In this document: positions 1 through 64,000 of the stretch, in pieces
Numbering within the stretch: position 1 is the stretch's first letter
How the letters are laid out: every line of letters starts with the position of its first letter
Source: Frondihabitans sp. PAMC 28766
GTDB taxonomy: Bacteria > Actinomycetota > Actinomycetes > Actinomycetales > Microbacteriaceae
Assembly: GCF_001577365.1 (NCBI RefSeq)
Contig: NZ_CP014516.1
Location: 8,451-72,450 of the forward strand
Length of the DNA stretch: 64,000 nt
Reading direction: 5' to 3'
Made by a program: the position numbers and the translations under genes
The notes under the pieces: model-generated
Databases searched by the model: none
Told to the model about the DNA's origin: nothing
What the model saw: the letters and a program-made list of their open reading frames with translations, nothing else

Positions 1-4
1 CGGC

Positions 5-3000
5 ATGATGACCATGCACGTCCTGTCCGCGGGTGACGGGTACACGTACTACACGTCCGAGATCGCCACGGGTGACGCTCTCCGCGACCCGGATCGAGAA
101 CTGGGTGACTACTACACGGTGGATGGGAACCCTCCCGGCCGGTGGATGGGCGGCGGTGCAGCCGTCCTCGGGGTGTCGGGGACGGTCACAGAAGCGCAGA
201 TGAAGGCCCTCTTCGGTGAAGGGTTGCACCCGAACGCTGACCGGGTCATTGCCGAGGCGATCGCGGAGGGGAAGACCGGCAAGCAGGCGCAGGACGCCGC
301 GAAACTCGGCCGGGCGTTCTCTGTTTATAAGGCGCAGGAGAACACCCTGCAGGGCCGAATCCAGACCAGCTACGACGACTTCTCCCGGCTTAATAGCCAC
401 GAGCCGGACCAGGAGGAACGCCGTGTCATCCGTGCCCGTGAGGGGGCGCAGGGGTTCCGGGAGGCGAAGGGTCGGGAGCCCGGCGATAAGGAAGAACTCG
501 GCCGGTACATCACCGCCGCGACACGACCCGACCAGCAGGCCGTTGCGGGGTTTGACCTGGTGTGCTCGCCTGCGAAAAGTGTCTCCGTGCTGTGGGCGCT
601 CGGCGACGATGACACCCGGAAAGTCATTGAGCAGGCGCAGGACCGCGCCGTGGCATCGACGATTTCCTACCTCGAACGGGAGGCTCTGGCGACTCGTGCG
701 GGGACGAACGGTGTCGAGCAGATCGAGGTTGAGGGTGGTGTCGCCGTGACCGCGTTCCGGCACTTCGAATCCCGGAACGGTGACCCGCAATTGCACGATC
801 ACCTGGTGGTCGCGAACAAGGTGATGGGTTCCGATGGGAAGTGGCGGACCGTCGACTCGAAGCTGCTGTTCCGGATGAATGTGCCTGTGTCGGAGTTCTA
901 TAACGCCGCGATCATGTCCGAAGTGACGAAGGCCCTGGGCGTCACGACGGAGGCCCGCACGGTTGTTGCGGGTAAGCGTCCGGTGATGGAAATCGCCGGT
1001 GTTGATACGGACCTCATCGACACGTTCTCCTCCCGGTCCTCATCGATCCGTGTCGAGGTGGAACGGCTCACCGCGGAGTACCAGCTGGACCACGGCTACG
1101 CCCCGGATCAGAAGGCGCAGATCAAGATCGCCCAGCAGGCCGCGTTGGAAACGCGTCCGCAGAAGGAGCACGGACGGTCCCCGCAGGCCACCCATGATGC
1201 TGCTGCCCGACGGGTTGGGCAGGATCGTGCGAACGAGGTGCTCCCCACCGCGCAGCGGATCGCTCAGGCCCGCGCCCGTGATGGATTCGGCCCGGCAGTG
1301 ATCGATGTCGACGAGCAGGCCCGATTCGTTCTCGCCACGGTGGAAGAGTATTACGCGGTGTGGGGTGCCGGTGTCATCGAGGCCGAAGCACGCCGCCGGC
1401 TGGCTGCACTGATTCCGGATCAGGACGTCGCGGAGCCTCTCGTGCAGCAGGTTGCTCGGGCGGCGATTGGCGCGTCGATCTCGCTCACCCCGCCGTCTCC
1501 TCACGGTGCGTTCCAGCCCCTGACCCGCTCCGATGGTGTGTCCGTGTTCGAGCACAAGGGCAAGACGCTCTACACGTCGTCGGAGATCCTCGGCGCTGAG
1601 GACACGCTTTTGAGCGCTGCTCGCTACCGGAAGTTGTCGCCCGTTTCCCGGGACGTATTCGAACGCGTCGCCGCCGCGTATGAGGGGCCTTTGGACGCCG
1701 GGCAGCGAGATCTTGCCCGGACGTTCGCGACGTCCGACGTGGAGCTTGTCGCCGGGATTGGTCCTGCCGGTGCCGGGAAGACGACCGCGCTGCGGTTGGC
1801 GGCAGACGCACTCGATCAGGGTGGTGTGCGGATGATCGGGTTGGCCCCGTCTGCACCCGCGGCCGCGGTGCTGTCCGAGGCGGTCGGGATCGACGCGACG
1901 ACCATTCATGGGTTCCTCACCGCCCACGACCAGGACGGTGTCGCTGCCACTGATGTGTCCGAGAAATACGTCCTGCACCCGGGGGATGTGATCGTGGTCG
2001 ACGAGGCCGGCATGGCCGGCACGCGACGCCTCCGTGACGTTGTGCAGCTCGCGCAGGAGCACGGTGCGTTCGTGCGCCTCATCGGCGATGACCGGCAACT
2101 GTCCGCGGTCGAGGCCGGCGGTGCGCTGCGCCTCATCGACCGGGAAGTGGGGTCCGTGCAGTTGGAGCATGTGCACCGGTTCCGCGATAAGGATGAAGCC
2201 GAGGCGTCGCTGCGGTTGCGGGACCCGGTGCGTCCCGGTGACCCTTTCGCCTGGTATCAGGAGAACGGCCGTATTGTCGGTGGGGATCCCGAGCGGATGA
2301 CCGCGGCCGTGTTCGAAAGCTGGCAGCACGACACCGACGCCGGTGTGCAGTCCCTGATGCTTGCCCCGACTGCGACCGCCGTCGCGGACTTGAACGCCCG
2401 CGCGCAGGCGTATCGGATTGCGACCGGCAATGTCGACACACGCGAAGCCGTGGTGCTCCGCGATGGTCTGTCGGCGCATGTGGGAGACACGATCGTTACC
2501 CGCCGCAACGATTCGGGCTTGCGGGTGCAGGGGGGACGTGACCGGGTGAAAAACGGGGATCTGTGGAATGTCACGGCGATCCGCGAGGACGGTTCCCTGG
2601 ATGTTCGACACACGGAGCACGGCTCCCCGATCACCCTCCCCACCGGTTACGTGAGGCAGCATGTCGAGGTGGGGTACGCCCGGACCATCAGCCGTTCCCA
2701 GGGCCTCACTACCGAACACGCCCACGTCCTCGGGGGCGCCTTGATGAGTCGTGAGGACGCCTACACGGCCTTGTCTCGCGGTAAGGGCAGCAACCAGCTG
2801 TATCTCGCGCTCGAGGACGCGGGAACCGTGACGGACGCGTGTGAGCAGATCGCGGCCCGCTCCGAGCGGCTCCTGTCCGCGCACGAGACGATCCGTGCGG
2901 AGCAGGATCGTGTCGAGGACCTGGTGACGTTGATCGACGAGCACGCCGACGTTGCCGAACATGCCGACGAGATCCGGTACGGGCACGTCGCGGAACTCGC

Positions 3001-4174
3001 CCTCGGCACCGACGTGGCCACCACGGTGCAGTCGCAGGAATCCTGGGGCGCCGTCGCGGCAGCGCTTCGGCATGCGGAGGACTACGGCTACGACCCGGTC
3101 GAGACGTTGCAGCGGGCGTACGCGCAGCGGGAGGTCGGGTCGGCGGAGGATGTCCCGGCGGTGCTGTCGTGGCGCATCGAACAAGCCATGGAAGGGGTTG
3201 AGGCGCCGGTGGTGAACGTGATGGACCGGGCCGACATTGATGGGGTTCCGGTATGGGTTGCGGACGGGCGACACCACCAAGACCCATTGATCCCAACCGC
3301 ATGGCGGGAGCACTTGGCAGAACGCCACCATTACATTGGTGCCCGACTGGCTGAGCGTGGCGCAACGCTCGCCGTCGAACAACCCGACTGGACGGCGGCC
3401 CTGGGCGCGGTGCCGTCGGACCCGGTGCGCATGTTCGCTTGGCACAAGCTCGCCGCCGAGGTTGATGTGTTCCGGGGCAAGTATCGGGTTGACCCGGCCG
3501 ACACCCAAGCCGTCCCCGAGAAGCTTCGCGGGAACCAGGTCGCTGACCGGTTGCAGTCCCGCGTGATCGCCCTGCACAAGGCCGCAGCACTGACCACCGC
3601 GGAACCGCTCCCCGAACCCGTCCGGGCACGGTACGCGGACCGGGCGACCGCGGTCGCGATCGCCGCCCGCGCCGCCCTGCGAAGTATCGCCACGGATCCG
3701 GCCGTGCAGACACGCACCATCGTGGCCGCCGTCACGGAAACGACCACCGAACCCGTCAACGTTGAGGCTGCCGCGGTGGCCGCACAATCCAGGACCACCA
3801 ATGAGACCAGTACCACCGAGGAGACCAGTGTCACCGAGGAGAGAGGAACAACCATGAGTGATCCCGGAGACGAGGTTTTTGAGCATCTCGGCCGAGCCGC
3901 AGGGAAGATCGGGAGCACCGTTCAGAACGAGGTGACGCGTGGGCTCGCGAAGTCCCGTGACGTTCGCGACCGCGCCGCTCGGGAAGGTGGGCCGAAGGTC
4001 GACGGTGAGCAGACTCCGAAGACGGAGCTGAGTCGGGCGGAGCGGAACCGGCAGACGCTCGCGCGCGCTGGCTACGATTCCGAGAACCGTCCCCCTGCGG
4101 ACCCTGAGCAGTCGCGGCATGAGGAGCACATCGATGACGCTCCCACGCGTGGAGACGAGGGCCGCGGACGCTGA
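5..4174 (+). CDS. MobF-family conjugative relaxase (TrwC/TraI-like) with helicase domain
   Basis: Predicted to nick one plasmid strand at oriT, bind its 5' end through a tyrosine and unwind the DNA for transfer. The N-terminus has the YTYYT tyrosine segment typical of TrwC relaxases. A metal-binding histidine cluster, QLHDHLVV, lies near residues 262-269, with a further His near 253. A RecD/TraI-type helicase follows: Walker A GPAGAGKTT near 586 and Walker B VIVVDEAG near 662. At 1389 aa it is a normal length for actinobacterial MobF proteins. The Thr/Glu-rich linker near 1263-1283 precedes a charged tail. ATGs at 5, 8 and 14 are possible; only four bases precede the first, but the beginning matches the family, so the gene looks complete. 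It is convergent with the tetR gene. Confidence 0.93.
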   Translation: MMTMHVLSAGDGYTYYTSEIATGDALRDPDRELGDYYTVDGNPPGRWMGGGAAVLGVSGTVTEAQMKALFGEGLHPNADRVIAEAIAEGKTGKQAQDAAKLGRAFSVYKAQENTLQGRIQTSYDDFSRLNSHEPDQEERRVIRAREGAQGFREAKGREPGDKEELGRYITAATRPDQQAVAGFDLVCSPAKSVSVLWALGDDDTRKVIEQAQDRAVASTISYLEREALATRAGTNGVEQIEVEGGVAVTAFRHFESRNGDPQLHDHLVVANKVMGSDGKWRTVDSKLLFRMNVPVSEFYNAAIMSEVTKALGVTTEARTVVAGKRPVMEIAGVDTDLIDTFSSRSSSIRVEVERLTAEYQLDHGYAPDQKAQIKIAQQAALETRPQKEHGRSPQATHDAAARRVGQDRANEVLPTAQRIAQARARDGFGPAVIDVDEQARFVLATVEEYYAVWGAGVIEAEARRRLAALIPDQDVAEPLVQQVARAAIGASISLTPPSPHGAFQPLTRSDGVSVFEHKGKTLYTSSEILGAEDTLLSAARYRKLSPVSRDVFERVAAAYEGPLDAGQRDLARTFATSDVELVAGIGPAGAGKTTALRLAADALDQGGVRMIGLAPSAPAAAVLSEAVGIDATTIHGFLTAHDQDGVAATDVSEKYVLHPGDVIVVDEAGMAGTRRLRDVVQLAQEHGAFVRLIGDDRQLSAVEAGGALRLIDREVGSVQLEHVHRFRDKDEAEASLRLRDPVRPGDPFAWYQENGRIVGGDPERMTAAVFESWQHDTDAGVQSLMLAPTATAVADLNARAQAYRIATGNVDTREAVVLRDGLSAHVGDTIVTRRNDSGLRVQGGRDRVKNGDLWNVTAIREDGSLDVRHTEHGSPITLPTGYVRQHVEVGYARTISRSQGLTTEHAHVLGGALMSREDAYTALSRGKGSNQLYLALEDAGTVTDACEQIAARSERLLSAHETIRAEQDRVEDLVTLIDEHADVAEHADEIRYGHVAELALGTDVATTVQSQESWGAVAAALRHAEDYGYDPVETLQRAYAQREVGSAEDVPAVLSWRIEQAMEGVEAPVVNVMDRADIDGVPVWVADGRHHQDPLIPTAWREHLAERHHYIGARLAERGATLAVEQPDWTAALGAVPSDPVRMFAWHKLAAEVDVFRGKYRVDPADTQAVPEKLRGNQVADRLQSRVIALHKAAALTTAEPLPEPVRARYADRATAVAIAARAALRSIATDPAVQTRTIVAAVTETTTEPVNVEAAAVAAQSRTTNETSTTEETSVTEERGTTMSDPGDEVFEHLGRAAGKIGSTVQNEVTRGLAKSRDVRDRAAREGGPKVDGEQTPKTELSRAERNRQTLARAGYDSENRPPADPEQSRHEEHIDDAPTRGDEGRGR
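3836..4174 (+). other. Possible internal in-frame translation start in the relaxase gene
   Basis: Inside the relaxase frame an ATG at 3854 is preceded by GAGGAGAGAGG, a strong ribosome-binding site about 7-8 bases upstream. Initiation here would give a separate product of about 106 aa, beginning MSDPGDEVFEHLGRA, highly charged and corresponding to the relaxase C-terminal tail. The Thr/Glu-rich linker just before it looks like a domain boundary. Internal starts that make C-terminal relaxase fragments are known in other plasmids; that this one is used is inference. Confidence 0.4.
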
Positions 4175-4346
4175 GCCACGAATGGGGAGGGGCTCAGCGC
4201 CCGGACCGCCCTCACGAAAGCGGCGGCGGCGAGTCCACAGTGTTCGCCACAGTTGGAACCCGGCGCGGCGTGTCGGCGCTGCCGGTTGCACCGGTACTGG
4301 TGAATGACGCCTTCACCACCCGCGGATCATCTCGGCGGGGCCGCGG

Positions 4347-4991
4347 TCATACCGAGGGTTCGATCCCGACGGCGGGCAGGATGAGGTTGTCGATGATGCG
4401 GATCAAGAACGGCCGATCGACAGGCTTTTTGAGCATCAGCGTGCGGTGCGACACCATGGCCGGGCTCACGGCCATGATCGTCTCCAGGTCGAGGTCCGCC
4501 GCGATTTCGCCCCGGTCGATGGCTCTCTGGAACAGTTGGCGGGTGATGGCCATACGCGGCTCCATCACGGCCGCGAAGACGCTGTCGCCCAACTCGGGGT
4601 TGCGCGTCACCAGGGACATGAGACCCGCCATGACGCGCACGTTTTTATCGTTGTCCTCGATCGAGTGAGGGCGGATCATCGCGACGAGATCGCCGCGCAG
4701 CGTGCCCGTGTCGGGCAGCACCATGCGCTCGATGTCTTCGCGCTTCAGGCACGCCACCGCGTCGATCACGAGGTCCTCTTTCGATGCCCAGCGACGGTAA
4801 AGGGTGGCCTTGCCCGCCTTGGCGCGGGTGGCGACCATCTCGACGGTCATACCGTCGTAACCGACTTCAGACAAGACCTCGACAGCGCACGCCAAGATCT
4901 CAGGATCGCGGGTGTGGTCACGCTTGCGCCCCAGTTTGTGCGTTTCAGTGCCCTTCACCTCGAGGATGTCGGCGGGTTCTACGAGCGTCAT
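4347..4991 (-). CDS. TetR-family transcriptional repressor
   Basis: A one-domain TetR regulator of about 214 aa, probably the local repressor of the divergent MFS exporter. The N-terminal helix-turn-helix is clear (DPEILACAVEVLSEVGYDG, then MVATRAKAGKATLYRRWASK, the canonical TetR recognition helix). The C-terminal ligand-binding part is helical and less conserved. The frame is open further upstream to 5237 but that overlaps the MFS gene. The ATG at 4991 gives a normal TetR N-terminus and has AAAGGGG about 11 bases upstream. A 32-bp two-part palindrome lies in the divergent intergenic region. The ligand is unknown. Confidence 0.9.
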   Translation of the reverse strand: MTLVEPADILEVKGTETHKLGRKRDHTRDPEILACAVEVLSEVGYDGMTVEMVATRAKAGKATLYRRWASKEDLVIDAVACLKREDIERMVLPDTGTLRGDLVAMIRPHSIEDNDKNVRVMAGLMSLVTRNPELGDSVFAAVMEPRMAITRQLFQRAIDRGEIAADLDLETIMAVSPAMVSHRTLMLKKPVDRPFLIRIIDNLILPAVGIEPSV

Positions 4992-5042
4992 CGCTACCAA
5001 GCCCCTTTCTTTTATGGCCCCCATCCTAAATCGGATAGTTCT

Positions 5043-5074
5043 GAATCTCAAGAGTTCCGAAACTCGAGAGATTC
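5043..5074. promoter_or_regulatory. Divergent operator palindrome for the TetR repressor
   Basis: A nested inverted repeat: outer arms GAATCTC and GAGATTC, inner arms GAGTT and AACTC, separated by two bases on each side and a 4-base centre. It lies between the tetR start (4991) and the MFS start (5091) and overlaps the presumed exporter promoter, so occupancy would block both genes. This is the usual TetR arrangement; binding is inferred. Confidence 0.75.
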
Positions 5075-5091
5075 GGATATAGTCAGTCTCA
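5055..5091 (+). promoter_or_regulatory. Probable leaderless promoter of the MFS exporter
   Basis: A TATAGT -10 element at 5078-5083 lies eight bases before the MFS ATG (5091), and TTCCGA at 5055-5060 sits 17 bases upstream as a -35-like element. There is no ribosome-binding site before the ATG. Transcription would start at or next to the ATG, giving a leaderless mRNA, which is common in actinobacteria. The -35 falls inside the palindromic operator. Confidence 0.55.
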
Positions 5092-6641
5092 TGTCTCAGA
5101 CTTCCTCCCTCTCGGGTGCAATCGACACCCCCGCGCCCGATCCGCGGCGCTGGCTGACGCTCGCCACTGTGGCGCTCGCTCAGCTCATGGTCGTCCTCGA
5201 CTCCACCGTCGTGAACATCGCCCTTCCTGCAGCCCAAAAAGACCTCGGGTTCACCAATGGTGAGCGTCAGTGGATCGTCACGGCTTATTCCCTGGCCTTC
5301 GGCAGCCTGCTGTTGCTCGGTGGGCGCCTGTCCGACCTGATCGGCCGCAAGCGCGCCTTCATCATCGGCCTCATCGGTTTCGCGGCGGCCTCCGCCCTTG
5401 GTGGCGCCGCCGGCAGCTTCGGCGCCCTCGTCTTCGCCCGCGCACTCCAGGGCGCGTTCGGTGCGTTGCTCGCTCCGACCGCTCTCTCGGTGCTCACCAC
5501 CACCTTCACCATCCCGAAAGAGCGTTCACGCGCGTTCGGTGTGTTCGGCGCGATCGCCGGCGCCGGCGGCGCCATCGGCCTGCTGCTCGGCGGGTTCCTG
5601 ACTCAGGACTTCTCGTGGCGCTGGAACCTCTACATCAACGTCGTGATTGCCATCCTCGCCGTGATCGCCGCCGTTGCCTTCGTGCACACCCCCGCCCGCC
5701 AGGGCGCCCGCCCGAAGCTCGACGTGCCGGGCACGATCCTGGTCTCGGGTGCCCTGTTCTCTCTCGTCTACGGCCTCTCCAACGCCGAGACCGACGGCTG
5801 GAACAGTCCTCTCACCTGGGGCTTCCTCGCCGCCGCCGGCGTGCTGGTCATCGCCTTCGTGCTCTGGCAGCGCCGCGCCAGCCACCCGCTGCTGCCGCTG
5901 CACATCGTGCTGGACCGCAACCGCGGTGCAGCCTACGCATCGGTCACGATCGCCGGCGCCGGCATGTTCGGCATCTTCTTGTTCCTGACCTACTACCTCG
6001 AAGAGATCCTGAAGTACGACCCAATCAAGACGGGCGTGTCATTCCTGCCGATGATTGCCATGCTCGTGCTCGCCGCGCAGCTCTCAACGAACGTGTTCCT
6101 GCCGCGCTTCGGCCCGAAGATCATGGTGCCATTCGGCATGATCCTGGCCACAGTCGGCATGTTCTTGCTGACCCACCTCGCCGTCGACAGCCATTACGCC
6201 AGCAACATCCTCCCGGCGCTTTTGGTCCTCGGCTTCGGCATGGGATCGATCATGCCCCCGTCGATCCAGACCGCGACCCTCGGTGTCGACCGCGAACACG
6301 CCGGTGTTGCCAGCGCCATGGTCAACACCAGCCAGCAGGTCGGTGGTTCCATCGGCACCGCACTGCTGAACACCATCGCCGCCACGGCACTGACGACCTA
6401 CCTCGCCGCGCACAAGCCGACCGGTGCGACGGCCGCGGCCATCGCGCAGGCAACGGCGAACGCAGCCGTCCACAGCTACACGACGGCCTACTGGTATGGG
6501 GCTGTGTTCTTCGCCTTCGGCGCCATCCTGTCGGCGCTGCTGTTCCGTCGCCGCGGTCACGGCGGATCTCACACCGCAACTCCGGGTGAAGTCACACGTC
6601 AACCCGAACACCTCGCCAGCGAGCCGGTTTCCGCCCACTAA
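5091..6641 (+). CDS. MFS drug:proton antiporter, DHA2 (EmrB/QacA) family
   Basis: A 516-aa membrane exporter with about 14 predicted transmembrane helices, the DHA2 pattern. Family motifs are visible: LDSTVVNIALP in TM1 (motif D1), GGRLSDLIGRKR in the TM2-3 loop (motif A) and AIAGAGGAIGLLLGG in TM5 (antiporter motif C). It should expel toxic compounds in exchange for protons. The frame continues upstream, but MSQTSSLSG at 5091 is the sensible start, with the promoter directly before it. It is divergent from the TetR gene, which presumably controls it, and a strong terminator follows. The substrate cannot be read from the sequence. Confidence 0.92.
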   Translation: MSQTSSLSGAIDTPAPDPRRWLTLATVALAQLMVVLDSTVVNIALPAAQKDLGFTNGERQWIVTAYSLAFGSLLLLGGRLSDLIGRKRAFIIGLIGFAAASALGGAAGSFGALVFARALQGAFGALLAPTALSVLTTTFTIPKERSRAFGVFGAIAGAGGAIGLLLGGFLTQDFSWRWNLYINVVIAILAVIAAVAFVHTPARQGARPKLDVPGTILVSGALFSLVYGLSNAETDGWNSPLTWGFLAAAGVLVIAFVLWQRRASHPLLPLHIVLDRNRGAAYASVTIAGAGMFGIFLFLTYYLEEILKYDPIKTGVSFLPMIAMLVLAAQLSTNVFLPRFGPKIMVPFGMILATVGMFLLTHLAVDSHYASNILPALLVLGFGMGSIMPPSIQTATLGVDREHAGVASAMVNTSQQVGGSIGTALLNTIAATALTTYLAAHKPTGATAAAIAQATANAAVHSYTTAYWYGAVFFAFGAILSALLFRRRGHGGSHTATPGEVTRQPEHLASEPVSAH

Positions 6642-6660
6642 CCATCACCCCGCCGTTCAC

Positions 6661-6704
6661 CACCAGGGGCCCGAGCCGCATATCGGCTCGGGCCCCTCGT
6701 GGTG
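6661..6704 (+). terminator. Rho-independent-type hairpin after the MFS gene
   Basis: Arms GGGGCCCGAGCCG (6666-6678) and CGGCTCGGGCCCC (6684-6696) form a perfect 13-bp stem with a 5-base loop about 25 bases after the stop codon. CACCA and TGGTG can extend it. No T-run follows, as is usual in high-GC actinobacteria. Confidence 0.75.
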
Positions 6705-7028
6705 TCCGCCCCCACACCGCAGAAGCGTCGCACGAGACCACACGACCATAGAGCCCAGTCAACGAACACGGCTGCAACCCGGGCGGCAGACCCGCAGCAG
6801 TGCGTTGCCGACCGATGAGGCACATTCGAAAACGGCACACCCTGTGAGGACCGACACGCTCGGAAGGGGAAAGCGTCAGCACGTCCGGAACGGTGAACCG
6901 ACGTCCATGATGACAGCGTTTTCGCAGGTCGGATTCCACGCCAGAAAACGAGGCGACCCACCCCAATGCGGGGGCGTGTGAGAAAACTCAGAATATGGGA
7001 TTGTCTCCGAATTCATAAGCCGCCCCTG
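6705..7028. other. Intergenic region without a recognised gene
   Basis: About 320 bases between the MFS terminator and the end of the transfer operon. No frame shows recognisable coding. A short C-rich/G-rich hairpin (CCACCCCAATGCGGGGG, near 6958-6974) lies just beyond the last transfer gene and could end the transfer transcript or be part of a transfer origin. Neither role can be shown here. Confidence 0.35.
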
Positions 7029-7514
7029 TTACGGCCCCCAACTCTGCGGTGGGTCCTCTGGTCTGATCGTCAGGGTGTCGCGGCCCCCTCGGGTGAGGTG
7101 CCCGCTGGTGTCGCACGCCCGGAAGGGGCCGCGCTGTTTATCGAAGATGATCGCGGCGTGCCGGTCCCAGTGCTGGATCCACCAGGAAGAAAGGGCAAGT
7201 CCTTCCCCCTCGTTCTGCCGGGCCAGCGACGTCGTATAGCCCTCGTAGGCCACGATGAGGCGCTCGAGCACTTCAGGGTGCTTCCACCAGGTGGGGCACC
7301 AGGCGGGCCGGTCCGCGGCGAGGGCACTGTAGGCCTCGGTGCGGCCAAGCTGCTCCTTCACCCAGATCAGAAACGCCCCGGTATCGAAGCCGTCAGCGTC
7401 GGTCACTTCGCCCGTCGCCGGGTCCGCCGGCGGCGACGCGGACCCCTCGCGCGCCGGCGCGCCGGCCGATGCGGGGTTGGGCAGGGCCGGCCAGGTATCA
7501 AACGGGCTCGGCAC
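7029..7514 (-). CDS. DUF4913-type protein of the transfer operon
   Basis: A 161-aa protein with a Pro/Ala-rich N-terminus and a compact C-terminal part rich in Trp: CPTWWKHPEVLERL, then SSWWIQHWDRH, then GPFRACDTSGH. This pattern (paired Trp, His, and GPF..C....H) matches my knowledge of the DUF4913 family, which accompanies actinobacterial conjugation and phage genes. The molecular role is unknown. It is the last gene of the minus-strand transfer operon and its start overlaps the end of the coupling-protein gene by 17 bases, implying translational coupling. Confidence 0.7.
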   Translation of the reverse strand: MPSPFDTWPALPNPASAGAPAREGSASPPADPATGEVTDADGFDTGAFLIWVKEQLGRTEAYSALAADRPAWCPTWWKHPEVLERLIVAYEGYTTSLARQNEGEGLALSSWWIQHWDRHAAIIFDKQRGPFRACDTSGHLTRGGRDTLTIRPEDPPQSWGP

Positions 7515-9114
7515 GGCCTTGCCCCTTCTGCGTGGTCGTGTCCGGGGCGGGGTGTGTGATGACCTTCCCGTTGACCACTTCTTCGCCGTTAATCATTGCG
7601 GTGAGGATCTTGTCCCGGAACCAGGGAACCGTTTCTAAGAGGACGGGCTTCGCGGCCGAGGCGTCAAGGACGGCACGCCATTCGGGCAGGTGGGCGAGGT
7701 CGTCGACGCTGAGAATCGCACGCTGCCGGGATGACCGGGTGTGGGAGGTCCCGCCACGGCCGCTGGAATGGTTGGTGGTCCACTCGTTGTAGGTGCCGAG
7801 GCCGTCGGAGAACCGTTTGAGAAACGGTGACTGGGTGGATTCCCCACCGCCGTAGACGCGGATCGATGCGGTGGTCCACAGGGAGCCGGCCCCGGCGGCG
7901 CCGAACACGCGGACCATTTGGTCCCAGCCTTGGAAGTAGATGCCAAGGCTCAGGCCGAGGGACCCGTAAAACGACACCAGGTCGGGGAGCTCTGGCCACC
8001 TGACCACGTTCGCGGCTTCGTCGAGCTCGAACACGACCGGAACCTTGATGCGGCCACCGTCCGCGGACGCCGCGCGCTCCCCGGCACGGCCGATCGCACG
8101 GACAAGGGAAGCGACAAATGCCCCACCAGAGCCGGGGCCGTTGCGGGAGATGAGGACCACGGTGTCCGTGCTGCGGACGAACGCTTCCGGGTCGAACGGG
8201 CGCACCCCAGGTGCCGCCGTCCAGGCAAGGAGCTTGTCGTTGGCGAGGGCCGACGCCATCCGCTGCGCGGTCGCGTAGACACTGCCGCGGGTCTTGTCCG
8301 GCTGCACGCGAAGGCCTTCGAGTGCCATGGCGGGGCCGACCTGCCCGTGCCGGGAGAGAATCTCGCGAAGATCTTCGTCCCGCTGCTGTGTAACCCACGC
8401 GTACACCTGGGACAGGGTGAGCCCGTCCAGGCGTGCGGCGAGGAGGGCGTAGGCGAATAGGTCAAGGCCTTGGGAGTCGAACTGGGCGTCACGTTTGGAG
8501 TCGGCATCTTTGGTGCTGGCCTCGAAGATCGCCGCGAGCTCCTGCGCGTCGACGAGCTCCTCGATCGCGGTGAGCGGGTCGTAGACGAAATCGGGGCGGC
8601 GCTCGTGCCGGTACACCTCCATCGGGTCGTACAGCCACCGCTTCCCGGCGAGTTTCCGACCGGCGAGGACCTGGCTGACACCATCGACCTTGTTCGTCGT
8701 CATCACCACCGGTCCGGGCGCTTCCAGGCAATGCCTGATCACCAGGGACGTTGTTTTTCCGCGGCCGGGACCGAAAATGTACACGGCAACATCCCGCCAC
8801 CCCTGCCACACCCACGTCGACTTCGCGCCGACCAGTGTGCCGATGCGTTGCCCCGCGGGCAGGTTCTCCGCGTTCGGGTGCAACTGTCTGGCGTCCTTCC
8901 TCCGCCGCGGGTAGAGGACGGGTGCGAGGTTGTTTCCGGCGCGGAGGTGTTTCTGCATCCGGTCCACCGGGTATCTCGGGTGCAACCGCACGGCGGCGAA
9001 GATCACACCGGCGAGGACCACCACGATCGCCGCGATCAGCACCGGCGTTCCCCATGCGGGCCAGTGCATCGACGACAGGCCGGCCTGGATCGGGTCTTGG
9101 TATGTGTGCTTCAT
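7498..9114 (-). CDS. Type IV coupling protein, VirD4/TraG family
   Basis: A 538-aa inner-membrane ATPase that should bring the relaxase-DNA complex to the secretion channel and drive its export. A short cytoplasmic N-terminus, one hydrophobic helix (TPVLIAAIVVVLAGVIFA, about residues 24-41) and a second weak one are followed by Walker A FGPGRGKTTS near 112-121 and Walker B PVVFELDEAAN near 357-367, separated as in TraG/VirD4. The C-terminal part carries the usual Arg-rich YGGGESTQSPFLKRFSDG stretch. It has one membrane segment rather than two clear ones. It is the penultimate gene of the transfer operon and follows the SSB-like gene by about 50 bases. Confidence 0.88.
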   Translation of the reverse strand: MKHTYQDPIQAGLSSMHWPAWGTPVLIAAIVVVLAGVIFAAVRLHPRYPVDRMQKHLRAGNNLAPVLYPRRRKDARQLHPNAENLPAGQRIGTLVGAKSTWVWQGWRDVAVYIFGPGRGKTTSLVIRHCLEAPGPVVMTTNKVDGVSQVLAGRKLAGKRWLYDPMEVYRHERRPDFVYDPLTAIEELVDAQELAAIFEASTKDADSKRDAQFDSQGLDLFAYALLAARLDGLTLSQVYAWVTQQRDEDLREILSRHGQVGPAMALEGLRVQPDKTRGSVYATAQRMASALANDKLLAWTAAPGVRPFDPEAFVRSTDTVVLISRNGPGSGGAFVASLVRAIGRAGERAASADGGRIKVPVVFELDEAANVVRWPELPDLVSFYGSLGLSLGIYFQGWDQMVRVFGAAGAGSLWTTASIRVYGGGESTQSPFLKRFSDGLGTYNEWTTNHSSGRGGTSHTRSSRQRAILSVDDLAHLPEWRAVLDASAAKPVLLETVPWFRDKILTAMINGEEVVNGKVITHPAPDTTTQKGQGRAEPV

Positions 9115-9163
9115 CAGAAACCTTCCCGAGCGGTGGCGAGCGGTCGGTCTTCGGGGTTTCTCA

Positions 9164-9529
9164 TCAGGCTTCCTCGTCGGGCTTCCGGGTGCGGCGTACG
9201 TGCGCGACGGCCCGGTTCAGGTCGACACCGATGATGTCGGCGTCGATGATCCGCCCGTAGGAACGGTTGTCGTCGGGTCCCCAACTGTTGGTGTGTTCCC
9301 GGCCCACGACCGCGACGGGGGCTCCTTTGTGGAGGGTCGCGGCCGTGGTCTGTCCGAGCTCGAATCGGGCCTCGACGTGGTGGGTGGTCGGGGTGTCGTG
9401 GGGGGCGAATTTTCCGTGCCGGTAGTCGCCGGTGTTTTCGATGAACCGGAACTTCGTGCTGCTGATAGACCCCGTCGGGACAACCTCGGGGTCGTTCGCG
9501 AGGTTCCCCGTGATGGTGCGTGTGCTCAT
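9164..9529 (-). CDS. Single-stranded DNA-binding protein-like (OB fold)
   Basis: A 121-aa protein beginning MSTRTITGNLANDPEVV, the classic SSB opening, followed by a beta-rich OB-fold region (THHVEARFELGQTTAATLHKG, then VAVVGREHTNSW). It lacks the long acidic C-terminal tail of housekeeping SSB but ends acidic (KPDEEA). It probably coats transferred single-stranded DNA, or is a diverged SSB of the transfer system. The start is fixed by an excellent AAGGAG ribosome-binding site six bases before the ATG. It lies within the transfer operon just upstream of the coupling protein. Confidence 0.82.
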   Translation of the reverse strand: MSTRTITGNLANDPEVVPTGSISSTKFRFIENTGDYRHGKFAPHDTPTTHHVEARFELGQTTAATLHKGAPVAVVGREHTNSWGPDDNRSYGRIIDADIIGVDLNRAVAHVRRTRKPDEEA

Positions 9530-9574
9530 GTTCTTCTCCTTCGATACGTTCTGGTTTTGAGCGGATGGTTCAGG

Positions 9575-9781
9575 TCAGTCGTCGTGGCCGGCGTAGTCGT
9601 CGTCGACGAGGGCCACGATGTGGCGGACGCGGGTGCGGGACGGTCCGGCGGCATGGGTCGCGGCGCGTTGCCCGGCTTCGGAGACGGCTTCCGCGATCGT
9701 GGTGTCACGGGGGTGCCCTGGCGCTTTGTAGAAAGCGGTCGCTTTCTGCGCGGGTGTGAGCGGGCCGGACGGTTCGGTCAT
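9575..9781 (-). CDS. Small hypothetical protein in the transfer operon
   Basis: A 68-aa, mostly helical, soluble protein starting MTEPSGPLTPAQKATAFYK and ending in an acidic VDDDYAGHDD. I do not recognise a family. It sits in line between the NlpC/P60 hydrolase and the SSB-like gene with short gaps on both sides, so it is probably translated as part of the operon. No catalytic motif, signal peptide or membrane segment is visible. Confidence 0.55.
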   Translation of the reverse strand: MTEPSGPLTPAQKATAFYKAPGHPRDTTIAEAVSEAGQRAATHAAGPSRTRVRHIVALVDDDYAGHDD

Positions 9782-9818
9782 CGGTGGTCCCTTTCAGACG
9801 GCCTGGTGGTGGTCATGG

Positions 9819-10868
9819 TCAGAGGCCGTCAACGGGACGCCACACCTGGCTGTTCGGGGTGCCCCAGACCGTTTCGGTCTTCACCATGGACCCGGGCCGG
9901 GTGGCGGCGACCATCTGGTTTCCGCCGACGCTGATCCCGACGTGCCAGGCGTTGTTGCCGCCCCAGAAGATCAGATCCCCGGGCTGCACTTGCGAGAGGG
10001 GGTGCATCTGCCCTCGAGCGACACCGTTTCGCCACTGGGTGGTGGCGGAGTGGCCGTCGTCGATGTTGATTCCGACGGACGCGTAGGCCTCCTTCGTCAG
10101 CCCGGAGCAGTCCCACACCGTGGGGCCGGCACCGCCGAGGACATACGCGTCGCCCAGCTGCGCTTTGGCGAACGCGATCACACGGGCCACGACGGCCGCG
10201 TGCGGGCCCGTGGGGGCCTGCTCGCCAGGGATCAGGGCGGACGCGGCGGTGGCCGTGGCACCGTCCGTGCAGGTGGGACCGGTGGTGGTGTCGGAGACCG
10301 TCTTCACGGTCACACCGGAGAGGGCGTTCATCAGCTGTACTGCCTCGGGCAGGTGGGTGGCGTACCGGTCAGGGAACGCGGACCCTTCGACGGCTTGGGC
10401 GGCATTCCCGGAGGTCTTGGTCTCCCAGCCGGGGACGGCGACGAGGTGTGTGTAGAAGAGGCCTATGGCGTAGCTGATGTTGTTGATCTGGGTGGGGGTG
10501 CCCCAGCCCTGAGAGGGCCGCATCTGGAACAGGCCCACGGAGTCGCGGTCGCCCCCGGTGAGGTTGGTGAGGCTGGATTCCGTCATCGCCGCAATGAGCG
10601 CGGTCTGCTGGGCGTGCTGGTCAAGGCCTCGCTGCTGACCAATGGTCAGGATCGCGGCCGCGTTCGTCAGCTGCGCCCCGGAGTACGGGCCGACCGTGGC
10701 CGGCAGGGTGCCGGACGCGACGGTGACGGCCGCGCCGGTTGCGGCGCAGTCGGCCGACGCGTCCGGTTGTGACCCGCCGCCGATGATGACGGTGAAGACC
10801 AGCACTACGACCATGACAATCGCCACGACCGGGGCGAGGACGGTAAGAGCGATCGATCCTCCCTTCAT
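9819..10868 (-). CDS. Membrane-anchored cell-wall hydrolase: lysozyme-like plus NlpC/P60
   Basis: Cuts peptidoglycan so the conjugation channel can cross the thick wall (VirB1-like role). An N-terminal hydrophobic anchor (SIALTVLAPVVAIVMVVVLV) is followed by a lytic-transglycosylase-like domain with the Glu in AAMTESSL and GLFQMRPSQGWGT. A C-terminal NlpC/P60 domain has catalytic Cys in DCSGL and His in AWHVGIS. I chose the ATG at 10868 (349 aa), four bases after the upstream gene's stop. An ATG at 10925 would add 19 residues but overlap the upstream gene by about 50 bases. The two-domain arrangement is typical of Gram-positive conjugation systems. Confidence 0.9.
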   Translation of the reverse strand: MKGGSIALTVLAPVVAIVMVVVLVFTVIIGGGSQPDASADCAATGAAVTVASGTLPATVGPYSGAQLTNAAAILTIGQQRGLDQHAQQTALIAAMTESSLTNLTGGDRDSVGLFQMRPSQGWGTPTQINNISYAIGLFYTHLVAVPGWETKTSGNAAQAVEGSAFPDRYATHLPEAVQLMNALSGVTVKTVSDTTTGPTCTDGATATAASALIPGEQAPTGPHAAVVARVIAFAKAQLGDAYVLGGAGPTVWDCSGLTKEAYASVGINIDDGHSATTQWRNGVARGQMHPLSQVQPGDLIFWGGNNAWHVGISVGGNQMVAATRPGSMVKTETVWGTPNSQVWRPVDGL

Positions 10869-10872
10869 GGCC

Positions 10873-11346
10873 TTAGTTCCCCGGCTGAACGTAGGACGCC
10901 AGCCACGCGTCGTGGGGGCTGTCACGGTGCAGCGTGACCGTCACCGGCCCGCCCGTCGCCGCGGTGAACTGCCACGCGGCGTTGGTCGACGTCTGCTGGT
11001 CACCGATCGCCTGCCCTGATGCCTCGTCGACGTGCTCGCAGGGCACGTTCGCTGGCTTGGTGGCGGCGAACATCGTCTGCGCCGCCCCCGTCAGGACAGG
11101 GGCAAGGGACCGCTGCCACTGATCCGACGCCTCGCCGGGCTGGCAGAAGCGGTCCGCAACCGTAAAAGCCCGCTCCCGGGCTGTAGCCGGGGCGGGGCGT
11201 GCGGTGCCGGTCGTCGCGGCGGCGGCCGAGGTCGGCCCCGTCGCCGGGTGGGACGCGGCCGCCCGGTGCAGGAGCACCAGGACGACCACGGCCGCGGCCA
11301 CGGACAGCACGGCGAGGATCACGACCAAGAGAGTGCGACGGCTCAT
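10873..11346 (-). CDS. Bitopic secreted/anchored protein of the transfer operon
   Basis: A 157-aa protein with an N-terminal membrane segment or uncleaved signal (RRTLLVVILAVLSVAAAVVVL), a low-complexity Ala/Thr/Pro linker and an extracytoplasmic domain with two cysteines (RFCQPGE and VPCEHVD). It looks like the small NTF2/VirB8-like outer components found next to conjugation ATPases, but sequence alone does not prove that fold. It begins five bases after the ParA-like gene and ends four bases before the NlpC/P60 gene, so it is an integral part of the operon. Confidence 0.65.
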   Translation of the reverse strand: MSRRTLLVVILAVLSVAAAVVVLVLLHRAAASHPATGPTSAAAATTGTARPAPATARERAFTVADRFCQPGEASDQWQRSLAPVLTGAAQTMFAATKPANVPCEHVDEASGQAIGDQQTSTNAAWQFTAATGGPVTVTLHRDSPHDAWLASYVQPGN

Positions 11347-11351
11347 CGGGG

Positions 11352-12737
11352 TTACCGGTACCCGTCGACGATCGCGGCCGCGGCTTGCATCCATGCCAGC
11401 CGGGTGGCTGAGGACACCCGGTCGGGGCTGATCTGGTCGCCGTCGGCGACCGCGGCGTCCCTGGGGACCTCGATGAGGTGAGCGGCGGCACCGGTCAGGT
11501 GCTCGCGGATCGCTTGCCGGTTGACCTGGCTGGATACCCCGTCTTTGTCGGTGATAACGACGATCGCGCCGTCGGCCAGGTGGGCGTAGCCGTGGTTCCG
11601 CAGCCACTCGATGACCGCTGCTGCTCGCTTGGCCCCGGAGACGGCGTAGCCGGTGGCAATGACCACGTTGCTGACACTGCCGAGAATCCCGGCCATGGCC
11701 GGGTGGGAGACGCCGGTGCCGCAGTCGGTGAGGACGATGGAGTAGTACCGGGCCACCAGCGCCTGAATGCGGGCGTGGTCTTCTGCGGTGATCGCGTCAG
11801 AGACGGCGGGGTCCTGTTCGCCGGCGATGACGTGCAGCCGGTTCGCGTGGTGCATGTACCGGGAGAGGTCCGTGAGTGATTCGATCTTGCCGGCGTCGCG
11901 CACCACGTCGGTCACCGTCGAGGCGGTCGCGTGGTCGTAGTTGGCTTCGCCGACGACTCGTTCTGCGAGATCCCCGGAGTCGGGGTTCATGTCCACCGCG
12001 CAGGGCGGGTCGCCCCGGTACTCGGCCAGCATCATGCCGACGCCGCCCGTCGTCGATGACTTCCCGACACCGCCTTTCAGAGACAGGAACGCCGTGGAGT
12101 GGGACCCGGTCAGCTTGCGGCTGATCCGTCTGGCCAGTTCGTCGGTTTCCTGCTCGAGCGCGGACTGCCCGAGGTTCACCAGCCCGCCTGTCACCGAGTA
12201 GACCGCCGCACGGACACCGGTCCGCGGGCGAGTCTTCGTCGGATTGACGAAACGGACCTCGGAGCGGCGAGGTAGTGGAGCCTCGGCCGCTGCGGCTGGC
12301 GCATCCTCCGCGCTCTCGCCTTCGAGCTCGACGTCGGACGGGAGGTCATCTTCGGGCCGCGGAGGGAGATCCGGTTCGCGGGTCCGGAGCGGAATTGGTT
12401 CCGGCTCTGAGTAGTTGGTGAAGGGCGTCAGGTCAGCGTCGACGCTTACCGGCGTGGCGGCGGCAGGTGCCGGTGAGGGCGCGACTGTGGCCGCTGCCCC
12501 GGTGGGGGCTGCGGCCGGCAGGAGGGCACCTTCTTGATCGAGCGTGAACCAGGTTCCTGGATCGGTGGCGCTCTCGGTGCTGTGCACCAAGACCGGGCCG
12601 GCCGCCTCGACGGCGCGGGCGGTGAGCCACGCGATCGCGTCGGGGTAGGCGCTGGCACCGGTGAAGGTGGTGTCACCGATGCGAACCTGGTCGCCGTCGG
12701 CTTCCAGGTCGTAGAGGGGGCTGGTGGTGGTGGCCAT
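11352..12737 (-). CDS. ParA/MinD-like ATPase of the transfer operon
   Basis: A 461-aa protein with about 200 residues of Ala/Pro/acidic N-terminal region and a C-terminal MinD/ParA-type P-loop ATPase. The deviant Walker A is visible as SLKGGVGKSSTTGG near residue 217-230, followed by DMNPDSGDLAERV and VLTDCGTGVSHPAM. Such ATPases occur in actinobacterial transfer and secretion clusters, where they may position the apparatus at the membrane. It differs from the partition ParA at 25.4 kb in both length and location. It sits between the VirB4-type ATPase and the bitopic protein with gaps of 12 and 5 bases. Confidence 0.82.
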   Translation of the reverse strand: MATTTSPLYDLEADGDQVRIGDTTFTGASAYPDAIAWLTARAVEAAGPVLVHSTESATDPGTWFTLDQEGALLPAAAPTGAAATVAPSPAPAAATPVSVDADLTPFTNYSEPEPIPLRTREPDLPPRPEDDLPSDVELEGESAEDAPAAAAEAPLPRRSEVRFVNPTKTRPRTGVRAAVYSVTGGLVNLGQSALEQETDELARRISRKLTGSHSTAFLSLKGGVGKSSTTGGVGMMLAEYRGDPPCAVDMNPDSGDLAERVVGEANYDHATASTVTDVVRDAGKIESLTDLSRYMHHANRLHVIAGEQDPAVSDAITAEDHARIQALVARYYSIVLTDCGTGVSHPAMAGILGSVSNVVIATGYAVSGAKRAAAVIEWLRNHGYAHLADGAIVVITDKDGVSSQVNRQAIREHLTGAAAHLIEVPRDAAVADGDQISPDRVSSATRLAWMQAAAAIVDGYR

Positions 12738-12749
12738 GATCGGGGTTCC

Positions 12750-14252
12750 TTACTGGTAACGGTTGTCGGTGTCGTGCAGGTTTTGCACGGTGGCGGTGCG
12801 GAGCATCTGGACCGGAATTCCGACCCGCTCAGACACTTTCAGGAGCACCTTCCCGGCGCCGGGAGGGGCACCCTTCTGGCCCTTCTTCCGGCGCGCTCCG
12901 CGCCAGGTCGGGGACCCGTTGAACCCGGCAACGAGGTTGATTTCCTCGTCGGTGAGGTGCCGCACCTGGCGAAGCGTCATCAGGTCTTCCCGGCTGAGGG
13001 CCATGAGCAGAAGCAGGCCGGAGCGTTCGAGGAACCCGCGGGCCTTCTGCTGGTCCTCCGGGTTGGGAAGAGACAGGAGGTCTTTCGGGGTTTGGGTGAC
13101 TTTCAGCTCCGCGGTGCCCACGGAGCGGTTCGTGCGTGAGAGGGCGTCGACGCGATCGACGATTCCCTCGCAGGCGCGCAGCGGGAACCAGAACTCGTCC
13201 ATCAGGGTCGTGTAGCCGCCCCAGGTGACCTTCGGGACGTACACCTCGCCCTCGTGCAAGGCTTGCTCTGCGAGGCGCTGTTCGTGCTGCGCTAACTCCC
13301 AGTGCGCGTCGATCGCATCCATGCCGAGCGACCAGGTGGAGAGCATCGCGGCGGAGAGCAGGCGGGTGTTTCCCTGCCCGATGGAGGACGTGTCGAAGAC
13401 GAATCCGCCCGGGTTCCCGGGGGTGAATTCCACCGAGTCGGTGCCGCCGAGCATTTTGCCCATCTCGCCTGACACCATCGACCGCAGCGTCTCGCCCAAA
13501 CGGGAGAACCGCCGGTGGAACGTGTCCGCGTCGCGCTGCCCCGTGACGGCGAGCATCTGCGGGGACACCTGATCGAAAGCGACGACGAGATCCCCGGTGC
13601 CGGGCTTGTCGTTCCGGTCCCTGATCGTGTCGACGATCGCTTCCAGGGCAGTGTCTTCAATGTCATCCAACGGAATCCCGCGGCTGACACGGGCGTTCAG
13701 CTGCACGAGGGACACCGCTTTGTCGCGGGCCAGCTGGGCGAGCTCCTGACCGACCTTCCCGCCGATCTGTTCCGCCGCCCGGCCCAGGGGGCCGGGCGAG
13801 AGCAGGTTGAGTTTGTCGCGGTTCGCGCCGGGCCCGATGGAGAACACCGACCCGCCAAGAGCGCGAACCCAGTCGACGTGTTCGCCCTTGATCGGGTCGA
13901 ACACGGCCGGGACCATGCCCCGTCCGACCTGCCCGAGCAGGATCTGCATCGCCGTCTCGGATTTGCCGTTGCCGTTCAGCCCCAGCAGGAACGCGGACGG
14001 CGACGAGATCACGTTTGCCCGGTAGAGGGCCTCGTGGTCGGTGCAGACGGCCGTGCCGTTGTTCAGGTCCCGGCCGAGCGGCGACCCGTCCGTGGGTCGG
14101 CCCGTGCCGACCCCGAACGGGTAGATACCGCACGCCTGCACGGAGGTGGTGAACCACTGGGGCGGCTGGGGGACGCGTCCCCACATGCCGCCACCTGAGC
14201 CGGCGAACCCCATCGGGGTCCGCACCAGCCGCTTCGTCATCTTCGTAGCCAT
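12750..14252 (-). CDS. VirB4/TraE-type conjugation ATPase
   Basis: A 500-aa cytoplasmic ATPase that should energise assembly of the secretion channel. Walker A LLGLNGNGKSETAM lies near residues 88-101, followed by AVFDPIKGEHVDWVRALGG, typical of VirB4-like proteins of Gram-positive plasmids. Downstream are YTTLMDEFWF (Walker B region) and the LSRTNRSVGTAELKVTQTP stretch common to TraE/VirB4 ATPases. The start codon overlaps the stop of the preceding gene (TGATG). That partner, an SCO6880-type protein, may supply the N-terminal half found fused in other VirB4 proteins. Confidence 0.85.
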   Translation of the reverse strand: MATKMTKRLVRTPMGFAGSGGGMWGRVPQPPQWFTTSVQACGIYPFGVGTGRPTDGSPLGRDLNNGTAVCTDHEALYRANVISSPSAFLLGLNGNGKSETAMQILLGQVGRGMVPAVFDPIKGEHVDWVRALGGSVFSIGPGANRDKLNLLSPGPLGRAAEQIGGKVGQELAQLARDKAVSLVQLNARVSRGIPLDDIEDTALEAIVDTIRDRNDKPGTGDLVVAFDQVSPQMLAVTGQRDADTFHRRFSRLGETLRSMVSGEMGKMLGGTDSVEFTPGNPGGFVFDTSSIGQGNTRLLSAAMLSTWSLGMDAIDAHWELAQHEQRLAEQALHEGEVYVPKVTWGGYTTLMDEFWFPLRACEGIVDRVDALSRTNRSVGTAELKVTQTPKDLLSLPNPEDQQKARGFLERSGLLLLMALSREDLMTLRQVRHLTDEEINLVAGFNGSPTWRGARRKKGQKGAPPGAGKVLLKVSERVGIPVQMLRTATVQNLHDTDNRYQ

Positions 14253-15778
14253 CAGATGCTCCCCTCAGTGAGGGACTGAGCGGGCGTCTGGTAGGCCCAC
14301 GGCAGGAGGCCAAGGGGCAGGGTCGCGTGGAACGCCGCCGACGTGTCCGTCTCCACGAACCGGTACGAGATCCCCGTGCCTTCGAGCGTCGATTTCAGCT
14401 TCTGCGTCGCGTCCCGAAGCCCGCGCTTGCTGGCTTCAAAGGTGACGGTGACCATGATCGCGAACCGCGTCATCGACGCCCCGGTGACGAGTTCCCCTTC
14501 CGCTTTCTCTGCCAGGGCCTCCTGGTGGCGGTCGAACATGGAAGGCTGCGCCTTGGCCGTGGCAGACACCCCGGCGTTCCGGCGCAGCTCCGTGGCCCGC
14601 TTGATCGCCTGAGCGGGCGTCAGCGGGCGGTAGAAGATCGCGACCCGCTTCCGCAGGAACCGGTCTTGCGGGGCGAACAGTTCCTCGAGCGTGGATTCGG
14701 TGATGTGGGCCTGCGGAGGGACGGTCATCATGACCGTCATCGACGCCACGCCGTCGTGGAAGCAGACACGGCGGTCGTCGTCCGTGAACACGTCAGGTCC
14801 CGCCTCGGTGACCTTCATCCGGAAGGTCTGCCCTGCCAGGTCATCAGAGCCGAACTCCCGCTCCCGATCGGGCCGGTACGCGACGCGCACGACGCGGGCC
14901 AGGTCCTCGCTCGTGGCGACGACCGGTTGCCCGGCACCCGACGCGGCGAGCTTTGCCCGGTGGTCGGGCAGTTTCGCGGCCACTTCCGCGGCCGCGTCTT
15001 CGAGGGAATCCGCGAGTTCCTTCTGCGACCACACGACCGTCGCGAACACCTCCACGGACGAGTACCGCGCCGGCAGGGCGTCGGCGGCCTCTCGCAGCGC
15101 GTCCTGCGCGACTTGCGGGGCGGACGAGGACACTTCGCTGGCGATCTTCTCCACCAGGGGCTCCGTGGACGCCAACGTGGAATCGACAACAACTACAGCC
15201 CCCTCGATCGCGGAGTCCTTCGACAGGCCCGCGATCCACCCGCCGTAGGACACCACCTGAGAGTCGATGGACTCTTGCGGCTGCAACTGAGTCCCATCCG
15301 GGCTGCACAGCAATGTCGCCGCGAGCGTCGGCCGCGGCGAGTTCTTCCGGTGGTGCAGCAGCACGTATTCCTCGCCGGCCCCGTCCTCGCCCGAGATCTC
15401 GGACATGTCGGCCAGAGCACCCGGTAGAGCCGTCAGAGCCTCGTTAGGGAGCGCCGTAAAGAGCCCCGTCTTGTAGATGGTGCTCCCGGCTGCGTGGCGG
15501 GAGGAATGCCCCCACCGGTCACCGATGCGGGCGGCGATGGTCCGACCGGCCTGCCGGTCACCCCACCGCACTTGGAACAGGGCCACCACCACTGCGGCCA
15601 GGAAGAAGAAGCCGATGCCGGCGAGGGGGTGGCCGAACACGAGGAGTCCCACCAGCAGCAAAATGCCGCCCAGGAGGACCCCCCAGCCGAGCCAGGGCAC
15701 CCCGCCCAGGGTCGGTTTCGTTGTGGGGAGCCAATTGCCGAACTTGATCCGCTTACCCGCGGTGTCGCTGTTACTCAC
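14252..15778 (-). CDS. SCO6880-family membrane protein of the transfer apparatus
   Basis: A 508-aa protein with two N-terminal transmembrane helices (WLGWGVLLGGILLLVGLLVF and a second close behind) and a large cytoplasmic domain. Sequence style and gene order match the Streptomyces SCO6880 family, which always precedes a VirB4-type ATPase; that identification is from recollection. It probably forms the inner-membrane platform with the next gene product. It overlaps the TrbL gene by 8 bases and the ATPase gene by one base. Confidence 0.8.
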   Translation of the reverse strand: MSNSDTAGKRIKFGNWLPTTKPTLGGVPWLGWGVLLGGILLLVGLLVFGHPLAGIGFFFLAAVVVALFQVRWGDRQAGRTIAARIGDRWGHSSRHAAGSTIYKTGLFTALPNEALTALPGALADMSEISGEDGAGEEYVLLHHRKNSPRPTLAATLLCSPDGTQLQPQESIDSQVVSYGGWIAGLSKDSAIEGAVVVVDSTLASTEPLVEKIASEVSSSAPQVAQDALREAADALPARYSSVEVFATVVWSQKELADSLEDAAAEVAAKLPDHRAKLAASGAGQPVVATSEDLARVVRVAYRPDREREFGSDDLAGQTFRMKVTEAGPDVFTDDDRRVCFHDGVASMTVMMTVPPQAHITESTLEELFAPQDRFLRKRVAIFYRPLTPAQAIKRATELRRNAGVSATAKAQPSMFDRHQEALAEKAEGELVTGASMTRFAIMVTVTFEASKRGLRDATQKLKSTLEGTGISYRFVETDTSAAFHATLPLGLLPWAYQTPAQSLTEGSI

Positions 15779-17072
15779 TGATCATTCCTTCCGCTGCACC
15801 ATCACTCGAAGAGGCACTATCCGCAGCTGAGCCGCCCGCGGCCCAGCCCGCCTTTGAACCGGTGGACTGGCCACCGGCACCGCTACTCGACCCGGAATCG
15901 GAGGCACCCGACGCGGACTGCGCCGAGCCGCCACTACCGGAGCTATCTCCGCCACCGGCACTCGTGCCGGACGGCGCAGCCGCTTCGCCGCCGCCACCAG
16001 CGACGGGCGAGTTGCCGCCGCCACCGGTCGCTTCGTCGCCGCCACCGGTCGCCGAAGCGACGTCGCCACCGGTCGCGGCCGATGGGCCTGCTGCCTTCGC
16101 CGCGGTGCCGGCCGTGCCGCCGCCCGCTCCCGCCGCGGCTGACCCGCCACCCGTGGCCACCGCAGCGCCGACGGCGACGCCCGCGGACACGGCCGCGGCC
16201 GTCATCCCGAGCGCCATGGCACCGCCCGAGGCGTTACCCATCGCGGCCGCGGCAGGCACCAGCAGGCGCATCATCGCCGGCAGGGCGATGATGGCCAACG
16301 CGATCAGCATGAGGCCGTAGATCACACCGCCAGGTCCGTCCTGGCCGTCCTTCAACCGCCACGCGAACGCGTAAATCGACGCAGCCAGTGGGCTGTAGAT
16401 GACGAACGCGATGATCCACGCCGTCACCTTCTCGAAGGCTTGCTGGCCCTGGCGCATCATCGCGTACGACGCGGTGGTGGGCCAGAACACCATCAGCAGC
16501 AAAAGCATCGCCTGGCGAACGAACATGATCGCCCACTGCAACCCCACCGCGATGATCCCGAGCAGCCCAAAGATCAGCGCCAGACCCGGAGACTGGCTGG
16601 CGAAATCCCCGGCCAACTTTCCCGAATCAGCCGAAGTCCCGGACTCTTTCAGAATCCACTGCGCGTAGGCGTCCCCACCCCAGACCAAGATCTGCACCGC
16701 GGCCGTGCCGAAGGTCGTCACCGCGAGGACTCGCCCGAGGCTGGTCAACGCCTCCCGGAAGGGGCCACCGTTCGCCGCCAGCATCGTTCGCACGCCGGCG
16801 ATGATGAGACCCACGACGAGCAACAGAATGTTGATCGGGAGAATCGACTGCTGGAACCACTTCGCAGCCGAACCGTCGAGATTCACCACCAATCCCTGGC
16901 CGACCCACGACGTCAGGAAGTCCTTCATCAGGCCGTCAAAGCCCTGATAGATATTGTTCGCCGCGTCCTGGAACGCGCCGGACGCGACAGCGGAGACACC
17001 GCCGCTCACTGCGCCACCGACGGCGCACGCTGCGGGACTGACGAGGCAAACGCCCGTGCTGACGGCGCTCAA
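15771..17072 (-). CDS. TrbL/VirB6-like polytopic channel protein
   Basis: A 433-aa protein with a signal-like or membrane N-terminus and about six transmembrane helices (for example ILPINILLLVVGLIIAGV, GLALIFGLLGIIAVGL, MLLLLMVFWPTTASY), the layout of TrbL/VirB6 inner-membrane channel components. The last 150 or so residues are an extreme Gly/Ala/Ser low-complexity tail. The start is a TTG that overlaps the preceding stop (TTGA, 17069-17072), which fixes it. Confidence 0.8.
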   Translation of the reverse strand: MSAVSTGVCLVSPAACAVGGAVSGGVSAVASGAFQDAANNIYQGFDGLMKDFLTSWVGQGLVVNLDGSAAKWFQQSILPINILLLVVGLIIAGVRTMLAANGGPFREALTSLGRVLAVTTFGTAAVQILVWGGDAYAQWILKESGTSADSGKLAGDFASQSPGLALIFGLLGIIAVGLQWAIMFVRQAMLLLLMVFWPTTASYAMMRQGQQAFEKVTAWIIAFVIYSPLAASIYAFAWRLKDGQDGPGGVIYGLMLIALAIIALPAMMRLLVPAAAAMGNASGGAMALGMTAAAVSAGVAVGAAVATGGGSAAAGAGGGTAGTAAKAAGPSAATGGDVASATGGGDEATGGGGNSPVAGGGGEAAAPSGTSAGGGDSSGSGGSAQSASGASDSGSSSGAGGQSTGSKAGWAAGGSAADSASSSDGAAEGMISE

Positions 17073-17824
17073 TTGGAGCCCCCAGACCAGGCCACGAAGT
17101 CGCCCTTACTTGGGGTGGTGGCGCTTCCCCCCGTTAGCGACCCGTTGTCGAGGACGGAGAGATTCCAGTCACCGTCAACCCACACCATCGAGCACGCCTC
17201 CCCGACGTATCCCGTCGCTGATGAGGGCAGGACGTAAACCAACGTCACGGCCGCGCGCGTGGAGGTGAACGAGTCGACCGTGAATCCGGCAGGAGTAAGC
17301 CCGATCGACTGCACCTGCGACGGATCGCCAGCTGCAACGGCTGACGCGATGCTCTTGGCCTTGCCAGGCGAGTCCACGATGTAGTGGCCGAGGGCTGCCT
17401 GGATCGTGTGGCTCGGGTCGTACTGGCTATAGATCGCTGTCTGCGCTGCCAGCGCGGCACCGAGTGGTGACCGCGCGAAGCAGCTGTCGAACCCGTCGAT
17501 TACTCGCGTGGGCCCGACCGTCCGAGAGACTGGCCAAGATAGGCCACTCTTTCCCGCTTTGAAGGTGAGATCCGAGGGCATTTTTGGAGTAGATGACATG
17601 CTGCCAACCGGCACCGAGCAGCCACCTGACGCGGAAGACGTTGCAGCCGGGCTTGCCGTGGCCGCCGCGTGGGTCCCTGACTTCGGCGACGTCAACGCAG
17701 TGATGGTTGCAGCCGCCACAACCAGAACGGCGATCGCAATAACGATCGCCGCTCCAATGAAGACGGGCCGGGAGTTCCAGGCCCGCGACACCCGTCCCGG
17801 GGTGAGCGGTTCGTTGTCGCTCAC
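17069..17824 (-). CDS. Bitopic transfer protein, possibly VirB8-like
   Basis: A 251-aa protein with a short cytoplasmic tail, one membrane helix (VFIGAAIVIAIAVLVVAAATI), a Ser/Ala/Thr linker and an extracytoplasmic domain of mixed alpha/beta character containing paired cysteines (SGGCSVPVG, DSCFARS, EACSMVW). Position and topology suggest a VirB8-type channel component; no diagnostic motif proves it. GTG start. It begins three bases after the pilin-like gene and ends with the TTGA overlap into trbL, so it is tightly coupled to both. Confidence 0.7.
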   Translation of the reverse strand: MSDNEPLTPGRVSRAWNSRPVFIGAAIVIAIAVLVVAAATITALTSPKSGTHAAATASPAATSSASGGCSVPVGSMSSTPKMPSDLTFKAGKSGLSWPVSRTVGPTRVIDGFDSCFARSPLGAALAAQTAIYSQYDPSHTIQAALGHYIVDSPGKAKSIASAVAAGDPSQVQSIGLTPAGFTVDSFTSTRAAVTLVYVLPSSATGYVGEACSMVWVDGDWNLSVLDNGSLTGGSATTPSKGDFVAWSGGSN

Positions 17825-17827
17825 CGG

Positions 17828-18181
17828 TCAATTCCCGATCTGCGTGCAGTTCGACGACGCCGATCCGAGGAAGATCGACGCGATACCGGTCGCAGCACCG
17901 ATCAGCACGGCACCACCGATCCACCAGCCCATGCTTTTCAACATCTGGCCACCGTCGCCGTGGCGCTGCTGGAAGAACATGCCGACGCCCACGAGGATCA
18001 GCGCGATCACGCCGAGGGCCCCGGCGACGATGAGCGTCCAGAGGTGGGCGGTGTCGAGCGCGTTCTGCGCTTTCGCCGGCAGGCAGTAGGCCTCTGCGAG
18101 GATCTGCCCGCCCCGGTTAGCCGCTGCCATGACTCGCGGCGCTTTCCCTGCCGCCGCGTACAGTGCCTGATCCATCATCAT
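17828..18181 (-). CDS. Small two-helix TrbC/VirB2-like membrane protein
   Basis: A 117-aa protein with two transmembrane helices (LWTLIVAGALGVIALILVGVG and MGWWIGGAVLIGAATGIASI) joined by a short polar loop, the pattern of VirB2/TrbC pilin-like subunits, though no cleavable signal peptide is obvious. Three successive ATGs (18181, 18178, 18175) can start it. The first 65 bases overlap the end of the preceding gene in another frame. It is directly followed by the VirB8-like and TrbL-like genes, as in other secretion operons. Confidence 0.7.
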   Translation of the reverse strand: MMMDQALYAAAGKAPRVMAAANRGGQILAEAYCLPAKAQNALDTAHLWTLIVAGALGVIALILVGVGMFFQQRHGDGGQMLKSMGWWIGGAVLIGAATGIASIFLGSASSNCTQIGN

Positions 18182-19052
18182 TGCCCTTCTTCTTCGTGGA
18201 GGCCCCAAGGAGGGCTTTACTGACCCGCTGCGCCGTGCGGGCAAGCTGCCCGTCCAACGCTTCGGAAATCTCTGTGACACCGCGCAGGCGCGGCATCCAG
18301 GGTGCGAATACGACCGTGTTCGCCCCGGCGAGCACGCGCTGTTCGCGTGCTGCTGCGGGGACCGGTTGGCCGGGAGCGTCCGCGACAATCAGGACCGCCT
18401 GCACTCGTTCCGGTCCGACGTCGCGGATGAGCCGCTTGGCGGCTGCAATACCCGAGGGGACCGAACGACAGACGACGACGATCCGGCCGTCAGCCGGCGC
18501 AGTCGTCTCGGCATCGTCGCCGTGGAGCAGGTGCGCCCACGTCGACGTTCCCGCGCCTGCGTGCGCGCCAACGAGGACTAGAGGATCTGGTTCAAGCGGC
18601 TCGTGCTTTACGGCCTCGGGGGTTCCTGCTTCAGGCAGGCCCCAGGGCGCGGCGGTTTCGAGCACGTCGATGACGGTTCCCGTCGACGTGACCACGACAC
18701 GCTCGACAATTCCCCCCTGGCACAAGGCAATCCGCCAAGGTGCCTCGGCGCTCGAAGCTTGAATTGTTCTCTCCAGCAGGGACGCCCGAGGTGTCGTCGT
18801 CGAGGCTGTGACGGCGACACCATGGGCGGACCACATCGGGCCGACCATATGGGAAACCTCAATAACAGTCAGGGCCGTGGTTCGGTCCGCTCCGCAGGTC
18901 ATGCAGTACCGCGTGCCTACGGAAGACGAGCCGCAGCTTTTACACGTTCCGCCAACGTCACCAGCCTGGGTCACCTCGGGCCCCAAAGTCAGCTTTCGCC
19001 CTGTGGATGATGCTGGGGCTGACGGGGCATTGAACTCGCGGCGAACGTCCAC
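18117..19052 (-). CDS. DUF6668-like protein: zinc ribbon plus P-loop-like domain
   Basis: First gene of the transfer operon, 311 aa. The N-terminal third has a zinc ribbon (CKSCG...YCMTCG), and the middle has a P-loop-like LVGAHAGAGTSTWAHLL followed by GRIVVVCRSVPSGIAAAKR, resembling a degenerate ATPase or GTPase. I recall similar plasmid proteins as DUF6668, but this is not verified. The C-terminus is low-complexity and basic. GTG start with an AGGAA ribosome-binding site directly upstream. It may connect regulation or energy sensing to transfer. Confidence 0.6.
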   Translation of the reverse strand: MDVRREFNAPSAPASSTGRKLTLGPEVTQAGDVGGTCKSCGSSSVGTRYCMTCGADRTTALTVIEVSHMVGPMWSAHGVAVTASTTTPRASLLERTIQASSAEAPWRIALCQGGIVERVVVTSTGTVIDVLETAAPWGLPEAGTPEAVKHEPLEPDPLVLVGAHAGAGTSTWAHLLHGDDAETTAPADGRIVVVCRSVPSGIAAAKRLIRDVGPERVQAVLIVADAPGQPVPAAAREQRVLAGANTVVFAPWMPRLRGVTEISEALDGQLARTAQRVSKALLGASTKKKGNDDGSGTVRGGRESAASHGSG

Positions 19053-19167
19053 TTCCTGCCTCCCTGGCGGCCGTCCACGTGTTTCCCCTGCTGGGGTGCT
19101 GATGACGGACCCTGAGGTCTAGGGTACCACTAAGGCATTCCATGAAACTAGTTAATAGGCTCATTAG
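19053..19167. promoter_or_regulatory. Divergent promoter region of the transfer operon
   Basis: A 115-base gap between the first transfer gene (minus) and a winged-helix gene (plus). It contains the palindrome AACTAGTT (19146-19153) in an AT-rich patch, with TAATAG at 19153-19158 about ten bases before the plus-strand ATG. Both operons must be transcribed from here, so the winged-helix protein is a natural candidate to bind it. Exact promoters were not resolved. Confidence 0.45.
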
Positions 19168-19530
19168 ATGTTGATTGTTGGTAAGGGCCACAATGGTCGG
19201 GTGCCTCGTCTTTACAAGCCGACTGACCCGGATCGGGATGACGACGTCGAGGCTGCTGTTCAACTTGCTGGCAGTAGGCCCCGTCACGAGATCGTCCGTT
19301 ATCTTTCGGAGCACGGGCCGTCGTTCCGTAGTGACATTTCCGGGGGCACCGGGATCGTTGGTGGAGCGCTTGGGACGCACCTGGATCGCCTGATGGGCAT
19401 CGGGGTCATTGAGGCAGATATCCCGGAAGGCAAGCGCACGGGTCGTGCCATCCGCTACACGCTGGATGCTCAGCGCGTGAACTATCTCCTGGATGCTTGG
19501 TTCCGCTACGCGGGGTTACCTCGCGAGTGA
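19168..19530 (+). CDS. Small winged-helix transcriptional regulator (ArsR-like)
   Basis: A 120-aa protein with a winged helix-turn-helix in the C-terminal two thirds: PRHEIVRYLSEHGPSFRSDI, then GGALGTHLDRLMGIGVIEADI, then a basic wing GKRTGRAIRYTL. No metal-binding cysteines, so it is not a metal sensor of ArsR type. There is no clear ribosome-binding site; the ATG at 19168 may be leaderless and a GTG at 19201 is an alternative. It diverges from the transfer operon and probably controls it. The 3' end overlaps the convergent hydrolase gene by 15 bases. Confidence 0.72.
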   Translation: MLIVGKGHNGRVPRLYKPTDPDRDDDVEAAVQLAGSRPRHEIVRYLSEHGPSFRSDISGGTGIVGGALGTHLDRLMGIGVIEADIPEGKRTGRAIRYTLDAQRVNYLLDAWFRYAGLPRE

Positions 19531-20517
19531 GTGTTTGACCGCAAACGTCCGGACGGCTTCGTCCCAGCGCTGGGGGTCTTCGTTCCATTCCAGGGTGTGC
19601 GGTGCCGTCTCGAAGATCACTACTTCTGCCCCGTGCCGGCGGGCGGCCGTACTGACGTCAGACTCCGAAACCAGGGTGTCCGCGCGGGAATGAATGAACA
19701 AAGTGGGTACTCCAGGAGTGTCCTGCCAGTCCGTCACGGCCAGCGCCGTCGGGGCACCCCCGAGGCGCGACAGGCCAGGCGTCTTCGTGATGCGGAACGC
19801 CGCGGACCCCACGAATCGGGGTAGATGAGCGGCGCTCACTGCCCCCCGGAGAGCCGTCTTGACGCTCAGAAGTGGTGAGACGCCGATGATTGCGTCGACG
19901 TCAACACGAGACGCAGCGACGGACGCCGCCAGGGCGCCGGCGGACCAGCCTTGAAGGACGACGCGCGAAGCGCCGCGCTCCCGGGCGGCGCGGACACGTG
20001 CCACCACCTCGTCTGAGGCCGTGGCATCGAGGGAGCGGGCCGGGAGCTTTGTGAAGTCGAGGATCTCCGAGGACGCTCCAAGTTCCCGCCACACGTTGAC
20101 GCCCCGAAGGACCTGACGCGGACCAAGTGACTGCCCGTGAACATGGATGACGTGCGTTCCACCGTCAAGGGCTTCGTCGCTGGCAAGGATGTCGTCGACG
20201 GTGTCGTGCATGATCGCGTCCCATGCCCACTCCCCTGCCTCGATCACAGCAGCAGCCTCGCGCCTCACAGCTCCGTCGGCCGCGGAGATGATCTGCCCCA
20301 CTGGCACGTTCTGAGGGCCGCGCTGCAACCGGTAGGCCCCAGGAAGCCGGGTGTCGCGGGTTGCCGTCAGCGTCACGTCACTTGCGCTGCTTTCTCGCAC
20401 CGAGGCTTTAGCGGTGTACGGGGCCGGCGTGACGAGGCGCCTGGCGACGAAAGCGCTGAGGCCGAGCGTGCCGGCCAAACCGGCGATGGTTCCGAGTGCA
20501 TAGATCGGCTTGTTCAT
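19516..20517 (-). CDS. Alpha/beta hydrolase with N-terminal membrane anchor
   Basis: A 333-aa protein with a hydrophobic N-terminus (PIYALGTIAGLAGTLGLSAF) and an alpha/beta-hydrolase domain. Visible are the oxyanion segment HVHGQSLG, the nucleophile elbow GWSAG, an acid in HSRADTLVSESD and the catalytic His in ETAPHTLEW, a complete Ser-Asp-His triad. It probably acts on a lipid or ester at the membrane; the substrate is unknown. Last gene of a four-gene cassette, with a 4-base overlap to the membrane-protein gene upstream. Confidence 0.78.
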   Translation of the reverse strand: MNKPIYALGTIAGLAGTLGLSAFVARRLVTPAPYTAKASVRESSASDVTLTATRDTRLPGAYRLQRGPQNVPVGQIISAADGAVRREAAAVIEAGEWAWDAIMHDTVDDILASDEALDGGTHVIHVHGQSLGPRQVLRGVNVWRELGASSEILDFTKLPARSLDATASDEVVARVRAARERGASRVVLQGWSAGALAASVAASRVDVDAIIGVSPLLSVKTALRGAVSAAHLPRFVGSAAFRITKTPGLSRLGGAPTALAVTDWQDTPGVPTLFIHSRADTLVSESDVSTAARRHGAEVVIFETAPHTLEWNEDPQRWDEAVRTFAVKHSLAR

Positions 20518-21470
20518 CGTGCTGCCTCCGAGAAGTGTGCGGGATTAACCAGGTTTGTCGCGGCGGGCAGGGGGAGGCTGGCTTCACGTGCGCGGTCCTC
20601 GATCTCGAGGACGAGTCGGTGAAGTCGTCGGCGCCACTGCGCCCGGGAATAGGGGATCTCGAAGTAAAGCCCTGATCGGTTTGCGGCGGCTTCGAGCTCC
20701 CGCAGTTTTGGCTCGAGGTTTGCGATCGTTTGCGCTGCTTGCTTCCAGTCCCCGTATTCGTGGCGGGCGCTGACCAGCACCGGCGCTGCCGCGCCGACGG
20801 CCAACAAGACCATGGAAAGCAAAAACACGACGTTGTAAACCGGGGAAAGAACGGCAACAATGCGCAGGCGTCCGACGACGTGAGCTGCATCCATAGCGAT
20901 GGCGATCGCAGCGAGGACCATGAGGCCGGCTGCTCCAAGGATGAAGCCCCAGTACATGCGGCTTGGCCGCGGTTCTTGCGTCAACTCCGCGTACACGGCG
21001 TGGGCCGCGATGCCAATAATGATGGCGACATACGTCATCTCGACGGCCGAGTAAAGGCCGGTGGGGACCTGAGCGCCGTAGGTCTGCATGAACTGGTCCG
21101 TGGTGTGAGGCGCCGTGATTTCTAGGAATAACGCGACCATCGACGCCAGGACGATGCCGCACACGATGAAGCGGGACGGTCGGAAAAGACGGGCCTTGTC
21201 TGCGGCCGCCTCGACGGACTGAGCTAAGGCGAACAAACCAGCGACCATAAAGCAGCGACCGACAAGATCGGCGACATTGGGAGTGTCGAAAAGCGAGGCC
21301 AGTTTGTTGGTTATGAAGGGTTCGTTCACTCCAAGTCCGATGACCACGAACGCGCAGCACATCATGAGCCAGGTCACGCTGGGCGACTGCGTTCTCACAA
21401 AGGCGTAGCGAATGGTGAGCAGGACAAGGATCGCCCAGACGGGTGCCGAACCGGCGACGTGGAGGGTCAC
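20514..21470 (-). CDS. MAB_1171c/DUF6545-like polytopic membrane protein
   Basis: A 318-aa protein with about seven transmembrane helices in the first 230 residues (for example PVWAILVLLTIRYAF, FIVCGIVLASMVALFLEI, VVFLLSMVLLAVGAAAPVL) and a cytoplasmic C-terminal domain containing RRLHRLVLEIEDRAREAS. This architecture and the R.....IEDR motif match actinobacterial proteins I know as MAB_1171c or DUF6545, of unknown function and often beside an HTH protein and an ImmA/IrrE-type peptidase, as here. Overlaps of four bases with both neighbours show translational coupling. Confidence 0.72.
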   Translation of the reverse strand: MTLHVAGSAPVWAILVLLTIRYAFVRTQSPSVTWLMMCCAFVVIGLGVNEPFITNKLASLFDTPNVADLVGRCFMVAGLFALAQSVEAAADKARLFRPSRFIVCGIVLASMVALFLEITAPHTTDQFMQTYGAQVPTGLYSAVEMTYVAIIIGIAAHAVYAELTQEPRPSRMYWGFILGAAGLMVLAAIAIAMDAAHVVGRLRIVAVLSPVYNVVFLLSMVLLAVGAAAPVLVSARHEYGDWKQAAQTIANLEPKLRELEAAANRSGLYFEIPYSRAQWRRRLHRLVLEIEDRAREASLPLPAATNLVNPAHFSEAAR

Positions 21471-21928
21471 TTGAAAATGCCTGTTCCTACCTGACCAGTG
21501 CCGATCACACCGGTACGCAGCGCCAGTTCATCTGCGATCAGTTCGACGATGCGCTCGTTGGGGTTTTCAAGATCTCGACGTTGAAAGGCGACCCGGCCCC
21601 TGAGTTGGTCAAGGTAGGGCATGTGGTCACAATCTCGGTCCTGCATCAGGACATGAGCGATCTCATGCAGGATGCAGGCCATTCTCGACGGCTCCGACAG
21701 AGCTGAATGCGTCTGAACCAGGGCGCGGTCCTTCATCTGGATTAGCTGTGCGGACTGGCCCCCGTTGAGTTCGGCCGTTTCGAAGACGATTGGCTTCCCG
21801 AGGACCTCTTCTGCATGATCCACAAGTTGTTCAAGAGTTAGCTTACGTGGCAGCCGAAGCGTCTTCACACGCTTGCTCGCCAGCGCATAGGCGGGAGAAA
21901 CCGGTCTCCTGCGCAGGACACCCATCAC
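21467..21928 (-). CDS. ImmA/IrrE-type zinc metallopeptidase
   Basis: A 153-aa protein with the gluzincin motif LHEIAH (two zinc His and the catalytic Glu) and a downstream Glu in VELIADELALR as probable third ligand. Proteins of this type cleave HTH repressors, as ImmA does in ICEBs1, and are normally encoded beside their target. Here the gene overlaps the upstream HTH gene by four bases, so that protein is the likely substrate. It is shorter than ImmA and has no HTH of its own. Confidence 0.8.
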   Translation of the reverse strand: MMGVLRRRPVSPAYALASKRVKTLRLPRKLTLEQLVDHAEEVLGKPIVFETAELNGGQSAQLIQMKDRALVQTHSALSEPSRMACILHEIAHVLMQDRDCDHMPYLDQLRGRVAFQRRDLENPNERIVELIADELALRTGVIGTGQVGTGIFK

Positions 21929-22395
21929 TTGTCGCCTTCTTCCGTGACTTTCCGCTCTTCCAGCTTCCTAAGGCTGTCGAGCACGTCGCGAATTTCTTCG
22001 ACGGTCGCGAACTCGTCAAATCGTCGACTGGCGAAAGCAACCACTTCTTGCTTCCGCATCTCAAGAACTAGCTCGAGCTGGGCTTGGACGCGTTCAGGCA
22101 CGTCTGTGTGACCAACCGGGTCCGTGAGGTACTCGGCCGGCACCCCGAAGAAGTCGGCAAGGCCGGTCAAGAGATCTTTGTCTCGTACGACCGGGCCGGT
22201 GCCGTTGAGCATGTACCACCAGCGAGGACGCGTTAGAGCGATGCCCTTGCCATGCAACTCAGCTTCAATTTCCTTGAACGATGGCGGCTCGCCAGTGTTT
22301 GCTTCCACGACGTCCATAAGCAGTCGCAGCTTGCGTGAGAGCTCGCTGCGGTGCTTGTCGGAGAGTCGTCCTGAGTCCGAAGCTTTGATACCCAA
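21925..22395 (-). CDS. HTH regulator, first gene of the four-gene cassette
   Basis: A 156-aa DNA-binding protein. The N-terminal region (SRKLRLLMDVVEANTGEPPSFKEIEAEL) followed by ALTRPRWWYMLNGTGP and DKDLLTGLADFFGVPAEYL is an XRE/EspR-like helix-turn-helix used to recognise operators and measure copy by dimerisation. The C-terminal half is a charged helix, probably for dimerisation. It starts the minus-strand cassette and diverges from a small winged-helix gene. It is probably the repressor that the next gene's peptidase cleaves; this is inference from gene order. Confidence 0.78.
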   Translation of the reverse strand: MGIKASDSGRLSDKHRSELSRKLRLLMDVVEANTGEPPSFKEIEAELHGKGIALTRPRWWYMLNGTGPVVRDKDLLTGLADFFGVPAEYLTDPVGHTDVPERVQAQLELVLEMRKQEVVAFASRRFDEFATVEEIRDVLDSLRKLEERKVTEEGDK

Positions 22396-22449
22396 TGTGT
22401 CCTTCGTTCGTGCGCCGTAGCTTGTTCAGAGCATGCTATACCTAATCGC

Positions 22450-22716
22450 ATGCAGTGCATCGACGACGATCTGTCCGTAGGGACTCTCGGGCTACGTGTA
22501 GTGCGGACCCTCCGGCAGATTCGCTCTGCCACGTGCTACTCGCTTGCGGTCCGACTTCACGCCGCTCCCGCACGGTTGCAGTCCGAACTTTCGCACCTGG
22601 CTGCGCTCGGAATCGTCGTCTCAACAGACGAAAAACAGTGGGCCGTGTCTCTTGAGGGCTCTCAACGCTGGCGCGAAGCCCTGGAAGGAAGGCTTTTCGG
22701 TGTCACCCATTTCTGA
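22450..22716 (+). CDS. Small winged-helix-like protein
   Basis: An 88-aa protein whose spacing of hydrophobic residues (LRVVRTLRQIRSATCYSLA, then LQSELSHLAALGIVVSTDE, then WAVSLEGSQRW) suggests a minimal winged helix. I do not know its family. The ATG lies eight bases after TATACC (22437-22442), so the mRNA is probably leaderless. It is divergent from the HTH cassette with only 54 bases between the starts, so the two transcripts are likely controlled together. Confidence 0.55.
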   Translation: MQCIDDDLSVGTLGLRVVRTLRQIRSATCYSLAVRLHAAPARLQSELSHLAALGIVVSTDEKQWAVSLEGSQRWREALEGRLFGVTHF

Positions 22717-22864
22717 TTGGTCACGGCGCACAAACGACTTTGGCATCTTTGCGGGCACGGACCCTGGGCCGAAGCCTCTCGAAGTGGCAGGAGGGTCGAT
22801 TCCTTCTAAAAGGATGTCGACACGCCGAACGTCATGCTCCAATGCATGCATTAAGTGCGACAGC

Positions 22865-23116
22865 ATGTCGGCCATGAGCGCAGTTCAAGGACGGGCCCGC
22901 AGAAGCCGGGAAGCACTGCCAACGGTGTCGCTGCAGGCTCGAGTCTCCCCGGATGTTCGGGCTGAGATCGAGGCAGCTGCTGCTGCAAGTGGAGTATCGC
23001 TTGCTTACTACCTAGACGCGTTCTTCAAGTTGCAGGTCGACGCCTTTGGGTCCCTGCCCATAGTTCCGTCGCCGCGCCCACAGCTGGAGGAACTGCCCAT
23101 CGCAGACGTCGCTTAA
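22865..23116 (+). CDS. Small ribbon-helix-helix-like protein
   Basis: An 83-aa protein with a basic N-terminus and the segment TVSLQARVSPDVRAEIEAA followed by SGVSLAYYLDAFFKLQVD, which fits the beta-strand/two-helix pattern of ribbon-helix-helix DNA-binding proteins of plasmids. The start is uncertain: ATGs at 22865 and 22874 are possible and neither has a strong ribosome-binding site; the open frame extends further upstream. A strong terminator follows the stop. It may control the copy number of the replication gene directly downstream. Confidence 0.55.
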   Translation: MSAMSAVQGRARRSREALPTVSLQARVSPDVRAEIEAAAAASGVSLAYYLDAFFKLQVDAFGSLPIVPSPRPQLEELPIADVA

Positions 23117-23121
23117 CGAGT

Positions 23122-23151
23122 AAGAGCCCGTCGTTTTCACGACGGGCTCTT
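23122..23151 (+). terminator. Hairpin terminator before the replication gene
   Basis: Arms AAGAGCCCGTCG (23122-23133) and CGACGGGCTCTT (23140-23151) form a perfect 12-bp stem with a 6-base loop, five bases after the stop of the ribbon-helix-helix gene. It isolates the replication gene from upstream transcription. Confidence 0.85.
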
Positions 23152-23342
23152 CAAGATTCGTAGCTCAGAACCCACGAAGCCGCCAAGCAAGCGGTTCGAG
23201 CTAATCCAGTTCAAGTACCGGTAATCAGCCGGGCCTTTCGCCTACCCCACAGGGTCTCACCTGAGGAGATGACGCCATCGTAACGCGTCTGCGTCCCAAC
23301 GCGCTATCTGCGTACCCGAAAACTTCCGGCGAGTCGTCATTA

Positions 23343-25256
23343 GTGTCGGCTGCGTGGGAGCTTTCGCGTGTGCTTTCTCCGCGGGATCGGGTGCGTGTGA
23401 TGAAGCGCGACGCGTACGGATGTCTGGATGAGAACTCCTATCCCCTGTTCCACCAGGTCGGCCCCACTCCCCCATCCACGCCGTGGGCTATCCGCCTGGC
23501 GGATACCACAGGCCTGTACCGGCTGCTGTGCTTTGACTTTGACGGTAAGGAAGGCGGCGGCGTCTCTGTCGAGTTGATGGAACGAGCAGTAGACGACTGC
23601 GACGAGCTTTCCGCACTCCTGAACGCCCATGACGTTGCGCACGTCGTGTGCCAGTCCTCCGGCACGGGTGGTCGACACATCTGGGTCGCGCCCCGTGACG
23701 GCGCCCCCGCGGATCTCGTGGGAGCGCTTGCCCGCGCAGCCCGTGCCCGCTTCCGGACTCTGGATCATGGGATGCTCTGCAATCCGGCCGAGGGTGCCGC
23801 ACGTCCCCCGCTGTCGCCCCACCGTGACGGTTCCACCTCCACCCTTCTCCGGGGCTCCCTAGAGGCGCTGACGGGTCGCCAGGCAACCACGGCTGGCCTG
23901 GCTGGTGTGCTGGAGGCACTCGAAGCGCTTCGGCCGGCGTTGCGCGCTCAGGACAGTGCCCCGTCGGGGCCGGTCAACACTGGCCACCGGCCGCACCGGC
24001 GCTTGAGCCGTCAGGGCGAGGCGCATATGGGCACGATCAATGGGGGTTCTAACCCGTCCTGGACCGGGTTCATGTGCCTGCTGTCCGCCGCGGTCGCTGG
24101 TTGGACTCTCCGGGACGTTGAGCACGCCGTCAGGACAGCTCCAGGGATGGAGCACTACCGGACGAAGAACACCGGCCGCGGCGGCCGACGCAAGCGTGAC
24201 CCTCGGGAAGCTCACGCGCGCATGGAACGACAATGGGACAAGGCGCAGCAGTACGCGGCCCTGTACCGGCCGCTCCCGGCCGAACAGGAGCCCCGTGACT
24301 ACACAGAGCTGATCGGAATCGTCGACAGCGTCGAGCATCTCCTGACCCGGCTCCGAGTCACTCCCGGCCGGTGGACCCGCACTGAGGCCGCCCACTCCCA
24401 GGTCAGCGTCTTACAAGCGGTCGCGTTTCTGACCCTCCAAACCGGCAAACGGGTCGTCGCGGCGTCCATCCGAGACCTCGCCCTGATGACCGGCCTTGGC
24501 CGCACCACCGCAGCCACTGCCCTGCACGCTCTTCAAGTGGCCGGCTTCGTTCAGCACGTCACGGGTGCTGAACAGGGCAACGCCGCTGAATGGCGGCTTA
24601 CCCCGCCGCTTTCCACAGGTGACAACAGAGTCCGGTCACAACCATTTAATAACCCCCGCCCCCCTACGGGGCTTTTCGACAAACGTGCGGAATTGATGAT
24701 GGTTTTGGAGAACACGCTCCTAGATGTCAGGCATGATCTTTTTACTCGCGCCGGTCTTGGACACTTGGCAGGCAGGACTTACGCGCTCCTGCGACAGCAT
24801 CCCGCTATGACAGTCGATTCAGCAGCTGCACTACTGGGAGTTACCGCGCGACACACAGCGACAATCCTGAGCAGACTGCGTAGACACCGGCTCATCATCA
24901 GGCATGGCGCTGGCTGGGCCCGCAGCAAGCAAGACCTACGGGGACGAGCTGCACGGACGGTTGGTGTTGCTGGGTACCTGGTTGATCGAGGGCATCGGTA
25001 TTGGGTCGAGCGCGAGACTTGGCAGTGGTGGTTGGCAGAACTAACCACCATGAACTCCTCCCCCGGGTCCCGTCCGAGACGCCAGCACGTCAGCAGCCGT
25101 CCACTTTTCGAAGCCGAAACAAACGGTGAACGCGTCTGGCCCCGATACCCCCGGTCTGCTGATCGTCGAGCCGATCACAAAAGCGCTCGTTCTCTCGTGT
25201 TCGATGGCGTGCTGAATCCGGCGAGTCGATTCCAATATCTCGGCGATGCAGCGTAG
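23343..25256 (+). CDS. Replication protein with primase-polymerase (AEP) domain and HTH
   Basis: A 637-aa protein likely to start plasmid replication. The N-terminal region is an archaeo-eukaryotic-type primase/polymerase: catalytic FDFDGK with Asp65 and Asp67, then QSSGTGGRHIWV with His112. The middle part is helical, and the C-terminal half has helix-turn-helix units (IRDLALMTGLGRTTAATALH and DSAAALLGVTARHTATILSR), plausibly for origin binding. GTG start at 23343 with no clear ribosome-binding site; an ATG at 23400 would remove part of the domain. It lies just before parAB, as in many actinobacterial plasmids. Confidence 0.8.
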   Translation: MSAAWELSRVLSPRDRVRVMKRDAYGCLDENSYPLFHQVGPTPPSTPWAIRLADTTGLYRLLCFDFDGKEGGGVSVELMERAVDDCDELSALLNAHDVAHVVCQSSGTGGRHIWVAPRDGAPADLVGALARAARARFRTLDHGMLCNPAEGAARPPLSPHRDGSTSTLLRGSLEALTGRQATTAGLAGVLEALEALRPALRAQDSAPSGPVNTGHRPHRRLSRQGEAHMGTINGGSNPSWTGFMCLLSAAVAGWTLRDVEHAVRTAPGMEHYRTKNTGRGGRRKRDPREAHARMERQWDKAQQYAALYRPLPAEQEPRDYTELIGIVDSVEHLLTRLRVTPGRWTRTEAAHSQVSVLQAVAFLTLQTGKRVVAASIRDLALMTGLGRTTAATALHALQVAGFVQHVTGAEQGNAAEWRLTPPLSTGDNRVRSQPFNNPRPPTGLFDKRAELMMVLENTLLDVRHDLFTRAGLGHLAGRTYALLRQHPAMTVDSAAALLGVTARHTATILSRLRRHRLIIRHGAGWARSKQDLRGRAARTVGVAGYLVDRGHRYWVERETWQWWLAELTTMNSSPGSRPRRQHVSSRPLFEAETNGERVWPRYPRSADRRADHKSARSLVFDGVLNPASRFQYLGDAA

Positions 25257-25274
25257 GCACCAGGTTGATTACTT

Positions 25275-25310
25275 GTAATGACAGTAATGCGGGTAATAGC
25301 GCTATTGACG
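25275..25310. repeat. Phased 9-bp repeats and palindrome upstream of parA (candidate partition site)
   Basis: GTAATG begins at 25275 and 25284 and GTAATAG at 25293, exactly nine bases apart. The third unit runs into a perfect 12-bp palindrome, AATAGCGCTATT (25295-25306), flanked by GTAATAGCG/GACG. The stretch is AT-rich in a high-GC replicon and lies about 100 bases before parA. Such arrays serve as the centromere (parS/parC) and the operator for parAB autoregulation; binding is inferred. Confidence 0.6.
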
Positions 25311-25404
25311 CCAATGTGATGAATGGCCAGCACGGCGTGGCATCGACGGGAATTTGCTAATCGCGTCAATACTGTTTTTAGTCTTTATGGAGGTAATGAC
25401 AACA

Positions 25405-26331
25405 ATGACTGTAAATGTAATCGACCGAGGCGCCCTGGAACGAGTCATCGCGGTGATTAATGGAAAAGGTGGGGTGCTCAAGACCACATTGACGGCGAAC
25501 GTCGCCGGCCTTCTGGCGACTAGCGGGTATCGCGTTCTTGTTGTGGATTTGGACCCGCAAGGCAACCTGGCGGAAGACTTGGGCTACACGGATGACTCGC
25601 GGGACGACAAAGGTCGAAGTCTTGCTCAAGCGTTGATGTTTGGTGGGGGAGCGGCGCCGGTCGTGGGTGTCCGACCGAACCTCGACGTGCTGGTCGGCGG
25701 ATCCGTATTGGATCAGGCGACGGCCGGCTTATCGTCTCGAGCGAATAAGGATCCCGATGGCGCCAAACTCGCTCTAGCGCAGCTGCTTGTTCCCCTGGCG
25801 GGGGACTACGACATGATCCTGATCGATTGCCCTCCCGGGGACGAGACGCTGCAAACGGCGGCGGTCGCAGCGGCACGGTGGGCACTCGTTCCGGTAAAGA
25901 CGGACAAATCCAGTCGGAAGGGCTTAGGGGCGGTCGCTGCGAGGCTCGACGCTGTTCTAGCGATCAATCCGACTCTTGACCTCCTCGGTGTGGTTCTTAC
26001 TGCGGTGGGATCTGGTGCAACGGCCGTGCAGCGTGAAGCGCGTGAGCAGATTGCCGCGTTGTTCAACTCTGACCACGACGTGGTGTTCACGGCAACGGTC
26101 AGGCACAGTGAGGCGACGGCGCAGGCAACTCGTGAGCGGGGCCTTTTGGTGCATGAGCTTGATGAGCAGGTCCGGAAAGGGCCGAAATGGTACGAGATCA
26201 GGCGGGGAGACGCGAAGGCGCAGGCGCAGGCGCCTCGGAGCGCATCGTCGGTGGCTGATGATTTGCAGGCGGTCGCGCAAGAAATTGTCTTCCGGATGAC
26301 TGCTGCAGAAGCTTTGGAGGTGACCGCATGA
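25405..26331 (+). CDS. parA: Plasmid partition ATPase ParA
   Basis: A 308-aa Walker-type ATPase that should position plasmid copies before cell division. The deviant Walker A AVINGKGGVLKTTL is near the N-terminus, LVVDLDPQGNLAED carries Walker A', and MILIDCPPGDETLQTA is Walker B. It has no N-terminal HTH, so it is a type Ib-like ParA. GGAGG at 25389-25393 supports the ATG at 25405; ATG 25396 is too close to it. The gene overlaps the ParB-like gene by four bases (ATGA). Confidence 0.88.
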   Translation: MTVNVIDRGALERVIAVINGKGGVLKTTLTANVAGLLATSGYRVLVVDLDPQGNLAEDLGYTDDSRDDKGRSLAQALMFGGGAAPVVGVRPNLDVLVGGSVLDQATAGLSSRANKDPDGAKLALAQLLVPLAGDYDMILIDCPPGDETLQTAAVAAARWALVPVKTDKSSRKGLGAVAARLDAVLAINPTLDLLGVVLTAVGSGATAVQREAREQIAALFNSDHDVVFTATVRHSEATAQATRERGLLVHELDEQVRKGPKWYEIRRGDAKAQAQAPRSASSVADDLQAVAQEIVFRMTAAEALEVTA

Positions 26332-26771
26332 GCGAAACCCCGGACCGCGCGATCACGGGCCTTTCCCCTCGTGGGGCTGCCCCGGACTTTTCCCGGCTGC
26401 AACGCCGGAACAGACCCGTCGTGCCAGAACCCGCAGTCGTCGAAGTGGAACTCATCGAGGAGCCTCCGCCGCCACCGGTGCTCACATCAGAGTTGCCCGC
26501 ACCGGATCTGCCCGCAGCCGTGCCGACTGTCGTGTCGAAGTTGGCGGTGACGGAGCGGGAGAGGGTAACGACGTATCTGGATGGGCGTCTTCGTGCGCGG
26601 GCGAGGGAGGCGTACCGGGCAACGAGCCATCTCGAGGGCGACAAGAGCTGGTCCGATTTTGTGGAGCGGGCAATTCTTGCTGAAGTCACCCGGCGCGAAG
26701 CCGCCCATAATGACGGCCGTCCGTATGCCGGTGACGAAACCCCTTTGTCTCCTGGGAGACCGCTCAAGTAA
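26328..26771 (+). CDS. Small ParB-like centromere-binding protein
   Basis: A 147-aa protein translationally coupled to ParA by an ATGA overlap. The N-terminal half is Pro/Glu-rich and disordered; the C-terminal half (VTERERVTTYLDGRLRARAR, then WSDFVERAILAEVTRRE) resembles a ribbon-helix-helix DNA-binding domain, as in the small ParB/ParG/Omega-type partners of type Ib ParA. It has no classical ParB HTH/CTPase domain. The phased repeats upstream of parA are its likely binding site. Confidence 0.7.
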   Translation: MSETPDRAITGLSPRGAAPDFSRLQRRNRPVVPEPAVVEVELIEEPPPPPVLTSELPAPDLPAAVPTVVSKLAVTERERVTTYLDGRLRARAREAYRATSHLEGDKSWSDFVERAILAEVTRREAAHNDGRPYAGDETPLSPGRPLK

Positions 26772-27100
26772 TCCGGTCCCGGATTCGATTTGGAGCAGGA
26801 CAGAAACAACGATCGACAGGGGCGCCCGGGCGGAAAGTCCTCGTCGCTTCCACCCCCGCTATCTGACCTCCGATAATGGTCCTTATCGGAAATATCCCGT
26901 CTTGTGCCCGTTGTCCGGCGGGACAGGGCCCGGAGGGCCGCACCGATGATTGCCGTGCGAAAAGGGGCGGGGGAGTGGGTGACGTCCCCACGGTCGTGGT
27001 GTGGCAGGGCGACTTTCCGTCGGCGGTCCTCCCGCCGCGACCCGCGGTCGAGCGGAAGACAACCCCGGCGCTTCAGTGGGAGCATCTCCTGGTTTTTTAG
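26772..27100. other. Intergenic region with a short inverted repeat
   Basis: About 330 bases between parB and the convergent helical-protein gene. No coding frame was recognised. Arms TCCGATAA (26869-26876) and TTATCGGA (26883-26890) with a 6-base spacer form a clean inverted repeat that could be an operator or part of a replication or transfer origin. Confidence 0.45.
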
Positions 27101-28464
27101 TCAGGGTCGGCGGATCAGGCCTGATCGGGTGAAGACGTCGATGCAGGTGGGTCGGCGACGGTTGTGGTCGATGGTTTCGGCGAGGAAGGTTTCGAACTCG
27201 GTTGCGGCGTCTGGGCCGGCGTGGGTGGCTGCGGTGCGGAGGGCTTTGAGGATGTTGGCTGCGGTTTTGTAGTTCCGTTTGTCGGTGATGGTGAGAGTGT
27301 CGGTGACGAGGTGGCGGTAGATCGGGAGTGTGTCGGCGGGGTGGTTGAGGGCGTGCCGATCGCAGAGGTTCAGCCAGAGGGTGAGGTGCAGGAGGGACGT
27401 GGTGTGGGCGGTGGCGAATTCCCAGGCTTGGTCGACACGGTTTTCGTCGAGAAGGTACGCGGTGTAACCGGGGGCGTCGTGTTCCGCGAGGCGCGCTTCA
27501 GCGGCGTTTTGTTCCTGCTGCCAGACACCCGTCTGCTCGGCGGTGTGTCGCAGGCTCGCGAATGAGGTCGCGGTGGGGAAGCGGGTGAACCAGTCGCGGC
27601 GTATGGTGACGGCCCGTTCGGTGTCGTCCCGGTTGAAGGCGTCCGTGACGAGGAAGGTGGCCAGGGCGGTATCCCAGCCGCGCTGATCCATGACGACGCC
27701 GTGCTTGGCGTAGGTGACGGCGTCCTCGTGGAGGCCGGCTTCTTCCAGGTCGTTGACCAGGCGTAGCGCGCGCATGGGGTTCTCTGGCTCGCCGCCGTGC
27801 GCGGTGAGGATCGCGTCCCGGTCACGGTCAAGGACCGCAAGGCGTGTGAGGGGGTAGGAACCGTGCGGGCCGAGGTTCAGCCCGGTAACCGCGTGCCGGT
27901 AGTGTTCGACGCTTTTCTGGGTGAGCCCTGGGGCGTAGGCGATGATGTCGGGGTCGAAGAAGTCCTGGGTTCCGCCGTACCGGTAGGCGATGATCCAACG
28001 GATGAGGCGTGTTTGTTCGGCCTGGCTGAGCGGGGGAGCGCGGTGCGGGTGGCGGTGGCATGCGCGTGCAGAAGCGTGGTGATGATGTCGCCTTGAGCAC
28101 CGGAGGAGTCATCGGATTTTAAGATCGCCCGTGTGCCAAGGGTGATGGCCCGTTCAATGACTGGGATCAGGGGTGCTGTGCCGCGGGTGGCGGCGTCTGC
28201 GAGCAGTTCGACGGTGTCGAAGCAGTTGTCCGCGTACTCGTTCGCCTGCCGGTAGTCGTAGAACCTCCGTCGCGGCGTCATTAGCTGATCCACGATCGCA
28301 CGCAGGTCTACGGGATCGCGCCGTCGGGCTGCGCGTTGCACGGCTAACCAGTCGCCGAGCCCTGCCACGCGGGTGGCGGCCGCAGCGATGACATCTCGAA
28401 GCTCGTCGGCGTCGAGGTCATCAAGCCACATGGTGTCGGACGGTGCCGGATCGGGTGTGCCCAC
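27101..28464 (-). pseudogene. Uncharacterised helical protein, split by a one-base frameshift
   Basis: One gene of about 454 codons read in two frames. The N-terminal frame (GTG 28464; ATG 28431 possible) runs cleanly to TATRTALPRSA, then turns into an unnatural Ser/Thr/Pro tail. In the next frame the sense continues as PPLSQAEQTRLIRWIIAYRYGG down to the stop at 27101, including FYDYRQANEYADNCFDTV before and RDWFTRFPTATSFASLRHTAEQ after. Adding one G to the G5 run at 28032-28036 restores a single frame. The helical repeat-like architecture recalls TPR/DUF6880-type proteins; no function assigned. The IS3 element lies directly upstream of its start, so its promoter may be lost. Confidence 0.65.
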
Positions 28465-28590
28465 CCGCCCATTCTCGCCGATCCCGGGGCTGCTGTCGCG
28501 TTCACGCTGACTCCATCCAGGGTGGGGCCTTGACCCTGGATTTTGGACACGCTGATTCCAGCACGCTGCTGGGGAAGCGAGAATTCAAGG

Positions 28591-28920
28591 ATGGCAAGGA
28601 AGAATTACACGGATGAGTTTCGTCGGCGGGCGGTGGAGTTGTATGAGTCGGCGCCGGGCGCGACGCTCAAGGGCATCGCCGTCGATCTCGGGATCTCCCG
28701 CGGTGCGTTGAAGGAATGGGTCGGCAACCTCGGCTCCGGGATGATCACCGTTGGTGCGTCGACGGTGTCGACGGCGGGGCGGCCGGAGTCGCAGTCGGCG
28801 CGGATCGTGCGCCTCGAGGCGGAGAACGTCGCGTTGACGGCCGAGGCTCGCAAGCTGGCGACGGAGCGGGACATTCTGCGTCAGGCGGCGAAGTATTTCG
28901 CCGGGGAGACGAACTGGTGA
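28591..28920 (+). CDS. IS3-family transposase OrfA
   Basis: A 109-aa DNA-binding subunit. The HTH_Tnp_1 pattern is clear: YTDEFRRRAVELYESAPGAT, then IAVDLGISRGALKEWV. The C-terminal leucine-zipper-like helix (IVRLEAENVALTAEARKLA) is normal for IS3 OrfA and mediates dimerisation. ATG at 28591 with CAAGG just upstream. Its stop overlaps the OrfB start by four bases (GTGA), instead of the -1 slippage of many IS3 elements, although slippage is not excluded. Confidence 0.9.
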   Translation: MARKNYTDEFRRRAVELYESAPGATLKGIAVDLGISRGALKEWVGNLGSGMITVGASTVSTAGRPESQSARIVRLEAENVALTAEARKLATERDILRQAAKYFAGETNW

Positions 28921-29825
28921 ACCGCTTCCAGTTCGTCGAGGATCACAAGGACGCCTATGGCGTGAAGCGGTTGTGTGAGGTTATCGAGGTCGCCCGGTCA
29001 TCGTTTTACGCGTGGCTCGCCGCCGCGCCGGGACGGTCAGCGAGAGTAGCGGCGGACGAGGTGTTGGCCGAACGGATCCGGGTGGTGCAGGACCCGGAGC
29101 AGGGCGGAGATCGTGCCTACGGGGCACCCAGGGTCACTGCTGACCTCAACGAGGGCGCGGCGCCCGAGGAGCGGGTGAACCGCAAACGCGTCGCGAGGGT
29201 GATGCGGGAGCACCAGTTGGCCGGGATCCGGCTGCGCCGCCGGGTCACGACGACGATCCCTGACCAGTCAGGGCGGCGGTTCCCTGATCTGGTCCAGCGG
29301 GACTTCACCGCGGCTGAGCCGAACCAGCGGTATGTGGGCGACATTACCTACCTGCCGATCGGTGACGGCAGCAACCTCTACCTCGCGACCGTGATCGACC
29401 TGTGTTCCCGCAAGCTCGCGGGTTGGCAGATCGCGGACCACATGCGCGTCGGGCTCGTCGAAGACGCCCTCCACGTCGCGGCCCACGACCGCGGCAGTCT
29501 CGCTGGCGCGGTGTTTCACAGCGACCACGGGTCGGTGTACACCTCGAAGGCCTACGTGACCCTCTGCAAGGAGTTGAAGGTGACCCAGTCGATGGGCGGG
29601 ATCGGGTCAAGCGCCGACAACTCGCTCGCGGAGAGCTTCAACGCGACCCTCAAACGCGAGCTCCTTGAAGGCCGGCCGACGTTCCCCGACCAGGGCACCG
29701 CGTACCGGGCCGTGTTCCGGTGGGCGAACCGCTACAACACCCGCCGCCGCCACTCCGCGATCGGCAACATCAGCCCGAACGCCTACGAAGCAGCCCTGTC
29801 CGCTAGCCTCACCGAAGCGGCATAA
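28917..29825 (+). CDS. IS3-family transposase OrfB (DDE integrase domain)
   Basis: A 302-aa catalytic subunit. An HTH_21-type N-terminal part (YGVKRLCEVIEVARSSFYAW) is followed by an rve integrase core with catalytic Asp in YVGDITYLPIG, Asp in FHSDHGSVYTS and Glu in NSLAESFNATLKRE, the D-D-35-E signature. It ends YNTRRRHSAIGNISPNAYE, the usual IS3 tail. GTG start overlapping the OrfA stop; the frame is open 200 bases further upstream, as expected for an OrfAB frameshift product. Confidence 0.9.
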   Translation: MNRFQFVEDHKDAYGVKRLCEVIEVARSSFYAWLAAAPGRSARVAADEVLAERIRVVQDPEQGGDRAYGAPRVTADLNEGAAPEERVNRKRVARVMREHQLAGIRLRRRVTTTIPDQSGRRFPDLVQRDFTAAEPNQRYVGDITYLPIGDGSNLYLATVIDLCSRKLAGWQIADHMRVGLVEDALHVAAHDRGSLAGAVFHSDHGSVYTSKAYVTLCKELKVTQSMGGIGSSADNSLAESFNATLKRELLEGRPTFPDQGTAYRAVFRWANRYNTRRRHSAIGNISPNAYEAALSASLTEAA

Positions 29826-30127
29826 CCGAAATGACACCGTGTCCACAATCCGGGGCCAAGGCCCGTGGGGTGAGTGTCTAGGCGGGGATTCGTCGCTCCC
29901 GGAGTTCTTGCCAATAACAGCCGGGTTGCCGTCGTCGGGTAGAGAAAATATTGCCCGGACGGTGCAGGCCCTTTCATCCCGACCGTGCCCGCGTCGAGGT
30001 AGTGAGTTCCGGCGCGGCTCAGCCCTCGAAGCGGCCCCGCTGCGCGACCTCAACCTGTCACCTAACCGTGCAGCAGCCCCGTCTACGTCGATCATCTCGA
30101 GTGTGGCATCAAGTCATGAGGGATCTC

Positions 30128-31373
30128 GGGCGGTTTCTACCGGTCGTTGCGAATCTTCGAGAAGGAGATTCACATGCCCCGTGGTGGAGCGAACCGTGCC
30201 AGTCTCGCCGTGAAGCGGCGGTACTTCGAGCTGATCAGGCAAGGCCTGTCCGGCTATGCCGCGTCGACGGAGGTGGGTGTGTCGCTCAGTTGCGGGTCGT
30301 TGTGGTTCATCGACGCTGGCAGCGTGCACGTCCACGAAATTGCCCCCGTCAATCCTCGATACTTCAGCCAGGACGACCGGATTGAGATTGCTGAGGGGCT
30401 TGCTGCTGGTGAAGCGGTGAAAGGCATCGCGGCACGGATCGGCAAGAGCTTCCAGAGCGTGTATCGGGAGATCTCGAGGAACCGGAAAGAGAACGGCCGC
30501 TACCAGCCGTGGTTCGCCCACAACCAGGCGCACCAGCGACGCCGCCGACCCCGCCGCCGACTATTTGAGGCTGATCTCAAACTTCGGGAGGTGATCGCTC
30601 AGAAGCTGCAGAAGCGGTGGTCGCCGGAGCAGATCAGTCGTTGGCTCAAGCGCCGGTATCCTCGCCGGCCGGGCTGGCATGTCTGCCACGAGACAATTTA
30701 CGACGGCATCTATCGAAGCCTGATCGTCCCGGCAAACCCCGCGAATCTGCGGACCGCACGTGTGTATCGGCACCAGCACGGCCGGGGACGCTCGAGGACG
30801 GGGTCCCTGAAACAATCCACGACGATGAAGTCGATCCACGACCGGCCCGCGCATGTTGAGTCCCGCCGGTACGCCGGTAGCTGGGAGGGTGACCTCATCA
30901 TCGGTGCGTGGCAACGATCCTCGATCATTACGCTCATTGACCGGCGCACCCGCGTGACAAAACTTGTCCGTGTGGGGGATGACCATTCCGCCCAGACCGT
31001 CGGGGATGCTCTGATCAGTGCGTTCCGACACTTGCCTGCAAGCCTGAGACGCACGCTGACGTGGGATCAGGGCAATGAACTGTTCCACCACCCCCGGATC
31101 GAGGAAGCTACCGGGATCAAGATTTACTTCGCGGACGCGCACTCGCCCTGGCAACGCGGCTCCAACGAGAACCTCAACGGGCTCCTCCGGCAATATTTTC
31201 CGAAAGGAACCGATCTCAGTCAATGGTCCCAGGAGCACCTCGACAGTGTCGCCCAGGAACTGAACGACAGGCCGCGGAAGGTCCTCGGAGACCTCACCCC
31301 ACACCAGGCCATGCGACGCTTAGGACACACGAAACGAACACACCTCATTCGCAACGACCGCTAGAAACCGCCC
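30128..31373 (+). mobile_element. IS30-family insertion sequence
   Basis: About 1246 bp bounded by inverted repeats: left GGGCGGTTTCTACCGGTCGT and right end, read inward, GGGCGGTTTCTAGCGGTCGT, which continue through TGCGAAT with a single mismatch. It contains one complete transposase. No matching target duplication was found beside these limits. It sits directly against a truncated IS3 transposase, which it probably interrupted. Confidence 0.8.
30174..31364 (+). CDS. IS30-family transposase
   Basis: A 396-aa DDE transposase. The N-terminal HTH (DDRIEIAEGLAAGEAVKGIA, then ARIGKSFQSVYREISRN) is the IS30 signature. The rve domain has YAGSWEGDLIIGAWQRS (first Asp), LTWDQGNELFHH (second Asp) and SPWQRGSNENLNGLLRQYFP (catalytic Glu). 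An ideal GAAGGAG ribosome-binding site six bases before 30174 fixes the start, although the frame is open to 30147. It appears intact. Confidence 0.92.
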   Translation: MPRGGANRASLAVKRRYFELIRQGLSGYAASTEVGVSLSCGSLWFIDAGSVHVHEIAPVNPRYFSQDDRIEIAEGLAAGEAVKGIAARIGKSFQSVYREISRNRKENGRYQPWFAHNQAHQRRRRPRRRLFEADLKLREVIAQKLQKRWSPEQISRWLKRRYPRRPGWHVCHETIYDGIYRSLIVPANPANLRTARVYRHQHGRGRSRTGSLKQSTTMKSIHDRPAHVESRRYAGSWEGDLIIGAWQRSSIITLIDRRTRVTKLVRVGDDHSAQTVGDALISAFRHLPASLRRTLTWDQGNELFHHPRIEEATGIKIYFADAHSPWQRGSNENLNGLLRQYFPKGTDLSQWSQEHLDSVAQELNDRPRKVLGDLTPHQAMRRLGHTKRTHLIRNDR

Positions 31374-31375
31374 CG

Positions 31376-31608
31376 TCATGGGGCTGTTCAAAAACGAAGC
31401 GATCCGCAACGGCTCACCGTTCCGGACGGGCGCCCTTAAGGGCCTCGCGGACGTCGAAGAAGTCACCTTCGACTGGGTCTCCTGGTACAACAACGACCGC
31501 CTGCACTCGTTCCTCGGCGACGTTCCGCCCGATGAATTCGAGGCCAACTATTACGCTGGTAAAACCGGCCCGTCAGCCGACGAAGCCGCCAACATAACGG
31601 CGGCATGA
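31376..31608 (+). pseudogene. C-terminal remnant of an IS3-family transposase
   Basis: Encodes GLFKNEAIRNGSPFRTGALK and FDWVSWYNNDRLHSFLGDVP, the end of an IS3 OrfB protein after the catalytic Glu. The N-terminal part is absent because the IS30 element abuts it. The ATG at 31378 is fortuitous. It belongs to a different IS3 subgroup from the intact element at 28.5 kb. Confidence 0.82.
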
Positions 31609-31609
31609 A

Positions 31610-31894
31610 AACCGGGACGGTTCAGAGTTCTGTGATGTCACCATCCGCCGAGACCGACAGTTCGTCGTCGAAGACGCCCTCACCGACCCCCGATACTCCC
31701 ACTACAGCCTCGTCACAGGGGACCCCGGTGTCCGCTTCTACGCCGGCTACCCCATCGAGTCGCCCGACGGGCAACGAATCGGGGCCCTCTGTGTCATGGA
31801 CTCCTGCCCCCGAACCTTCACCGACGAAGACGCCCAGCTTCTCCGCGGCCTCGCCCAGAAAGCACAAGAAGAACTCTGGCCATCCATCAGTTGA
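31610..31894 (+). pseudogene. Truncated GAF-domain gene remnant
   Basis: A start-less frame ending with TGA at 31892-31894 reads FCDVTIRRDRQFVVEDAL, then PRYSHYSLVTGDPGVRFYAG, then IESPDGQRIGALCVMDSCPR, a textbook GAF-domain core. Only about 85 residues remain and nothing upstream continues it; the IS3 remnant joins it directly. The original protein was probably a GAF sensor, such as an ANTAR regulator, a diguanylate cyclase or a kinase. A different frame over the same bases is open and Ser/Thr/Pro-rich but looks artificial. Confidence 0.75.
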
Positions 31895-31983
31895 GGTCCT
31901 CATATCAGACCCACTCCCGACGATCCGAATAGTCGTCGATAAGGTCACGACCGCGGCAAACTAAGAGCAGCCCAGCTATTAGG

Positions 31984-32290
31984 GGGTTCTTGGCCGAGCT
32001 GTTGTTGGCCGAGTGCGACGACCGCGACCGTCGGTGCTCCGTCCGCCGCGTAAGTGCGGCCGGGTTCCCCGGGATAAGTGGCTCGGGCACTGCGAATTTG
32101 ACGCGAACACGAACATCAACCTCGCGACCATCAACACCCTCGCCACCGGCGACTGGGTCCGGCGCGGCCAGCTACTGTGCCTCATCGGTGATTCCGGCAC
32201 CGGCAAGTTGCATCTGCTCATCGGCTTCGGCACCGCGGCGGCCGAGAAAGGGTTCCGGGTCAAATACACGCTCGTCGCCCATCTGGGCGT
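31984..32290 (+). pseudogene. IS21-family IstB remnant
   Basis: Reads FLAELLLAECDDRDRRCSVR in one frame, then after a missing base at the C4 run (32067-32070) PRDKWLGHCEFDANTNINLA, LATGDWVRRGQLLCLIGDSG and TAAAEKGFRVKYTLVAHL in the next frame. This is the N-terminal and Walker A part of the IS21 helper ATPase. The Walker A is also damaged (GTGKLH instead of GTGKSH), and the rest of IstB and all of IstA are absent. Confidence 0.8.
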
Positions 32291-32327
32291 TGGAGTCCGG
32301 ATTGCCCTAGAACGGGGGCCGGGATCG

Positions 32328-32374
32328 GTGTAGCGTCGGGAACGGTCGCCCCAGTCCTAGGTCGCCAGATCAGT
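32328..32374 (+). repeat. Copy 1 of a conserved 47-bp sequence
   Basis: Starts GGTGTAGCGT, then seven unconserved bases, then GGTCGCCCCAGTCCTAGGTC followed by GCCAGATCAG. Compared with the copy at 35979 the spacing is identical, the first 10 bases are identical and the last 30 differ at three positions. It lies 300 bases before a hypothetical gene. It could be a promoter/operator or transcribed leader element; no known motif matched. Confidence 0.7.
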
Positions 32375-32673
32375 GCGTGTGTTCCGTCTGACTCTGTGCG
32401 GAGGGTTCGCTCGCGCATTACCATCACGTTTCTTCGTTGGCGGTTTGGTGCCGCCTCGTAGCCAGGAAAACTGCTGGTCGGCAACTTAGGCGAAATCTGG
32501 AACTCGCCGCCCACGCCCGCCCTCACCGCCCGTTGTCGTCACGTTCGTGTTGACCCGGTGGTTTCCGACAACCCCGAGCGGCGGCGACACCGGCCGCCGC
32601 ATCGATACCGACCCGTTGACCGTGCGTTCCGTACGCCGTGACGGCAGGCCCGAGCTTTGGAAGAGAGCACACA

Positions 32674-33300
32674 ATGTTCGCTCCACTCACCAACACCACA
32701 TTCGCCCACCCGGTCCCGGTTCGAAATGTCCCGACCGATCGTGACGCCCGGACCGAAGCCGATCGGACGAGCGCCCGGAATCGGATGAAGTACATCGCGT
32801 CACAGTTTGCGACCACGGACCAGTCCGCTACCGGGGTGGAGATCGCGGCGGCGTTTCATGATTACGTCACGGACTCCGACGACACTTTCGCTTCGCTCCT
32901 CCTGGCCCGACCTGCCGGGCGACGCCCGGGAGTGCCTGCGCTGGCCTTCATCGCGGAACCGGAATGCGGGACAGTGTTTGTTGCCCGGCACATCGCGGCC
33001 GCTCTCGTCGCCCACAACTTCGTCGCCGTGTCTCTTCTCCGCACCGACGATCCGATTACGACGAGGATGATCCGGGTCTTGGAAGACATCGTCCCGGACG
33101 TGTTCCTCGCGGTCTCAAAAAACGGTCGCGACGTTTGGGATGGTGTTCCTGCGGCGAGTGTTGTCGCCGTCCTGACGCCGACGGGCGTCTTCTTCGAGGC
33201 TCGTGAAGCCGTCCGGTTCGACCCCAGCCTGTCGCCGTCCGCCGCCCGCCGCACCCTCGTCGCCACTTACACCCCACGACGCTCTGAGGTTGCCTGGTAA
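32674..33300 (+). CDS. Hypothetical protein
   Basis: A 208-aa protein I do not recognise. The N-terminus is polar; the middle carries a Pro/Arg-rich linker and a plausible alpha/beta domain (PALAFIAEPECGTVFVARHI, then VAVSLLRTDDPITTRMIRV, then AASVVAVLTPTGVFFEARE). No signal peptide or membrane helix. Start chosen at ATG 32674 behind GGAAGAGAG; a GTG at 32638 is possible. It stands alone downstream of the first 47-bp repeat, after a series of IS remnants, and its codon use looks normal for a real gene. Confidence 0.55.
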   Translation: MFAPLTNTTFAHPVPVRNVPTDRDARTEADRTSARNRMKYIASQFATTDQSATGVEIAAAFHDYVTDSDDTFASLLLARPAGRRPGVPALAFIAEPECGTVFVARHIAAALVAHNFVAVSLLRTDDPITTRMIRVLEDIVPDVFLAVSKNGRDVWDGVPAASVVAVLTPTGVFFEAREAVRFDPSLSPSAARRTLVATYTPRRSEVAW

Positions 33301-33589
33301 GCAGTCGCCTCCGACGGCGTTCGTGAAGTACCTCCGTCCGCCGTTCACCGTGCCTGGCCCAATGTGCACGAGGACGGGGTGGGACCAAAGCCTCTGGCTC
33401 CGTCGAGCAAATGTCGTTTAGGTGGTCGTGTGAGTCGCAACTGTCGTGGACGTCTTTCTTTGAGTGCCGCGAGCGGTGCTGACATCCGTCGACCCGATCC
33501 TCGCTCACCGAATCCAGTTCACATTCTAGAATCGCAATCGGTTCAACCGCTCTTTGCACTTACCGGCTTACGGGAAAAAGGGGAACAGG

Positions 33590-33973
33590 ATGGAATCAGT
33601 CAGTTCAGTGTTCTCGATGCTTTTGCTCGCCGTCATCGTCTTCGAGACGGTCATCAATATGAGGGTGCGGCAGGCCGTGCGGGGATCCCGTCAGCGCTAC
33701 CTGCTGATGACTCAACGGAGGATCCTCAGTTGGACGGTCAACGTCGGATTCCTTCTCCAGGGCATCATCGGTTTCTTCCTCGGGCAGCCTTTGGCTGTCG
33801 TCAGTGTCATCTTCGGCGTCTGCTTGGCGTATCTGGAGATCAAGAATCACAAGGACGACGACGACTGGTTCAACGGCCGGATGAAGAAGATCTGGAAGAG
33901 CGTCAGGAAGGCTTTCACTGTCCGGATCAGAGTGCCCTCGCCGTCCTCTGCGCCTTCGCCCGTGTTCGGGTGA
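33590..33973 (+). CDS. Small two-helix membrane protein
   Basis: A 127-aa protein with one N-terminal membrane helix (SVFSMLLLAVIVFETVINM), a basic loop (RQAVRGSRQRYLLMTQRR) and a second hydrophobic region of one or two helices (NVGFLLQGIIGFFLGQPLAV, VVSVIFGVCLAYLEI), then a charged tail (NHKDDDDWFNGRMKKIWKSV). The family is unknown. ATG at 33590 is preceded by GGGGAACAGG. No gene is close on either side; a palindrome about 180 bases downstream may end its transcript. Confidence 0.55.
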   Translation: MESVSSVFSMLLLAVIVFETVINMRVRQAVRGSRQRYLLMTQRRILSWTVNVGFLLQGIIGFFLGQPLAVVSVIFGVCLAYLEIKNHKDDDDWFNGRMKKIWKSVRKAFTVRIRVPSPSSAPSPVFG

Positions 33974-34434
33974 GGCGCAGGAAAAGTGATCGTGTGGGTG
34001 GGGATCCGTCCCCGAAAACAAGCATCCGCTGGACACCAAAGGTCGCTGGCCTCGCGGGTGAATCGTATCGGGGTTACCACCAGCAACAACGAGGTCAGCG
34101 TCGACCTTGCCTGGACCCTGTCCGGGCCGACACCGACGATGCCGGTGCGTGTGGAGAGCCTCGATCGAGGCTCTCTCCTCTGTCGACCTATTTTCTCGTT
34201 CACCGGCGTCGCGGGACTCAGGGCCCGACGGTCGTGCGGGACCACCCGACCGCAGGCGCCTCTTGGCCCACAGGAAGCTCTGGTGCTGAGCGTGATGGCT
34301 TGACGTGCTCAGGCCCACCACCCCGGTCGGACCTTCTGGCGTGTTGCCGCCGCGTTAGGGTGGGGTGCGGCTGGCACCCAGACCTTGCGCTCCGTGGCTG
34401 AATGTTTTCGGGAACGCTTCTGGTTGGAGACCGT
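33974..34434. other. Intergenic region with a perfect 22-bp palindrome
   Basis: No coding frame was recognised in these 460 bases. The palindrome at 34154-34175 has half-site GAGAGCCTCGA followed at once by its complement; as RNA it would form a long hairpin with a very small loop, followed by TCTCCTCTG, so it may terminate the upstream membrane-protein transcript. Confidence 0.5.
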
Positions 34435-34485
34435 ATGAACTCTGCGACTGCACGGCTTCTGGATGCTGTGGTGTGTGATGGGTGA
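34435..34485 (+). CDS. Short leader reading frame before the GAF-ANTAR genes
   Basis: ATG at 34435 has a good ribosome-binding site (GGAGA, five bases upstream) and encodes 16 residues, MNSATARLLDAVVCDG, ending at TGA 34483-34485. This overlaps the ATG at 34478 of the GAF-ANTAR gene in another frame, which itself has no ribosome-binding site. It is either a leader peptide coupling translation into the regulator gene or the original N-terminus of the regulator, displaced by a frameshift. Confidence 0.45.
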   Translation: MNSATARLLDAVVCDG

Positions 34486-35182
34486 TGGGGTTGTGTTCGC
34501 GGCGGCGGCGTCCGCGTTGTCTGCCGCGCGGGGGCGTGGTGATGATTTGTCGTCCCCGTTCGTGGTGGTGGTGGGGGTGACGGGGGCGGTGGTGTCGACG
34601 TTGGGGGATCCGTTGGGGTCGGAGACGTTGTCGGCCAGTGATGAGCGTGCGGCGCGGTTGGATGAGATCCAGATCGATTTGGGGGAGGGCCCCTGTTGGC
34701 AGGCCTTGTCGACTCGGCGTCCTGTTCTGGAGGCGGATCTTGGGTCCACGTCGAATGGGGGGTGGCCGTTGGCGTTGCAGGAGATGAGAGGTGCCGGTTT
34801 CGGTGCCGTGTTCGCGTTTCCGATGATCGTGGGAACGATCCCGGTGGGGGCGGTGGATTTGTATTCGGACACGCCCGGCCCGCTTTCTGAGACGCAGGTG
34901 CGGGATGCGGGCTTGTTGGCGGCGATCCTGGCCCGGAAGGTTCTGGGGTGGGCGTTGTTGACAGCTGACACGGTGGCCGAGGAAGGTGAGGTTCAGGGTG
35001 TGTTTTCGCGTCGGGAGGAGCATCAAGCGACTGGGATGCTCATCGCGCAGTTGCGGGTGAGCGCGGCGGATGCGCACCTGGTTTTGCGTGGGCACGCCTA
35101 CGCGACCGGGCGGAGCGTCTTGGATGTGGCCACCGACGTCCTCAACCGGCACCTTGATTTCACCGACACACCCACCGTATGA
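34478..35182 (+). CDS. GAF-ANTAR regulatory protein (first of pair)
   Basis: About 234 aa. A GAF sensory domain occupies roughly residues 1-165 (DEIQIDLGEGPCWQALST and GFGAVFAFPMIVGTIPVGAV are diagnostic) and a C-terminal ANTAR RNA-binding domain follows (HQATGMLIAQLRVSAADAHL, then LRGHAYATGRSVLDVATDVL). Such proteins act as antiterminators by binding paired RNA hairpins. The start is unclear: ATG 34463 and 34478 are in frame but lack ribosome-binding sites and are probably reached from the leader frame. It ends with an ATGA overlap to the second GAF-ANTAR gene. Confidence 0.78.
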   Translation: MGDGVVFAAAASALSAARGRGDDLSSPFVVVVGVTGAVVSTLGDPLGSETLSASDERAARLDEIQIDLGEGPCWQALSTRRPVLEADLGSTSNGGWPLALQEMRGAGFGAVFAFPMIVGTIPVGAVDLYSDTPGPLSETQVRDAGLLAAILARKVLGWALLTADTVAEEGEVQGVFSRREEHQATGMLIAQLRVSAADAHLVLRGHAYATGRSVLDVATDVLNRHLDFTDTPTV

Positions 35183-35937
35183 ACGTCACACCGATGAAGG
35201 ACACCATGACTGATACTCGCGAGGCGCAACTCCTTCACACGTTCGTGACTTTGGCGGACTCGTTGGTCGGGGGGTACGACATCATCGATCTTCTCCAAAC
35301 GTTGGTCGACCAGACCACCTCCCTGTTTGATGCGGCCGCGTCCGGGATCCTCCTCGGCCCGGATGACCGGAGTTTGGAGGTGATCGTGTCCACGAGTGAG
35401 CAGAGCAAGTTCATTGGTCTCATGCAGTTACGTGCCGGCCAGGGCCCCTGCGTGGAAGCGGTCACGACGGGGCAGGTGGTGTCGGTGGAGAATGTGGCAG
35501 AGATCAAGGACCGGTGGCCGCTGTTCGCTGAGGACTCCGCGGATTCCGGGTTCGTGTCCGTGCACGCGATCCCGATGCGGCTGCGGGACTTGACGATAGG
35601 GTCGTTGAACTTGTTCCGGAACACCGAAGGGCCCCTGAACGGTATCGATGCTTTAGCCGCGCAGGCTCTGGCGGATGTGGCCACGATCAGCATCCTCCAG
35701 GAGCGGACCATCCATGATTCCGCGCTCGCGCAAGCACAACTGCAACGCGCCCTGGAAAGCCGTGTCCTGATCGAGCAGGCCAAGGGGGTCGTTGCCCACA
35801 CCCACAACCTCGACATGGACACCGCGTACCGGCTCATCCGCCACCACGCCCGGACCACGCAAACGAAACTGTCCCTCGTCGCCGCCGGGGTCACCGATGG
35901 AACCCTTGACATTCCGCTGAGCAGCCCCACGAAGTAA
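35179..35937 (+). CDS. GAF-ANTAR regulatory protein (second of pair)
   Basis: A 252-aa relative of the preceding protein. The GAF domain is clear (ASGILLGPDDRSLEVIVSTS, then LRAGQGPCVEAVTTGQVVSV, then GFVSVHAIPMRLRDLTIGSL) and the ANTAR domain starts at SRVLIEQAKGVVAHTHNLDM and continues RLIRHHARTTQTKLSLVAAG. The conserved EQAKG and aromatic/Ala positions are intact, so RNA binding is likely. The ATG at 35179 overlaps the first gene's stop; ATGs at 35194 and 35206 are alternatives. The pair may form a heterodimer; targets are unknown, but the second 47-bp repeat is 42 bases downstream. Confidence 0.85.
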   Translation: MNVTPMKDTMTDTREAQLLHTFVTLADSLVGGYDIIDLLQTLVDQTTSLFDAAASGILLGPDDRSLEVIVSTSEQSKFIGLMQLRAGQGPCVEAVTTGQVVSVENVAEIKDRWPLFAEDSADSGFVSVHAIPMRLRDLTIGSLNLFRNTEGPLNGIDALAAQALADVATISILQERTIHDSALAQAQLQRALESRVLIEQAKGVVAHTHNLDMDTAYRLIRHHARTTQTKLSLVAAGVTDGTLDIPLSSPTK

Positions 35938-35978
35938 CGGTGCACGCTCCCTGACACGTTAGGTAGTGGAGGGTCCTG

Positions 35979-36025
35979 GGTGTAGCGTTTTTCGTGGTTG
36001 CCCCGGTCCTAGGTCGCTAGATCAG
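35979..36025 (+). repeat. Copy 2 of the conserved 47-bp sequence
   Basis: GGTGTAGCGT, seven variable bases, GGTTGCCCCGGTCCTAGGTC and GCTAGATCAG. CTAG-GTCG-CTAG within it can form a small stem-loop in this copy. It ends 32 bases before a GTG start with a good ribosome-binding site, so it is placed as a promoter/leader element of the following three-gene operon. The partner copy is at 32328-32374. Confidence 0.7.
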
Positions 36026-36056
36026 CAGTTTCTGCATCTGAGCGAAAGGACACCGT

Positions 36057-36128
36057 GTGACGCAACCCCTCGAACACGTTTTGAAGATTTCCGCGGCCGT
36101 GCCGGGTACAGCTGGTGGGTCATGGTGA
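36057..36128 (+). CDS. Short leader reading frame
   Basis: GTG at 36057 lies seven bases after GAAAGGA and encodes 23 residues (MTQPLEHVLKISAAVPGTAG, then GSW). Its TGA (36126-36128) overlaps the ATG at 36122 of the next gene in another frame, so the downstream gene would be translated by re-initiation. This resembles the layout upstream of the GAF-ANTAR pair. Confidence 0.4.
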   Translation: MTQPLEHVLKISAAVPGTAGGSW

Positions 36129-36490
36129 GCCTCTACCTCAGCGAGCCCGGTGTTCGCCCGTACCGGAACCAACGGTTGCGCGGGCGGCGATGGGTGTTCC
36201 GGGAGCGCGTCACAAATGCGCCACCCGTGGGGGTGCGGCCGTTTTCCTATGCCGACTTCTTCACACCCCAACCCGTGCAGGAACTGGAAGCACCGGCGGG
36301 ATCGGCGGGAGGATGGGAAGACGGCGTCAAAGGATTCATGGTGCCCCTGCTGGTGGGAGGGAAGCGTGCCTTTGACCAGGTCGCAGCCGTCGGTGTGCCC
36401 TCCCGAACGGGGAGGGCGGTCGTTGCCGGTGACCGCCTTGCATCCACCCAGCTCGTGACGGTGGCGCCGCGTTCTGTGGGCGTCAGATGA
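36122..36490 (+). CDS. Hypothetical protein, first of a three-gene operon
   Basis: A 122-aa soluble protein, basic at the N-terminus (LYLSEPGVRPYRNQRLRGRR) with a region of hydrophobic strands (GFMVPLLVGGKRAFDQVAAV). I do not recognise it. The frame is open back to 35966, but that would read through the 47-bp repeat, so the ATG at 36122, reached from the leader frame, is preferred. Its stop overlaps the next gene by four bases (ATGA). Confidence 0.5.
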   Translation: MVSLYLSEPGVRPYRNQRLRGRRWVFRERVTNAPPVGVRPFSYADFFTPQPVQELEAPAGSAGGWEDGVKGFMVPLLVGGKRAFDQVAAVGVPSRTGRAVVAGDRLASTQLVTVAPRSVGVR

Positions 36491-36900
36491 GCCGCGCACT
36501 GTTTCTGCCTGTAGAGGCCTCATACCGGATTCGGCGTCACCAACGATCGCCCCGATCAGCAGAAACCGAATCCGTACCGCCGATCTCAGCACGGCGGGGG
36601 ATCGTGCGGGGGCGCTATCTGGCGTGGGTGGTGCTGCTCGCCGCCGTCATTATGGTGTCGACGCCCGGGGTGGCCCCTGCCCTGGGCGGTCAGATAGCGG
36701 TAGGGATCAACGCTGTGGCGTGGTGCATCGCCACCCCCATAGTCGTGGTGCTTGTTCTCCGGGAGTTGTCTCGACACGGTGTGCGCGTCTTCCAGCACTC
36801 CGACACCACGCACTTCGACACCCCGCACCCACACCCAGTGTCGGTGCGGGCGTCGGGACCGGTGCGGAACCCGGATGGGAAATCTGACCATGGTGTGTGA
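36487..36900 (+). CDS. Two-helix membrane protein
   Basis: A 137-aa protein with a basic N-terminus, two transmembrane helices (YLAWVVLLAAVIMVSTPGVA and IAVGINAVAWCIATPIVVVL) and a polar His-rich tail (SDTTHFDTPHPHPVSVRA), which could bind metal. The family is unknown. Translational coupling by ATGA with the gene before and GTGA with the gene after shows that the three products are made together. Confidence 0.55.
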   Translation: MSRALFLPVEASYRIRRHQRSPRSAETESVPPISARRGIVRGRYLAWVVLLAAVIMVSTPGVAPALGGQIAVGINAVAWCIATPIVVVLVLRELSRHGVRVFQHSDTTHFDTPHPHPVSVRASGPVRNPDGKSDHGV

Positions 36901-37220
36901 CCCGAATGGTGCGGCGATCATCCGTTTACGGCTCGATATCGGGCAACTGGCTGGACACGTCAGCCGCGCTGTCTTTTCTTCACAGCGCACACTTCAGGAT
37001 CGAGATGATGCGCGCCCTGGATGATTTCGATCATCACCGGGTCGACGCGAGGGACACCCTGGCCCTCCTTCAGGACCTCAAGGAGCGTGTCGCGGCCGCG
37101 GCCGCTCCAGCGAACCCCCAGACGACCCCGTCGCTTGCTGCGTCCCGTCCCGGCGGTGCCGAGAACGTCGCCCCAATTGCTTCCATCGTCGTGAACCAGC
37201 CAGAGGAGAACGCCAGGTAG
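36897..37220 (+). CDS. Hypothetical protein, last of a three-gene operon
   Basis: A 107-aa protein with a likely helical core (LSFLHSAHFRIEMMRALDDF, then DTLALLQDLKERVAAAAAPA) and a disordered Pro/Ala tail. GTG start overlaps the preceding stop (GTGA). Not recognised. A hairpin terminator begins three bases after the stop, closing the operon. Confidence 0.5.
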   Translation: MTRMVRRSSVYGSISGNWLDTSAALSFLHSAHFRIEMMRALDDFDHHRVDARDTLALLQDLKERVAAAAAPANPQTTPSLAASRPGGAENVAPIASIVVNQPEENAR

Positions 37221-37222
37221 TG

Positions 37223-37242
37223 GCCCCAAGAGAATTTGGGGC
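37223..37242 (+). terminator. Hairpin terminator of the three-gene operon
   Basis: GCCCCAA (37223-37229) and TTGGGGC (37236-37242) form a 7-bp stem with a 6-base loop, three bases after the stop codon of the last gene. Confidence 0.65.
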
Positions 37243-37607
37243 TCCGAGTACGTTCAGCGCGGCGAGGCTGGGACTCTCGAATTCCGGTTGCGCCGCCGTG
37301 ACGGAGAATCGTCCAGCCAGAACCCGTTCTGAGAGACCCGCATCCGCATGATTCCGAGGATGCGTGGGAAGGCGGGTTGCCCCTCTTGGAACTGGTCGGT
37401 TTCAAGAACGCGACGGTGACCAGGCCGGGCTCGAACCACGTTGACGCCGCGGAGATCGACCCGAAACTACCGCCGTTTCGCGCCGAAATGAGCCCAATGT
37501 GCTCTGAGCTCCAAATTCTCAGACGAATTCGCCGGTTGAGCTCTTTCCATGTCGCTTTGGGACTTTTGGCACTACAGCAGCCGGTGTTGCCGATGGATGC
37601 TTGGGCC
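37243..37607. other. Upstream region of the permease operon, no gene recognised
   Basis: The permease frame is open back to 37377, but the encoded residues lack family character. The region probably contains the promoter of the permease-nitrilase-Amt operon. No clear -35/-10 pair, operator or riboswitch was identified. Confidence 0.4.
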
Positions 37608-39170
37608 ATGACCACGTCGGCGACCGGCAAGACTGCACCTGCCACCTCAGCTCCCCCGTCCACCACGACACCCACACCGGGCAGTCCCAAGCCGGCGCTT
37701 CGCCGAGATCTGAAAACAACCGATGCGGCCGCTTTCTCTATCGGCCTGATCGGTCCGGTGGGTGCCATGGCGTTGCTCGGGACGGGGGCCGCAGCCCTTC
37801 TCGGGAAGGGCGCCGTCATGGCGTTCGTGTTCGCCATCGTCGGGGTGGCGTTCGTGGCCTACGGGTTCGTGAAACTCTCTAGCCACATCTCGAACACCGG
37901 TTCGGTGTACGCCCTCGTCGGGAAAACCATCGGCCCGCGCACGGGTTTCGTCGCGGGTTGGGCGCTGGTTGCGGCGTATGTGGGGATCGCTATTGGATCC
38001 ACGATCGAGATCGGCCTGTTCTTCAATTCATTCCTCTCCCTGCTGCACATCGCGACGGTCCATGAATGGTTGTGGGAGGCCATCATTGCTTTGGCCGTCA
38101 TCGGGGTGATGTCGATCCGCGAGATCAAGCTGATCACCCGCATCCTGCTGTGGATTGAGATCGCGGGAGTGGCACTCGTGGCGGGGCTCAGCGTCGTCAT
38201 CATCGTTCGCCTTGCTATCGGGGCGGCGCCCGCAGGGCAGACCCTCAGTTTCCAGATCTTCACCCTCCCCGCCGGTACGGGAATCGCGGGAATCGCGGGG
38301 GCCGCCGTTTTTGGGTTCCTCGCCTTCGCCGGATTCGAGGGCGCCGCGGCCCTCGGCGGCGAGTCTTTGCATCCCAAGAAGGACATCCCGCGGGCTATCA
38401 TCATCGCCGTCGCCCTCGTCGGAGTGTTTTACATGCTGGTTGTCGCGACCCAGTCCCTTGGCTTCGGTGTCTCTGCGTCCGGGGTGAAAGCGTTCCAGAG
38501 CACCTCGACCCCTTATGGCGATCTCGGCACCGCGTATATTGGCACCGCGTATGCGGCCCTGTTGAACCTTTTAGCGAGCATCAGCCTGCTGGCGATCACC
38601 GTTGGTACCTTGGCTGGCGCGGCCCGGGTGGCTATGGCGCTTGCCCGTGATGCGAGCCCGAAGAGTCCTCTGATTAAGGTGAACAAGTTCGGCTCCCCAA
38701 TGGTGGCTCTGGGTGTCATTGCCGCATTTATCCTTATCGCCATGGTCGGTCAACGCTTGACGGGTGTCGATGAGAAGGATGCCACGTTCTATTGGCTGAC
38801 CGTCGGAACGATCGCGTTGCTGGTCGCATACGCGCTCGCGACCGCCGGCGCTTTGAAGTTCCTGTTCTTCACCGGGGCACGCAAAGCGCCCCGATGGCAG
38901 GTCGTCGTCCCGATCCTCGGACTTCTTGTTGTGCTCTACACGATCTACACCAACGTCGTCGGAGTCACCGGGGTGTACGCCTGGTTCCCCTGGATCATCC
39001 TGGGATGGCTGATCATCGGCTTCGTGATCGTCCAGTTCGTGCCCGGCGCCCGCGCTCGCGTGCGAACGTCTCTCGCCACCGAGGACGACCCCGACGCCAC
39101 CCCGACCGACCCCAAATCGCCTACCTCACACACCGCTAGCAGTACCACCTCCGGAGGAGACCACTCATGA
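37608..39170 (+). CDS. APC-superfamily amino-acid permease
   Basis: A 520-aa inner-membrane transporter with about 12 transmembrane helices. A disordered Thr/Pro-rich N-terminus precedes TM1, which holds the SIGLIGPVGAMALLG substrate-binding stretch; later GFLAFAGFEGAAALGGES is the TM6 signature of APC permeases, followed by PKKDIPRAIIIAV. It probably imports an amino acid, amine or amide used by the next gene product. ATG 37608 (MTTSATGK) gives a normal length; ATG 37593 is also possible. It overlaps the nitrilase gene by four bases. Confidence 0.88.
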   Translation: MTTSATGKTAPATSAPPSTTTPTPGSPKPALRRDLKTTDAAAFSIGLIGPVGAMALLGTGAAALLGKGAVMAFVFAIVGVAFVAYGFVKLSSHISNTGSVYALVGKTIGPRTGFVAGWALVAAYVGIAIGSTIEIGLFFNSFLSLLHIATVHEWLWEAIIALAVIGVMSIREIKLITRILLWIEIAGVALVAGLSVVIIVRLAIGAAPAGQTLSFQIFTLPAGTGIAGIAGAAVFGFLAFAGFEGAAALGGESLHPKKDIPRAIIIAVALVGVFYMLVVATQSLGFGVSASGVKAFQSTSTPYGDLGTAYIGTAYAALLNLLASISLLAITVGTLAGAARVAMALARDASPKSPLIKVNKFGSPMVALGVIAAFILIAMVGQRLTGVDEKDATFYWLTVGTIALLVAYALATAGALKFLFFTGARKAPRWQVVVPILGLLVVLYTIYTNVVGVTGVYAWFPWIILGWLIIGFVIVQFVPGARARVRTSLATEDDPDATPTDPKSPTSHTASSTTSGGDHS

Positions 39171-40039
39171 CCGTCATCGCCTGCCACCAGCTCGCCCCCA
39201 CCATCGCCGACCTACCCGCGAACCTGACACTTGCAACAACGACCGTGCGTGAGTCCGTCGCGGCCGGTCACCGGGTGATTGTGATGCCTGAGCTCACTCT
39301 CTCGGGATACATGCTGACCTCAACCGAGGAAGCCCGGGGGGTCGCAATCACACGCGAACACGCTATCTTCGCGGTGTGGAGCCGGCTGCTGGCCCCGATC
39401 GATGCTGTCGTCATCTGCGGGTTCGCCGAGGCAGGCGAGGACGGGCACGTCTACAACAGTGCCGCTGTTGTCGATTCCACCGGGGTCCTCGCCGTGTACC
39501 GGAAAACGCACCTTTGGGACAAAGAGAAACTGATCTTCACCCCCGGCGCATCCACCGCACCGGTGGTCGACACCCCCGTCGGGCGCCTCGGGATCCTGAT
39601 CTGCTACGACCTCGAATTCCCCGAAATGACCCGAAGCCTCGCCCTTCGGGGAGCTGAACTGATCGTCGTTCCCACGAACTGGCCGCGAGAGGTGGTCCCC
39701 GAAGGTGAGCGGGTGGAGGAGATCACGAAGGCGATGGCTGCCGCGAATACCAACCATGTCGCCATTGCGTGCTGTGACCGTGCCGGGCTGGAGCGGGGCC
39801 AAGAGTGGAACGAAATGGGAACCATCGTCGATGAAATGGGGTGGGTCGTCGCATCCGCAGATAAGGACGGCCTCACCACCGCGGACCTTGACCTGACCCG
39901 TGCCCGGGACAAGACCGTGACTCCGCTCTGCGACTCCTTTGGCGACCGCCGCCCTGAACTGTACGGTGCGGTCACCGATCCGAAGGTCACGGACGGGCTC
40001 GACATCTTCACCCGCCTGGACGCCCTCCAGCACGCCTGA
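39167..40039 (+). CDS. Nitrilase-superfamily carbon-nitrogen hydrolase
   Basis: A 290-aa cytoplasmic enzyme with the complete Glu-Lys-Cys triad: Glu in VMPELTLSGY, Lys in YRKTHLWDKEK and Cys in LICYDLEFPEM. It hydrolyses a C-N bond, most likely of an amide, and releases ammonia. Members with this layout include amidases acting on omega-amides and N-carbamoyl compounds; the exact substrate is not determined. It is translationally coupled to the permease upstream and the ammonium transporter downstream, suggesting uptake and deamination of a nitrogen compound followed by ammonium exchange. Confidence 0.9.
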   Translation: MTVIACHQLAPTIADLPANLTLATTTVRESVAAGHRVIVMPELTLSGYMLTSTEEARGVAITREHAIFAVWSRLLAPIDAVVICGFAEAGEDGHVYNSAAVVDSTGVLAVYRKTHLWDKEKLIFTPGASTAPVVDTPVGRLGILICYDLEFPEMTRSLALRGAELIVVPTNWPREVVPEGERVEEITKAMAAANTNHVAIACCDRAGLERGQEWNEMGTIVDEMGWVVASADKDGLTTADLDLTRARDKTVTPLCDSFGDRRPELYGAVTDPKVTDGLDIFTRLDALQHA

Positions 40040-41268
40040 TGCACGCCGATACCGGCGACACGGCCTGGGTGCTGCTCTGTTCCGCCCTCGTGTTCGTGAT
40101 GATCCCCGGGCTGGCACTGTTTTACGGCGGTCTTGTCCGCTCGAAGAATGTCATCACCACGATGGTGCAATGCTTCGTCGGTGTCGCCGTCGTCGGAGTC
40201 GTGTGGATGGCCGTCGGGTTCACCCTCGTTTTCGGAGCCGATGACGGAGGCCTGCTCGGAAATCTTTCCCACACGATGCTCGCGGATGTCGGGGCGACCC
40301 CCACCGCGCTAGCACCGATGATTCCCGCGTTGGCGTTCTTCGCATTCCAGATGATGTTCGCCGTCATCACCCCCGCGCTCATCGCGGGCGCGTTCGCTGA
40401 GAAGATGACATTCCGCGGCTACGTTCTCTTCACCGGCCTCTGGTCCATTGCCGTCTACGTGCCCCTCGCACACTGGGAATGGGGCGGCGGGTTCCTGGGT
40501 GCGAAAGGTCTCGGCGCACTGGATTTCGCCGGTGGCGCAGTTATCCACGAATCCGCCGGCGCGGCAGCGCTGGCCGCGGCCATCTACTTCGGCCGTCGTA
40601 CGAAACCCGTCACACGCCCCTACAACACCCCCATGGTCCTCTTCGGCGCCGGAATTTTATGGTTCGGGTGGTTCGGCTTCAACGGTGGGAGTGCCCTCAC
40701 GGCCGGACACGTGGCCGTCACCGCTGTCGTGAACACCCAGTTGGGTGCCTCCGCGGGCCTCATCGTGTGGATGATCATCGACTGGATCAGGCACCGGAAA
40801 CCATCCGGTATCGGGATTGCTACCGGCGCCATCGCGGGACTTGCGGCCATCACCCCCGCGTCGGGATATGTCGCCCCGTGGGCGGCCCTGGTCATCGGCG
40901 CCACCGCCGGCCTGCTCTGCCACCTGGCCGTGCGACTGAAAAAGCGTCTCCACTACGACGACGTCCTCGACGTCGTGGGTGTGCACATGGTCGGCGGCTT
41001 CGTCGGGGTGCTCCTGACCGGGATATTCGCCAGTCTTGCAATCAACGCCGCCGGTGCTGCAGGCGGGTGGGAGCAACTCGGCAAACAAGGTGTTCTCGCC
41101 TTCACAGCCCTGGTGTATCCGTTCGCCATGACGATGCTGATCCTCTGGGTCACCGACCATCTCGTCGGCCTCCGCGTCACCGACGCCGAAGCCGCCGAGG
41201 GCCTTGACCTGTCCCAACTCGACGACCTCCCCGAACCGGTCGCGACCGCTACCCCCTCAGCCTGGTGA
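40039..41268 (+). CDS. amt: Ammonium transporter Amt
   Basis: A 409-aa membrane channel with 11 predicted helices. Family signatures are clear: PGLALFYGGLVRSKNV after the first helix, then DFAGGAVIHESAGAAALAAA with the pore His, and MVGGFVGVLLTGIFASLAIN with the second. The start overlaps the nitrilase stop (TGATG). No GlnK gene is adjacent, unlike many chromosomal amtB loci. It may import ammonium or re-capture ammonia formed by the amidase. Confidence 0.93.
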   Translation: MHADTGDTAWVLLCSALVFVMIPGLALFYGGLVRSKNVITTMVQCFVGVAVVGVVWMAVGFTLVFGADDGGLLGNLSHTMLADVGATPTALAPMIPALAFFAFQMMFAVITPALIAGAFAEKMTFRGYVLFTGLWSIAVYVPLAHWEWGGGFLGAKGLGALDFAGGAVIHESAGAAALAAAIYFGRRTKPVTRPYNTPMVLFGAGILWFGWFGFNGGSALTAGHVAVTAVVNTQLGASAGLIVWMIIDWIRHRKPSGIGIATGAIAGLAAITPASGYVAPWAALVIGATAGLLCHLAVRLKKRLHYDDVLDVVGVHMVGGFVGVLLTGIFASLAINAAGAAGGWEQLGKQGVLAFTALVYPFAMTMLILWVTDHLVGLRVTDAEAAEGLDLSQLDDLPEPVATATPSAW

Positions 41269-41286
41269 CATCAACACACACCTGGT

Positions 41287-41576
41287 CCTGCCGTGAGGAC
41301 CACCGCCGCGGAGGGTGAGTTCTTGCTGCTGCGGCTCTGGCTGAGGCGTCGGACACGATGATGGCGCATCCGTTGGCGTTGCAGTTGCGGAACCGGCAGA
41401 CCCTGGTCGAGTCGGGGGTCGACAAGAACACCACGGTGGTGTTCCCAGCGCCGCTCATGAGCACGATCAGCGAGTAGGCGTCGTTCCTTGCCAAGGAGAC
41501 CAAAACAGCCGAAAAATTCAACGCCGCCGCCTCGGAGGCCCCTGCGCCTGTCAGCCCGGTGCTCCAGAAGTACTGA
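41287..41576 (+). pseudogene. Slipin/SPFH-domain protein remnant
   Basis: No start codon. Reads RTTAAEGEFL, then after a one-base loss near 41324 AAAALAEASDTMMAHPLALQ, LRNRQTLVESGVDKNTTVVF, PAPLMSTISE, an in-frame TAG (41475-41477), and ASFLAKETKTAEKFNAAASE to TGA at 41574-41576. This is the C-terminal part of a stomatin/slipin membrane-scaffold protein with at least two disabling changes and the N-terminal part missing. It lies between amt and the interrupted kinase. Confidence 0.75.
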
Positions 41577-41628
41577 AACGGCTTCGCTTGCATAGCTTTG
41601 CAGGCGTTGTTGCCGGAAGGATGATGTC

Positions 41629-42103
41629 ATGAATGCGCCGAATGGTGTGGCCTCACCAGACGGCCCGACTTCGGGCCTTGATCAGGTCCCTGAAAGCTCG
41701 TCCGAGGGTTTGTTGGATACGGAAAAGCGTTTGCGCAGTCTTCTCCGCGCTAATCGTGCGGTCATTGAGCAGCTCGAGTTGCCAGTGGTCCTTCGCACCA
41801 TCGTTGAGTCGGCTCTTGAACTCGTCGGCGCCCGATATGGCGGTCTTCGTGTCACTTCCGACGAGGGCGGCCTGGACGAGTTCGTCCATGTCGGAGCGGC
41901 CCCCGATGCACCGTCCAGGATCGGCCGTCAACCTCAGGGTTTAGGGGTCTTGAGCGCTATTCACGATGAGGGAAGACCGGTTCGTATCGCCGATATCGAG
42001 AAGGATCTGCGTTTTATGGGCTTCCCCGACGGGCATCCCCGGTTCCATTCGTTCCTCGGGGTTCCCATCACTCGTCGGGGGGCACCATTTCGGTACTCTT
42101 TAT
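41629..42103 (+). pseudogene. N-terminal part of a DevS-like GAF histidine kinase, cut by IS1380
   Basis: About 158 codons carrying a linker and the first GAF domain: RSLLRANRAVIEQLELPVVL, then SALELVGARYGGLRVTSDEG, then FHSFLGVPITRRG. The frame then departs from the family: removing one G from the G6 run at 42077-42082 restores HHFGTLY, which joins across the insertion to CGEKLSGEFTLDDEELLTGL at 43768. The ATG at 41629 has GGAAGGA upstream. In its present state it makes only a truncated GAF protein without kinase. Confidence 0.78.
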
Positions 42104-43762
42104 CCTGAATCCACCGATGTTTCTGGGGTGGGTGGGGTCGCGGGGTGGGTGAGCGTCGGGGTGCGGGTGGGTGCGGTGAAGCCTGGGGCCTTGCTGCCCT
42201 GATCGTTCCACTGCTGGTTCCTAGTCGCGCCGTGATGGCTGGTCGGACGGGTTGATCAGCGTCGGGGTGGCCCTGTCGTGTGAGCGAACAGCGCGGTCCA
42301 GGCGGCCTCCCAGGGCCAGGCGTGGGGCAGGTGCAGGCGGATGCGGCGTCCGGAGGACGCGACCCTGCCCGGGACGGTGATCAGTTTCCGGCGGATCGTC
42401 GCGGTGGTCGCTTTCGCCAGAGCAGCACCAGCAATGGTTGCGGCGGCTCTGGTGAGGTTGAAAGCGATGACGGCGAGGACCAGCCAGGCGGCGTTCGCGG
42501 TGAAGATCCCCGACGGCAGGTGCGCCAGCGCGGAATGCTTCAAATCCGCGTTGACCTGCTCGATGATCGCGTGCCGACGGTGCACCTGGTCCGCGGTCAC
42601 CGTGTCCAACGTGCTGGTGGTGAAGAACGCGTGGAACCGGTGCGTGTCAAAGAGCGTCGGATGCTCGAGATCTTTCTTGTTCAGCTCCGGGATGCGCCGC
42701 ACCACGAGCCGACCTGGGGTGTGGTCTTTCTTCGTCCGGGAGGTGAATGCGGTGAAGGGGACCTCGGCGACCTCGGCGTGGGAGATCAACGCGCCGGTGT
42801 CCTCATCGATGATCGCGTTGGGGTATTCGATCGGGGTCCACGCGTTCTCCGGGATGGTGGCGATCGCACGTTTCACGGCCGGATCTTGCCGGGCCGTGAC
42901 CGACACCGCCGCTCCCGCTTTCCGGGCCGCGTTGATGGTCGCGAACCCGTAATAGGCGGAGTCCGCCCGCAACAACACCGGGGCCGACGAGGCCCCGGGG
43001 AGGCGGGTGACGGTCTTCAGCGCGTCGGCGACGATCCGGGCAGCACCGCGTGGTGACCCGGACGCCCCCTTCCGCAACCGTTGGCCGATGATCACCGGGG
43101 CGCTGGTGTCGGTGGACACGGTCGCCAGGAGTGCGTTGAGGCCGCGGACCCCGGAGTATCCGAACCCGGCGCCCTGCTTCTGATGCCCGTGCACCTCGAT
43201 GATCGTGTCGTCCACATCCACGAAGACCATGCCTGCGCCGGAGGGTTTCGGGACAAGGGGTGTTTCCCGGGCGAGGCCCACGAGGAGCCGGGAGGCGACG
43301 GCGTCGAGTTGGCGGACATGCCCGAACGTGAACTCCCGCAGGAACGACCCCAACGTCGACGGCGCATAACAGGCGGTGAAGAGCTTGCCCGTGCCGCCGT
43401 GACGCAGCAGCGCCATGTCATCGATCGAGTCTGCACCGGCAACCATCCCCGCCACCAGGGAGGAGACTTTCAACCCAGCGTTGGCACCCTTGTCCGACGG
43501 AACCGTCAACCACTGATCGGCCAGGCTGCGAAGACCGGCGGTCTCGGCCAGCCGCATCACCGGGAGCAGCCCGGCGGCCGACACGAGATTCGGGTCATCA
43601 AATGACGCAGCAGCAGCCCTGGCGGCGTGAGAAACTTGCACCTACGAGATGCCTCTCTTATCGGGCGAATAGGACTCTGAACAAGCTCTATTTTCCCTGA
43701 TCAGAAAGGCATTCTCCGTTTAACGCGCCGCTCTCAACTCAACGTCCATCGGTGGATTCAGG
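42104..43762 (-). mobile_element. IS1380-family insertion sequence
   Basis: 1659 bp with perfect 16-bp terminal inverted repeats: CCTGAATCCACCGATG at 42104-42119 and CATCGGTGGATTCAGG at 43747-43762. TTTAT is duplicated on both sides (42099-42103 and 43763-43767), near the usual 4-bp size for this family. It contains one intact transposase and interrupts a histidine-kinase gene. Confidence 0.9.
42256..43641 (-). CDS. IS1380-family transposase
   Basis: A 461-aa DDE transposase of DDE_Tnp_1 type. Catalytic residues: Asp in VFVDVDDTIIEVHGHQ, Asp in LLRADSAYYGFATI and Glu in RHAIIEQVNADLKHSALAH. Length and the C-terminal FTANAAWLVLAVIAFNLTR segment are typical of IS1380 transposases. ATG at 43641 with the frame open to the element's right end. 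It seems active; it is read on the strand opposite to the interrupted kinase. Confidence 0.93.
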   Translation of the reverse strand: MQVSHAARAAAASFDDPNLVSAAGLLPVMRLAETAGLRSLADQWLTVPSDKGANAGLKVSSLVAGMVAGADSIDDMALLRHGGTGKLFTACYAPSTLGSFLREFTFGHVRQLDAVASRLLVGLARETPLVPKPSGAGMVFVDVDDTIIEVHGHQKQGAGFGYSGVRGLNALLATVSTDTSAPVIIGQRLRKGASGSPRGAARIVADALKTVTRLPGASSAPVLLRADSAYYGFATINAARKAGAAVSVTARQDPAVKRAIATIPENAWTPIEYPNAIIDEDTGALISHAEVAEVPFTAFTSRTKKDHTPGRLVVRRIPELNKKDLEHPTLFDTHRFHAFFTTSTLDTVTADQVHRRHAIIEQVNADLKHSALAHLPSGIFTANAAWLVLAVIAFNLTRAAATIAGAALAKATTATIRRKLITVPGRVASSGRRIRLHLPHAWPWEAAWTALFAHTTGPPRR

Positions 43763-45000
43763 TTTATTGCGGCGAGAAACTCTCCGGCGAATTCACCCTT
43801 GACGACGAAGAACTTCTCACCGGGCTCGCTTTTACTGCTGGGATCGCCATCCACAATGCCCGCCAGTTGCTGGCGACCCGCCAGCGGGAACGCCGCGCCG
43901 ATATGTCGGCCGAGATCGCAATGTCGCTGGTTTCGAACGAACCGGAGGTCTCGCTTCGGCTCGTGGCCGACAGCGTCGCCAGTCTCACGCGAGTCGACCT
44001 TGTCTGCGTCGTGGCCGAAACAACTGAAGGTACCCTGATCATCGACCCGGCCCGAGGCCCCCTCGCCGAAGGCCTCGAAGGCCTCCACATCCCAGCGGAC
44101 GGCACTCAGATCGCCGCCGTTCTGCATGCCCAAGTTCCCTTTGTGAGCGCCGCCTTGGACATACTCGTCGGCACTCCCCACGCGCGGACGACGGGGCCGA
44201 TCATGCTGCTGCCTCTTTTTAGGCAAGGACAATCGATCGGGGTCCTCGTTGTTGCTCGGGCGCCGGGCGGTGCACCTTTCTCGGAGTCTGAGCTCGAGAC
44301 GATCGCCATGTTCGCTCGGCATGCCTCGCTGGCGATCGACGGCGCCCGGTTTCGAGCCGAGCGCCGACGCATCGAGACTCTGCAGGACCGTACGCGCATT
44401 GCGCGAGAACTCCACGACCACGTCATCCAGAGCATCTTCGCCGCTGGCCTTGACCTTCAGGCGATCCTCCGGAAATCGTCCGATGTTGAGTTGAACAAAC
44501 GGCTCGATCGCCCCATTGACATGCTCGACACGGTGATCTCAGAAATCCGAACTGCTGTCTTCGCCCTCAGGCCTGAACAACCTGGCGGGAATTTCTCCTT
44601 GCGGCGAAAACTGGTCAACCTTGTCACCGAGCTCGGTGGTCTCTTTCCAGAGACTCCCCGTCTGACCCTCGCTGGTCCTCTCGATCTGACGATCGACCCT
44701 GTCCTGGGAAACGATGTCGTCGCCGTCGTTCGCGAACACCTCGGGAACCTCAGCCAAGAGGGACAGGCCACGAAGGTGTCCATCGGGGTGTCCGTCACTG
44801 TTGACCAGGCCATCGTCGAGATCGCGGAAGACGATTCCAGGGAAGATACGGCGACGAACTCCCCACTGCTCGAGAGTCTCAAAGAGCGTGCGAATCATTG
44901 GCGCGGGTCGCTGCTGCTCGAGCAGGGAAAGCCGTCAGGAACTCGTTTGACCTGGATGGCGACGTTACCGACGCCGCGTCGAGGAGGGACTCATTCGTGA
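43763..45000 (+). pseudogene. C-terminal part of the DevS-like histidine kinase
   Basis: Begins mid-GAF (CGEKLSGEFTLDDEELLTGL, then FTAGIAIHNARQLLATRQRE), continues with a second GAF domain (LSLRLVADSVASLTRVDLVC-type region to APGGAPFSESELETIAM) and a HisKA_3 dimerisation domain with the phospho-acceptor His in RIARELHDHVIQSIFAAGLD. The ATPase domain is diverged: VVREHLGNLSQEGQA gives the N-box, but the G-box is EDDSREDTATN rather than DNGxG. ATG 43867 could start a shortened kinase. DevS-type kinases respond to redox or gas signals; no partner response regulator is nearby. Confidence 0.75.
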
Positions 45001-45078
45001 CAACGGATTTCCCCTAGAGGACCCAAGAGTGGGCGTCGTCGTCTCGTCGAACCAAACACCTCACGTAAGCCTCGCACG

Positions 45079-46254
45079 TCACTCCGCGTCGTGAACGCGC
45101 TCGTCCTGGTGCTGCTCAGCGGGCCCGCCCATTTTTCGGAGCATGGGCCAGGAGCCGCTCCGGATGAACACAGCGAGTAGCAGGGCGGCGAGGGCGAGGA
45201 ACCCGATATTGAGCCAACTGGTGTAGTTCCAGGTGATCGACGAGGTGACGATGCTGAGGTGCCGGTTGGTGGGCACGAGGCCGAGCGGGGTGAAGATCAG
45301 CTCGACAAGGTAGCCGGCCGCGACCATGGCGCTATAGAAGATGGCAGTGATGCGGATGGCAGCTTTGGCACCGTAGTACTTCTTGTAGATCAGAAGGATC
45401 GGGATGATGATCAGATCGGCGAAGATGAAGCTGACTACTCCTCCGAAACTGATTCCACCGTTCCAGAGTACGGCGGCGAGGGGAATGTTCCCCACGGAGC
45501 ACACAAAGCTCACCATCGCCAGGAGCGGTCCGATGAGAGGGTCGACGAGGAACGCCAGAGCTGGGTTCCCTTGGACGAAGAGGGCTCGAAGCGAGGCCTT
45601 CGGCACCCATGCCTCGAAAGCGCCAGCGATGCCGACGCCGATGACGATGTCCCTGAGGACCGAGGCCCAGTCCATGATGAAATAGCGGGACACGGACGTC
45701 ATTCCTGGCCGGGAGAAGAGCCGCTTCCAAAATTCGTTATCTCCGCCGATGGACATGTCCATGGCTGCGTGCCCCTCCATTGATCCGGGCAGTCCCTCGT
45801 TGGCATGGTTCCGGGCGGCGTCTTGAATTTTCCCGCGCATCCATAGTCGAAAGCCGAGCGCGATCAGGACGATCATGATCGGGCCGCCGACAAATTCGGC
45901 GACCGTGAACTGCCACCCCATCACGAACGCCAAGATCAGGCCGAGTTCTACGACGAGATTCGTGGAGGCGACCTCGAACGCCATCGCCGCTGACAGGCTC
46001 GCTCCCTTGCGGAACAGGGCACGCGCGAGAGCGGTCGCGGCGTAGGAACAGGAGGAGGACATCGCCCCAAGCCCTGTGGCGACGGCGATGGCCCGGGGGG
46101 AGTCGTCGTCCATGAGCTTCGTGATCCGCTCCTTGCGGACGACCGCTTGGATGACTCCGGACAAGGCGAAACCGAGGATCAAGGGCCACAGAATCTGCCA
46201 GGCCATTGATCCGGAGGCGGCCAAGGCGTCACCGATCTCAGACGCGATGAACAT
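45079..46254 (-). CDS. UPF0718/ArsP-type permease
   Basis: A 391-aa membrane protein with about eight to ten helices. The family signatures SSCSYAATALARALFRKGAS and FVCSVGNIPLAAVLWNGGIS are clear, and YFIMDWASVLRDIVIGVGIA begins the second half. The family includes ArsP exporters of organoarsenicals and other uncharacterised permeases; the substrate here is unknown, and the Cys in SSCSY and FVCSV may bind soft metals. It is the last gene of the minus-strand glutamate operon, 32 bases downstream of the VOC gene, but might be independently transcribed. Confidence 0.82.
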   Translation of the reverse strand: MFIASEIGDALAASGSMAWQILWPLILGFALSGVIQAVVRKERITKLMDDDSPRAIAVATGLGAMSSSCSYAATALARALFRKGASLSAAMAFEVASTNLVVELGLILAFVMGWQFTVAEFVGGPIMIVLIALGFRLWMRGKIQDAARNHANEGLPGSMEGHAAMDMSIGGDNEFWKRLFSRPGMTSVSRYFIMDWASVLRDIVIGVGIAGAFEAWVPKASLRALFVQGNPALAFLVDPLIGPLLAMVSFVCSVGNIPLAAVLWNGGISFGGVVSFIFADLIIIPILLIYKKYYGAKAAIRITAIFYSAMVAAGYLVELIFTPLGLVPTNRHLSIVTSSITWNYTSWLNIGFLALAALLLAVFIRSGSWPMLRKMGGPAEQHQDERVHDAE

Positions 46255-46286
46255 GACAGGCCTCCGTCACGGCTACTCGGGGATGG

Positions 46287-46691
46287 TTACCAGTCATAGA
46301 TTCGGGCGATGATCTCGGTCCGGGTGGTCTCATCGGGCCCGGGGAAGGAAACGAGGATCGGAACCTGGTCGGGGCCGACCCCTTCAACCAGGGTGAAGGC
46401 ATCGACCGTTGTCCGAGTCGCATGCGCCGATTGGGTGCGGAGGACATTTTCACACCGCATGAGGTCGTCGGGATCGGTTGCCGTCCAGATCAGATACTGG
46501 ATTCCGACGCCGCCGACGGGGTGCGGGGCCCGATCACCGAGCGCCCGAAGGTACAGCTGATCGTGGTCGGGAGTCCGAAAGAGCGCCGCGCTCGAGGAGA
46601 GTAGGGAGGGTTTGACCCCGAGCAGCTCTTCATAGAATCCGCGTGAGCGCTCAAGTTCGGTGACGAACATAACGGCGGAGGAAAGACGCAT
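46287..46691 (-). CDS. VOC-family protein (glyoxalase/dioxygenase-like fold)
   Basis: A 134-aa single-domain protein with paired beta-alpha-beta-beta-beta modules: RLSSAVMFVTELERSRGFYE ELLG, then DQLYLRAL and GIQYLIWTATDPDDL, ending in DQVPILVSFPGPDE. Some of the metal ligands typical of glyoxalase I are not obvious. Function unknown; such small proteins act in detoxification or antibiotic binding. It begins three bases after the glutaminase stop, indicating co-expression. Confidence 0.78.
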   Translation of the reverse strand: MRLSSAVMFVTELERSRGFYEELLGVKPSLLSSSAALFRTPDHDQLYLRALGDRAPHPVGGVGIQYLIWTATDPDDLMRCENVLRTQSAHATRTTVDAFTLVEGVGPDQVPILVSFPGPDETTRTEIIARIYDW

Positions 46692-46694
46692 TGT

Positions 46695-47681
46695 TCAGTC
46701 CCCGATTGTGGTCAGGACACTGGCGGGTTCCGGGATCACCGTTCGGGGACCGTTCCGGTAAAGGCTGAGGTTGAGGGTGCGCGTGATCTGGGTGATCGCC
46801 TGCTGTGCGCGGACACTGTTGCCTCGCTCGTCCAAGGGAGGTGAGTACGCGGCGATGGCGAGGACTCCGGGAACAACGGCGACAAGGCCGCCGCCGACAC
46901 CGCTTTTGCCGGGGAGGCCGACACTGTATGCCCAATCGCCGGAGGATTCGTAGAGTCCTTCCATCGTCATCTCGGCGAGGATATGCGGAACGTTGTCCGC
47001 TGTCACTGCCTGGTGCTGGGTGGTGGGGTTGATGCCACCGTTGGCGAGGGTGGCGCCGATGACTGCGAGGTCGGTGGTGGTGATCAGGGTGGAGCATTGG
47101 CGGGTGTACACGTCACAGACCCCCATCGGGTCCGCGTGCAGGTATCCCGCAGCTTGAAGCAGCCAGGCGATGCCTTTGTTGTGGGCGTTGGTCGCCTGCT
47201 CGGAGTCGTTGATCATGTCGCTGAGGGTGAGTTGTCGACCGGCGAACGTGCTCTGACCCTCGAGGATTGTCACCCAGCGGTGTTCGGCGCTCTCGGCGGG
47301 GATCAGGCTGGTCGCGGACATCGCGCCCGCGTTCACCAATGCGGACATGGGTTTATTACCGTGGAGGGCGAGAGCCATCACTGAGTTGAATGGTAATCCG
47401 GTCGGATCGGTACCAACTTTGCCGTGGAACTCCTCCGCACCGATGGCGTCCATGGCCAACGCCATGCTGACCACTTTGGAGATCGATTCGATGGCGAATT
47501 CGACGGTTGCGTCTCCGGCGGTGAAGGTGTCGCCACCAGTCGTGACAACACTGATGCCGAACAGGGTCGGATCCACAGTGGCCAGGGCAGGAATGTAGTT
47601 CGCGTTCGCTCCACCGCTGGTGTCCTTGGCCTGGATCCAGGCGTTGGCGACGGCTGTGGCGATGGCGTCAGAGGCCAGCAT
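46695..47681 (-). CDS. glsA: Glutaminase A
   Basis: A 328-aa serine-dependent enzyme that converts glutamine to glutamate and ammonia. The beta-lactamase-like motif FAIESISKVVSMALAM carries catalytic Ser and Lys; PFNSVMALALHGNKPMSALV, NAGAMSATSLIP, NKGIAWLLQAAGYL and VYTRQCSTLITTTDLA are all family signatures, and GLPGKSGVGGGLVAVVPG contains the conserved KSGVGG. The start overlaps the antiporter gene by 14 bases. The ammonia neutralises acid and the glutamate feeds the decarboxylase encoded in the same operon. Confidence 0.95.
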   Translation of the reverse strand: MLASDAIATAVANAWIQAKDTSGGANANYIPALATVDPTLFGISVVTTGGDTFTAGDATVEFAIESISKVVSMALAMDAIGAEEFHGKVGTDPTGLPFNSVMALALHGNKPMSALVNAGAMSATSLIPAESAEHRWVTILEGQSTFAGRQLTLSDMINDSEQATNAHNKGIAWLLQAAGYLHADPMGVCDVYTRQCSTLITTTDLAVIGATLANGGINPTTQHQAVTADNVPHILAEMTMEGLYESSGDWAYSVGLPGKSGVGGGLVAVVPGVLAIAAYSPPLDERGNSVRAQQAITQITRTLNLSLYRNGPRTVIPEPASVLTTIGD

Positions 47682-49248
47682 GGGTGGTGCCCTTTTTCGC
47701 GGTGCCAGCTAACTCATGGGGTGCTTTTGCCGACGTGGCCACGGTTCCCGGTGCGTGGTTTTCCATTTCCCAGGTAAACGGAGCGAAGTCGCTTTCGGGG
47801 TCGCGCCAGCTGGGGCGGCGCACCTGGTAGACGACGAACGGGACAGCGACGAACACCACTGTGAGAACGGCGAGCAGCCCGACATAGAAGACCGGGCTGC
47901 CGACGTCGATCTGGTTCGGGGGGATGAAGCTGAAGAACATGGCGGTGAGTGACCCGACGAAGCCGACGCCGGCCACAACCCACATGCCGACTTTTCCGCC
48001 CGGGACGCGGTAGGGGCGGGGCCTGTTGGGTTGCCTGGAGCGGAGCCGGATGGCTGCGGCGAACATCAGCAGGTACATCACCAGGTACAAGATCACCGTC
48101 AGTTGGCTGAGGATCTGATACACGGATTGGACGGATGGTAGGACCACGAACAAGGTGGCGAGGACGGTGACGATGATCGCTTGGCTGATCATAATGTTGG
48201 TGCCCATCCCGTTTTTGTTCGTCTTCTGGAAGAAGGGGGGAAGGTTGCCTGCTTTGGCGACGACGAGGAGGCCGGAGGAGGGTCCGCTGATCCAGGTGAC
48301 GATTCCGGCGAAGACGCCGATCGCCAGGGCGACGGCGATGATGGACCCGGCCCAGGGGATGTGTGCCCAGGTGAAGAGGTCGTTGTAGGCGGTCAGGAGG
48401 CTCTGGGTGAGGTTGATGCTTTTTTTGGGCACGATGAATGCCACCGCAAGGGTTCCGAGGACGAAGATCACGACGGTGCTCAGGGCGGCGATGAACAGCG
48501 CGATGGGGTAGTTCTTGGTCGGGTTCTTGACCTCTTTGACGTGGATGGCGTTCATTTCCATGCCGGCGTAGAAGAGGAAAATGCTGGCGGCGAGGACAAC
48601 GTTGCCGAAGTTGGTGAAATTCGGTACGAGCGCGGAGGCTGAGAAGGTGACTTGCGACCGGTTCCCGGTGATGACGTAAGCGAAACCAAGGACGATGAGG
48701 ATGCCGACGGGGACGATGGTGCCGATCATCCCACCCCATTTCGCCACCCGCGCGAACGCTTTCGCTCCTTTCAAGGCGATGAACGTTGCCAGCCAGTAGA
48801 CAGCGAGGACGATGGCAAGGATGAAGATGCTATTGCTGGCAAGGGAGGCATCGGCGGTGTGGTCGGGTCCGATGTATGCGAGGGCGACGGCGCCGAAGGT
48901 TAGGGCGGTCGGGAACCAGATGGTGACTTCGAGGACCAGCATGAACATTGCCACAATCGCTAGGCGTCGCCCGAACGCTTCACCGACCCACCGGAAGACG
49001 CCACCTTTTTCGGGCCACCCGGTGGCGAGTTCCGCGGCGACCAGGGCGGTCGGCACAAGAAACAGGATCGCGGCAAGGACGTAGTAGAAGATCGAAGCGA
49101 GGCCGTACTCGGCGATTGAGGGGAGACCGCGCAAGCTGACGACGGCGACGATGTTCAGCATCGCGAGCCCGAAAATGCTGATCGATGCGGCCTTGGTGGC
49201 CTTACTCTTTGGGGGCGAGGCCAGGGGTGTGTTCGTTGCCGTAGACAT
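47668..49248 (-). CDS. Glutamate/GABA-type antiporter, APC superfamily
   Basis: A 526-aa transporter with 12 predicted helices, related to GadC and YjeM-like antiporters. SIFGLAMLNIVAVVSLRGLP is TM1 and VVLAASIFLFYAGMEMNAIH is the TM6 signature; HVKEVKNPTKNYPIALFIAA follows. It should exchange external glutamate (or glutamine) for internal GABA. It lies between the decarboxylase gene (17 bases upstream) and the glutaminase gene, giving a complete glutamine-dependent acid-resistance set. Its C-terminal tail may plug the pore as in GadC, but this cannot be read from sequence. Confidence 0.87.
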   Translation of the reverse strand: MSTATNTPLASPPKSKATKAASISIFGLAMLNIVAVVSLRGLPSIAEYGLASIFYYVLAAILFLVPTALVAAELATGWPEKGGVFRWVGEAFGRRLAIVAMFMLVLEVTIWFPTALTFGAVALAYIGPDHTADASLASNSIFILAIVLAVYWLATFIALKGAKAFARVAKWGGMIGTIVPVGILIVLGFAYVITGNRSQVTFSASALVPNFTNFGNVVLAASIFLFYAGMEMNAIHVKEVKNPTKNYPIALFIAALSTVVIFVLGTLAVAFIVPKKSINLTQSLLTAYNDLFTWAHIPWAGSIIAVALAIGVFAGIVTWISGPSSGLLVVAKAGNLPPFFQKTNKNGMGTNIMISQAIIVTVLATLFVVLPSVQSVYQILSQLTVILYLVMYLLMFAAAIRLRSRQPNRPRPYRVPGGKVGMWVVAGVGFVGSLTAMFFSFIPPNQIDVGSPVFYVGLLAVLTVVFVAVPFVVYQVRRPSWRDPESDFAPFTWEMENHAPGTVATSAKAPHELAGTAKKGTTHAGL

Positions 49249-49264
49249 GAATGTCTTCTGCTTT

Positions 49265-50647
49265 CTAGTGGTGGAAAGACGGTTGCGCCTCGAGAGGCAT
49301 CGGGGATTCCAGCCGCTCCAGGTAGTCGGTTTGCTTGGCCATATCGACCAGGAACCGGTCGGCGAGGTCCATGCTCAGGCCGTTGCGCACCACGATTCTC
49401 TGCACCGTGATGTTGGTGAGGTCAGCTGGCATCGGATAAGCCGGGACGAGCCATCCTTCTGTGCGGAGCCGGTCTGAGAGGTGGTAGAGGTTCCAGTTCC
49501 TGGTCGGGTCATCTTTCAGCCGCCAGGCGAAAACGGGGATGTCGCTTCCGTCGTTCCAGAGGTCGAAGGGGCCGAGGTTGGCGATACCTCGGGCGAGGTG
49601 TTTGGCGACGTCCTGCGAGGCCTGCTGCACCTGGGTGTATCCATCTCGCCCCAGCCGGAGGAACAGGTAGAACTGCAGCAGCACCTGGGAAGCGGGGCGG
49701 GAGAAGTTCAACGCGAACGTCGGCATGTCACCGCCCAGGTAGCTGACCTTGAAAATCAGGTCCTCAGGCAACAGGTCCGCGGTCCGCCAGATGACCCAAC
49801 CAAGACCTGGGTAGACGAGACCATATTTGTGACCGGAGGTACTGATGGAGTGCACCCGTTCCAGACGAAAATCCCATTCCAGATCCGGTTGCAGGAACGG
49901 GGCGATCATCCCGCCGGAAGCAGCGTCCACATGGATGGCAATATCAAGCCCGGTGTTCGCCTGAATGTCGTCGAGCGCGTTGGCGATCTGTGTCACCGGC
50001 TCGTACATCCCCGTGTAGGTGACACCCAAAATCGCGACGACACCAATCGTGTTCTCATCGACATACGCCGCGAGGTTATGCCCGTCGAACGTTTTGTGGT
50101 CTTCCGTGATCGGAACATAGCGGGGTTCGATGTCCCAGTAGTTGCAGAACTTCTCCCAGCACACCTGCACCGCAGAACTCATCACCATGTTCGGTCGGTC
50201 CGTCGATTTCCCGGCCGCCCTTCGCGCCTGCTGCCACCGCCGTTTCAGTGCCAGCCCGCCAAGCATGCACGCTTCGGAGGAGCCCACCGTCGACGTCCCC
50301 ATCGCACCAGCAGGGTCGGGTGCATGCCACAGGTCGGCAAGTATCCGCCAGCAATTCACCTCAATCTCCGCTGTTTGCGGGTACTCGTCCTTATCGATCA
50401 TGTTCTTATCGAACGTCTCGGCGTAAAGCCGGTTCGCGTGATCATCCATCCAGGTCCCCACGAACGTGGCAAGGTTCAGCCTCGCATTACCGTCGAGCAT
50501 CGCTTCGTCATGCACAATCTGGTACGCCGTCTCGGGCAGCATCTGCCCCTCACCAAGCTGGTATTTCGGGGCGACCGTGTCCTCGCCGGGGCGAGCGAAC
50601 AACGGGTTCAGGGTCACGTTGTCGCGGGGACCTGTAGTTTTCGTCAA
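49265..50647 (-). CDS. gadB: Glutamate decarboxylase (PLP-dependent)
   Basis: Converts glutamate to GABA and CO2, consuming a proton. About 460 aa, like E. coli GadB (466 aa). PLP Lys near 274 lies in STSGHKYGLVYPGLGW; IHVDAASGGMIAPF holds the Asp that pairs with the PLP nitrogen, and GTSTVGSSEACMLGGLALKR binds phosphate. The N-terminal half has LDGNARLNLATFVGTWMDD, typical of bacterial GAD. No ATG lies in a suitable place: TTG 50647 gives the family length, and GTG 50618 is an alternative. First gene of the acid-resistance operon. Confidence 0.93.
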   Translation of the reverse strand: MTKTTGPRDNVTLNPLFARPGEDTVAPKYQLGEGQMLPETAYQIVHDEAMLDGNARLNLATFVGTWMDDHANRLYAETFDKNMIDKDEYPQTAEIEVNCWRILADLWHAPDPAGAMGTSTVGSSEACMLGGLALKRRWQQARRAAGKSTDRPNMVMSSAVQVCWEKFCNYWDIEPRYVPITEDHKTFDGHNLAAYVDENTIGVVAILGVTYTGMYEPVTQIANALDDIQANTGLDIAIHVDAASGGMIAPFLQPDLEWDFRLERVHSISTSGHKYGLVYPGLGWVIWRTADLLPEDLIFKVSYLGGDMPTFALNFSRPASQVLLQFYLFLRLGRDGYTQVQQASQDVAKHLARGIANLGPFDLWNDGSDIPVFAWRLKDDPTRNWNLYHLSDRLRTEGWLVPAYPMPADLTNITVQRIVVRNGLSMDLADRFLVDMAKQTDYLERLESPMPLEAQPSFHH

Positions 50648-51108
50648 GGTTTGTATCTCGTCTCTTGGGGGATTGGATGCGCCAACGACCGCTTGGTGGT
50701 GCGTCCTCTGGTGTGGTTTGTAGTTGTGCACATCTGGTAGCGGTTGCACCTCGCTCACCGGGCCGGCGTTGAGGTTGCATGAGGTGTTGACGGCAGTTAA
50801 GCCTGGGGGGAAGCCGTCGGCCAGTGCCGAAGGTCCTGCGCTATTCGTTGACCATGACCGTTTTCCGCGGTGCAATCGCGGAATGCTCTTGTGGTGACGT
50901 ACCTGCGGTAAAGCCCAACGGTGAGGAGGAGAGTGTGTTGCCCCAACCAACGTTTCAGCGGTGGCATCGAGTGGGGTGAAGAAGTCGCTGCAGGAAGGTG
51001 TCGCGGGAGGCTGGCGTTCTGATGACGGTTAGGTGGTGATGGTCCGTCCACGGGTAAGGAGGCTGGCGGGTCTTAAGGGTTCCGCTGCCGGGTCGCTGTT
51101 GTAACTGC
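50648..51108. other. Upstream region of the glutamate decarboxylase operon
   Basis: The decarboxylase frame stays open to 50950, but the residues encoded before 50647 do not resemble the family, so this stretch is taken as promoter/leader. No convincing gene, operator or terminator was recognised on either strand. Confidence 0.4.
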
Positions 51109-51363
51109 TCACGCGTTCACGGCTACCCGAGTGTGGGAAGCTTTGTGAAGGGACGCCCGTGCGGCCCTCAGCGTGTGGTGAGACGTTGGCGGGCCGGCAG
51201 GGTGGGCGAGATCCGTCACTTCAAACAGGCCCGCGATTTCCTGAACAAAACCGACAACGAAAAGGCCAGAGTCGGAGGTGACCCGCTGGTCAACGATCCG
51301 CCACTGGTGAGGTTCCAGAAGTTCACACCAGAAAGGCTCCGCCAGGTCAGAAACTTTTGTCAC
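51109..51363 (-). CDS. Small hypothetical protein
   Basis: An 84-aa protein from GTG 51363: VSDLAEPFWCELLEPHQWRI, then VDQRVTSDSGLFVVGFVQEI, then AGLFEVTDLAHP. The alternation of aromatic and hydrophobic residues looks like a real small alpha/beta protein; I have a recollection of similar uncharacterised actinobacterial proteins but no name. The upstream frame (to 51711) loses this character. The plus strand over the same bases is also open (51133-51372) but less protein-like. Confidence 0.5.
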   Translation of the reverse strand: MTKVSDLAEPFWCELLEPHQWRIVDQRVTSDSGLFVVGFVQEIAGLFEVTDLAHPAGPPTSHHTLRAARASLHKASHTRVAVNA

Positions 51364-51500
51364 AGGCCGTGAAGAAGCAGCCGTGGATCGGGGGAGGGGA
51401 TTGTTCGGGGTGCCATGGGGTCCAGTCGGAAAGGGCGCTTGAGAGGCGTTGCGGGGGTCATTGATCACGTCAATGGAACGGTCCGTGCCGGGATATTTGG

Positions 51501-51656
51501 TCAGGTTGTCTTGCCGGATTGCTTCGTCTTCAGGGAAGAGGACACGGCGGATCCCGGCATTCCTCGTCGGTTCGCTTCTGTGGAGGTCAGGGCGGGCACG
51601 AGGACGATGGCTGCGAGGACCACCACGATCACCACAGCGACAGGAAGATACGACAT
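51501..51656 (-). CDS. Very small single-helix membrane protein
   Basis: 51 residues from ATG 51656. One strong transmembrane helix (LPVAVVIVVVLAAIVLVPAL) follows a four-residue N-terminus, then a basic, Ser-rich tail (SSSLKTKQSGKTT). No ribosome-binding site is evident. Small bitopic proteins of this type are often missed; the hydrophobic helix bounded by polar ends is the main support. Confidence 0.4.
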   Translation of the reverse strand: MSYLPVAVVIVVVLAAIVLVPALTSTEANRRGMPGSAVSSSLKTKQSGKTT

Positions 51657-51825
51657 GACCGAAGATACGACCCAGGTCATGGCCCGAAACAGGGCCGAAC
51701 GTCCCGGCCAAGACCCGCCCGCCCGGTATTCCGGCTCACTGTTTGTTCTGAAAAACGCGGGGGCAGCCCCACCTGCTGAACTCTGACAACTGCCAGGTCA
51801 CGCCAGGGGTTACCCCGATAGGTGG

Positions 51826-52650
51826 TTAGTGGGTGGGGTTCTTGGTGTCGGTGAGCTTTTCCAGCTCGGTGATCTTCTGCTTCAGCGTTCGAATCTCTCG
51901 AGTAGTCGCAGCCTCATCAGCGGCTTCGTCTTCGGTGATGTGGGTGCGGTCATCAGCGGATGATTCCCGGTCAATTTTTGAGTCCGCCCGGTCAAGGGCG
52001 GCAGCTCGCCGTTCCCCGTGACCGACATACGTCGCATCGACGCTGGTGAACGCGTCACGATCCGCCGCTGAGGCGCGTTCGTCCGCGATGTCATCTCGCA
52101 CGGTTGCCTCATCGTCTCGACGATCGGCGTCACCGAGGATCTTCCTCACCTTGTCGCTGAGTCGTCCGCGATCCAGGTCTTGGGCTTCCCGTTTTGTGAG
52201 TTTCCGCAGCTCCGACTCGACACCCTGATCGGTGCCATCCGGAGACTCATCGGAAGTGCCCTCAGTTTTACCCGTCAACATCTGACTGGTAACGATGTCA
52301 GGTTTGGCCGACCCGGGGATCGGGGCGGCGTGGGGGTGCTTTTCGCGTTGCATGTCCTCAATGGTGCACTGCAACCGGCCAAGGCCAGTACGACGGTCAT
52401 CGTTGTTCTGGGGCCAATCGACAATGCTGGCGAGCACGTGTGCGTCTGTCTCCATGGTGACGACCAACCGGCCAATTTCCTGACCAGCCTGACGGGCGAG
52501 GTCCCGCCACATATCGGGGCCCACCGGCAACTCCCCGATATCGCACCGGGCATGCCCAGTCGCGTCAAGAGACGCCCGGATCCTCGCCAGAGTGCCACTG
52601 GTGTTCAGCTTTTCGGCATCGCGCATTCGCTCACGATACGTTTCCCACAC
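51826..52650 (-). CDS. Hypothetical protein with charged coiled-coil C-terminus
   Basis: 274 aa from GTG 52650 (ATG 52626 also possible). The N-terminal 90 residues form a plausible helical domain (LARIRASLDATGHARCDIGE, then MWRDLARQAGQEIGRLVVTM). The C-terminal half is a highly charged Arg/Asp/Ala repeat region (DKVRKILGDADRRDDEATVR, then DERASAADRDA, RAAALDRADSKIDRESSADD) ending in a leucine-containing coiled coil (TREIRTLKQKITELEKLTD). Such RD-rich repeats occur near sensor and signalling domains in actinobacteria. No function assigned. Confidence 0.6.
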   Translation of the reverse strand: MWETYRERMRDAEKLNTSGTLARIRASLDATGHARCDIGELPVGPDMWRDLARQAGQEIGRLVVTMETDAHVLASIVDWPQNNDDRRTGLGRLQCTIEDMQREKHPHAAPIPGSAKPDIVTSQMLTGKTEGTSDESPDGTDQGVESELRKLTKREAQDLDRGRLSDKVRKILGDADRRDDEATVRDDIADERASAADRDAFTSVDATYVGHGERRAAALDRADSKIDRESSADDRTHITEDEAADEAATTREIRTLKQKITELEKLTDTKNPTH

Positions 52651-52914
52651 CCGGGTCGCTCATACTTTCCCGCATCGAAACGTCAGTAGACCACGGCAGA
52701 GCTTTGTGAAGCCCACCAGAATTCGAGGTCGTGGCCCGAACGAGCACTGTACCCACAGCAATGCACCTCGACCCTGTCGATTGTCGGCACGGCTGGGCCG
52801 GGACGCACGGTGTCGTGATCGCGGGATGGGGCGTCTGCATCCCGGTTCCGCCTTCAGAGTCACATGGGACCTTCTGCTCTGGCTGCGCTGACAATTGAGA
52901 CTTATCCTGCAGGC

Positions 52915-53385
52915 ATGAATTCATCTTCGATCCCAGACGAGTCGGCGTCGCCGACAAGGAGTAGAGCGTCGATCGTCGTCGGCTTCGACGGTTCGAGCCA
53001 GGGGCTCGCGGCGGTCAGGCACGGCATCTATCTGGCACCGCTTCTCGGCACGAATCTGCTCCTGGTGACCGCGTGGTCCTATCCACCGATGGTGTCGGCG
53101 ACGGGATACGGTGCGTGGTCCCCGGAGGACGACGCTCGCGGGCTCCTGAGCCGCGCCCTGACAAGTTTATTCCCCTCGGGAGCACCTACATGGTTCCACT
53201 CGGCTGTGATCGAAGGACCCGCAACTCGAGTCCTCATCGAGGAAAGTCAGGGCGCCGCCATGCTCATCGTGGGTAGTCGCGGCCACGGCGGCTTCGCGGG
53301 ACTGCTCCTGGGGTCAGTCAGCTCCACCGTGGCCGAGCACGCCGATTGCCCAGTTCTCGTCCTGCACGGCGAAAGCAGCCCCTGA
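52915..53385 (+). CDS. Universal stress protein, UspA family
   Basis: A 156-aa single-domain Usp. SIVVGFDGSSQGLAAVRHGI starts the domain, and the ATP-binding signature VGSRGHGGFAGLLLGSVSS is complete, so it belongs to the ATP-binding class; HADCPVLVLHG is the family ending. Usp proteins aid survival in stationary phase, starvation or low oxygen. The ATG at 52915 comes seven bases after TATCCT, so translation may be leaderless; the frame is open upstream to 52864. It stands alone and is not in an operon. Confidence 0.92.
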   Translation: MNSSSIPDESASPTRSRASIVVGFDGSSQGLAAVRHGIYLAPLLGTNLLLVTAWSYPPMVSATGYGAWSPEDDARGLLSRALTSLFPSGAPTWFHSAVIEGPATRVLIEESQGAAMLIVGSRGHGGFAGLLLGSVSSTVAEHADCPVLVLHGESSP

Positions 53386-53550
53386 GGTAAATTCCGCCTC
53401 GGCGTCACACAATCATGTTCACGCCGCATTGTCAGCTCTGCCAGTGTTCGCGGCTAGCGGCTACTCGCACGGCGGGCCCAGGCCGAAAGAAACTTGATAG
53501 GCCACAGGCCGGTCTCACAACCCTAGGGATTTGGGATGTCCCGCCCATTT

Positions 53551-53572
53551 GGAAAACGGCGGTGCGTTTTCC
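53551..53572 (-). terminator. Hairpin, possible terminator
   Basis: GGAAAACG and CGTTTTCC form a perfect 8-bp stem with a 6-base loop. It lies about 100 bases beyond the stop of the small minus-strand gene at 53671 and 165 bases beyond the Usp gene, so it could serve either side. Confidence 0.45.
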
Positions 53573-53670
53573 CTGATTTTGTGGGCCGCCCCGATTCTCG
53601 TATCTATGTGCCGGAAGGGTCTGCTTGCCGTGATGTCGTCAGGGTCGGTTGTGGGACGGTGGTGGTGGGG

Positions 53671-53829
53671 TTACTGGGTGTGGGTGAGGGCGGTGGTGGC
53701 GCCGGCGGAGAATGCGGCAGAGAGCGCTTCTCGGAGGTCGACGTCGGGCCGGTTTTTCAGCCACCGGGCAACGTACGCGTCACGTTCGGCCTGGAGGTAC
53801 GCGAGTTGCAGTTGGGTGAGTTCCGCCAT
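53671..53829 (-). CDS. Very small helical protein
   Basis: 52 residues from ATG 53829: AELTQLQLAYLQAERDAYVA, then RWLKNRPDVDLREALSAAFS. An amphipathic two-helix protein; the family is unknown. It sits 37 bases downstream of the next minus-strand gene and may be co-transcribed with the resolvase group. It is too short for ordinary gene finders but has good codon character. Confidence 0.55.
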   Translation of the reverse strand: MAELTQLQLAYLQAERDAYVARWLKNRPDVDLREALSAAFSAGATTALTHTQ

Positions 53830-53866
53830 GCTCCTATCTTCTCGCGACCGCTCACGTCAGGGCCCT

Positions 53867-54232
53867 TCAGTGCTGGCCTTTCAGCTTTGACTGCTTCTGG
53901 TGGGTGCTGGAGGCGTTGGTGGGGGTGAGGTTGACGATGAGGGTGTGGCCGTCTCGGCTGAGGAAGAAACGGTCCGGCGTCACGTCGGCGTGTGCCCTCT
54001 TGGTCAGGAGCGCGATGGTGTCGGTCATGATGTCGCTGAGGGTGAGCGGGGTCGGTTCGGTGTATTCCAGGTGCAGGCTCCGGAGGGTTGTCCCGGTTGT
54101 CCCGGTTGTGTCGACGACGTCGACGTGGAGGGCCGAGACGGCGTCGACCCACCGCGCGATGGTTGCTGCACCGGCGGTTTGTGCCCACTTCTTTCGCCTC
54201 CGTGCAGCCGGGCCGGAGCGGCGACTACTCAT
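53867..54232 (-). CDS. Small hypothetical protein downstream of the resolvase
   Basis: 121 aa from ATG 54232 (ATG 54247 possible). A basic N-terminus (RRSGPAARRRKKWAQTAG) is followed by a compact domain (IARWVDAVSALHVDVVDTTG, LSDIMTDTIALLTKRAHADV, DRFFLSRDGHTLIVNLTPTN). Not recognised. Its start overlaps the resolvase stop by eight bases, so translation is coupled and the two probably belong to one transcript. Confidence 0.55.
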   Translation of the reverse strand: MSSRRSGPAARRRKKWAQTAGAATIARWVDAVSALHVDVVDTTGTTGTTLRSLHLEYTEPTPLTLSDIMTDTIALLTKRAHADVTPDRFFLSRDGHTLIVNLTPTNASSTHQKQSKLKGQH

Positions 54233-54887
54233 AGGCGGAATCGTCATCGCCGTGGGATGAGGATGCGCCCGGGTCGTGGGCTCCCGTTATCGGCGAGGTC
54301 GTGGACTCCGCTGGGGTGTGTGCTTGTTGGTGCCGGTAGAGGGTGGGCCGGCTCCAGCCGACCAGTGCCGCTGCCACTTCGGCGGTTTTCCCTTCGGCAC
54401 GCGCCGTGGCGACGATCGCCAGTTTCTCCATCACGACCGCTGGGTCCACCCGGGGTCTGCCAAATTTCGTCCCGGCGTTTTGTGCGACGGCGACGCCAGC
54501 GCGGACGCGTTCGACGATCAGTTCCCGTTCGTATTCCGCGAGCGTGGCGAGCATGTTCAGCATCAGCCGGCCCGACGCGGTTGCTGGGTCGATCCCGTCG
54601 GAAATGGACCGCACCTGAATGCCCTGCTCGCGAAGACCTGCGACGGTGTTCAGGACGTCAAGGAGAGATCGGCCGAGGCGGTCGATGCGCCACACGACGA
54701 TGGTGTCACCCTCGGTAGCGTGCTCGAGCAGCCTCGTCATCCCGGGTCGTTCCGCAGCGGTCTTCCGGCCCGACATGACGTCGGAGAAGATGTCCCGTTT
54801 CTGCACCCCTATAGAGAGGAGCGAATCGATTTGTAGTTGCGGGTCTTGATTGTGGGTACTGACGCGGGTGTAGCCGAGAAGCCTCAT
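54225..54887 (-). CDS. Serine recombinase (resolvase/invertase family)
   Basis: A 220-aa protein with the small serine-recombinase fold. The catalytic Ser is in GYTRVSTHNQDPQLQ; VVWRIDRLGRSLLDVLNTVA and RLMLNMLATLAEYERELIVE are family signatures. A C-terminal HTH follows a FGRPRVD linker (VAAALVGWSRPTLYRHQQAH), then a polar tail. It would resolve plasmid multimers or invert/mobilise DNA at a nearby site. No res site could be identified with confidence; the direct repeat CGAAACG/CGAAACG just upstream (near 54938-54952) is one possibility. Confidence 0.9.
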   Translation of the reverse strand: MRLLGYTRVSTHNQDPQLQIDSLLSIGVQKRDIFSDVMSGRKTAAERPGMTRLLEHATEGDTIVVWRIDRLGRSLLDVLNTVAGLREQGIQVRSISDGIDPATASGRLMLNMLATLAEYERELIVERVRAGVAVAQNAGTKFGRPRVDPAVVMEKLAIVATARAEGKTAEVAAALVGWSRPTLYRHQQAHTPAESTTSPITGAHDPGASSSHGDDDSAYE

Positions 54888-55086
54888 GACCTCATCGTGT
54901 CTTGAATACCCCTAAGAGTCGCGCGAAACGCCGAAACGATGCGAGACAACTTTCTAAGACGCTGGGCTATCCCGAAGGTTCAGTGAAGATGGCGGTTCTT
55001 CATGCCGCCAATGAGACGTCTTGGAAAACTATAGGTTTACGAGGCGTCTCTGCACCCGTCATTGCTGATTGGCGGCTAAGGACGCA

Positions 55087-56541
55087 TTAGTACCGGGGTT
55101 TGTTCCATGCCACGATCAGAGCGTTGTGCAGGAGAAATATCCTGCGGGCGTTAAATGCGACAGGTGTTGCCTTTCTGTAGACGAAGTCGGTACGGTCAAC
55201 CTGGTTTTCGAAACGCGTACGAATCCCAATGGCCCCCGTCTCATACAGCTGACGTAACAACCGTTTGGTCTCAGGCTCGGAGACTTCGCCCTCGAGATCC
55301 TGTTGGATATCGTGCAAGGTAAATTCCGCTGACCGAACACCGTTGAGGGATTCAAAGAAGGACTGAGTCTTTTGCTGCCGGCCGGTCTGGTCAGACAAGA
55401 TTCCCGCCAGATTGTTCCTTACTTCTCCGACGAAGTACTGCTCGGAATAGTTGTGAACAGCAAGGACGGCGTCGGACTCGGTGACCGGCGTGGAGCCGGG
55501 ATGGACCTCCTGCAAGTGACCCAGAAGGGCGATCAGATCTCGGGGCAGCAAGCGAGTGTAGGCGAGTAGATACTCCGGTATCCGCTCGTAGGGTCCCTGC
55601 CCGATATCCCGCGCCAGATAAGTGTCAATAAACGATTTTACGGACGGCTGAGACACGTGCATCTTGTGATCGACAAGCGCCCAAAGTTTGCTGCTAGCGC
55701 CGACGCCGGAAGGACTCCAGTCGAGGTAAACCGTGTGCGACTTGAGTTTGTTAGAGTCCGTGCTTTCGAGGGCCTCAAACGCCTCCGTCCTGACTGCTGC
55801 GACTACCGTGACCGGCAAATCTTGCCCCGCTAAAAATCTGTTCACGGATTCAATCGCGTGAATTAGGCCCGCCAATGAGGCCCAGTCATCGTTCGTTTCC
55901 AAGAAGAAAGAATCTAACCCGTCGACGGAGATGACATGGCGGCTACTTGTTTGAACGGTTGCCAACGCGGCTCTCAGGACGGCCGCCACTTCAAGGGGGC
56001 CGAGGGGAGTGCTGTCGACATCGACGCCGAACGGACCCAGGGCAAAACGAAAAGTGGACTTCGTGCTCGACCAGCGGGCGACGCTGAGCTTCCAGTCATC
56101 CGGAAGAAGGCCGGCTTTGACGAGTTCCTTTTGAAGCGAATAAAAGTCGCCCGGAGCATCCAGCCCCTGGTCCCGAGTAAGAGACTCGATTACACGGAGA
56201 AGGAGCAGGAATTCCCAAGCCGACTGAGTACGTGAGGAGCCTTGCGTTTGACCCGTCTGGATGAGGGTCACATCGGCTACAGGAAAACCGCGAAGGTCCC
56301 AGGGCACAAAGAACCGGTCATAGCGCCCGGCCCATTTCAGCCGTATGTGCTCGAAAACTGCAGACTTTCCTGCTCCCTTGGGGCCAAGGATGAACCATGC
56401 CAAGCCGGTACTCATCAGATAAACAGAGTCCCGATAGTCTAGGTATCCCTCAAGGAGCAATTCCGGATCGATGATCGCCTCATCGTTCGCATCGAGGCGT
56501 CCCAGATGAATTGTTCGAAGCGGGGGCGGCTTAATCGACAT
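55087..56541 (-). CDS. P-loop ATPase, Sll1717-like, probable defence gene
   Basis: A 484-aa STAND-like ATPase. Walker A FILGPKGAGKSAVFEHI lies near residues 50-66, Walker B VISVDGLDSFFLETNDDW follows, and a C-terminal winged-helix region (LHDIQQDLEGEVSEPETKRL, RQLYETGAIGI) ends the protein. This arrangement matches what I know as the Sll1717 family, which occurs beside restriction systems and in other defence islands. It has lower GC than its neighbours. It diverges from hsdM with a 163-base gap. The effector mechanism is unknown; it has no visible nuclease domain. Confidence 0.72.
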   Translation of the reverse strand: MSIKPPPLRTIHLGRLDANDEAIIDPELLLEGYLDYRDSVYLMSTGLAWFILGPKGAGKSAVFEHIRLKWAGRYDRFFVPWDLRGFPVADVTLIQTGQTQGSSRTQSAWEFLLLLRVIESLTRDQGLDAPGDFYSLQKELVKAGLLPDDWKLSVARWSSTKSTFRFALGPFGVDVDSTPLGPLEVAAVLRAALATVQTSSRHVISVDGLDSFFLETNDDWASLAGLIHAIESVNRFLAGQDLPVTVVAAVRTEAFEALESTDSNKLKSHTVYLDWSPSGVGASSKLWALVDHKMHVSQPSVKSFIDTYLARDIGQGPYERIPEYLLAYTRLLPRDLIALLGHLQEVHPGSTPVTESDAVLAVHNYSEQYFVGEVRNNLAGILSDQTGRQQKTQSFFESLNGVRSAEFTLHDIQQDLEGEVSEPETKRLLRQLYETGAIGIRTRFENQVDRTDFVYRKATPVAFNARRIFLLHNALIVAWNKPRY

Positions 56542-56704
56542 TGTCTCAATGTATGCCCTTATGGCGGATTCTCAACTCGTTGAGGGGCCAAGATTCCGAT
56601 CGCTCTGTAATGCGCCCCGACATGGGGCGCGCAGAGGATCTTTGAGGCAATAGCGTTGGCAGGGCGCGCCACCACCGGAGAGGCGTAGTCGTGGAGGTCA
56701 GGGT

Positions 56705-57391
56705 TTGAGTTCGAATCATGCGTCGTTCATTTGGTCCATCGCGGACCTGCTCCGCGGCAGCTTCAAAGCGCACCAGTACGGCGACATTGTTCTCCCGTTC
56801 ACGGTCCTCCGCCGCCTCGACGCCGTCCTCGCCCCCAACAAAACCGAAGTCCTCGCGGCCGTCCGTGATGCCGAAGCGCAGGGCATCCCCGTCCGCCCGG
56901 CCCTGCTCAGGGCTCGGGCGGCCCATCAGTACTCGTTCTTCAACACGTCCCGCTTCGACCTGAAGGCGGTGCTTGGGGATCCGGAGAACATCACCGCGAA
57001 CCTCCTCGACTACGTGTCCGGGTTCTCGGAAAACGTGCGGGACATTTTCGATAAGTACAAAATCGTGGACCGGTTCCACGAACTCGACGACGCGGGCCTC
57101 CTGTTCCTTGTCACCCAGAAGTTTTCGGAGGTGGATCTGTCTCCGGGGGTGGTGCCGAATGAGGAGATGGGGCACATCTTCGAAGAACTCATCCGGAAGT
57201 TCGCGGAAGCATCCAATGAGACCGCGGGTGAGCACTTCACCCCCAGGGACGTCATCGAGTTGATGGTCGACCTACTCCTCACCCCCGACACCGACGCCCT
57301 CACCACCCCGAACGCGGTCCGCTCCATCTACGACCCGACCGCCGGCACCGGGGGATGCTGTCGGTCGCGGAGGACCACATCCGGCAGATGA
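56705..57391 (+). CDS. hsdM: Type I restriction-modification methyltransferase HsdM, N-terminal part
   Basis: HsdM methylates adenine in the recognition site and forms the core of the M2S complex. This part has the helical HsdM_N domain (SSNHASFIWSIADLLRGSFK, HQYGDIVLPFTVLRRLDAVL) and the start of the catalytic domain (AGEHFTPRDVIELMVDLLLT). It then breaks exactly at motif I: DPTAGTGG turns into CCRSRRTTSGR. One additional G in the G5 run at 57350-57354 restores GTGGMLSVAED and fuses it to the next frame. TTG start with an excellent GGAGG seven bases upstream. Confidence 0.88.
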   Translation: MSSNHASFIWSIADLLRGSFKAHQYGDIVLPFTVLRRLDAVLAPNKTEVLAAVRDAEAQGIPVRPALLRARAAHQYSFFNTSRFDLKAVLGDPENITANLLDYVSGFSENVRDIFDKYKIVDRFHELDDAGLLFLVTQKFSEVDLSPGVVPNEEMGHIFEELIRKFAEASNETAGEHFTPRDVIELMVDLLLTPDTDALTTPNAVRSIYDPTAGTGGCCRSRRTTSGR

Positions 57392-58668
57392 ACCCGACCG
57401 CGAAACTCACCCTGGCGGGGCAGGAGATCAACCCGCAGTCCTACGCCATCTGCAAAGCGGACATGACCGTCAAAGGTCAACCCGTCGACGCGATCGTCTT
57501 CGGCGACACCCTCCTTGATGACGGCCACCCGAACGCCACCTTCAACTACTGCCTCTCCAACCCGCCCTTCGGCGTCGACTGGAAAAAGCAGCAGAAACAC
57601 GTCACCGAGGAACACACGCTGCGGGGGTTCGCGGGCCGGTTCGGGCCGGGGCTCCCGCGGGTGTCGGACGGGTCGATGCTGTTCCTGATGCACCTGATCT
57701 CCAAAATCCGTCCCGCCACCGACACCACCCCCGGCGGGCGCGCCGGCATCGTCCTGAACGGCAGCCCGCTGTTTACCGGCGGGGCGGGGTCGGGGGAGTC
57801 GAACATTCGACGGTGGGTCCTCGAACGCGACTATTTGGAAGCGATCATCGCCCTCCCGACGGACATGTTCTACAACACCGGCATCGCCACCTACCTGTGG
57901 ATCCTCACCACCAAAAAACACCCCGACCGGGCCGGGAAAGTGCAGTTGGTGGACGGGACGAAACTGTTCCGGAAAATGCGGAAAGGCCTCGGGTCTAAAC
58001 GCAACGAACTCTCCCCGGACAACATCACCGAAATCGTTCGCCTCTACGGAGAAAACAGCGAGTCCAAAACGTCGAAGGTGTTCCCGCGGGAAGCGTTCTA
58101 CTACCGCACCATCACCGTCGAACGCCCCCTCCGCCGCAACTGGACCGTCACCCCCGACCGGCTCGACACCCTCCTCCTGGAAAAGCCGATCCTCAAACTT
58201 GACCTCGAGCAGCAGGCCGCCCTCCGGGAAGCGCTTGAAGGCATGGGGCAGGAGAGGGTATGGAAGAACCGGGACACCTTCACCCGCGACCTGAAAACCG
58301 CACTCAAGAGCGCGCACCTCACCGTGCCGGGGCCGGTGCTGAAGACGATCCTCAACGCCCTCGGGGAACAAGACGACACCGCCGACGTCTGTGTCGACGC
58401 GAAAGGGCGACCGGAACCGGATCCATCGTTGCGGGACACGGAGAACGTGCCCTGGGACCAGAACCTCAACGACTACTTCGACCGGGAAGTCCGCCCCTTC
58501 GCCCCTGATGCATGGATCGACGACACCAAAACGAAAGACGGCGCCGAGATCCCCTTCACCCGCCACTTCTACGAATACGTCCCACCACGGGCCCTCGAAG
58601 AAATCGACGCCGACCTCGACATCGTCCTCGGCCGCATCCGCACACGCCTCGAACACGTCAAAGCATGA
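57355..58668 (+). CDS. hsdM: HsdM, C-terminal part (same gene, next frame)
   Basis: 437 residues beginning MLSVAEDHIRQM, the direct continuation of HsdM after motif I. The catalytic motif IV NPPFGVDWKK is intact, as are LMHLISKIRP and GRAGIVLNGSPLF. The ATG at 57355 comes right after the G5 run and overlaps the first part by 37 bases; it could be reached by re-initiation, but a split at motif I would be inactive unless the two halves assemble. A base-calling error or a genuine one-base deletion are both possible. It overlaps hsdS by four bases. Confidence 0.88.
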   Translation: MLSVAEDHIRQMNPTAKLTLAGQEINPQSYAICKADMTVKGQPVDAIVFGDTLLDDGHPNATFNYCLSNPPFGVDWKKQQKHVTEEHTLRGFAGRFGPGLPRVSDGSMLFLMHLISKIRPATDTTPGGRAGIVLNGSPLFTGGAGSGESNIRRWVLERDYLEAIIALPTDMFYNTGIATYLWILTTKKHPDRAGKVQLVDGTKLFRKMRKGLGSKRNELSPDNITEIVRLYGENSESKTSKVFPREAFYYRTITVERPLRRNWTVTPDRLDTLLLEKPILKLDLEQQAALREALEGMGQERVWKNRDTFTRDLKTALKSAHLTVPGPVLKTILNALGEQDDTADVCVDAKGRPEPDPSLRDTENVPWDQNLNDYFDREVRPFAPDAWIDDTKTKDGAEIPFTRHFYEYVPPRALEEIDADLDIVLGRIRTRLEHVKA

Positions 58669-59972
58669 CGCAGGCAGCCTGGCCCGTCCTTCCTCTAAAA
58701 CGTCACTTACTTCGTAACGACGGCGGCTTTTGGGGTGATGAGCCCGTGGGCGAGAATGACACTCTCGTGTTGAGGTCGACGGAGCAGACAGCCGAAGGCA
58801 CTTGGGCGATTTCTGATCCCGCCTGGCGCCATCTGCCTGCGCTCAGACGGGAGGTTTCGCGGCTAAGGGCAGGGGATCTGCTTGTGACGAAATCGAGCGG
58901 GAGTTCCCTGCACTTAGGCAAGACGACGTTTGTCACGGCCGATGAGGAGTCTCTGCGGGCTGGGTTTTCAAATTTCATGCAGCGGTTGCGAACGGACGAA
59001 GACCTCGTCACCGAGTTTGCGTGGTACGCCATGAGGTCGCGGTTTGTCCGGGATCAAATCGACTTGCTTTCCACCACATCAACAGGCCTTGCCAATCTCA
59101 CGGCTAGCGCGTTGGGTGACCTCGTTATACCAGTTCCCACAGTCTCAGAGCAGCGCATGGCCGTGCAGTTTTTGGATCGGGAGACGGGGGAGATTGATGC
59201 GTTTATTCGGGATCAGGAGGAGCTGATCGGGTTGCTGCAGGAGCAGCGTGCCGCGACGATCAGCCACGCCGTCACCAAAGGACTCAACCCAGACGCGCCG
59301 CGCGTGCAAAGCGGAACTGCCTGGGGAAAAATCCCGGCACACTGGCGCCCAGCACCCCTGAAGCACGTTGCGAATCTGCTTGCCGGATTCCCGTTCGCCA
59401 GCGAGGTTTTTCGGCACGACTTGAACTCGATCTCGTTGCTTCGCGGTATCAACGTGGGCGTCGGAGAAATTGACTGGACGGAACGGGTCGGATGGCCGCG
59501 CGATCTGAGTGGTGGTCTCTCGGTTTACGACCTGAAAGATGGAGATCTAGTTCTCGGACTGGACCGCCCCGTAATTTCGCGGGGAATTCGCTTGGCCCGC
59601 ATGTGCCCGAGTGACCTTCCGGCCCTGCTCCTGCAGCGTGTCGCCCGCCTACGCGCCACGGACGGTGCATTGAACACTTTCCTTGAGTACGTTCTGTGCG
59701 GGGCGGAGTTCCGGAACTACATCGAGCCGCTTTTCACCGGGGTGAGCGTTCCGCACCTTAGCATCGACCAGCTCGGGGCTTTCGTGATACCGACACCGCC
59801 TCGGGGAGAGCAGAGCGCCATAAGCAGCTACCTCGAAAGTGAGTTGCAGCTCATCGACGCATCTATTTCAGACGCGAATGCCGCCGTGGAGTTGTCACGT
59901 GAGCGTCGTTCGGCGCTGATTTCGGCTGCCGTGACGGGGAAGATTGATGTGCGTGAGCACGTGGGGGTGTGA
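58665..59972 (+). CDS. hsdS: Type I restriction-modification specificity subunit HsdS
   Basis: A 435-aa DNA-recognition subunit with two target-recognition domains (roughly 1-180 and 210-390) separated by conserved helices. Each half ends with the same pattern: LGDLVIPVPTVSEQRMAVQF, then IRDQEELIGLLQEQRAATIS HAVTKG, and IDQLGAFVIPTPPRGEQSAI, then ELSRERRSALISAAVTGKID. ATG 58665 overlaps the hsdM stop (ATGA). The second recognition domain has lower GC than hsdM and hsdR, as often seen when HsdS domains are exchanged. The recognition site cannot be predicted. Confidence 0.9.
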   Translation: MTQAAWPVLPLKRHLLRNDGGFWGDEPVGENDTLVLRSTEQTAEGTWAISDPAWRHLPALRREVSRLRAGDLLVTKSSGSSLHLGKTTFVTADEESLRAGFSNFMQRLRTDEDLVTEFAWYAMRSRFVRDQIDLLSTTSTGLANLTASALGDLVIPVPTVSEQRMAVQFLDRETGEIDAFIRDQEELIGLLQEQRAATISHAVTKGLNPDAPRVQSGTAWGKIPAHWRPAPLKHVANLLAGFPFASEVFRHDLNSISLLRGINVGVGEIDWTERVGWPRDLSGGLSVYDLKDGDLVLGLDRPVISRGIRLARMCPSDLPALLLQRVARLRATDGALNTFLEYVLCGAEFRNYIEPLFTGVSVPHLSIDQLGAFVIPTPPRGEQSAISSYLESELQLIDASISDANAAVELSRERRSALISAAVTGKIDVREHVGV

Positions 59973-59975
59973 CGG

Positions 59976-62900
59976 GTGTCCATTTTGCATGAGGACGCGT
60001 TCGAGTCGGAGCTGTGCGCTCACCTGGCGGCGAACGGGTGGTTGTATTCGCCGTCGGATGCGGGTTATGACCGGGAGCGTGCCCTGTTCCCGGAGGACCT
60101 GTTCGGGTTCCTGGCGGAGACCCAGCCTGACGTCCTGGCGAAGGTCGTCAAACCGGAGGGGACCCCAGCGCAGCAAGCGCAGGCTCATGCCCGGGTCCTT
60201 GACCGGGTGGTGCGGGTGTTGGGAACGGACCCGATGAATTCCGGTGGGACGTTGAACGTGTTGAAGCGGCCTGTGTCCGTCACCCCGGCCACGTTTTCCT
60301 TGTTTCAGCCGCGGCCGGCGTCGGGGTTGAATGCGACGACGGAGGCTGCGTTTGTGGCGAACAGGGTGCGGGTGATGCGGCAGGTGTCGTATTCGACCCG
60401 GAACGGGAACCGCCTCGACCTGGTGTTGTTCGTCAATGGGGTCCCGGTGGCGACGGTGGAGCTGAAAACGGATTTGACGCAGAACGCGGGCGCGGCGTTG
60501 AAGCAGTATGCGCAGGACCGAAACCCGGTGGGGGAGCCTTTGTTGGAGTTCGGGCGGGGCGCCCTGGTGCATTTCGTGGTGTCGAACGAGTTGGTGTTCA
60601 TGACCACGAAGCTCGCCGGGGTGAACACGTACTTTCTGCCCTTCAACCAGGGGCGGAATAACGGTGCGGGGAACCCGGCGCGGGTGGGGACGTCGCCGAC
60701 GGCGTTCTTCTGGGAGGAAACCCTCCAGCGGGAAACCTGGCTGGACATTGTGGGCCGGTTTTTGCATTACCGGTTCGAGGAACGCCAGGACCCGTTGACG
60801 GGGGCGAAGACGTATGACCGGCAGGTGCGGTTCCCGAGGTATCACCAGTGGCGTTCCGTCACCAAACTCGAGACCACCATCCGGGAAGAGGGCCCGGGTG
60901 GCAGTTATTTGGTGCAGCATTCTGCGGGGTCGGGGAAAACGGATTCGATCGCGTGGACCGCGCACCGGATGGCGTCCCTGCACACTCCTGAAGGAATCAA
61001 GGTGTTCGACGGGGTGATTGTGGTCTCGGACCGGCAGGTCCTCGACGGGCAACTGCAACGCGCGGTGGAGCAGTTGGAGTCCCGTCCCGGTGTCTTCGAG
61101 GGCATCACCGCCGGCACGGACGGGTCGAAGTCCGCGCAGCTGGCGAAAGCTCTGTTGGCGGGCCGGCAGATTATCGGGGTGACGTTGCAGACGTTCCCGT
61201 ATGCCTTGGATGTGATCGAGAAGGATGTGGGTCTGGCGGGGCGGACGTATGCGGTGATCGCGGATGAGGCGCACTCGTCCCAGACGGGTGAGGCGGCAGC
61301 GTCGTTGAAGCAGGTCCTCACCGCCCACGCCGCCGACGATGCGGATGGGGTGGTGGATGCGGAGGATGTCCTCGCGGATGTCATGGCCCGCAACGTGGGT
61401 ATCGGGTCCTTGTCGTTTTTGGCGTTTACGGCGACGCCGAAGGGGAAGACGCTGGAGTTGTTCGGCCGGCCGGATCCGGTGTCGGGGGTGCCGGGGCCGT
61501 TTGATGTGTATTCGATGAAGCAGGCCATCGAGGAGGGGTTCATCCTCGACGTGTTGAAGAACTACCTCCCCTACGACCTCGCGTTCAACGTCGCCCACGC
61601 GCACGCGGACCGGGATGTGGAGGTGGACACACAGAAGGCGAACACGGAGTTGATGCGGTGGGTGCGCCTGCACCCGGTGAACATCGCCCAGAAAGTCGCC
61701 GTCATCGTGGAGCACTTCCGCGCCAACGTCGCCTCGGAGCTGGGCGGCAGGGCGAAAGCGATGGTGGTGACCGCATCCCGGCTGGAGGCGGTCCGGTACA
61801 AGAAACAGATCGACGCCTACATTCGCGACCATAACCTCACCGAGGAGGTAGGAACGCTGGTGGCGTTTTCCGGGTCGGTCACCGACCCGGATACCGGGCA
61901 GGCGGACATCACCGAAACCACCCTGAACCCGGGGTTGAAGGGCCGCCGTCTGGAGGCGGCGTTCGCGGGGGGTGACTTCCAGGTGATGATTGTGGCGAGC
62001 AAGTTCCAGACGGGTTTTGATCAGCCGCTTCTGGTGGGGATGTATGTGGACAAGAAACTGTCCGGCATCACCGCCGTGCAGACCCTGTCCCGCCTGAACC
62101 GGGTGATTCCGGGGAAGGAGAACACGTACGTTCTCGACTTCGTCAACGACCCTGACGAGATCTTGGCCGCGTTCCAGGTGTACTTCGAAGAAGCGGTGTT
62201 GACGACCCCGTCGGACCCGGACGTGATTCACGACATGCTCGGGAAAATGCAGGGCATGCACATCATCGATGAGTACGACGTGGAGCAGGTGGTGGATGCG
62301 TGGATCAACAAGATCAGCAACAACACCCTTTACTCCCGCATCCGCACCTCCCGCGACCGGTTCTGGGACCGATGGCGCACCGCCACCGACACCAGCGACG
62401 ACCTGGAACTGGCACGCCTGGAGGATTTCCGGGGCACGGTCAACGCGTTCGTGCGTGCGTATGACTTCCTGTCGCAGATCATCAACTACGAAGACACCAG
62501 GGTGGAGAAGTGGGCGATCTTCCTCCGCGTGTTCCGCCGGGTCATCGAACGGGACGAACCCCAAGCGCCGGTGCTGGATCTGGATGATGTGATCCTCACC
62601 CATTACCGGTTGCGGCGCCTGGACCAGAAATCCCTGGGCCTGACCGGTGGGGATGCCGGGGAGCTCGCCGGCATCACCGAGGGCGGGTCGGGGCAGGCGC
62701 GGGAGACGAAGTACGGGTGGTTGTCGGAGATCATCGACCAGCTGAACACCCTGTTCGCCGGGTCCGGGTTGGGGGAGACGGACCAGGTGAACAGTTTCGA
62801 GTCCGTGTTCCGGCACGCCGTCGATAACCCGCAGCTGCAAGCCGAAGCGATGGCCAACACCCAAGCGGACTTCGACACCTCCCCCACCATCCACACCCAA

Positions 62901-63734
62901 GTCGAAGAGCTGCTCTACACGGCGGGGGACGGGCATCAGAAAGCGATCGCCGCCCTGCTGCAGATGGACGACATCACCGGCCTCATCAAAGTCCTGTTGC
63001 GGGCGGGGTTGTATGAGCAGCTCCGCGGGGCCGCGACCGGCGAGGCCCCGCCGGCCGTCCAGGCATCGGCCGGGGTTCGCCGGTCCGCGACATTTCCCGC
63101 ACCCGCTGCCCGGGAACCGGCCGTCAGTACGGAAACGGCCCCTTTGTCGGTGCGGGGTGTGGACGGCTGGGACCTGGCCACCTGTGCTCGGTGCGGGAGC
63201 CCTCGCGACACCTCGGGGCGGAGCATTTTCTGTTCCGGGTTCTGCGCCGACTACGCGGCAGACGTGCGGTACTTCCGGCGGAAGTACGCCAACGCGGAAC
63301 ATACCGACCCGGACGTGGCATACGCCCTGAACGTCCGGCTGGCGCACCTGGTCTCCGGCGGATACGACCGGCAAGCCCGGTCACTTCCTGCCTCGGTTCG
63401 TGCCAGCGTGTTGCAGAAGAACGACGGCCAGTGCCGAGCATGCAACGTCGCGGCCGCGGTGGAGGTCGACCACATCGACGGCTCCAGTGACGCCTCCGAC
63501 AACCTGCAGGGACTCTGTGTGGCGTGCCACCGGCAGAAAACCGCCGCCCGGTTGGTGCCGATGACCCGGGAATGCGCCCGGGTGCGGGACGAGTTCCTCA
63601 CGCAGGTGCGGGTCGGGCAACCAACCCGGGACGTGTTCGACGAGGTCCACTGGTCAACAGGATTGCAACGCGAATACGCAGCAGCTGCCCGGACGGGCCG
63701 GCCACCAGCAACGGGGCGGGAAGGTAATGCCTAA
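59976..63734 (+). CDS. hsdR: Type I restriction endonuclease HsdR with C-terminal zinc finger and HNH extension
   Basis: A 1252-aa motor and nuclease. The N-terminal PD-(D/E)XK nuclease has VATVELKT (Glu162, Lys164). The helicase has Walker A SAGSGKT near 316-322 and DEAH at 430-433, followed by LAFTATPKGK and VASKFQTGFDQP. Standard HsdR would end around residue 1040. Here an extra 190 residues hold a Cys4 zinc finger (CARCG near 1070; FCSGFC near 1085) and an HNH nuclease: CRAC at 1153-1156, VEVDHIDG with Asp1165-His1166, and CVACH at 1181-1185. GTG start, three bases after the hsdS stop. Confidence 0.92.
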   Translation: MSILHEDAFESELCAHLAANGWLYSPSDAGYDRERALFPEDLFGFLAETQPDVLAKVVKPEGTPAQQAQAHARVLDRVVRVLGTDPMNSGGTLNVLKRPVSVTPATFSLFQPRPASGLNATTEAAFVANRVRVMRQVSYSTRNGNRLDLVLFVNGVPVATVELKTDLTQNAGAALKQYAQDRNPVGEPLLEFGRGALVHFVVSNELVFMTTKLAGVNTYFLPFNQGRNNGAGNPARVGTSPTAFFWEETLQRETWLDIVGRFLHYRFEERQDPLTGAKTYDRQVRFPRYHQWRSVTKLETTIREEGPGGSYLVQHSAGSGKTDSIAWTAHRMASLHTPEGIKVFDGVIVVSDRQVLDGQLQRAVEQLESRPGVFEGITAGTDGSKSAQLAKALLAGRQIIGVTLQTFPYALDVIEKDVGLAGRTYAVIADEAHSSQTGEAAASLKQVLTAHAADDADGVVDAEDVLADVMARNVGIGSLSFLAFTATPKGKTLELFGRPDPVSGVPGPFDVYSMKQAIEEGFILDVLKNYLPYDLAFNVAHAHADRDVEVDTQKANTELMRWVRLHPVNIAQKVAVIVEHFRANVASELGGRAKAMVVTASRLEAVRYKKQIDAYIRDHNLTEEVGTLVAFSGSVTDPDTGQADITETTLNPGLKGRRLEAAFAGGDFQVMIVASKFQTGFDQPLLVGMYVDKKLSGITAVQTLSRLNRVIPGKENTYVLDFVNDPDEILAAFQVYFEEAVLTTPSDPDVIHDMLGKMQGMHIIDEYDVEQVVDAWINKISNNTLYSRIRTSRDRFWDRWRTATDTSDDLELARLEDFRGTVNAFVRAYDFLSQIINYEDTRVEKWAIFLRVFRRVIERDEPQAPVLDLDDVILTHYRLRRLDQKSLGLTGGDAGELAGITEGGSGQARETKYGWLSEIIDQLNTLFAGSGLGETDQVNSFESVFRHAVDNPQLQAEAMANTQADFDTSPTIHTQVEELLYTAGDGHQKAIAALLQMDDITGLIKVLLRAGLYEQLRGAATGEAPPAVQASAGVRRSATFPAPAAREPAVSTETAPLSVRGVDGWDLATCARCGSPRDTSGRSIFCSGFCADYAADVRYFRRKYANAEHTDPDVAYALNVRLAHLVSGGYDRQARSLPASVRASVLQKNDGQCRACNVAAAVEVDHIDGSSDASDNLQGLCVACHRQKTAARLVPMTRECARVRDEFLTQVRVGQPTRDVFDEVHWSTGLQREYAAAARTGRPPATGREGNA

Positions 63735-64000
63735 AACGCGTTGGCAGGTGGCCGCGAACACGGCGGCAGAGTCTTGGCGAAATATCCGTTCCCTTCGCGC
63801 GGACCCGCCCGTCACCCTTCACGACGTCCTCAAGGTCGGGTCACGGCGGGACGTATTTCAGGCCGGGCTCGAACAGGCGCAGCAGCAGTTCACTGCGGCC
63901 GCCCAGATCGGATACGCCAGCCGCCCACTGAACCTGTTCTACGGTCTCGCGCAAGCCGGCCGCGCCGTCGCCGCCGCCAGCGACCAGCTCAGAGGCAACC
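63727..64000 (+). CDS. YaaC-like protein, 5' part (cut by window end)
   Basis: Begins ATG 63727 behind AAGG and overlaps the hsdR stop by eight bases. The visible 91 residues read ESWRNIRSLRADPPVTLHDV, then GLEQAQQQFTAAAQIGYASR and PLNLFYGLAQAGRAVAAASD, which resembles the N-terminus of the YaaC family. That identification is from recollection. YaaC function is unknown, but its linkage to restriction operons suggests a defence role. The 3' end lies outside the window. Confidence 0.65.
   Translation, partial: MPKTRWQVAANTAAESWRNIRSLRADPPVTLHDVLKVGSRRDVFQAGLEQAQQQFTAAAQIGYASRPLNLFYGLAQAGRAVAAASDQLRGN

Follow-up and report, generated by a model that had tools for sequence, protein, structure and literature searches.

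The R subunits of type I restriction-modification (R-M) enzymes, of the EcoR124I/EcoKI HsdR kind, combine a PD-(D/E)XK nuclease with an SF2 motor and are encoded in an operon with hsdM and hsdS. A review of type I enzymes published in 2013 does not contain the term 'HNH' in its main text (PMC3874165; term search). Here, we analyzed an hsdR gene of Frondihabitans sp. PAMC 28766 within a 64,000-nucleotide stretch of DNA (hereafter, the window). Its predicted product shares these features with the known R subunits but differs in having ~200 extra residues, which appear to form a second, unrelated nuclease.

Results

The hsdR-HNH fusion ORF lies at 59976..63734 on the forward strand, as do all features described below, and encodes 1252 aa from a GTG start in one open frame with no internal stops. 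The HsdR core (residues 1 to about 1023; 59976..63044) stops where ordinary relatives end. It contains an HSDR_N PD-(D/E)XK nuclease match at residues 127-212 (60354..60611) and an SF2 motor at residues 290-722 (60843..62141), with the motifs VELKT (161-165), HSAGSGKT (315), DEAH (430), TATP (485), TGFDQP (679), and QTLSRLNR (702). The core is followed by a 35-residue linker (residues 1024-1058; 63045..63149) with a counterpart in neither HsdR nor HNH relatives, and then by an HNH protein (residues 1059-1252; 63150..63734) that begins at an in-frame GTG at 63150, the point from which free-standing homologues align. This tail carries a Cys4 zinc-finger-like site (C1070, C1073, C1086, and C1090; 63183..63245) and an HNH motif extending from C1153 to H1185 (63432..63530), which includes D1165, H1166, N1176, and H1185 as well as cysteines 1156, 1181, and 1184. 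The coordinates, strand, length, start codon, and motifs given in the first-pass annotation were all reproduced. At the level of sequence, the ORF is thus confirmed as predicting one protein chain with two nuclease sites, both of which retain their residue sets.

The HsdR part was assigned by several comparisons. In Pfam, HSDR_N scored 52.9 bits against a cut-off of 25.1, with D148, E162, and K164 present, and SWI2_SNF2 (61 bits), T1R_D3-like (38.5 bits), and ResIII (30.4 bits) each exceeded their cut-offs within the first 722 residues. The NCBIfam model TIGR00348 (hsdR) scored 146.4 bits (E 1.1e-42), below its subfamily cut-off of 284.55. Named relatives of this part bear type I R subunit names, and the closest PDB chain by sequence is EcoR124I HsdR. 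At 321 conserved columns, the core has seven unusual residues, six of which are common to a sister enzyme of 93% identity; the 14 closest HsdR relatives have four to eight at the same columns. The HsdR core therefore appears to be still conserved and under constraint, which suggests that the fusion event was recent.

We then characterized the tail. No HNH domain was detected at E 0.001 in a Pfam scan of the whole 1252-aa protein, and the tail alone scored 19.9 bits against PF01844 (HNH; cut-off 21.4), which three of the six proteins scanned passed. At E 0.01, the tail matched 20 PHROG families (best 1.8e-11), 19 of which are named HNH endonuclease. A profile of the tail also matched HNH enzymes in the PDB, the best being 5h0m (GVE2; E 5.3e-08), with 5mkw (ZRANB3) at E 2.8e-07; the N-to-H spacing of 9 is the same in all three. 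When the tail was aligned with six relatives, two of which (P0123 and P0124) are nearly identical to each other, 35 columns were identical in all seven rows. These include all eight cysteines and D107, H108, N118, and H127 (tail numbering; add 1058 for HsdR numbering). The tail corresponds to a whole HNH protein, its initial MRGVDGW aligning with the MVRGTW or MAQGAW starts of free-standing proteins. A structure model of residues 53-1252 had a mean pLDDT of 53.7, with the tail below 50, which is too low to place the tail. A Foldseek search gave no significant match.

Searches for other fusions were conducted from both halves. The best 120 of 8000 scored HsdR relatives were 984-1056 residues long with 58-93% identity; none exceeded 1056 residues, and none had more than 28 residues past the aligned part. 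At 121 loci, some of which are the same place twice, the HNH motif was found in 0 of 144 long frames (at least 850 residues) with a pattern that recovered four positive controls (P0001 and P0122-P0124). Twelve loci picked for long open frames (including one place listed twice, as L018 and L292) yielded nothing HNH-like. Three loci (L061, L070, and L075) have an unrelated HNH-like gene near hsdR as a separate frame, and G253, one of the twelve, has a different C-terminal extension that is not HNH-like.

Among 1336 proteins of fusion length (candidates sharing 5-residue words with the query), none matched the tail at E 0.001. The tail survey covered 396 genomes of the phylum and 299 of the family, including the source genome itself, with scoring limited to 7 or at most 10 candidates in each genome. 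Eleven other matches at E <1e-20 sit in frames of 144-346 codons, some of which are pieces; the window's alone sits in a frame of 1253. Of 14 tail-family members compared, 13 are free-standing, as counted on a tree with long branches, the window's included, that was used solely for this count. A 1210-codon frame with a weak HNH match (G956) was taken as Cas9 and set aside; its neighbor on L261 begins Cas2-like, as judged by eye. Viral contigs yielded 91 relatives, and the 80 kept matched mostly the HNH core only (best E 1e-7), not the entire tail. No match was found in a phage collection. In six genomes of the same genus, nothing matched the fusion's HsdR; this search, having been run without a positive control, is uninformative. 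No HsdR-HNH fusion is named in the titles or abstract beginnings of the open-licence PMC papers listed by the literature searches. The earlier view that it would be unusual for a single type I motor to carry two unrelated nuclease sites was upheld, as no second such fusion emerged from these searches. The fusion seems both unique and recent.

The join was examined for traces of its origin. GC contents at the three codon positions of the linker were 0.75/0.75/0.72, compared with 0.64/0.41/0.86 in the HsdR core. GC3 was lower in the linker (26/36, counted from 63042) than in the core (877/1022; p = 0.03), but this is weak evidence because 17 of 986 core windows have GC3 as low. Coding periodicity in the linker is weak. 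No forward frame has a stop within it, and a given frame of a 108-base stretch proved open in 79% of linker-like draws and 54% of window draws. As such stretches are frequently open, stop loss would often yield this kind of fusion. Upstream of the internal GTG, no RGGAGG site was found on the forward strand from 62884 to 63150, and a scan for promoters of the sigma-70 type found none in 62700-63400.

The surrounding operon is damaged. hsdM is split into a 5' piece (56705..57391; HsdM_N and the start of N6_Mtase), which leaves frame at a G run at 57353-57357, and a 3' piece in a different frame (57355..58668; the rest of N6_Mtase). The break falls in the cofactor motif. Among seven loci looked at, all five relatives with the whole gene have hsdM in one unbroken frame. 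hsdS follows at 58512..59972, although in our judgment its true start is probably further in. Downstream, there is an 8-nt overlap between the HNH stop and the ATG of a yaaC-like gene (63727..64000); the gene runs across the contig ends and is out of frame close to its 3' end. The intact hsdM beside hsdS and hsdR that characterizes a working type I R-M system is missing here. As hsdM is broken, little or no sequence-directed restriction would be expected, and the locus is probably restriction-dead. Slippage at the G run to make a whole HsdM was considered and set aside, as the sequence before the run is, in our judgment, unlike a classical slippery site. The genome has two other N6_Mtase genes, on C1 and C3; the latter is ~29% identical to the HsdM of the fusion operon and adjoins an hsdR that is interrupted by a pair of transposases. 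Elsewhere, none of 47 chromosomal orthologues (16,796 aa) is frame-split, and, of the 10 plasmid genes scanned, 8 show family matches that extend to, or nearly to, both ends.

Discussion

We consider it likely that hsdR has recently lost its stop codon and now continues into an adjacent HNH gene, in a plasmid locus that is probably restriction-dead. The starting point would be a plasmid-borne type I R-M operon in the order hsdM-hsdS-hsdR-HNH-yaaC. Loss of the hsdR stop codon, the presumed route, would let translation read in frame through ~105 formerly intergenic bases into a free-standing HNH endonuclease gene, whose former GTG start would persist as an internal codon. The product would consist of HsdR, a probably flexible linker, and the Cys4-finger/HNH domain, which may lie near the HsdR end that docks on the methylase core. 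By its kinship with GVE2 HNH and ZRANB3, this domain may still cut or nick DNA. At present, the fusion would be better seen as a by-product that is tolerated than as a dual-cutting machine. Across 109 loci with hsdR (L003-L111; 1.5-6 kb of flanking DNA, in some cases cut short by a contig end), neither the tail nor yaaC was found as a neighbor, nor was any hsdR, hsdM, hsdS, or yaaC match found at 16 loci of free-standing tail relatives. As none of these loci has hsdR and this HNH gene side by side, the two-gene ancestor is inferred. Retention of the catalytic residues in the tail would also be expected under selection for a working fusion.

Several other explanations need to be weighed. A sequencing or assembly artefact would mean that hsdR and HNH are really two genes whose stop was erased by a wrong base. 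Frameshifts at G runs are a known pattern of long-read errors, and two occur in this operon (hsdM and yaaC), both at G runs. However, none of 71 distinct deletions or 72 homopolymer insertions in 63036-63149 would end HsdR before HNH; among 343 insertions of any type, only 4 would do so. The linker is open in all three forward frames. Together with the unsplit chromosomal orthologues and the mostly full-length plasmid genes, this makes an artefact improbable. The assembly-error alternative raised in the first-pass annotation found no support, in that no homopolymer-length error in the linker would split the frame into two genes. A base substitution in the former stop is compatible with the frame data. 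It is somewhat more conceivable, though still doubtful, that the HNH protein is made separately from the old GTG, beside or instead of the fusion. The likely ancestral start lies in the reading frame and the domain is whole, but neither a ribosome-binding RGGAGG site nor a sigma-70-like promoter was found around it. Such a product and the fusion are not mutually exclusive. Insertion of a homing endonuclease was also considered, and the data argue neither for nor against it.

The tail and its host protein allow functional alternatives as well. The Cys4 finger and the slightly sub-threshold Pfam HNH score would fit a structural zinc module without nuclease activity, but the invariance of D, H, N, H, and all metal cysteines in the seven rows, along with the PHROG and PDB matches, makes this very improbable. 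A zinc ribbon lacking the catalytic His, named earlier as an alternative, does not fit the same alignment, in which the tail retains this His, and a zinc ribbon alone is an unlikely identity for the tail as judged from its residues. A selected dual-nuclease type I enzyme is a different proposal. The tethered HNH would nick or cut near the docked methylase core, PD-(D/E)XK would cut where motors stall, and HsdM would come from frameshifting or another locus. Both active sites are intact, the HsdR core is constrained, HNH modules serve other targeting complexes as outlined for HNH-Cascade, and a motor, zinc finger, and HNH coexist in ZRANB3 (in the account of PMC12841045). Nevertheless, the searches returned a single case, the frame of hsdM breaks within the cofactor motif, the C3 N6_Mtase, ~29% identical to HsdM, lies beside an interrupted hsdR, and the linker has no counterpart, so we regard this proposal as unlikely. 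Its boldest form, a two-nuclease motor subunit caught at birth, before spread, in which a flexible arm at the methylase-docking end holds a captured HNH nickase and cuts close to the bound complex are added to distant PD-(D/E)XK cuts, seems a long shot. The earlier suggestion that the pair might allow double cutting or act as a back-up is not supported, either as a working device or as a selected one. None of the closest relatives listed has the tail, which corresponds to an entire free-standing gene product attached at its own start codon, and the operon's hsdM has lost its frame. An evolved dual-nuclease enzyme, though conceivable, gains no support from the data.

If genuine and expressed, the stop-loss fusion would be a snapshot of domain gain by restriction motors, in which a single lost stop codon gives a two-nuclease protein with no intermediate steps. 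It would then offer a direct test of whether a type I motor benefits from a second nuclease, is harmed by it, or ignores it, with the 93%-identical sister enzyme without the tail as a natural control. If the operon is dead, the locus would represent decay that mimics innovation, a caution for domain-architecture surveys.

Among known proteins, the free-standing actinobacterial Cys4-HNH proteins (e.g., WP_043795086.1 on pACHL01, P0122-P0124, and L114) are 29-48% identical to the tail in two alignments and share the whole domain from its start on, with the metal and catalytic residues. They differ in being separate genes of ~195-345 codons, with an hsd match nearby at 0 of 16 loci within the fetched stretch. 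The GVE2 phage HNH nickase (PDB 5h0m) resembles the tail in its zinc-finger motif and N-to-H spacing, its own fold being beta-beta-alpha-metal, but is a single-domain phage protein. ZRANB3, like the fusion, joins an ATP-driven SF2 motor (SNF2), a zinc finger (NZF), and HNH in one chain (PMC12841045). However, it is a human fork remodeller, PD-(D/E)XK is absent from the six domains listed for it (PMC12841045), and its finger and motor belong to other families; we treat it as a functional analogue only. Finally, in RNA-guided HNH-Cascade (Cas8-HNH and Cas5-HNH), as outlined in published accounts, HNH replaces the missing Cas3 helicase-nuclease, whereas in the fusion it is added onto an existing one.

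Results

The hsdR-HNH gene at 59976–63734 (+) was read as one stop-free frame of 1252 residues, which upheld the proposal of the first-pass annotation that HsdR is fused to an HNH nuclease. Judged from sequence, residues 1 to ~1023 appear to be an ordinary HsdR. In this core, HSDR_N, SWI2_SNF2, ResIII and T1R_D3-like domains exceeded the Pfam cut-offs, nuclease and motor motifs were found, PADLOC assigned it as a type I REase, and EcoR124I HsdR was the closest PDB chain by sequence. A search of 5.8 billion proteins gave 8000 scored candidates, all of which matched; the best 120 of these 8000 had 58–93% identity, lengths of 984–1056 residues, and at most 28 residues past the aligned part. P0002, the closest relative among the matches listed (93%), terminates in ...LRSAATGD, where the window protein reads ...LRGAATGE and then continues. 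An alignment of 106 more distant relatives has 321 conserved columns, and at these the core carried seven unusual residues (six common to P0002), compared with 4 to 8 in each of its 14 closest relatives; by this measure, it seems not to be worn.

The window corresponds to positions 8451–72450 of contig C4 (72,450 bp) in a 4.77-Mb genome of four contigs. C4 was taken to be a circular plasmid, because the frame of a yaaC-like gene continues from the contig end into the contig start. C4 also carries VirD4/TraG-like and SCO6880-family genes, and genes for an ammonium transporter, an ArsP-type permease, glutaminase, GadC and glutamate decarboxylase in a stretch (40039–50950) that looks like an acid-stress set. 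A Sll1717-family P-loop ATPase gene (55087–56541, −) lies immediately upstream of the restriction-modification operon, directed away from hsdM.

The first-pass annotation had also expected two nuclease sites on one type I motor to be unusual; in line with this, no other HsdR-HNH fusion was detected in the relatives, loci, genomes and plasmids covered. None of 1336 candidates of fusion length matched the HNH part (the tail, residues 1059–1252), and an HNH motif was present in none of 144 frames of at least 850 residues (121 loci, from HsdR relatives and a few others) and in none of the 120 best-listed HsdR relatives. We then searched 396 phylum and 299 family genomes, the source genome included, with a tail profile, scoring being limited to 7 or, at most, 10 candidates in each genome, and found some match in 142 and 116 of them, respectively. 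Among the matches listed, the 11 others at E < 1e-20 lay in frames of 144–346 codons, and only the window's frame had 1253. The weaker, generic HNH matches listed there lay in frames that differed in length; a 1210-codon frame among them is probably Cas9. HsdR was matched in 154 of 396 genomes of the order (two candidates scored in most); the tail was on no core match among those listed, and tail-only matches, such as that in genome G159, were separate genes. Of 1687 plasmid records matching HsdR, 44 covered at least 80% of the query, and in none of the 20 records listed did the alignment extend past residue 1096. The tail matched three plasmid records and no phage record; the same kind of match occurred in the same-genus genome G1050 and in Frondihabitans sucicola plasmid NZ_AP027733.1. 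These searches cover the tail's own HNH family, and unrelated HNH families at the examined loci alone. Within this scope, the architecture appears to be new.

The assembly was tested because two genes of the operon are out of frame at G runs: hsdM at 57353–57357, a run of five G inside the cofactor-binding motif, and the yaaC-like gene (63727–64000, continuing in locus L112), near its end. These breaks would favor an artefactual fusion. However, none of 47 chromosomal orthologues (16,796 aa) was frame-split relative to genome G921, and 8 of 10 scanned plasmid genes could be matched with their families from end to end or almost so, the matches of the remaining two being weak or partial. Moreover, termination of HsdR ahead of the HNH part would result from none of 71 deletions or 72 homopolymer insertions within 63036–63149, and from 4 when all types of insertion (343) were counted. 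An artefact, which could take the form of a substituted base where a stop once stood, is unlikely. In a further check of the assembly, an Lhr-like helicase (named by eye; 1594 residues) proved whole in the source genome and in pieces with differing open frames in G1050 (C1, 1086638–1091442), which suggests an error-rich assembly or decay in the latter.

Discussion

The tail belongs to a scattered family of free-standing genes, since no HsdR, HsdM, HsdS or YaaC match was found at 16 loci with tail relatives (fetched stretches of 6.5 to 18.5 kb; two loci seem to coincide, and two others lie at contig ends); among the loci seen, adjacency to hsdR is particular to this plasmid. The tail relative on pACHL01 has mostly hypothetical neighbors, plus ligA and an RNA ligase gene, and its surroundings look phage-like. 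An in-frame GTG at 63150 marks the position where free-standing relatives start, and the simplest route to fusion would be loss of the hsdR stop beside an HNH gene. No such two-gene ancestor was found at hsdR loci or the 16 tail-relative loci. The linker (63042–63149) has GC contents of 0.75, 0.75 and 0.72 by codon position, against 0.64, 0.41 and 0.86 in the core; its GC3 is lower (p = 0.03), yet equally low in 17 of 986 core windows. Open frames come cheap in GC-rich DNA: among 108-mers, a given frame lacked a stop in 79% of those that resembled the linker and in 54% of those drawn from the window.

hsdM was in one frame in all five relatives holding the whole gene (seven relatives' loci examined). 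The yaaC-like gene, which shares its first 8 nt with the end of the HNH frame, had no match at 109 other hsdR loci or 16 HNH loci. The source genome has two other N6_Mtase genes, one on contig C3 and one on C1. Methylase help from elsewhere is doubtful, because the C3 enzyme is ~29% identical to the plasmid HsdM and adjoins an hsdR that seems to be interrupted by a transposase pair on the opposite strand. This second type I locus of the genome (L299, 7504–11150) was read from gene calls by eye and weak tblastn matches. As the HsdR core is unworn, the operon damage is presumably recent. In the absence of HsdM, little directed activity would be expected of the fusion, though its HNH part may nick freely. 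The working double-nuclease device envisaged in the first-pass annotation was therefore not borne out: with hsdM broken in its cofactor motif, the fusion is most likely accidental and recent, and a true two-nuclease enzyme is improbable.

HNH domains are also found in other defense complexes. HNH-Cascade, reported in type I-E and I-F forms, lacks Cas3 and carries HNH in Cas8 (PMC11459484, PMC11822464), and Cas5-HNH is known from PDB titles. A tethered HNH can work: an engineered protein in which a phage HNH domain is joined to cleavage-dead BamHI makes nicks close to the BamHI site (PMC8845596). HNH is likewise used by modification-dependent enzymes, TagI being one (PMC6212794, PMC12707154). 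None of HNH-Cascade, BamHI-HNH and TagI adds a second nuclease to HsdR. In a Roseomonas mucosa plasmid type I locus (L122, 2244–3182), by comparison, a free-standing GIY-YIG nuclease gene lies between hsdS and hsdR, overlapping each by 4 nt, and genome G253 (locus L018, the same place as L292) encodes a second lengthened HsdR (1176 residues), which continues past the usual end into a C-terminal extension of an unrelated kind.
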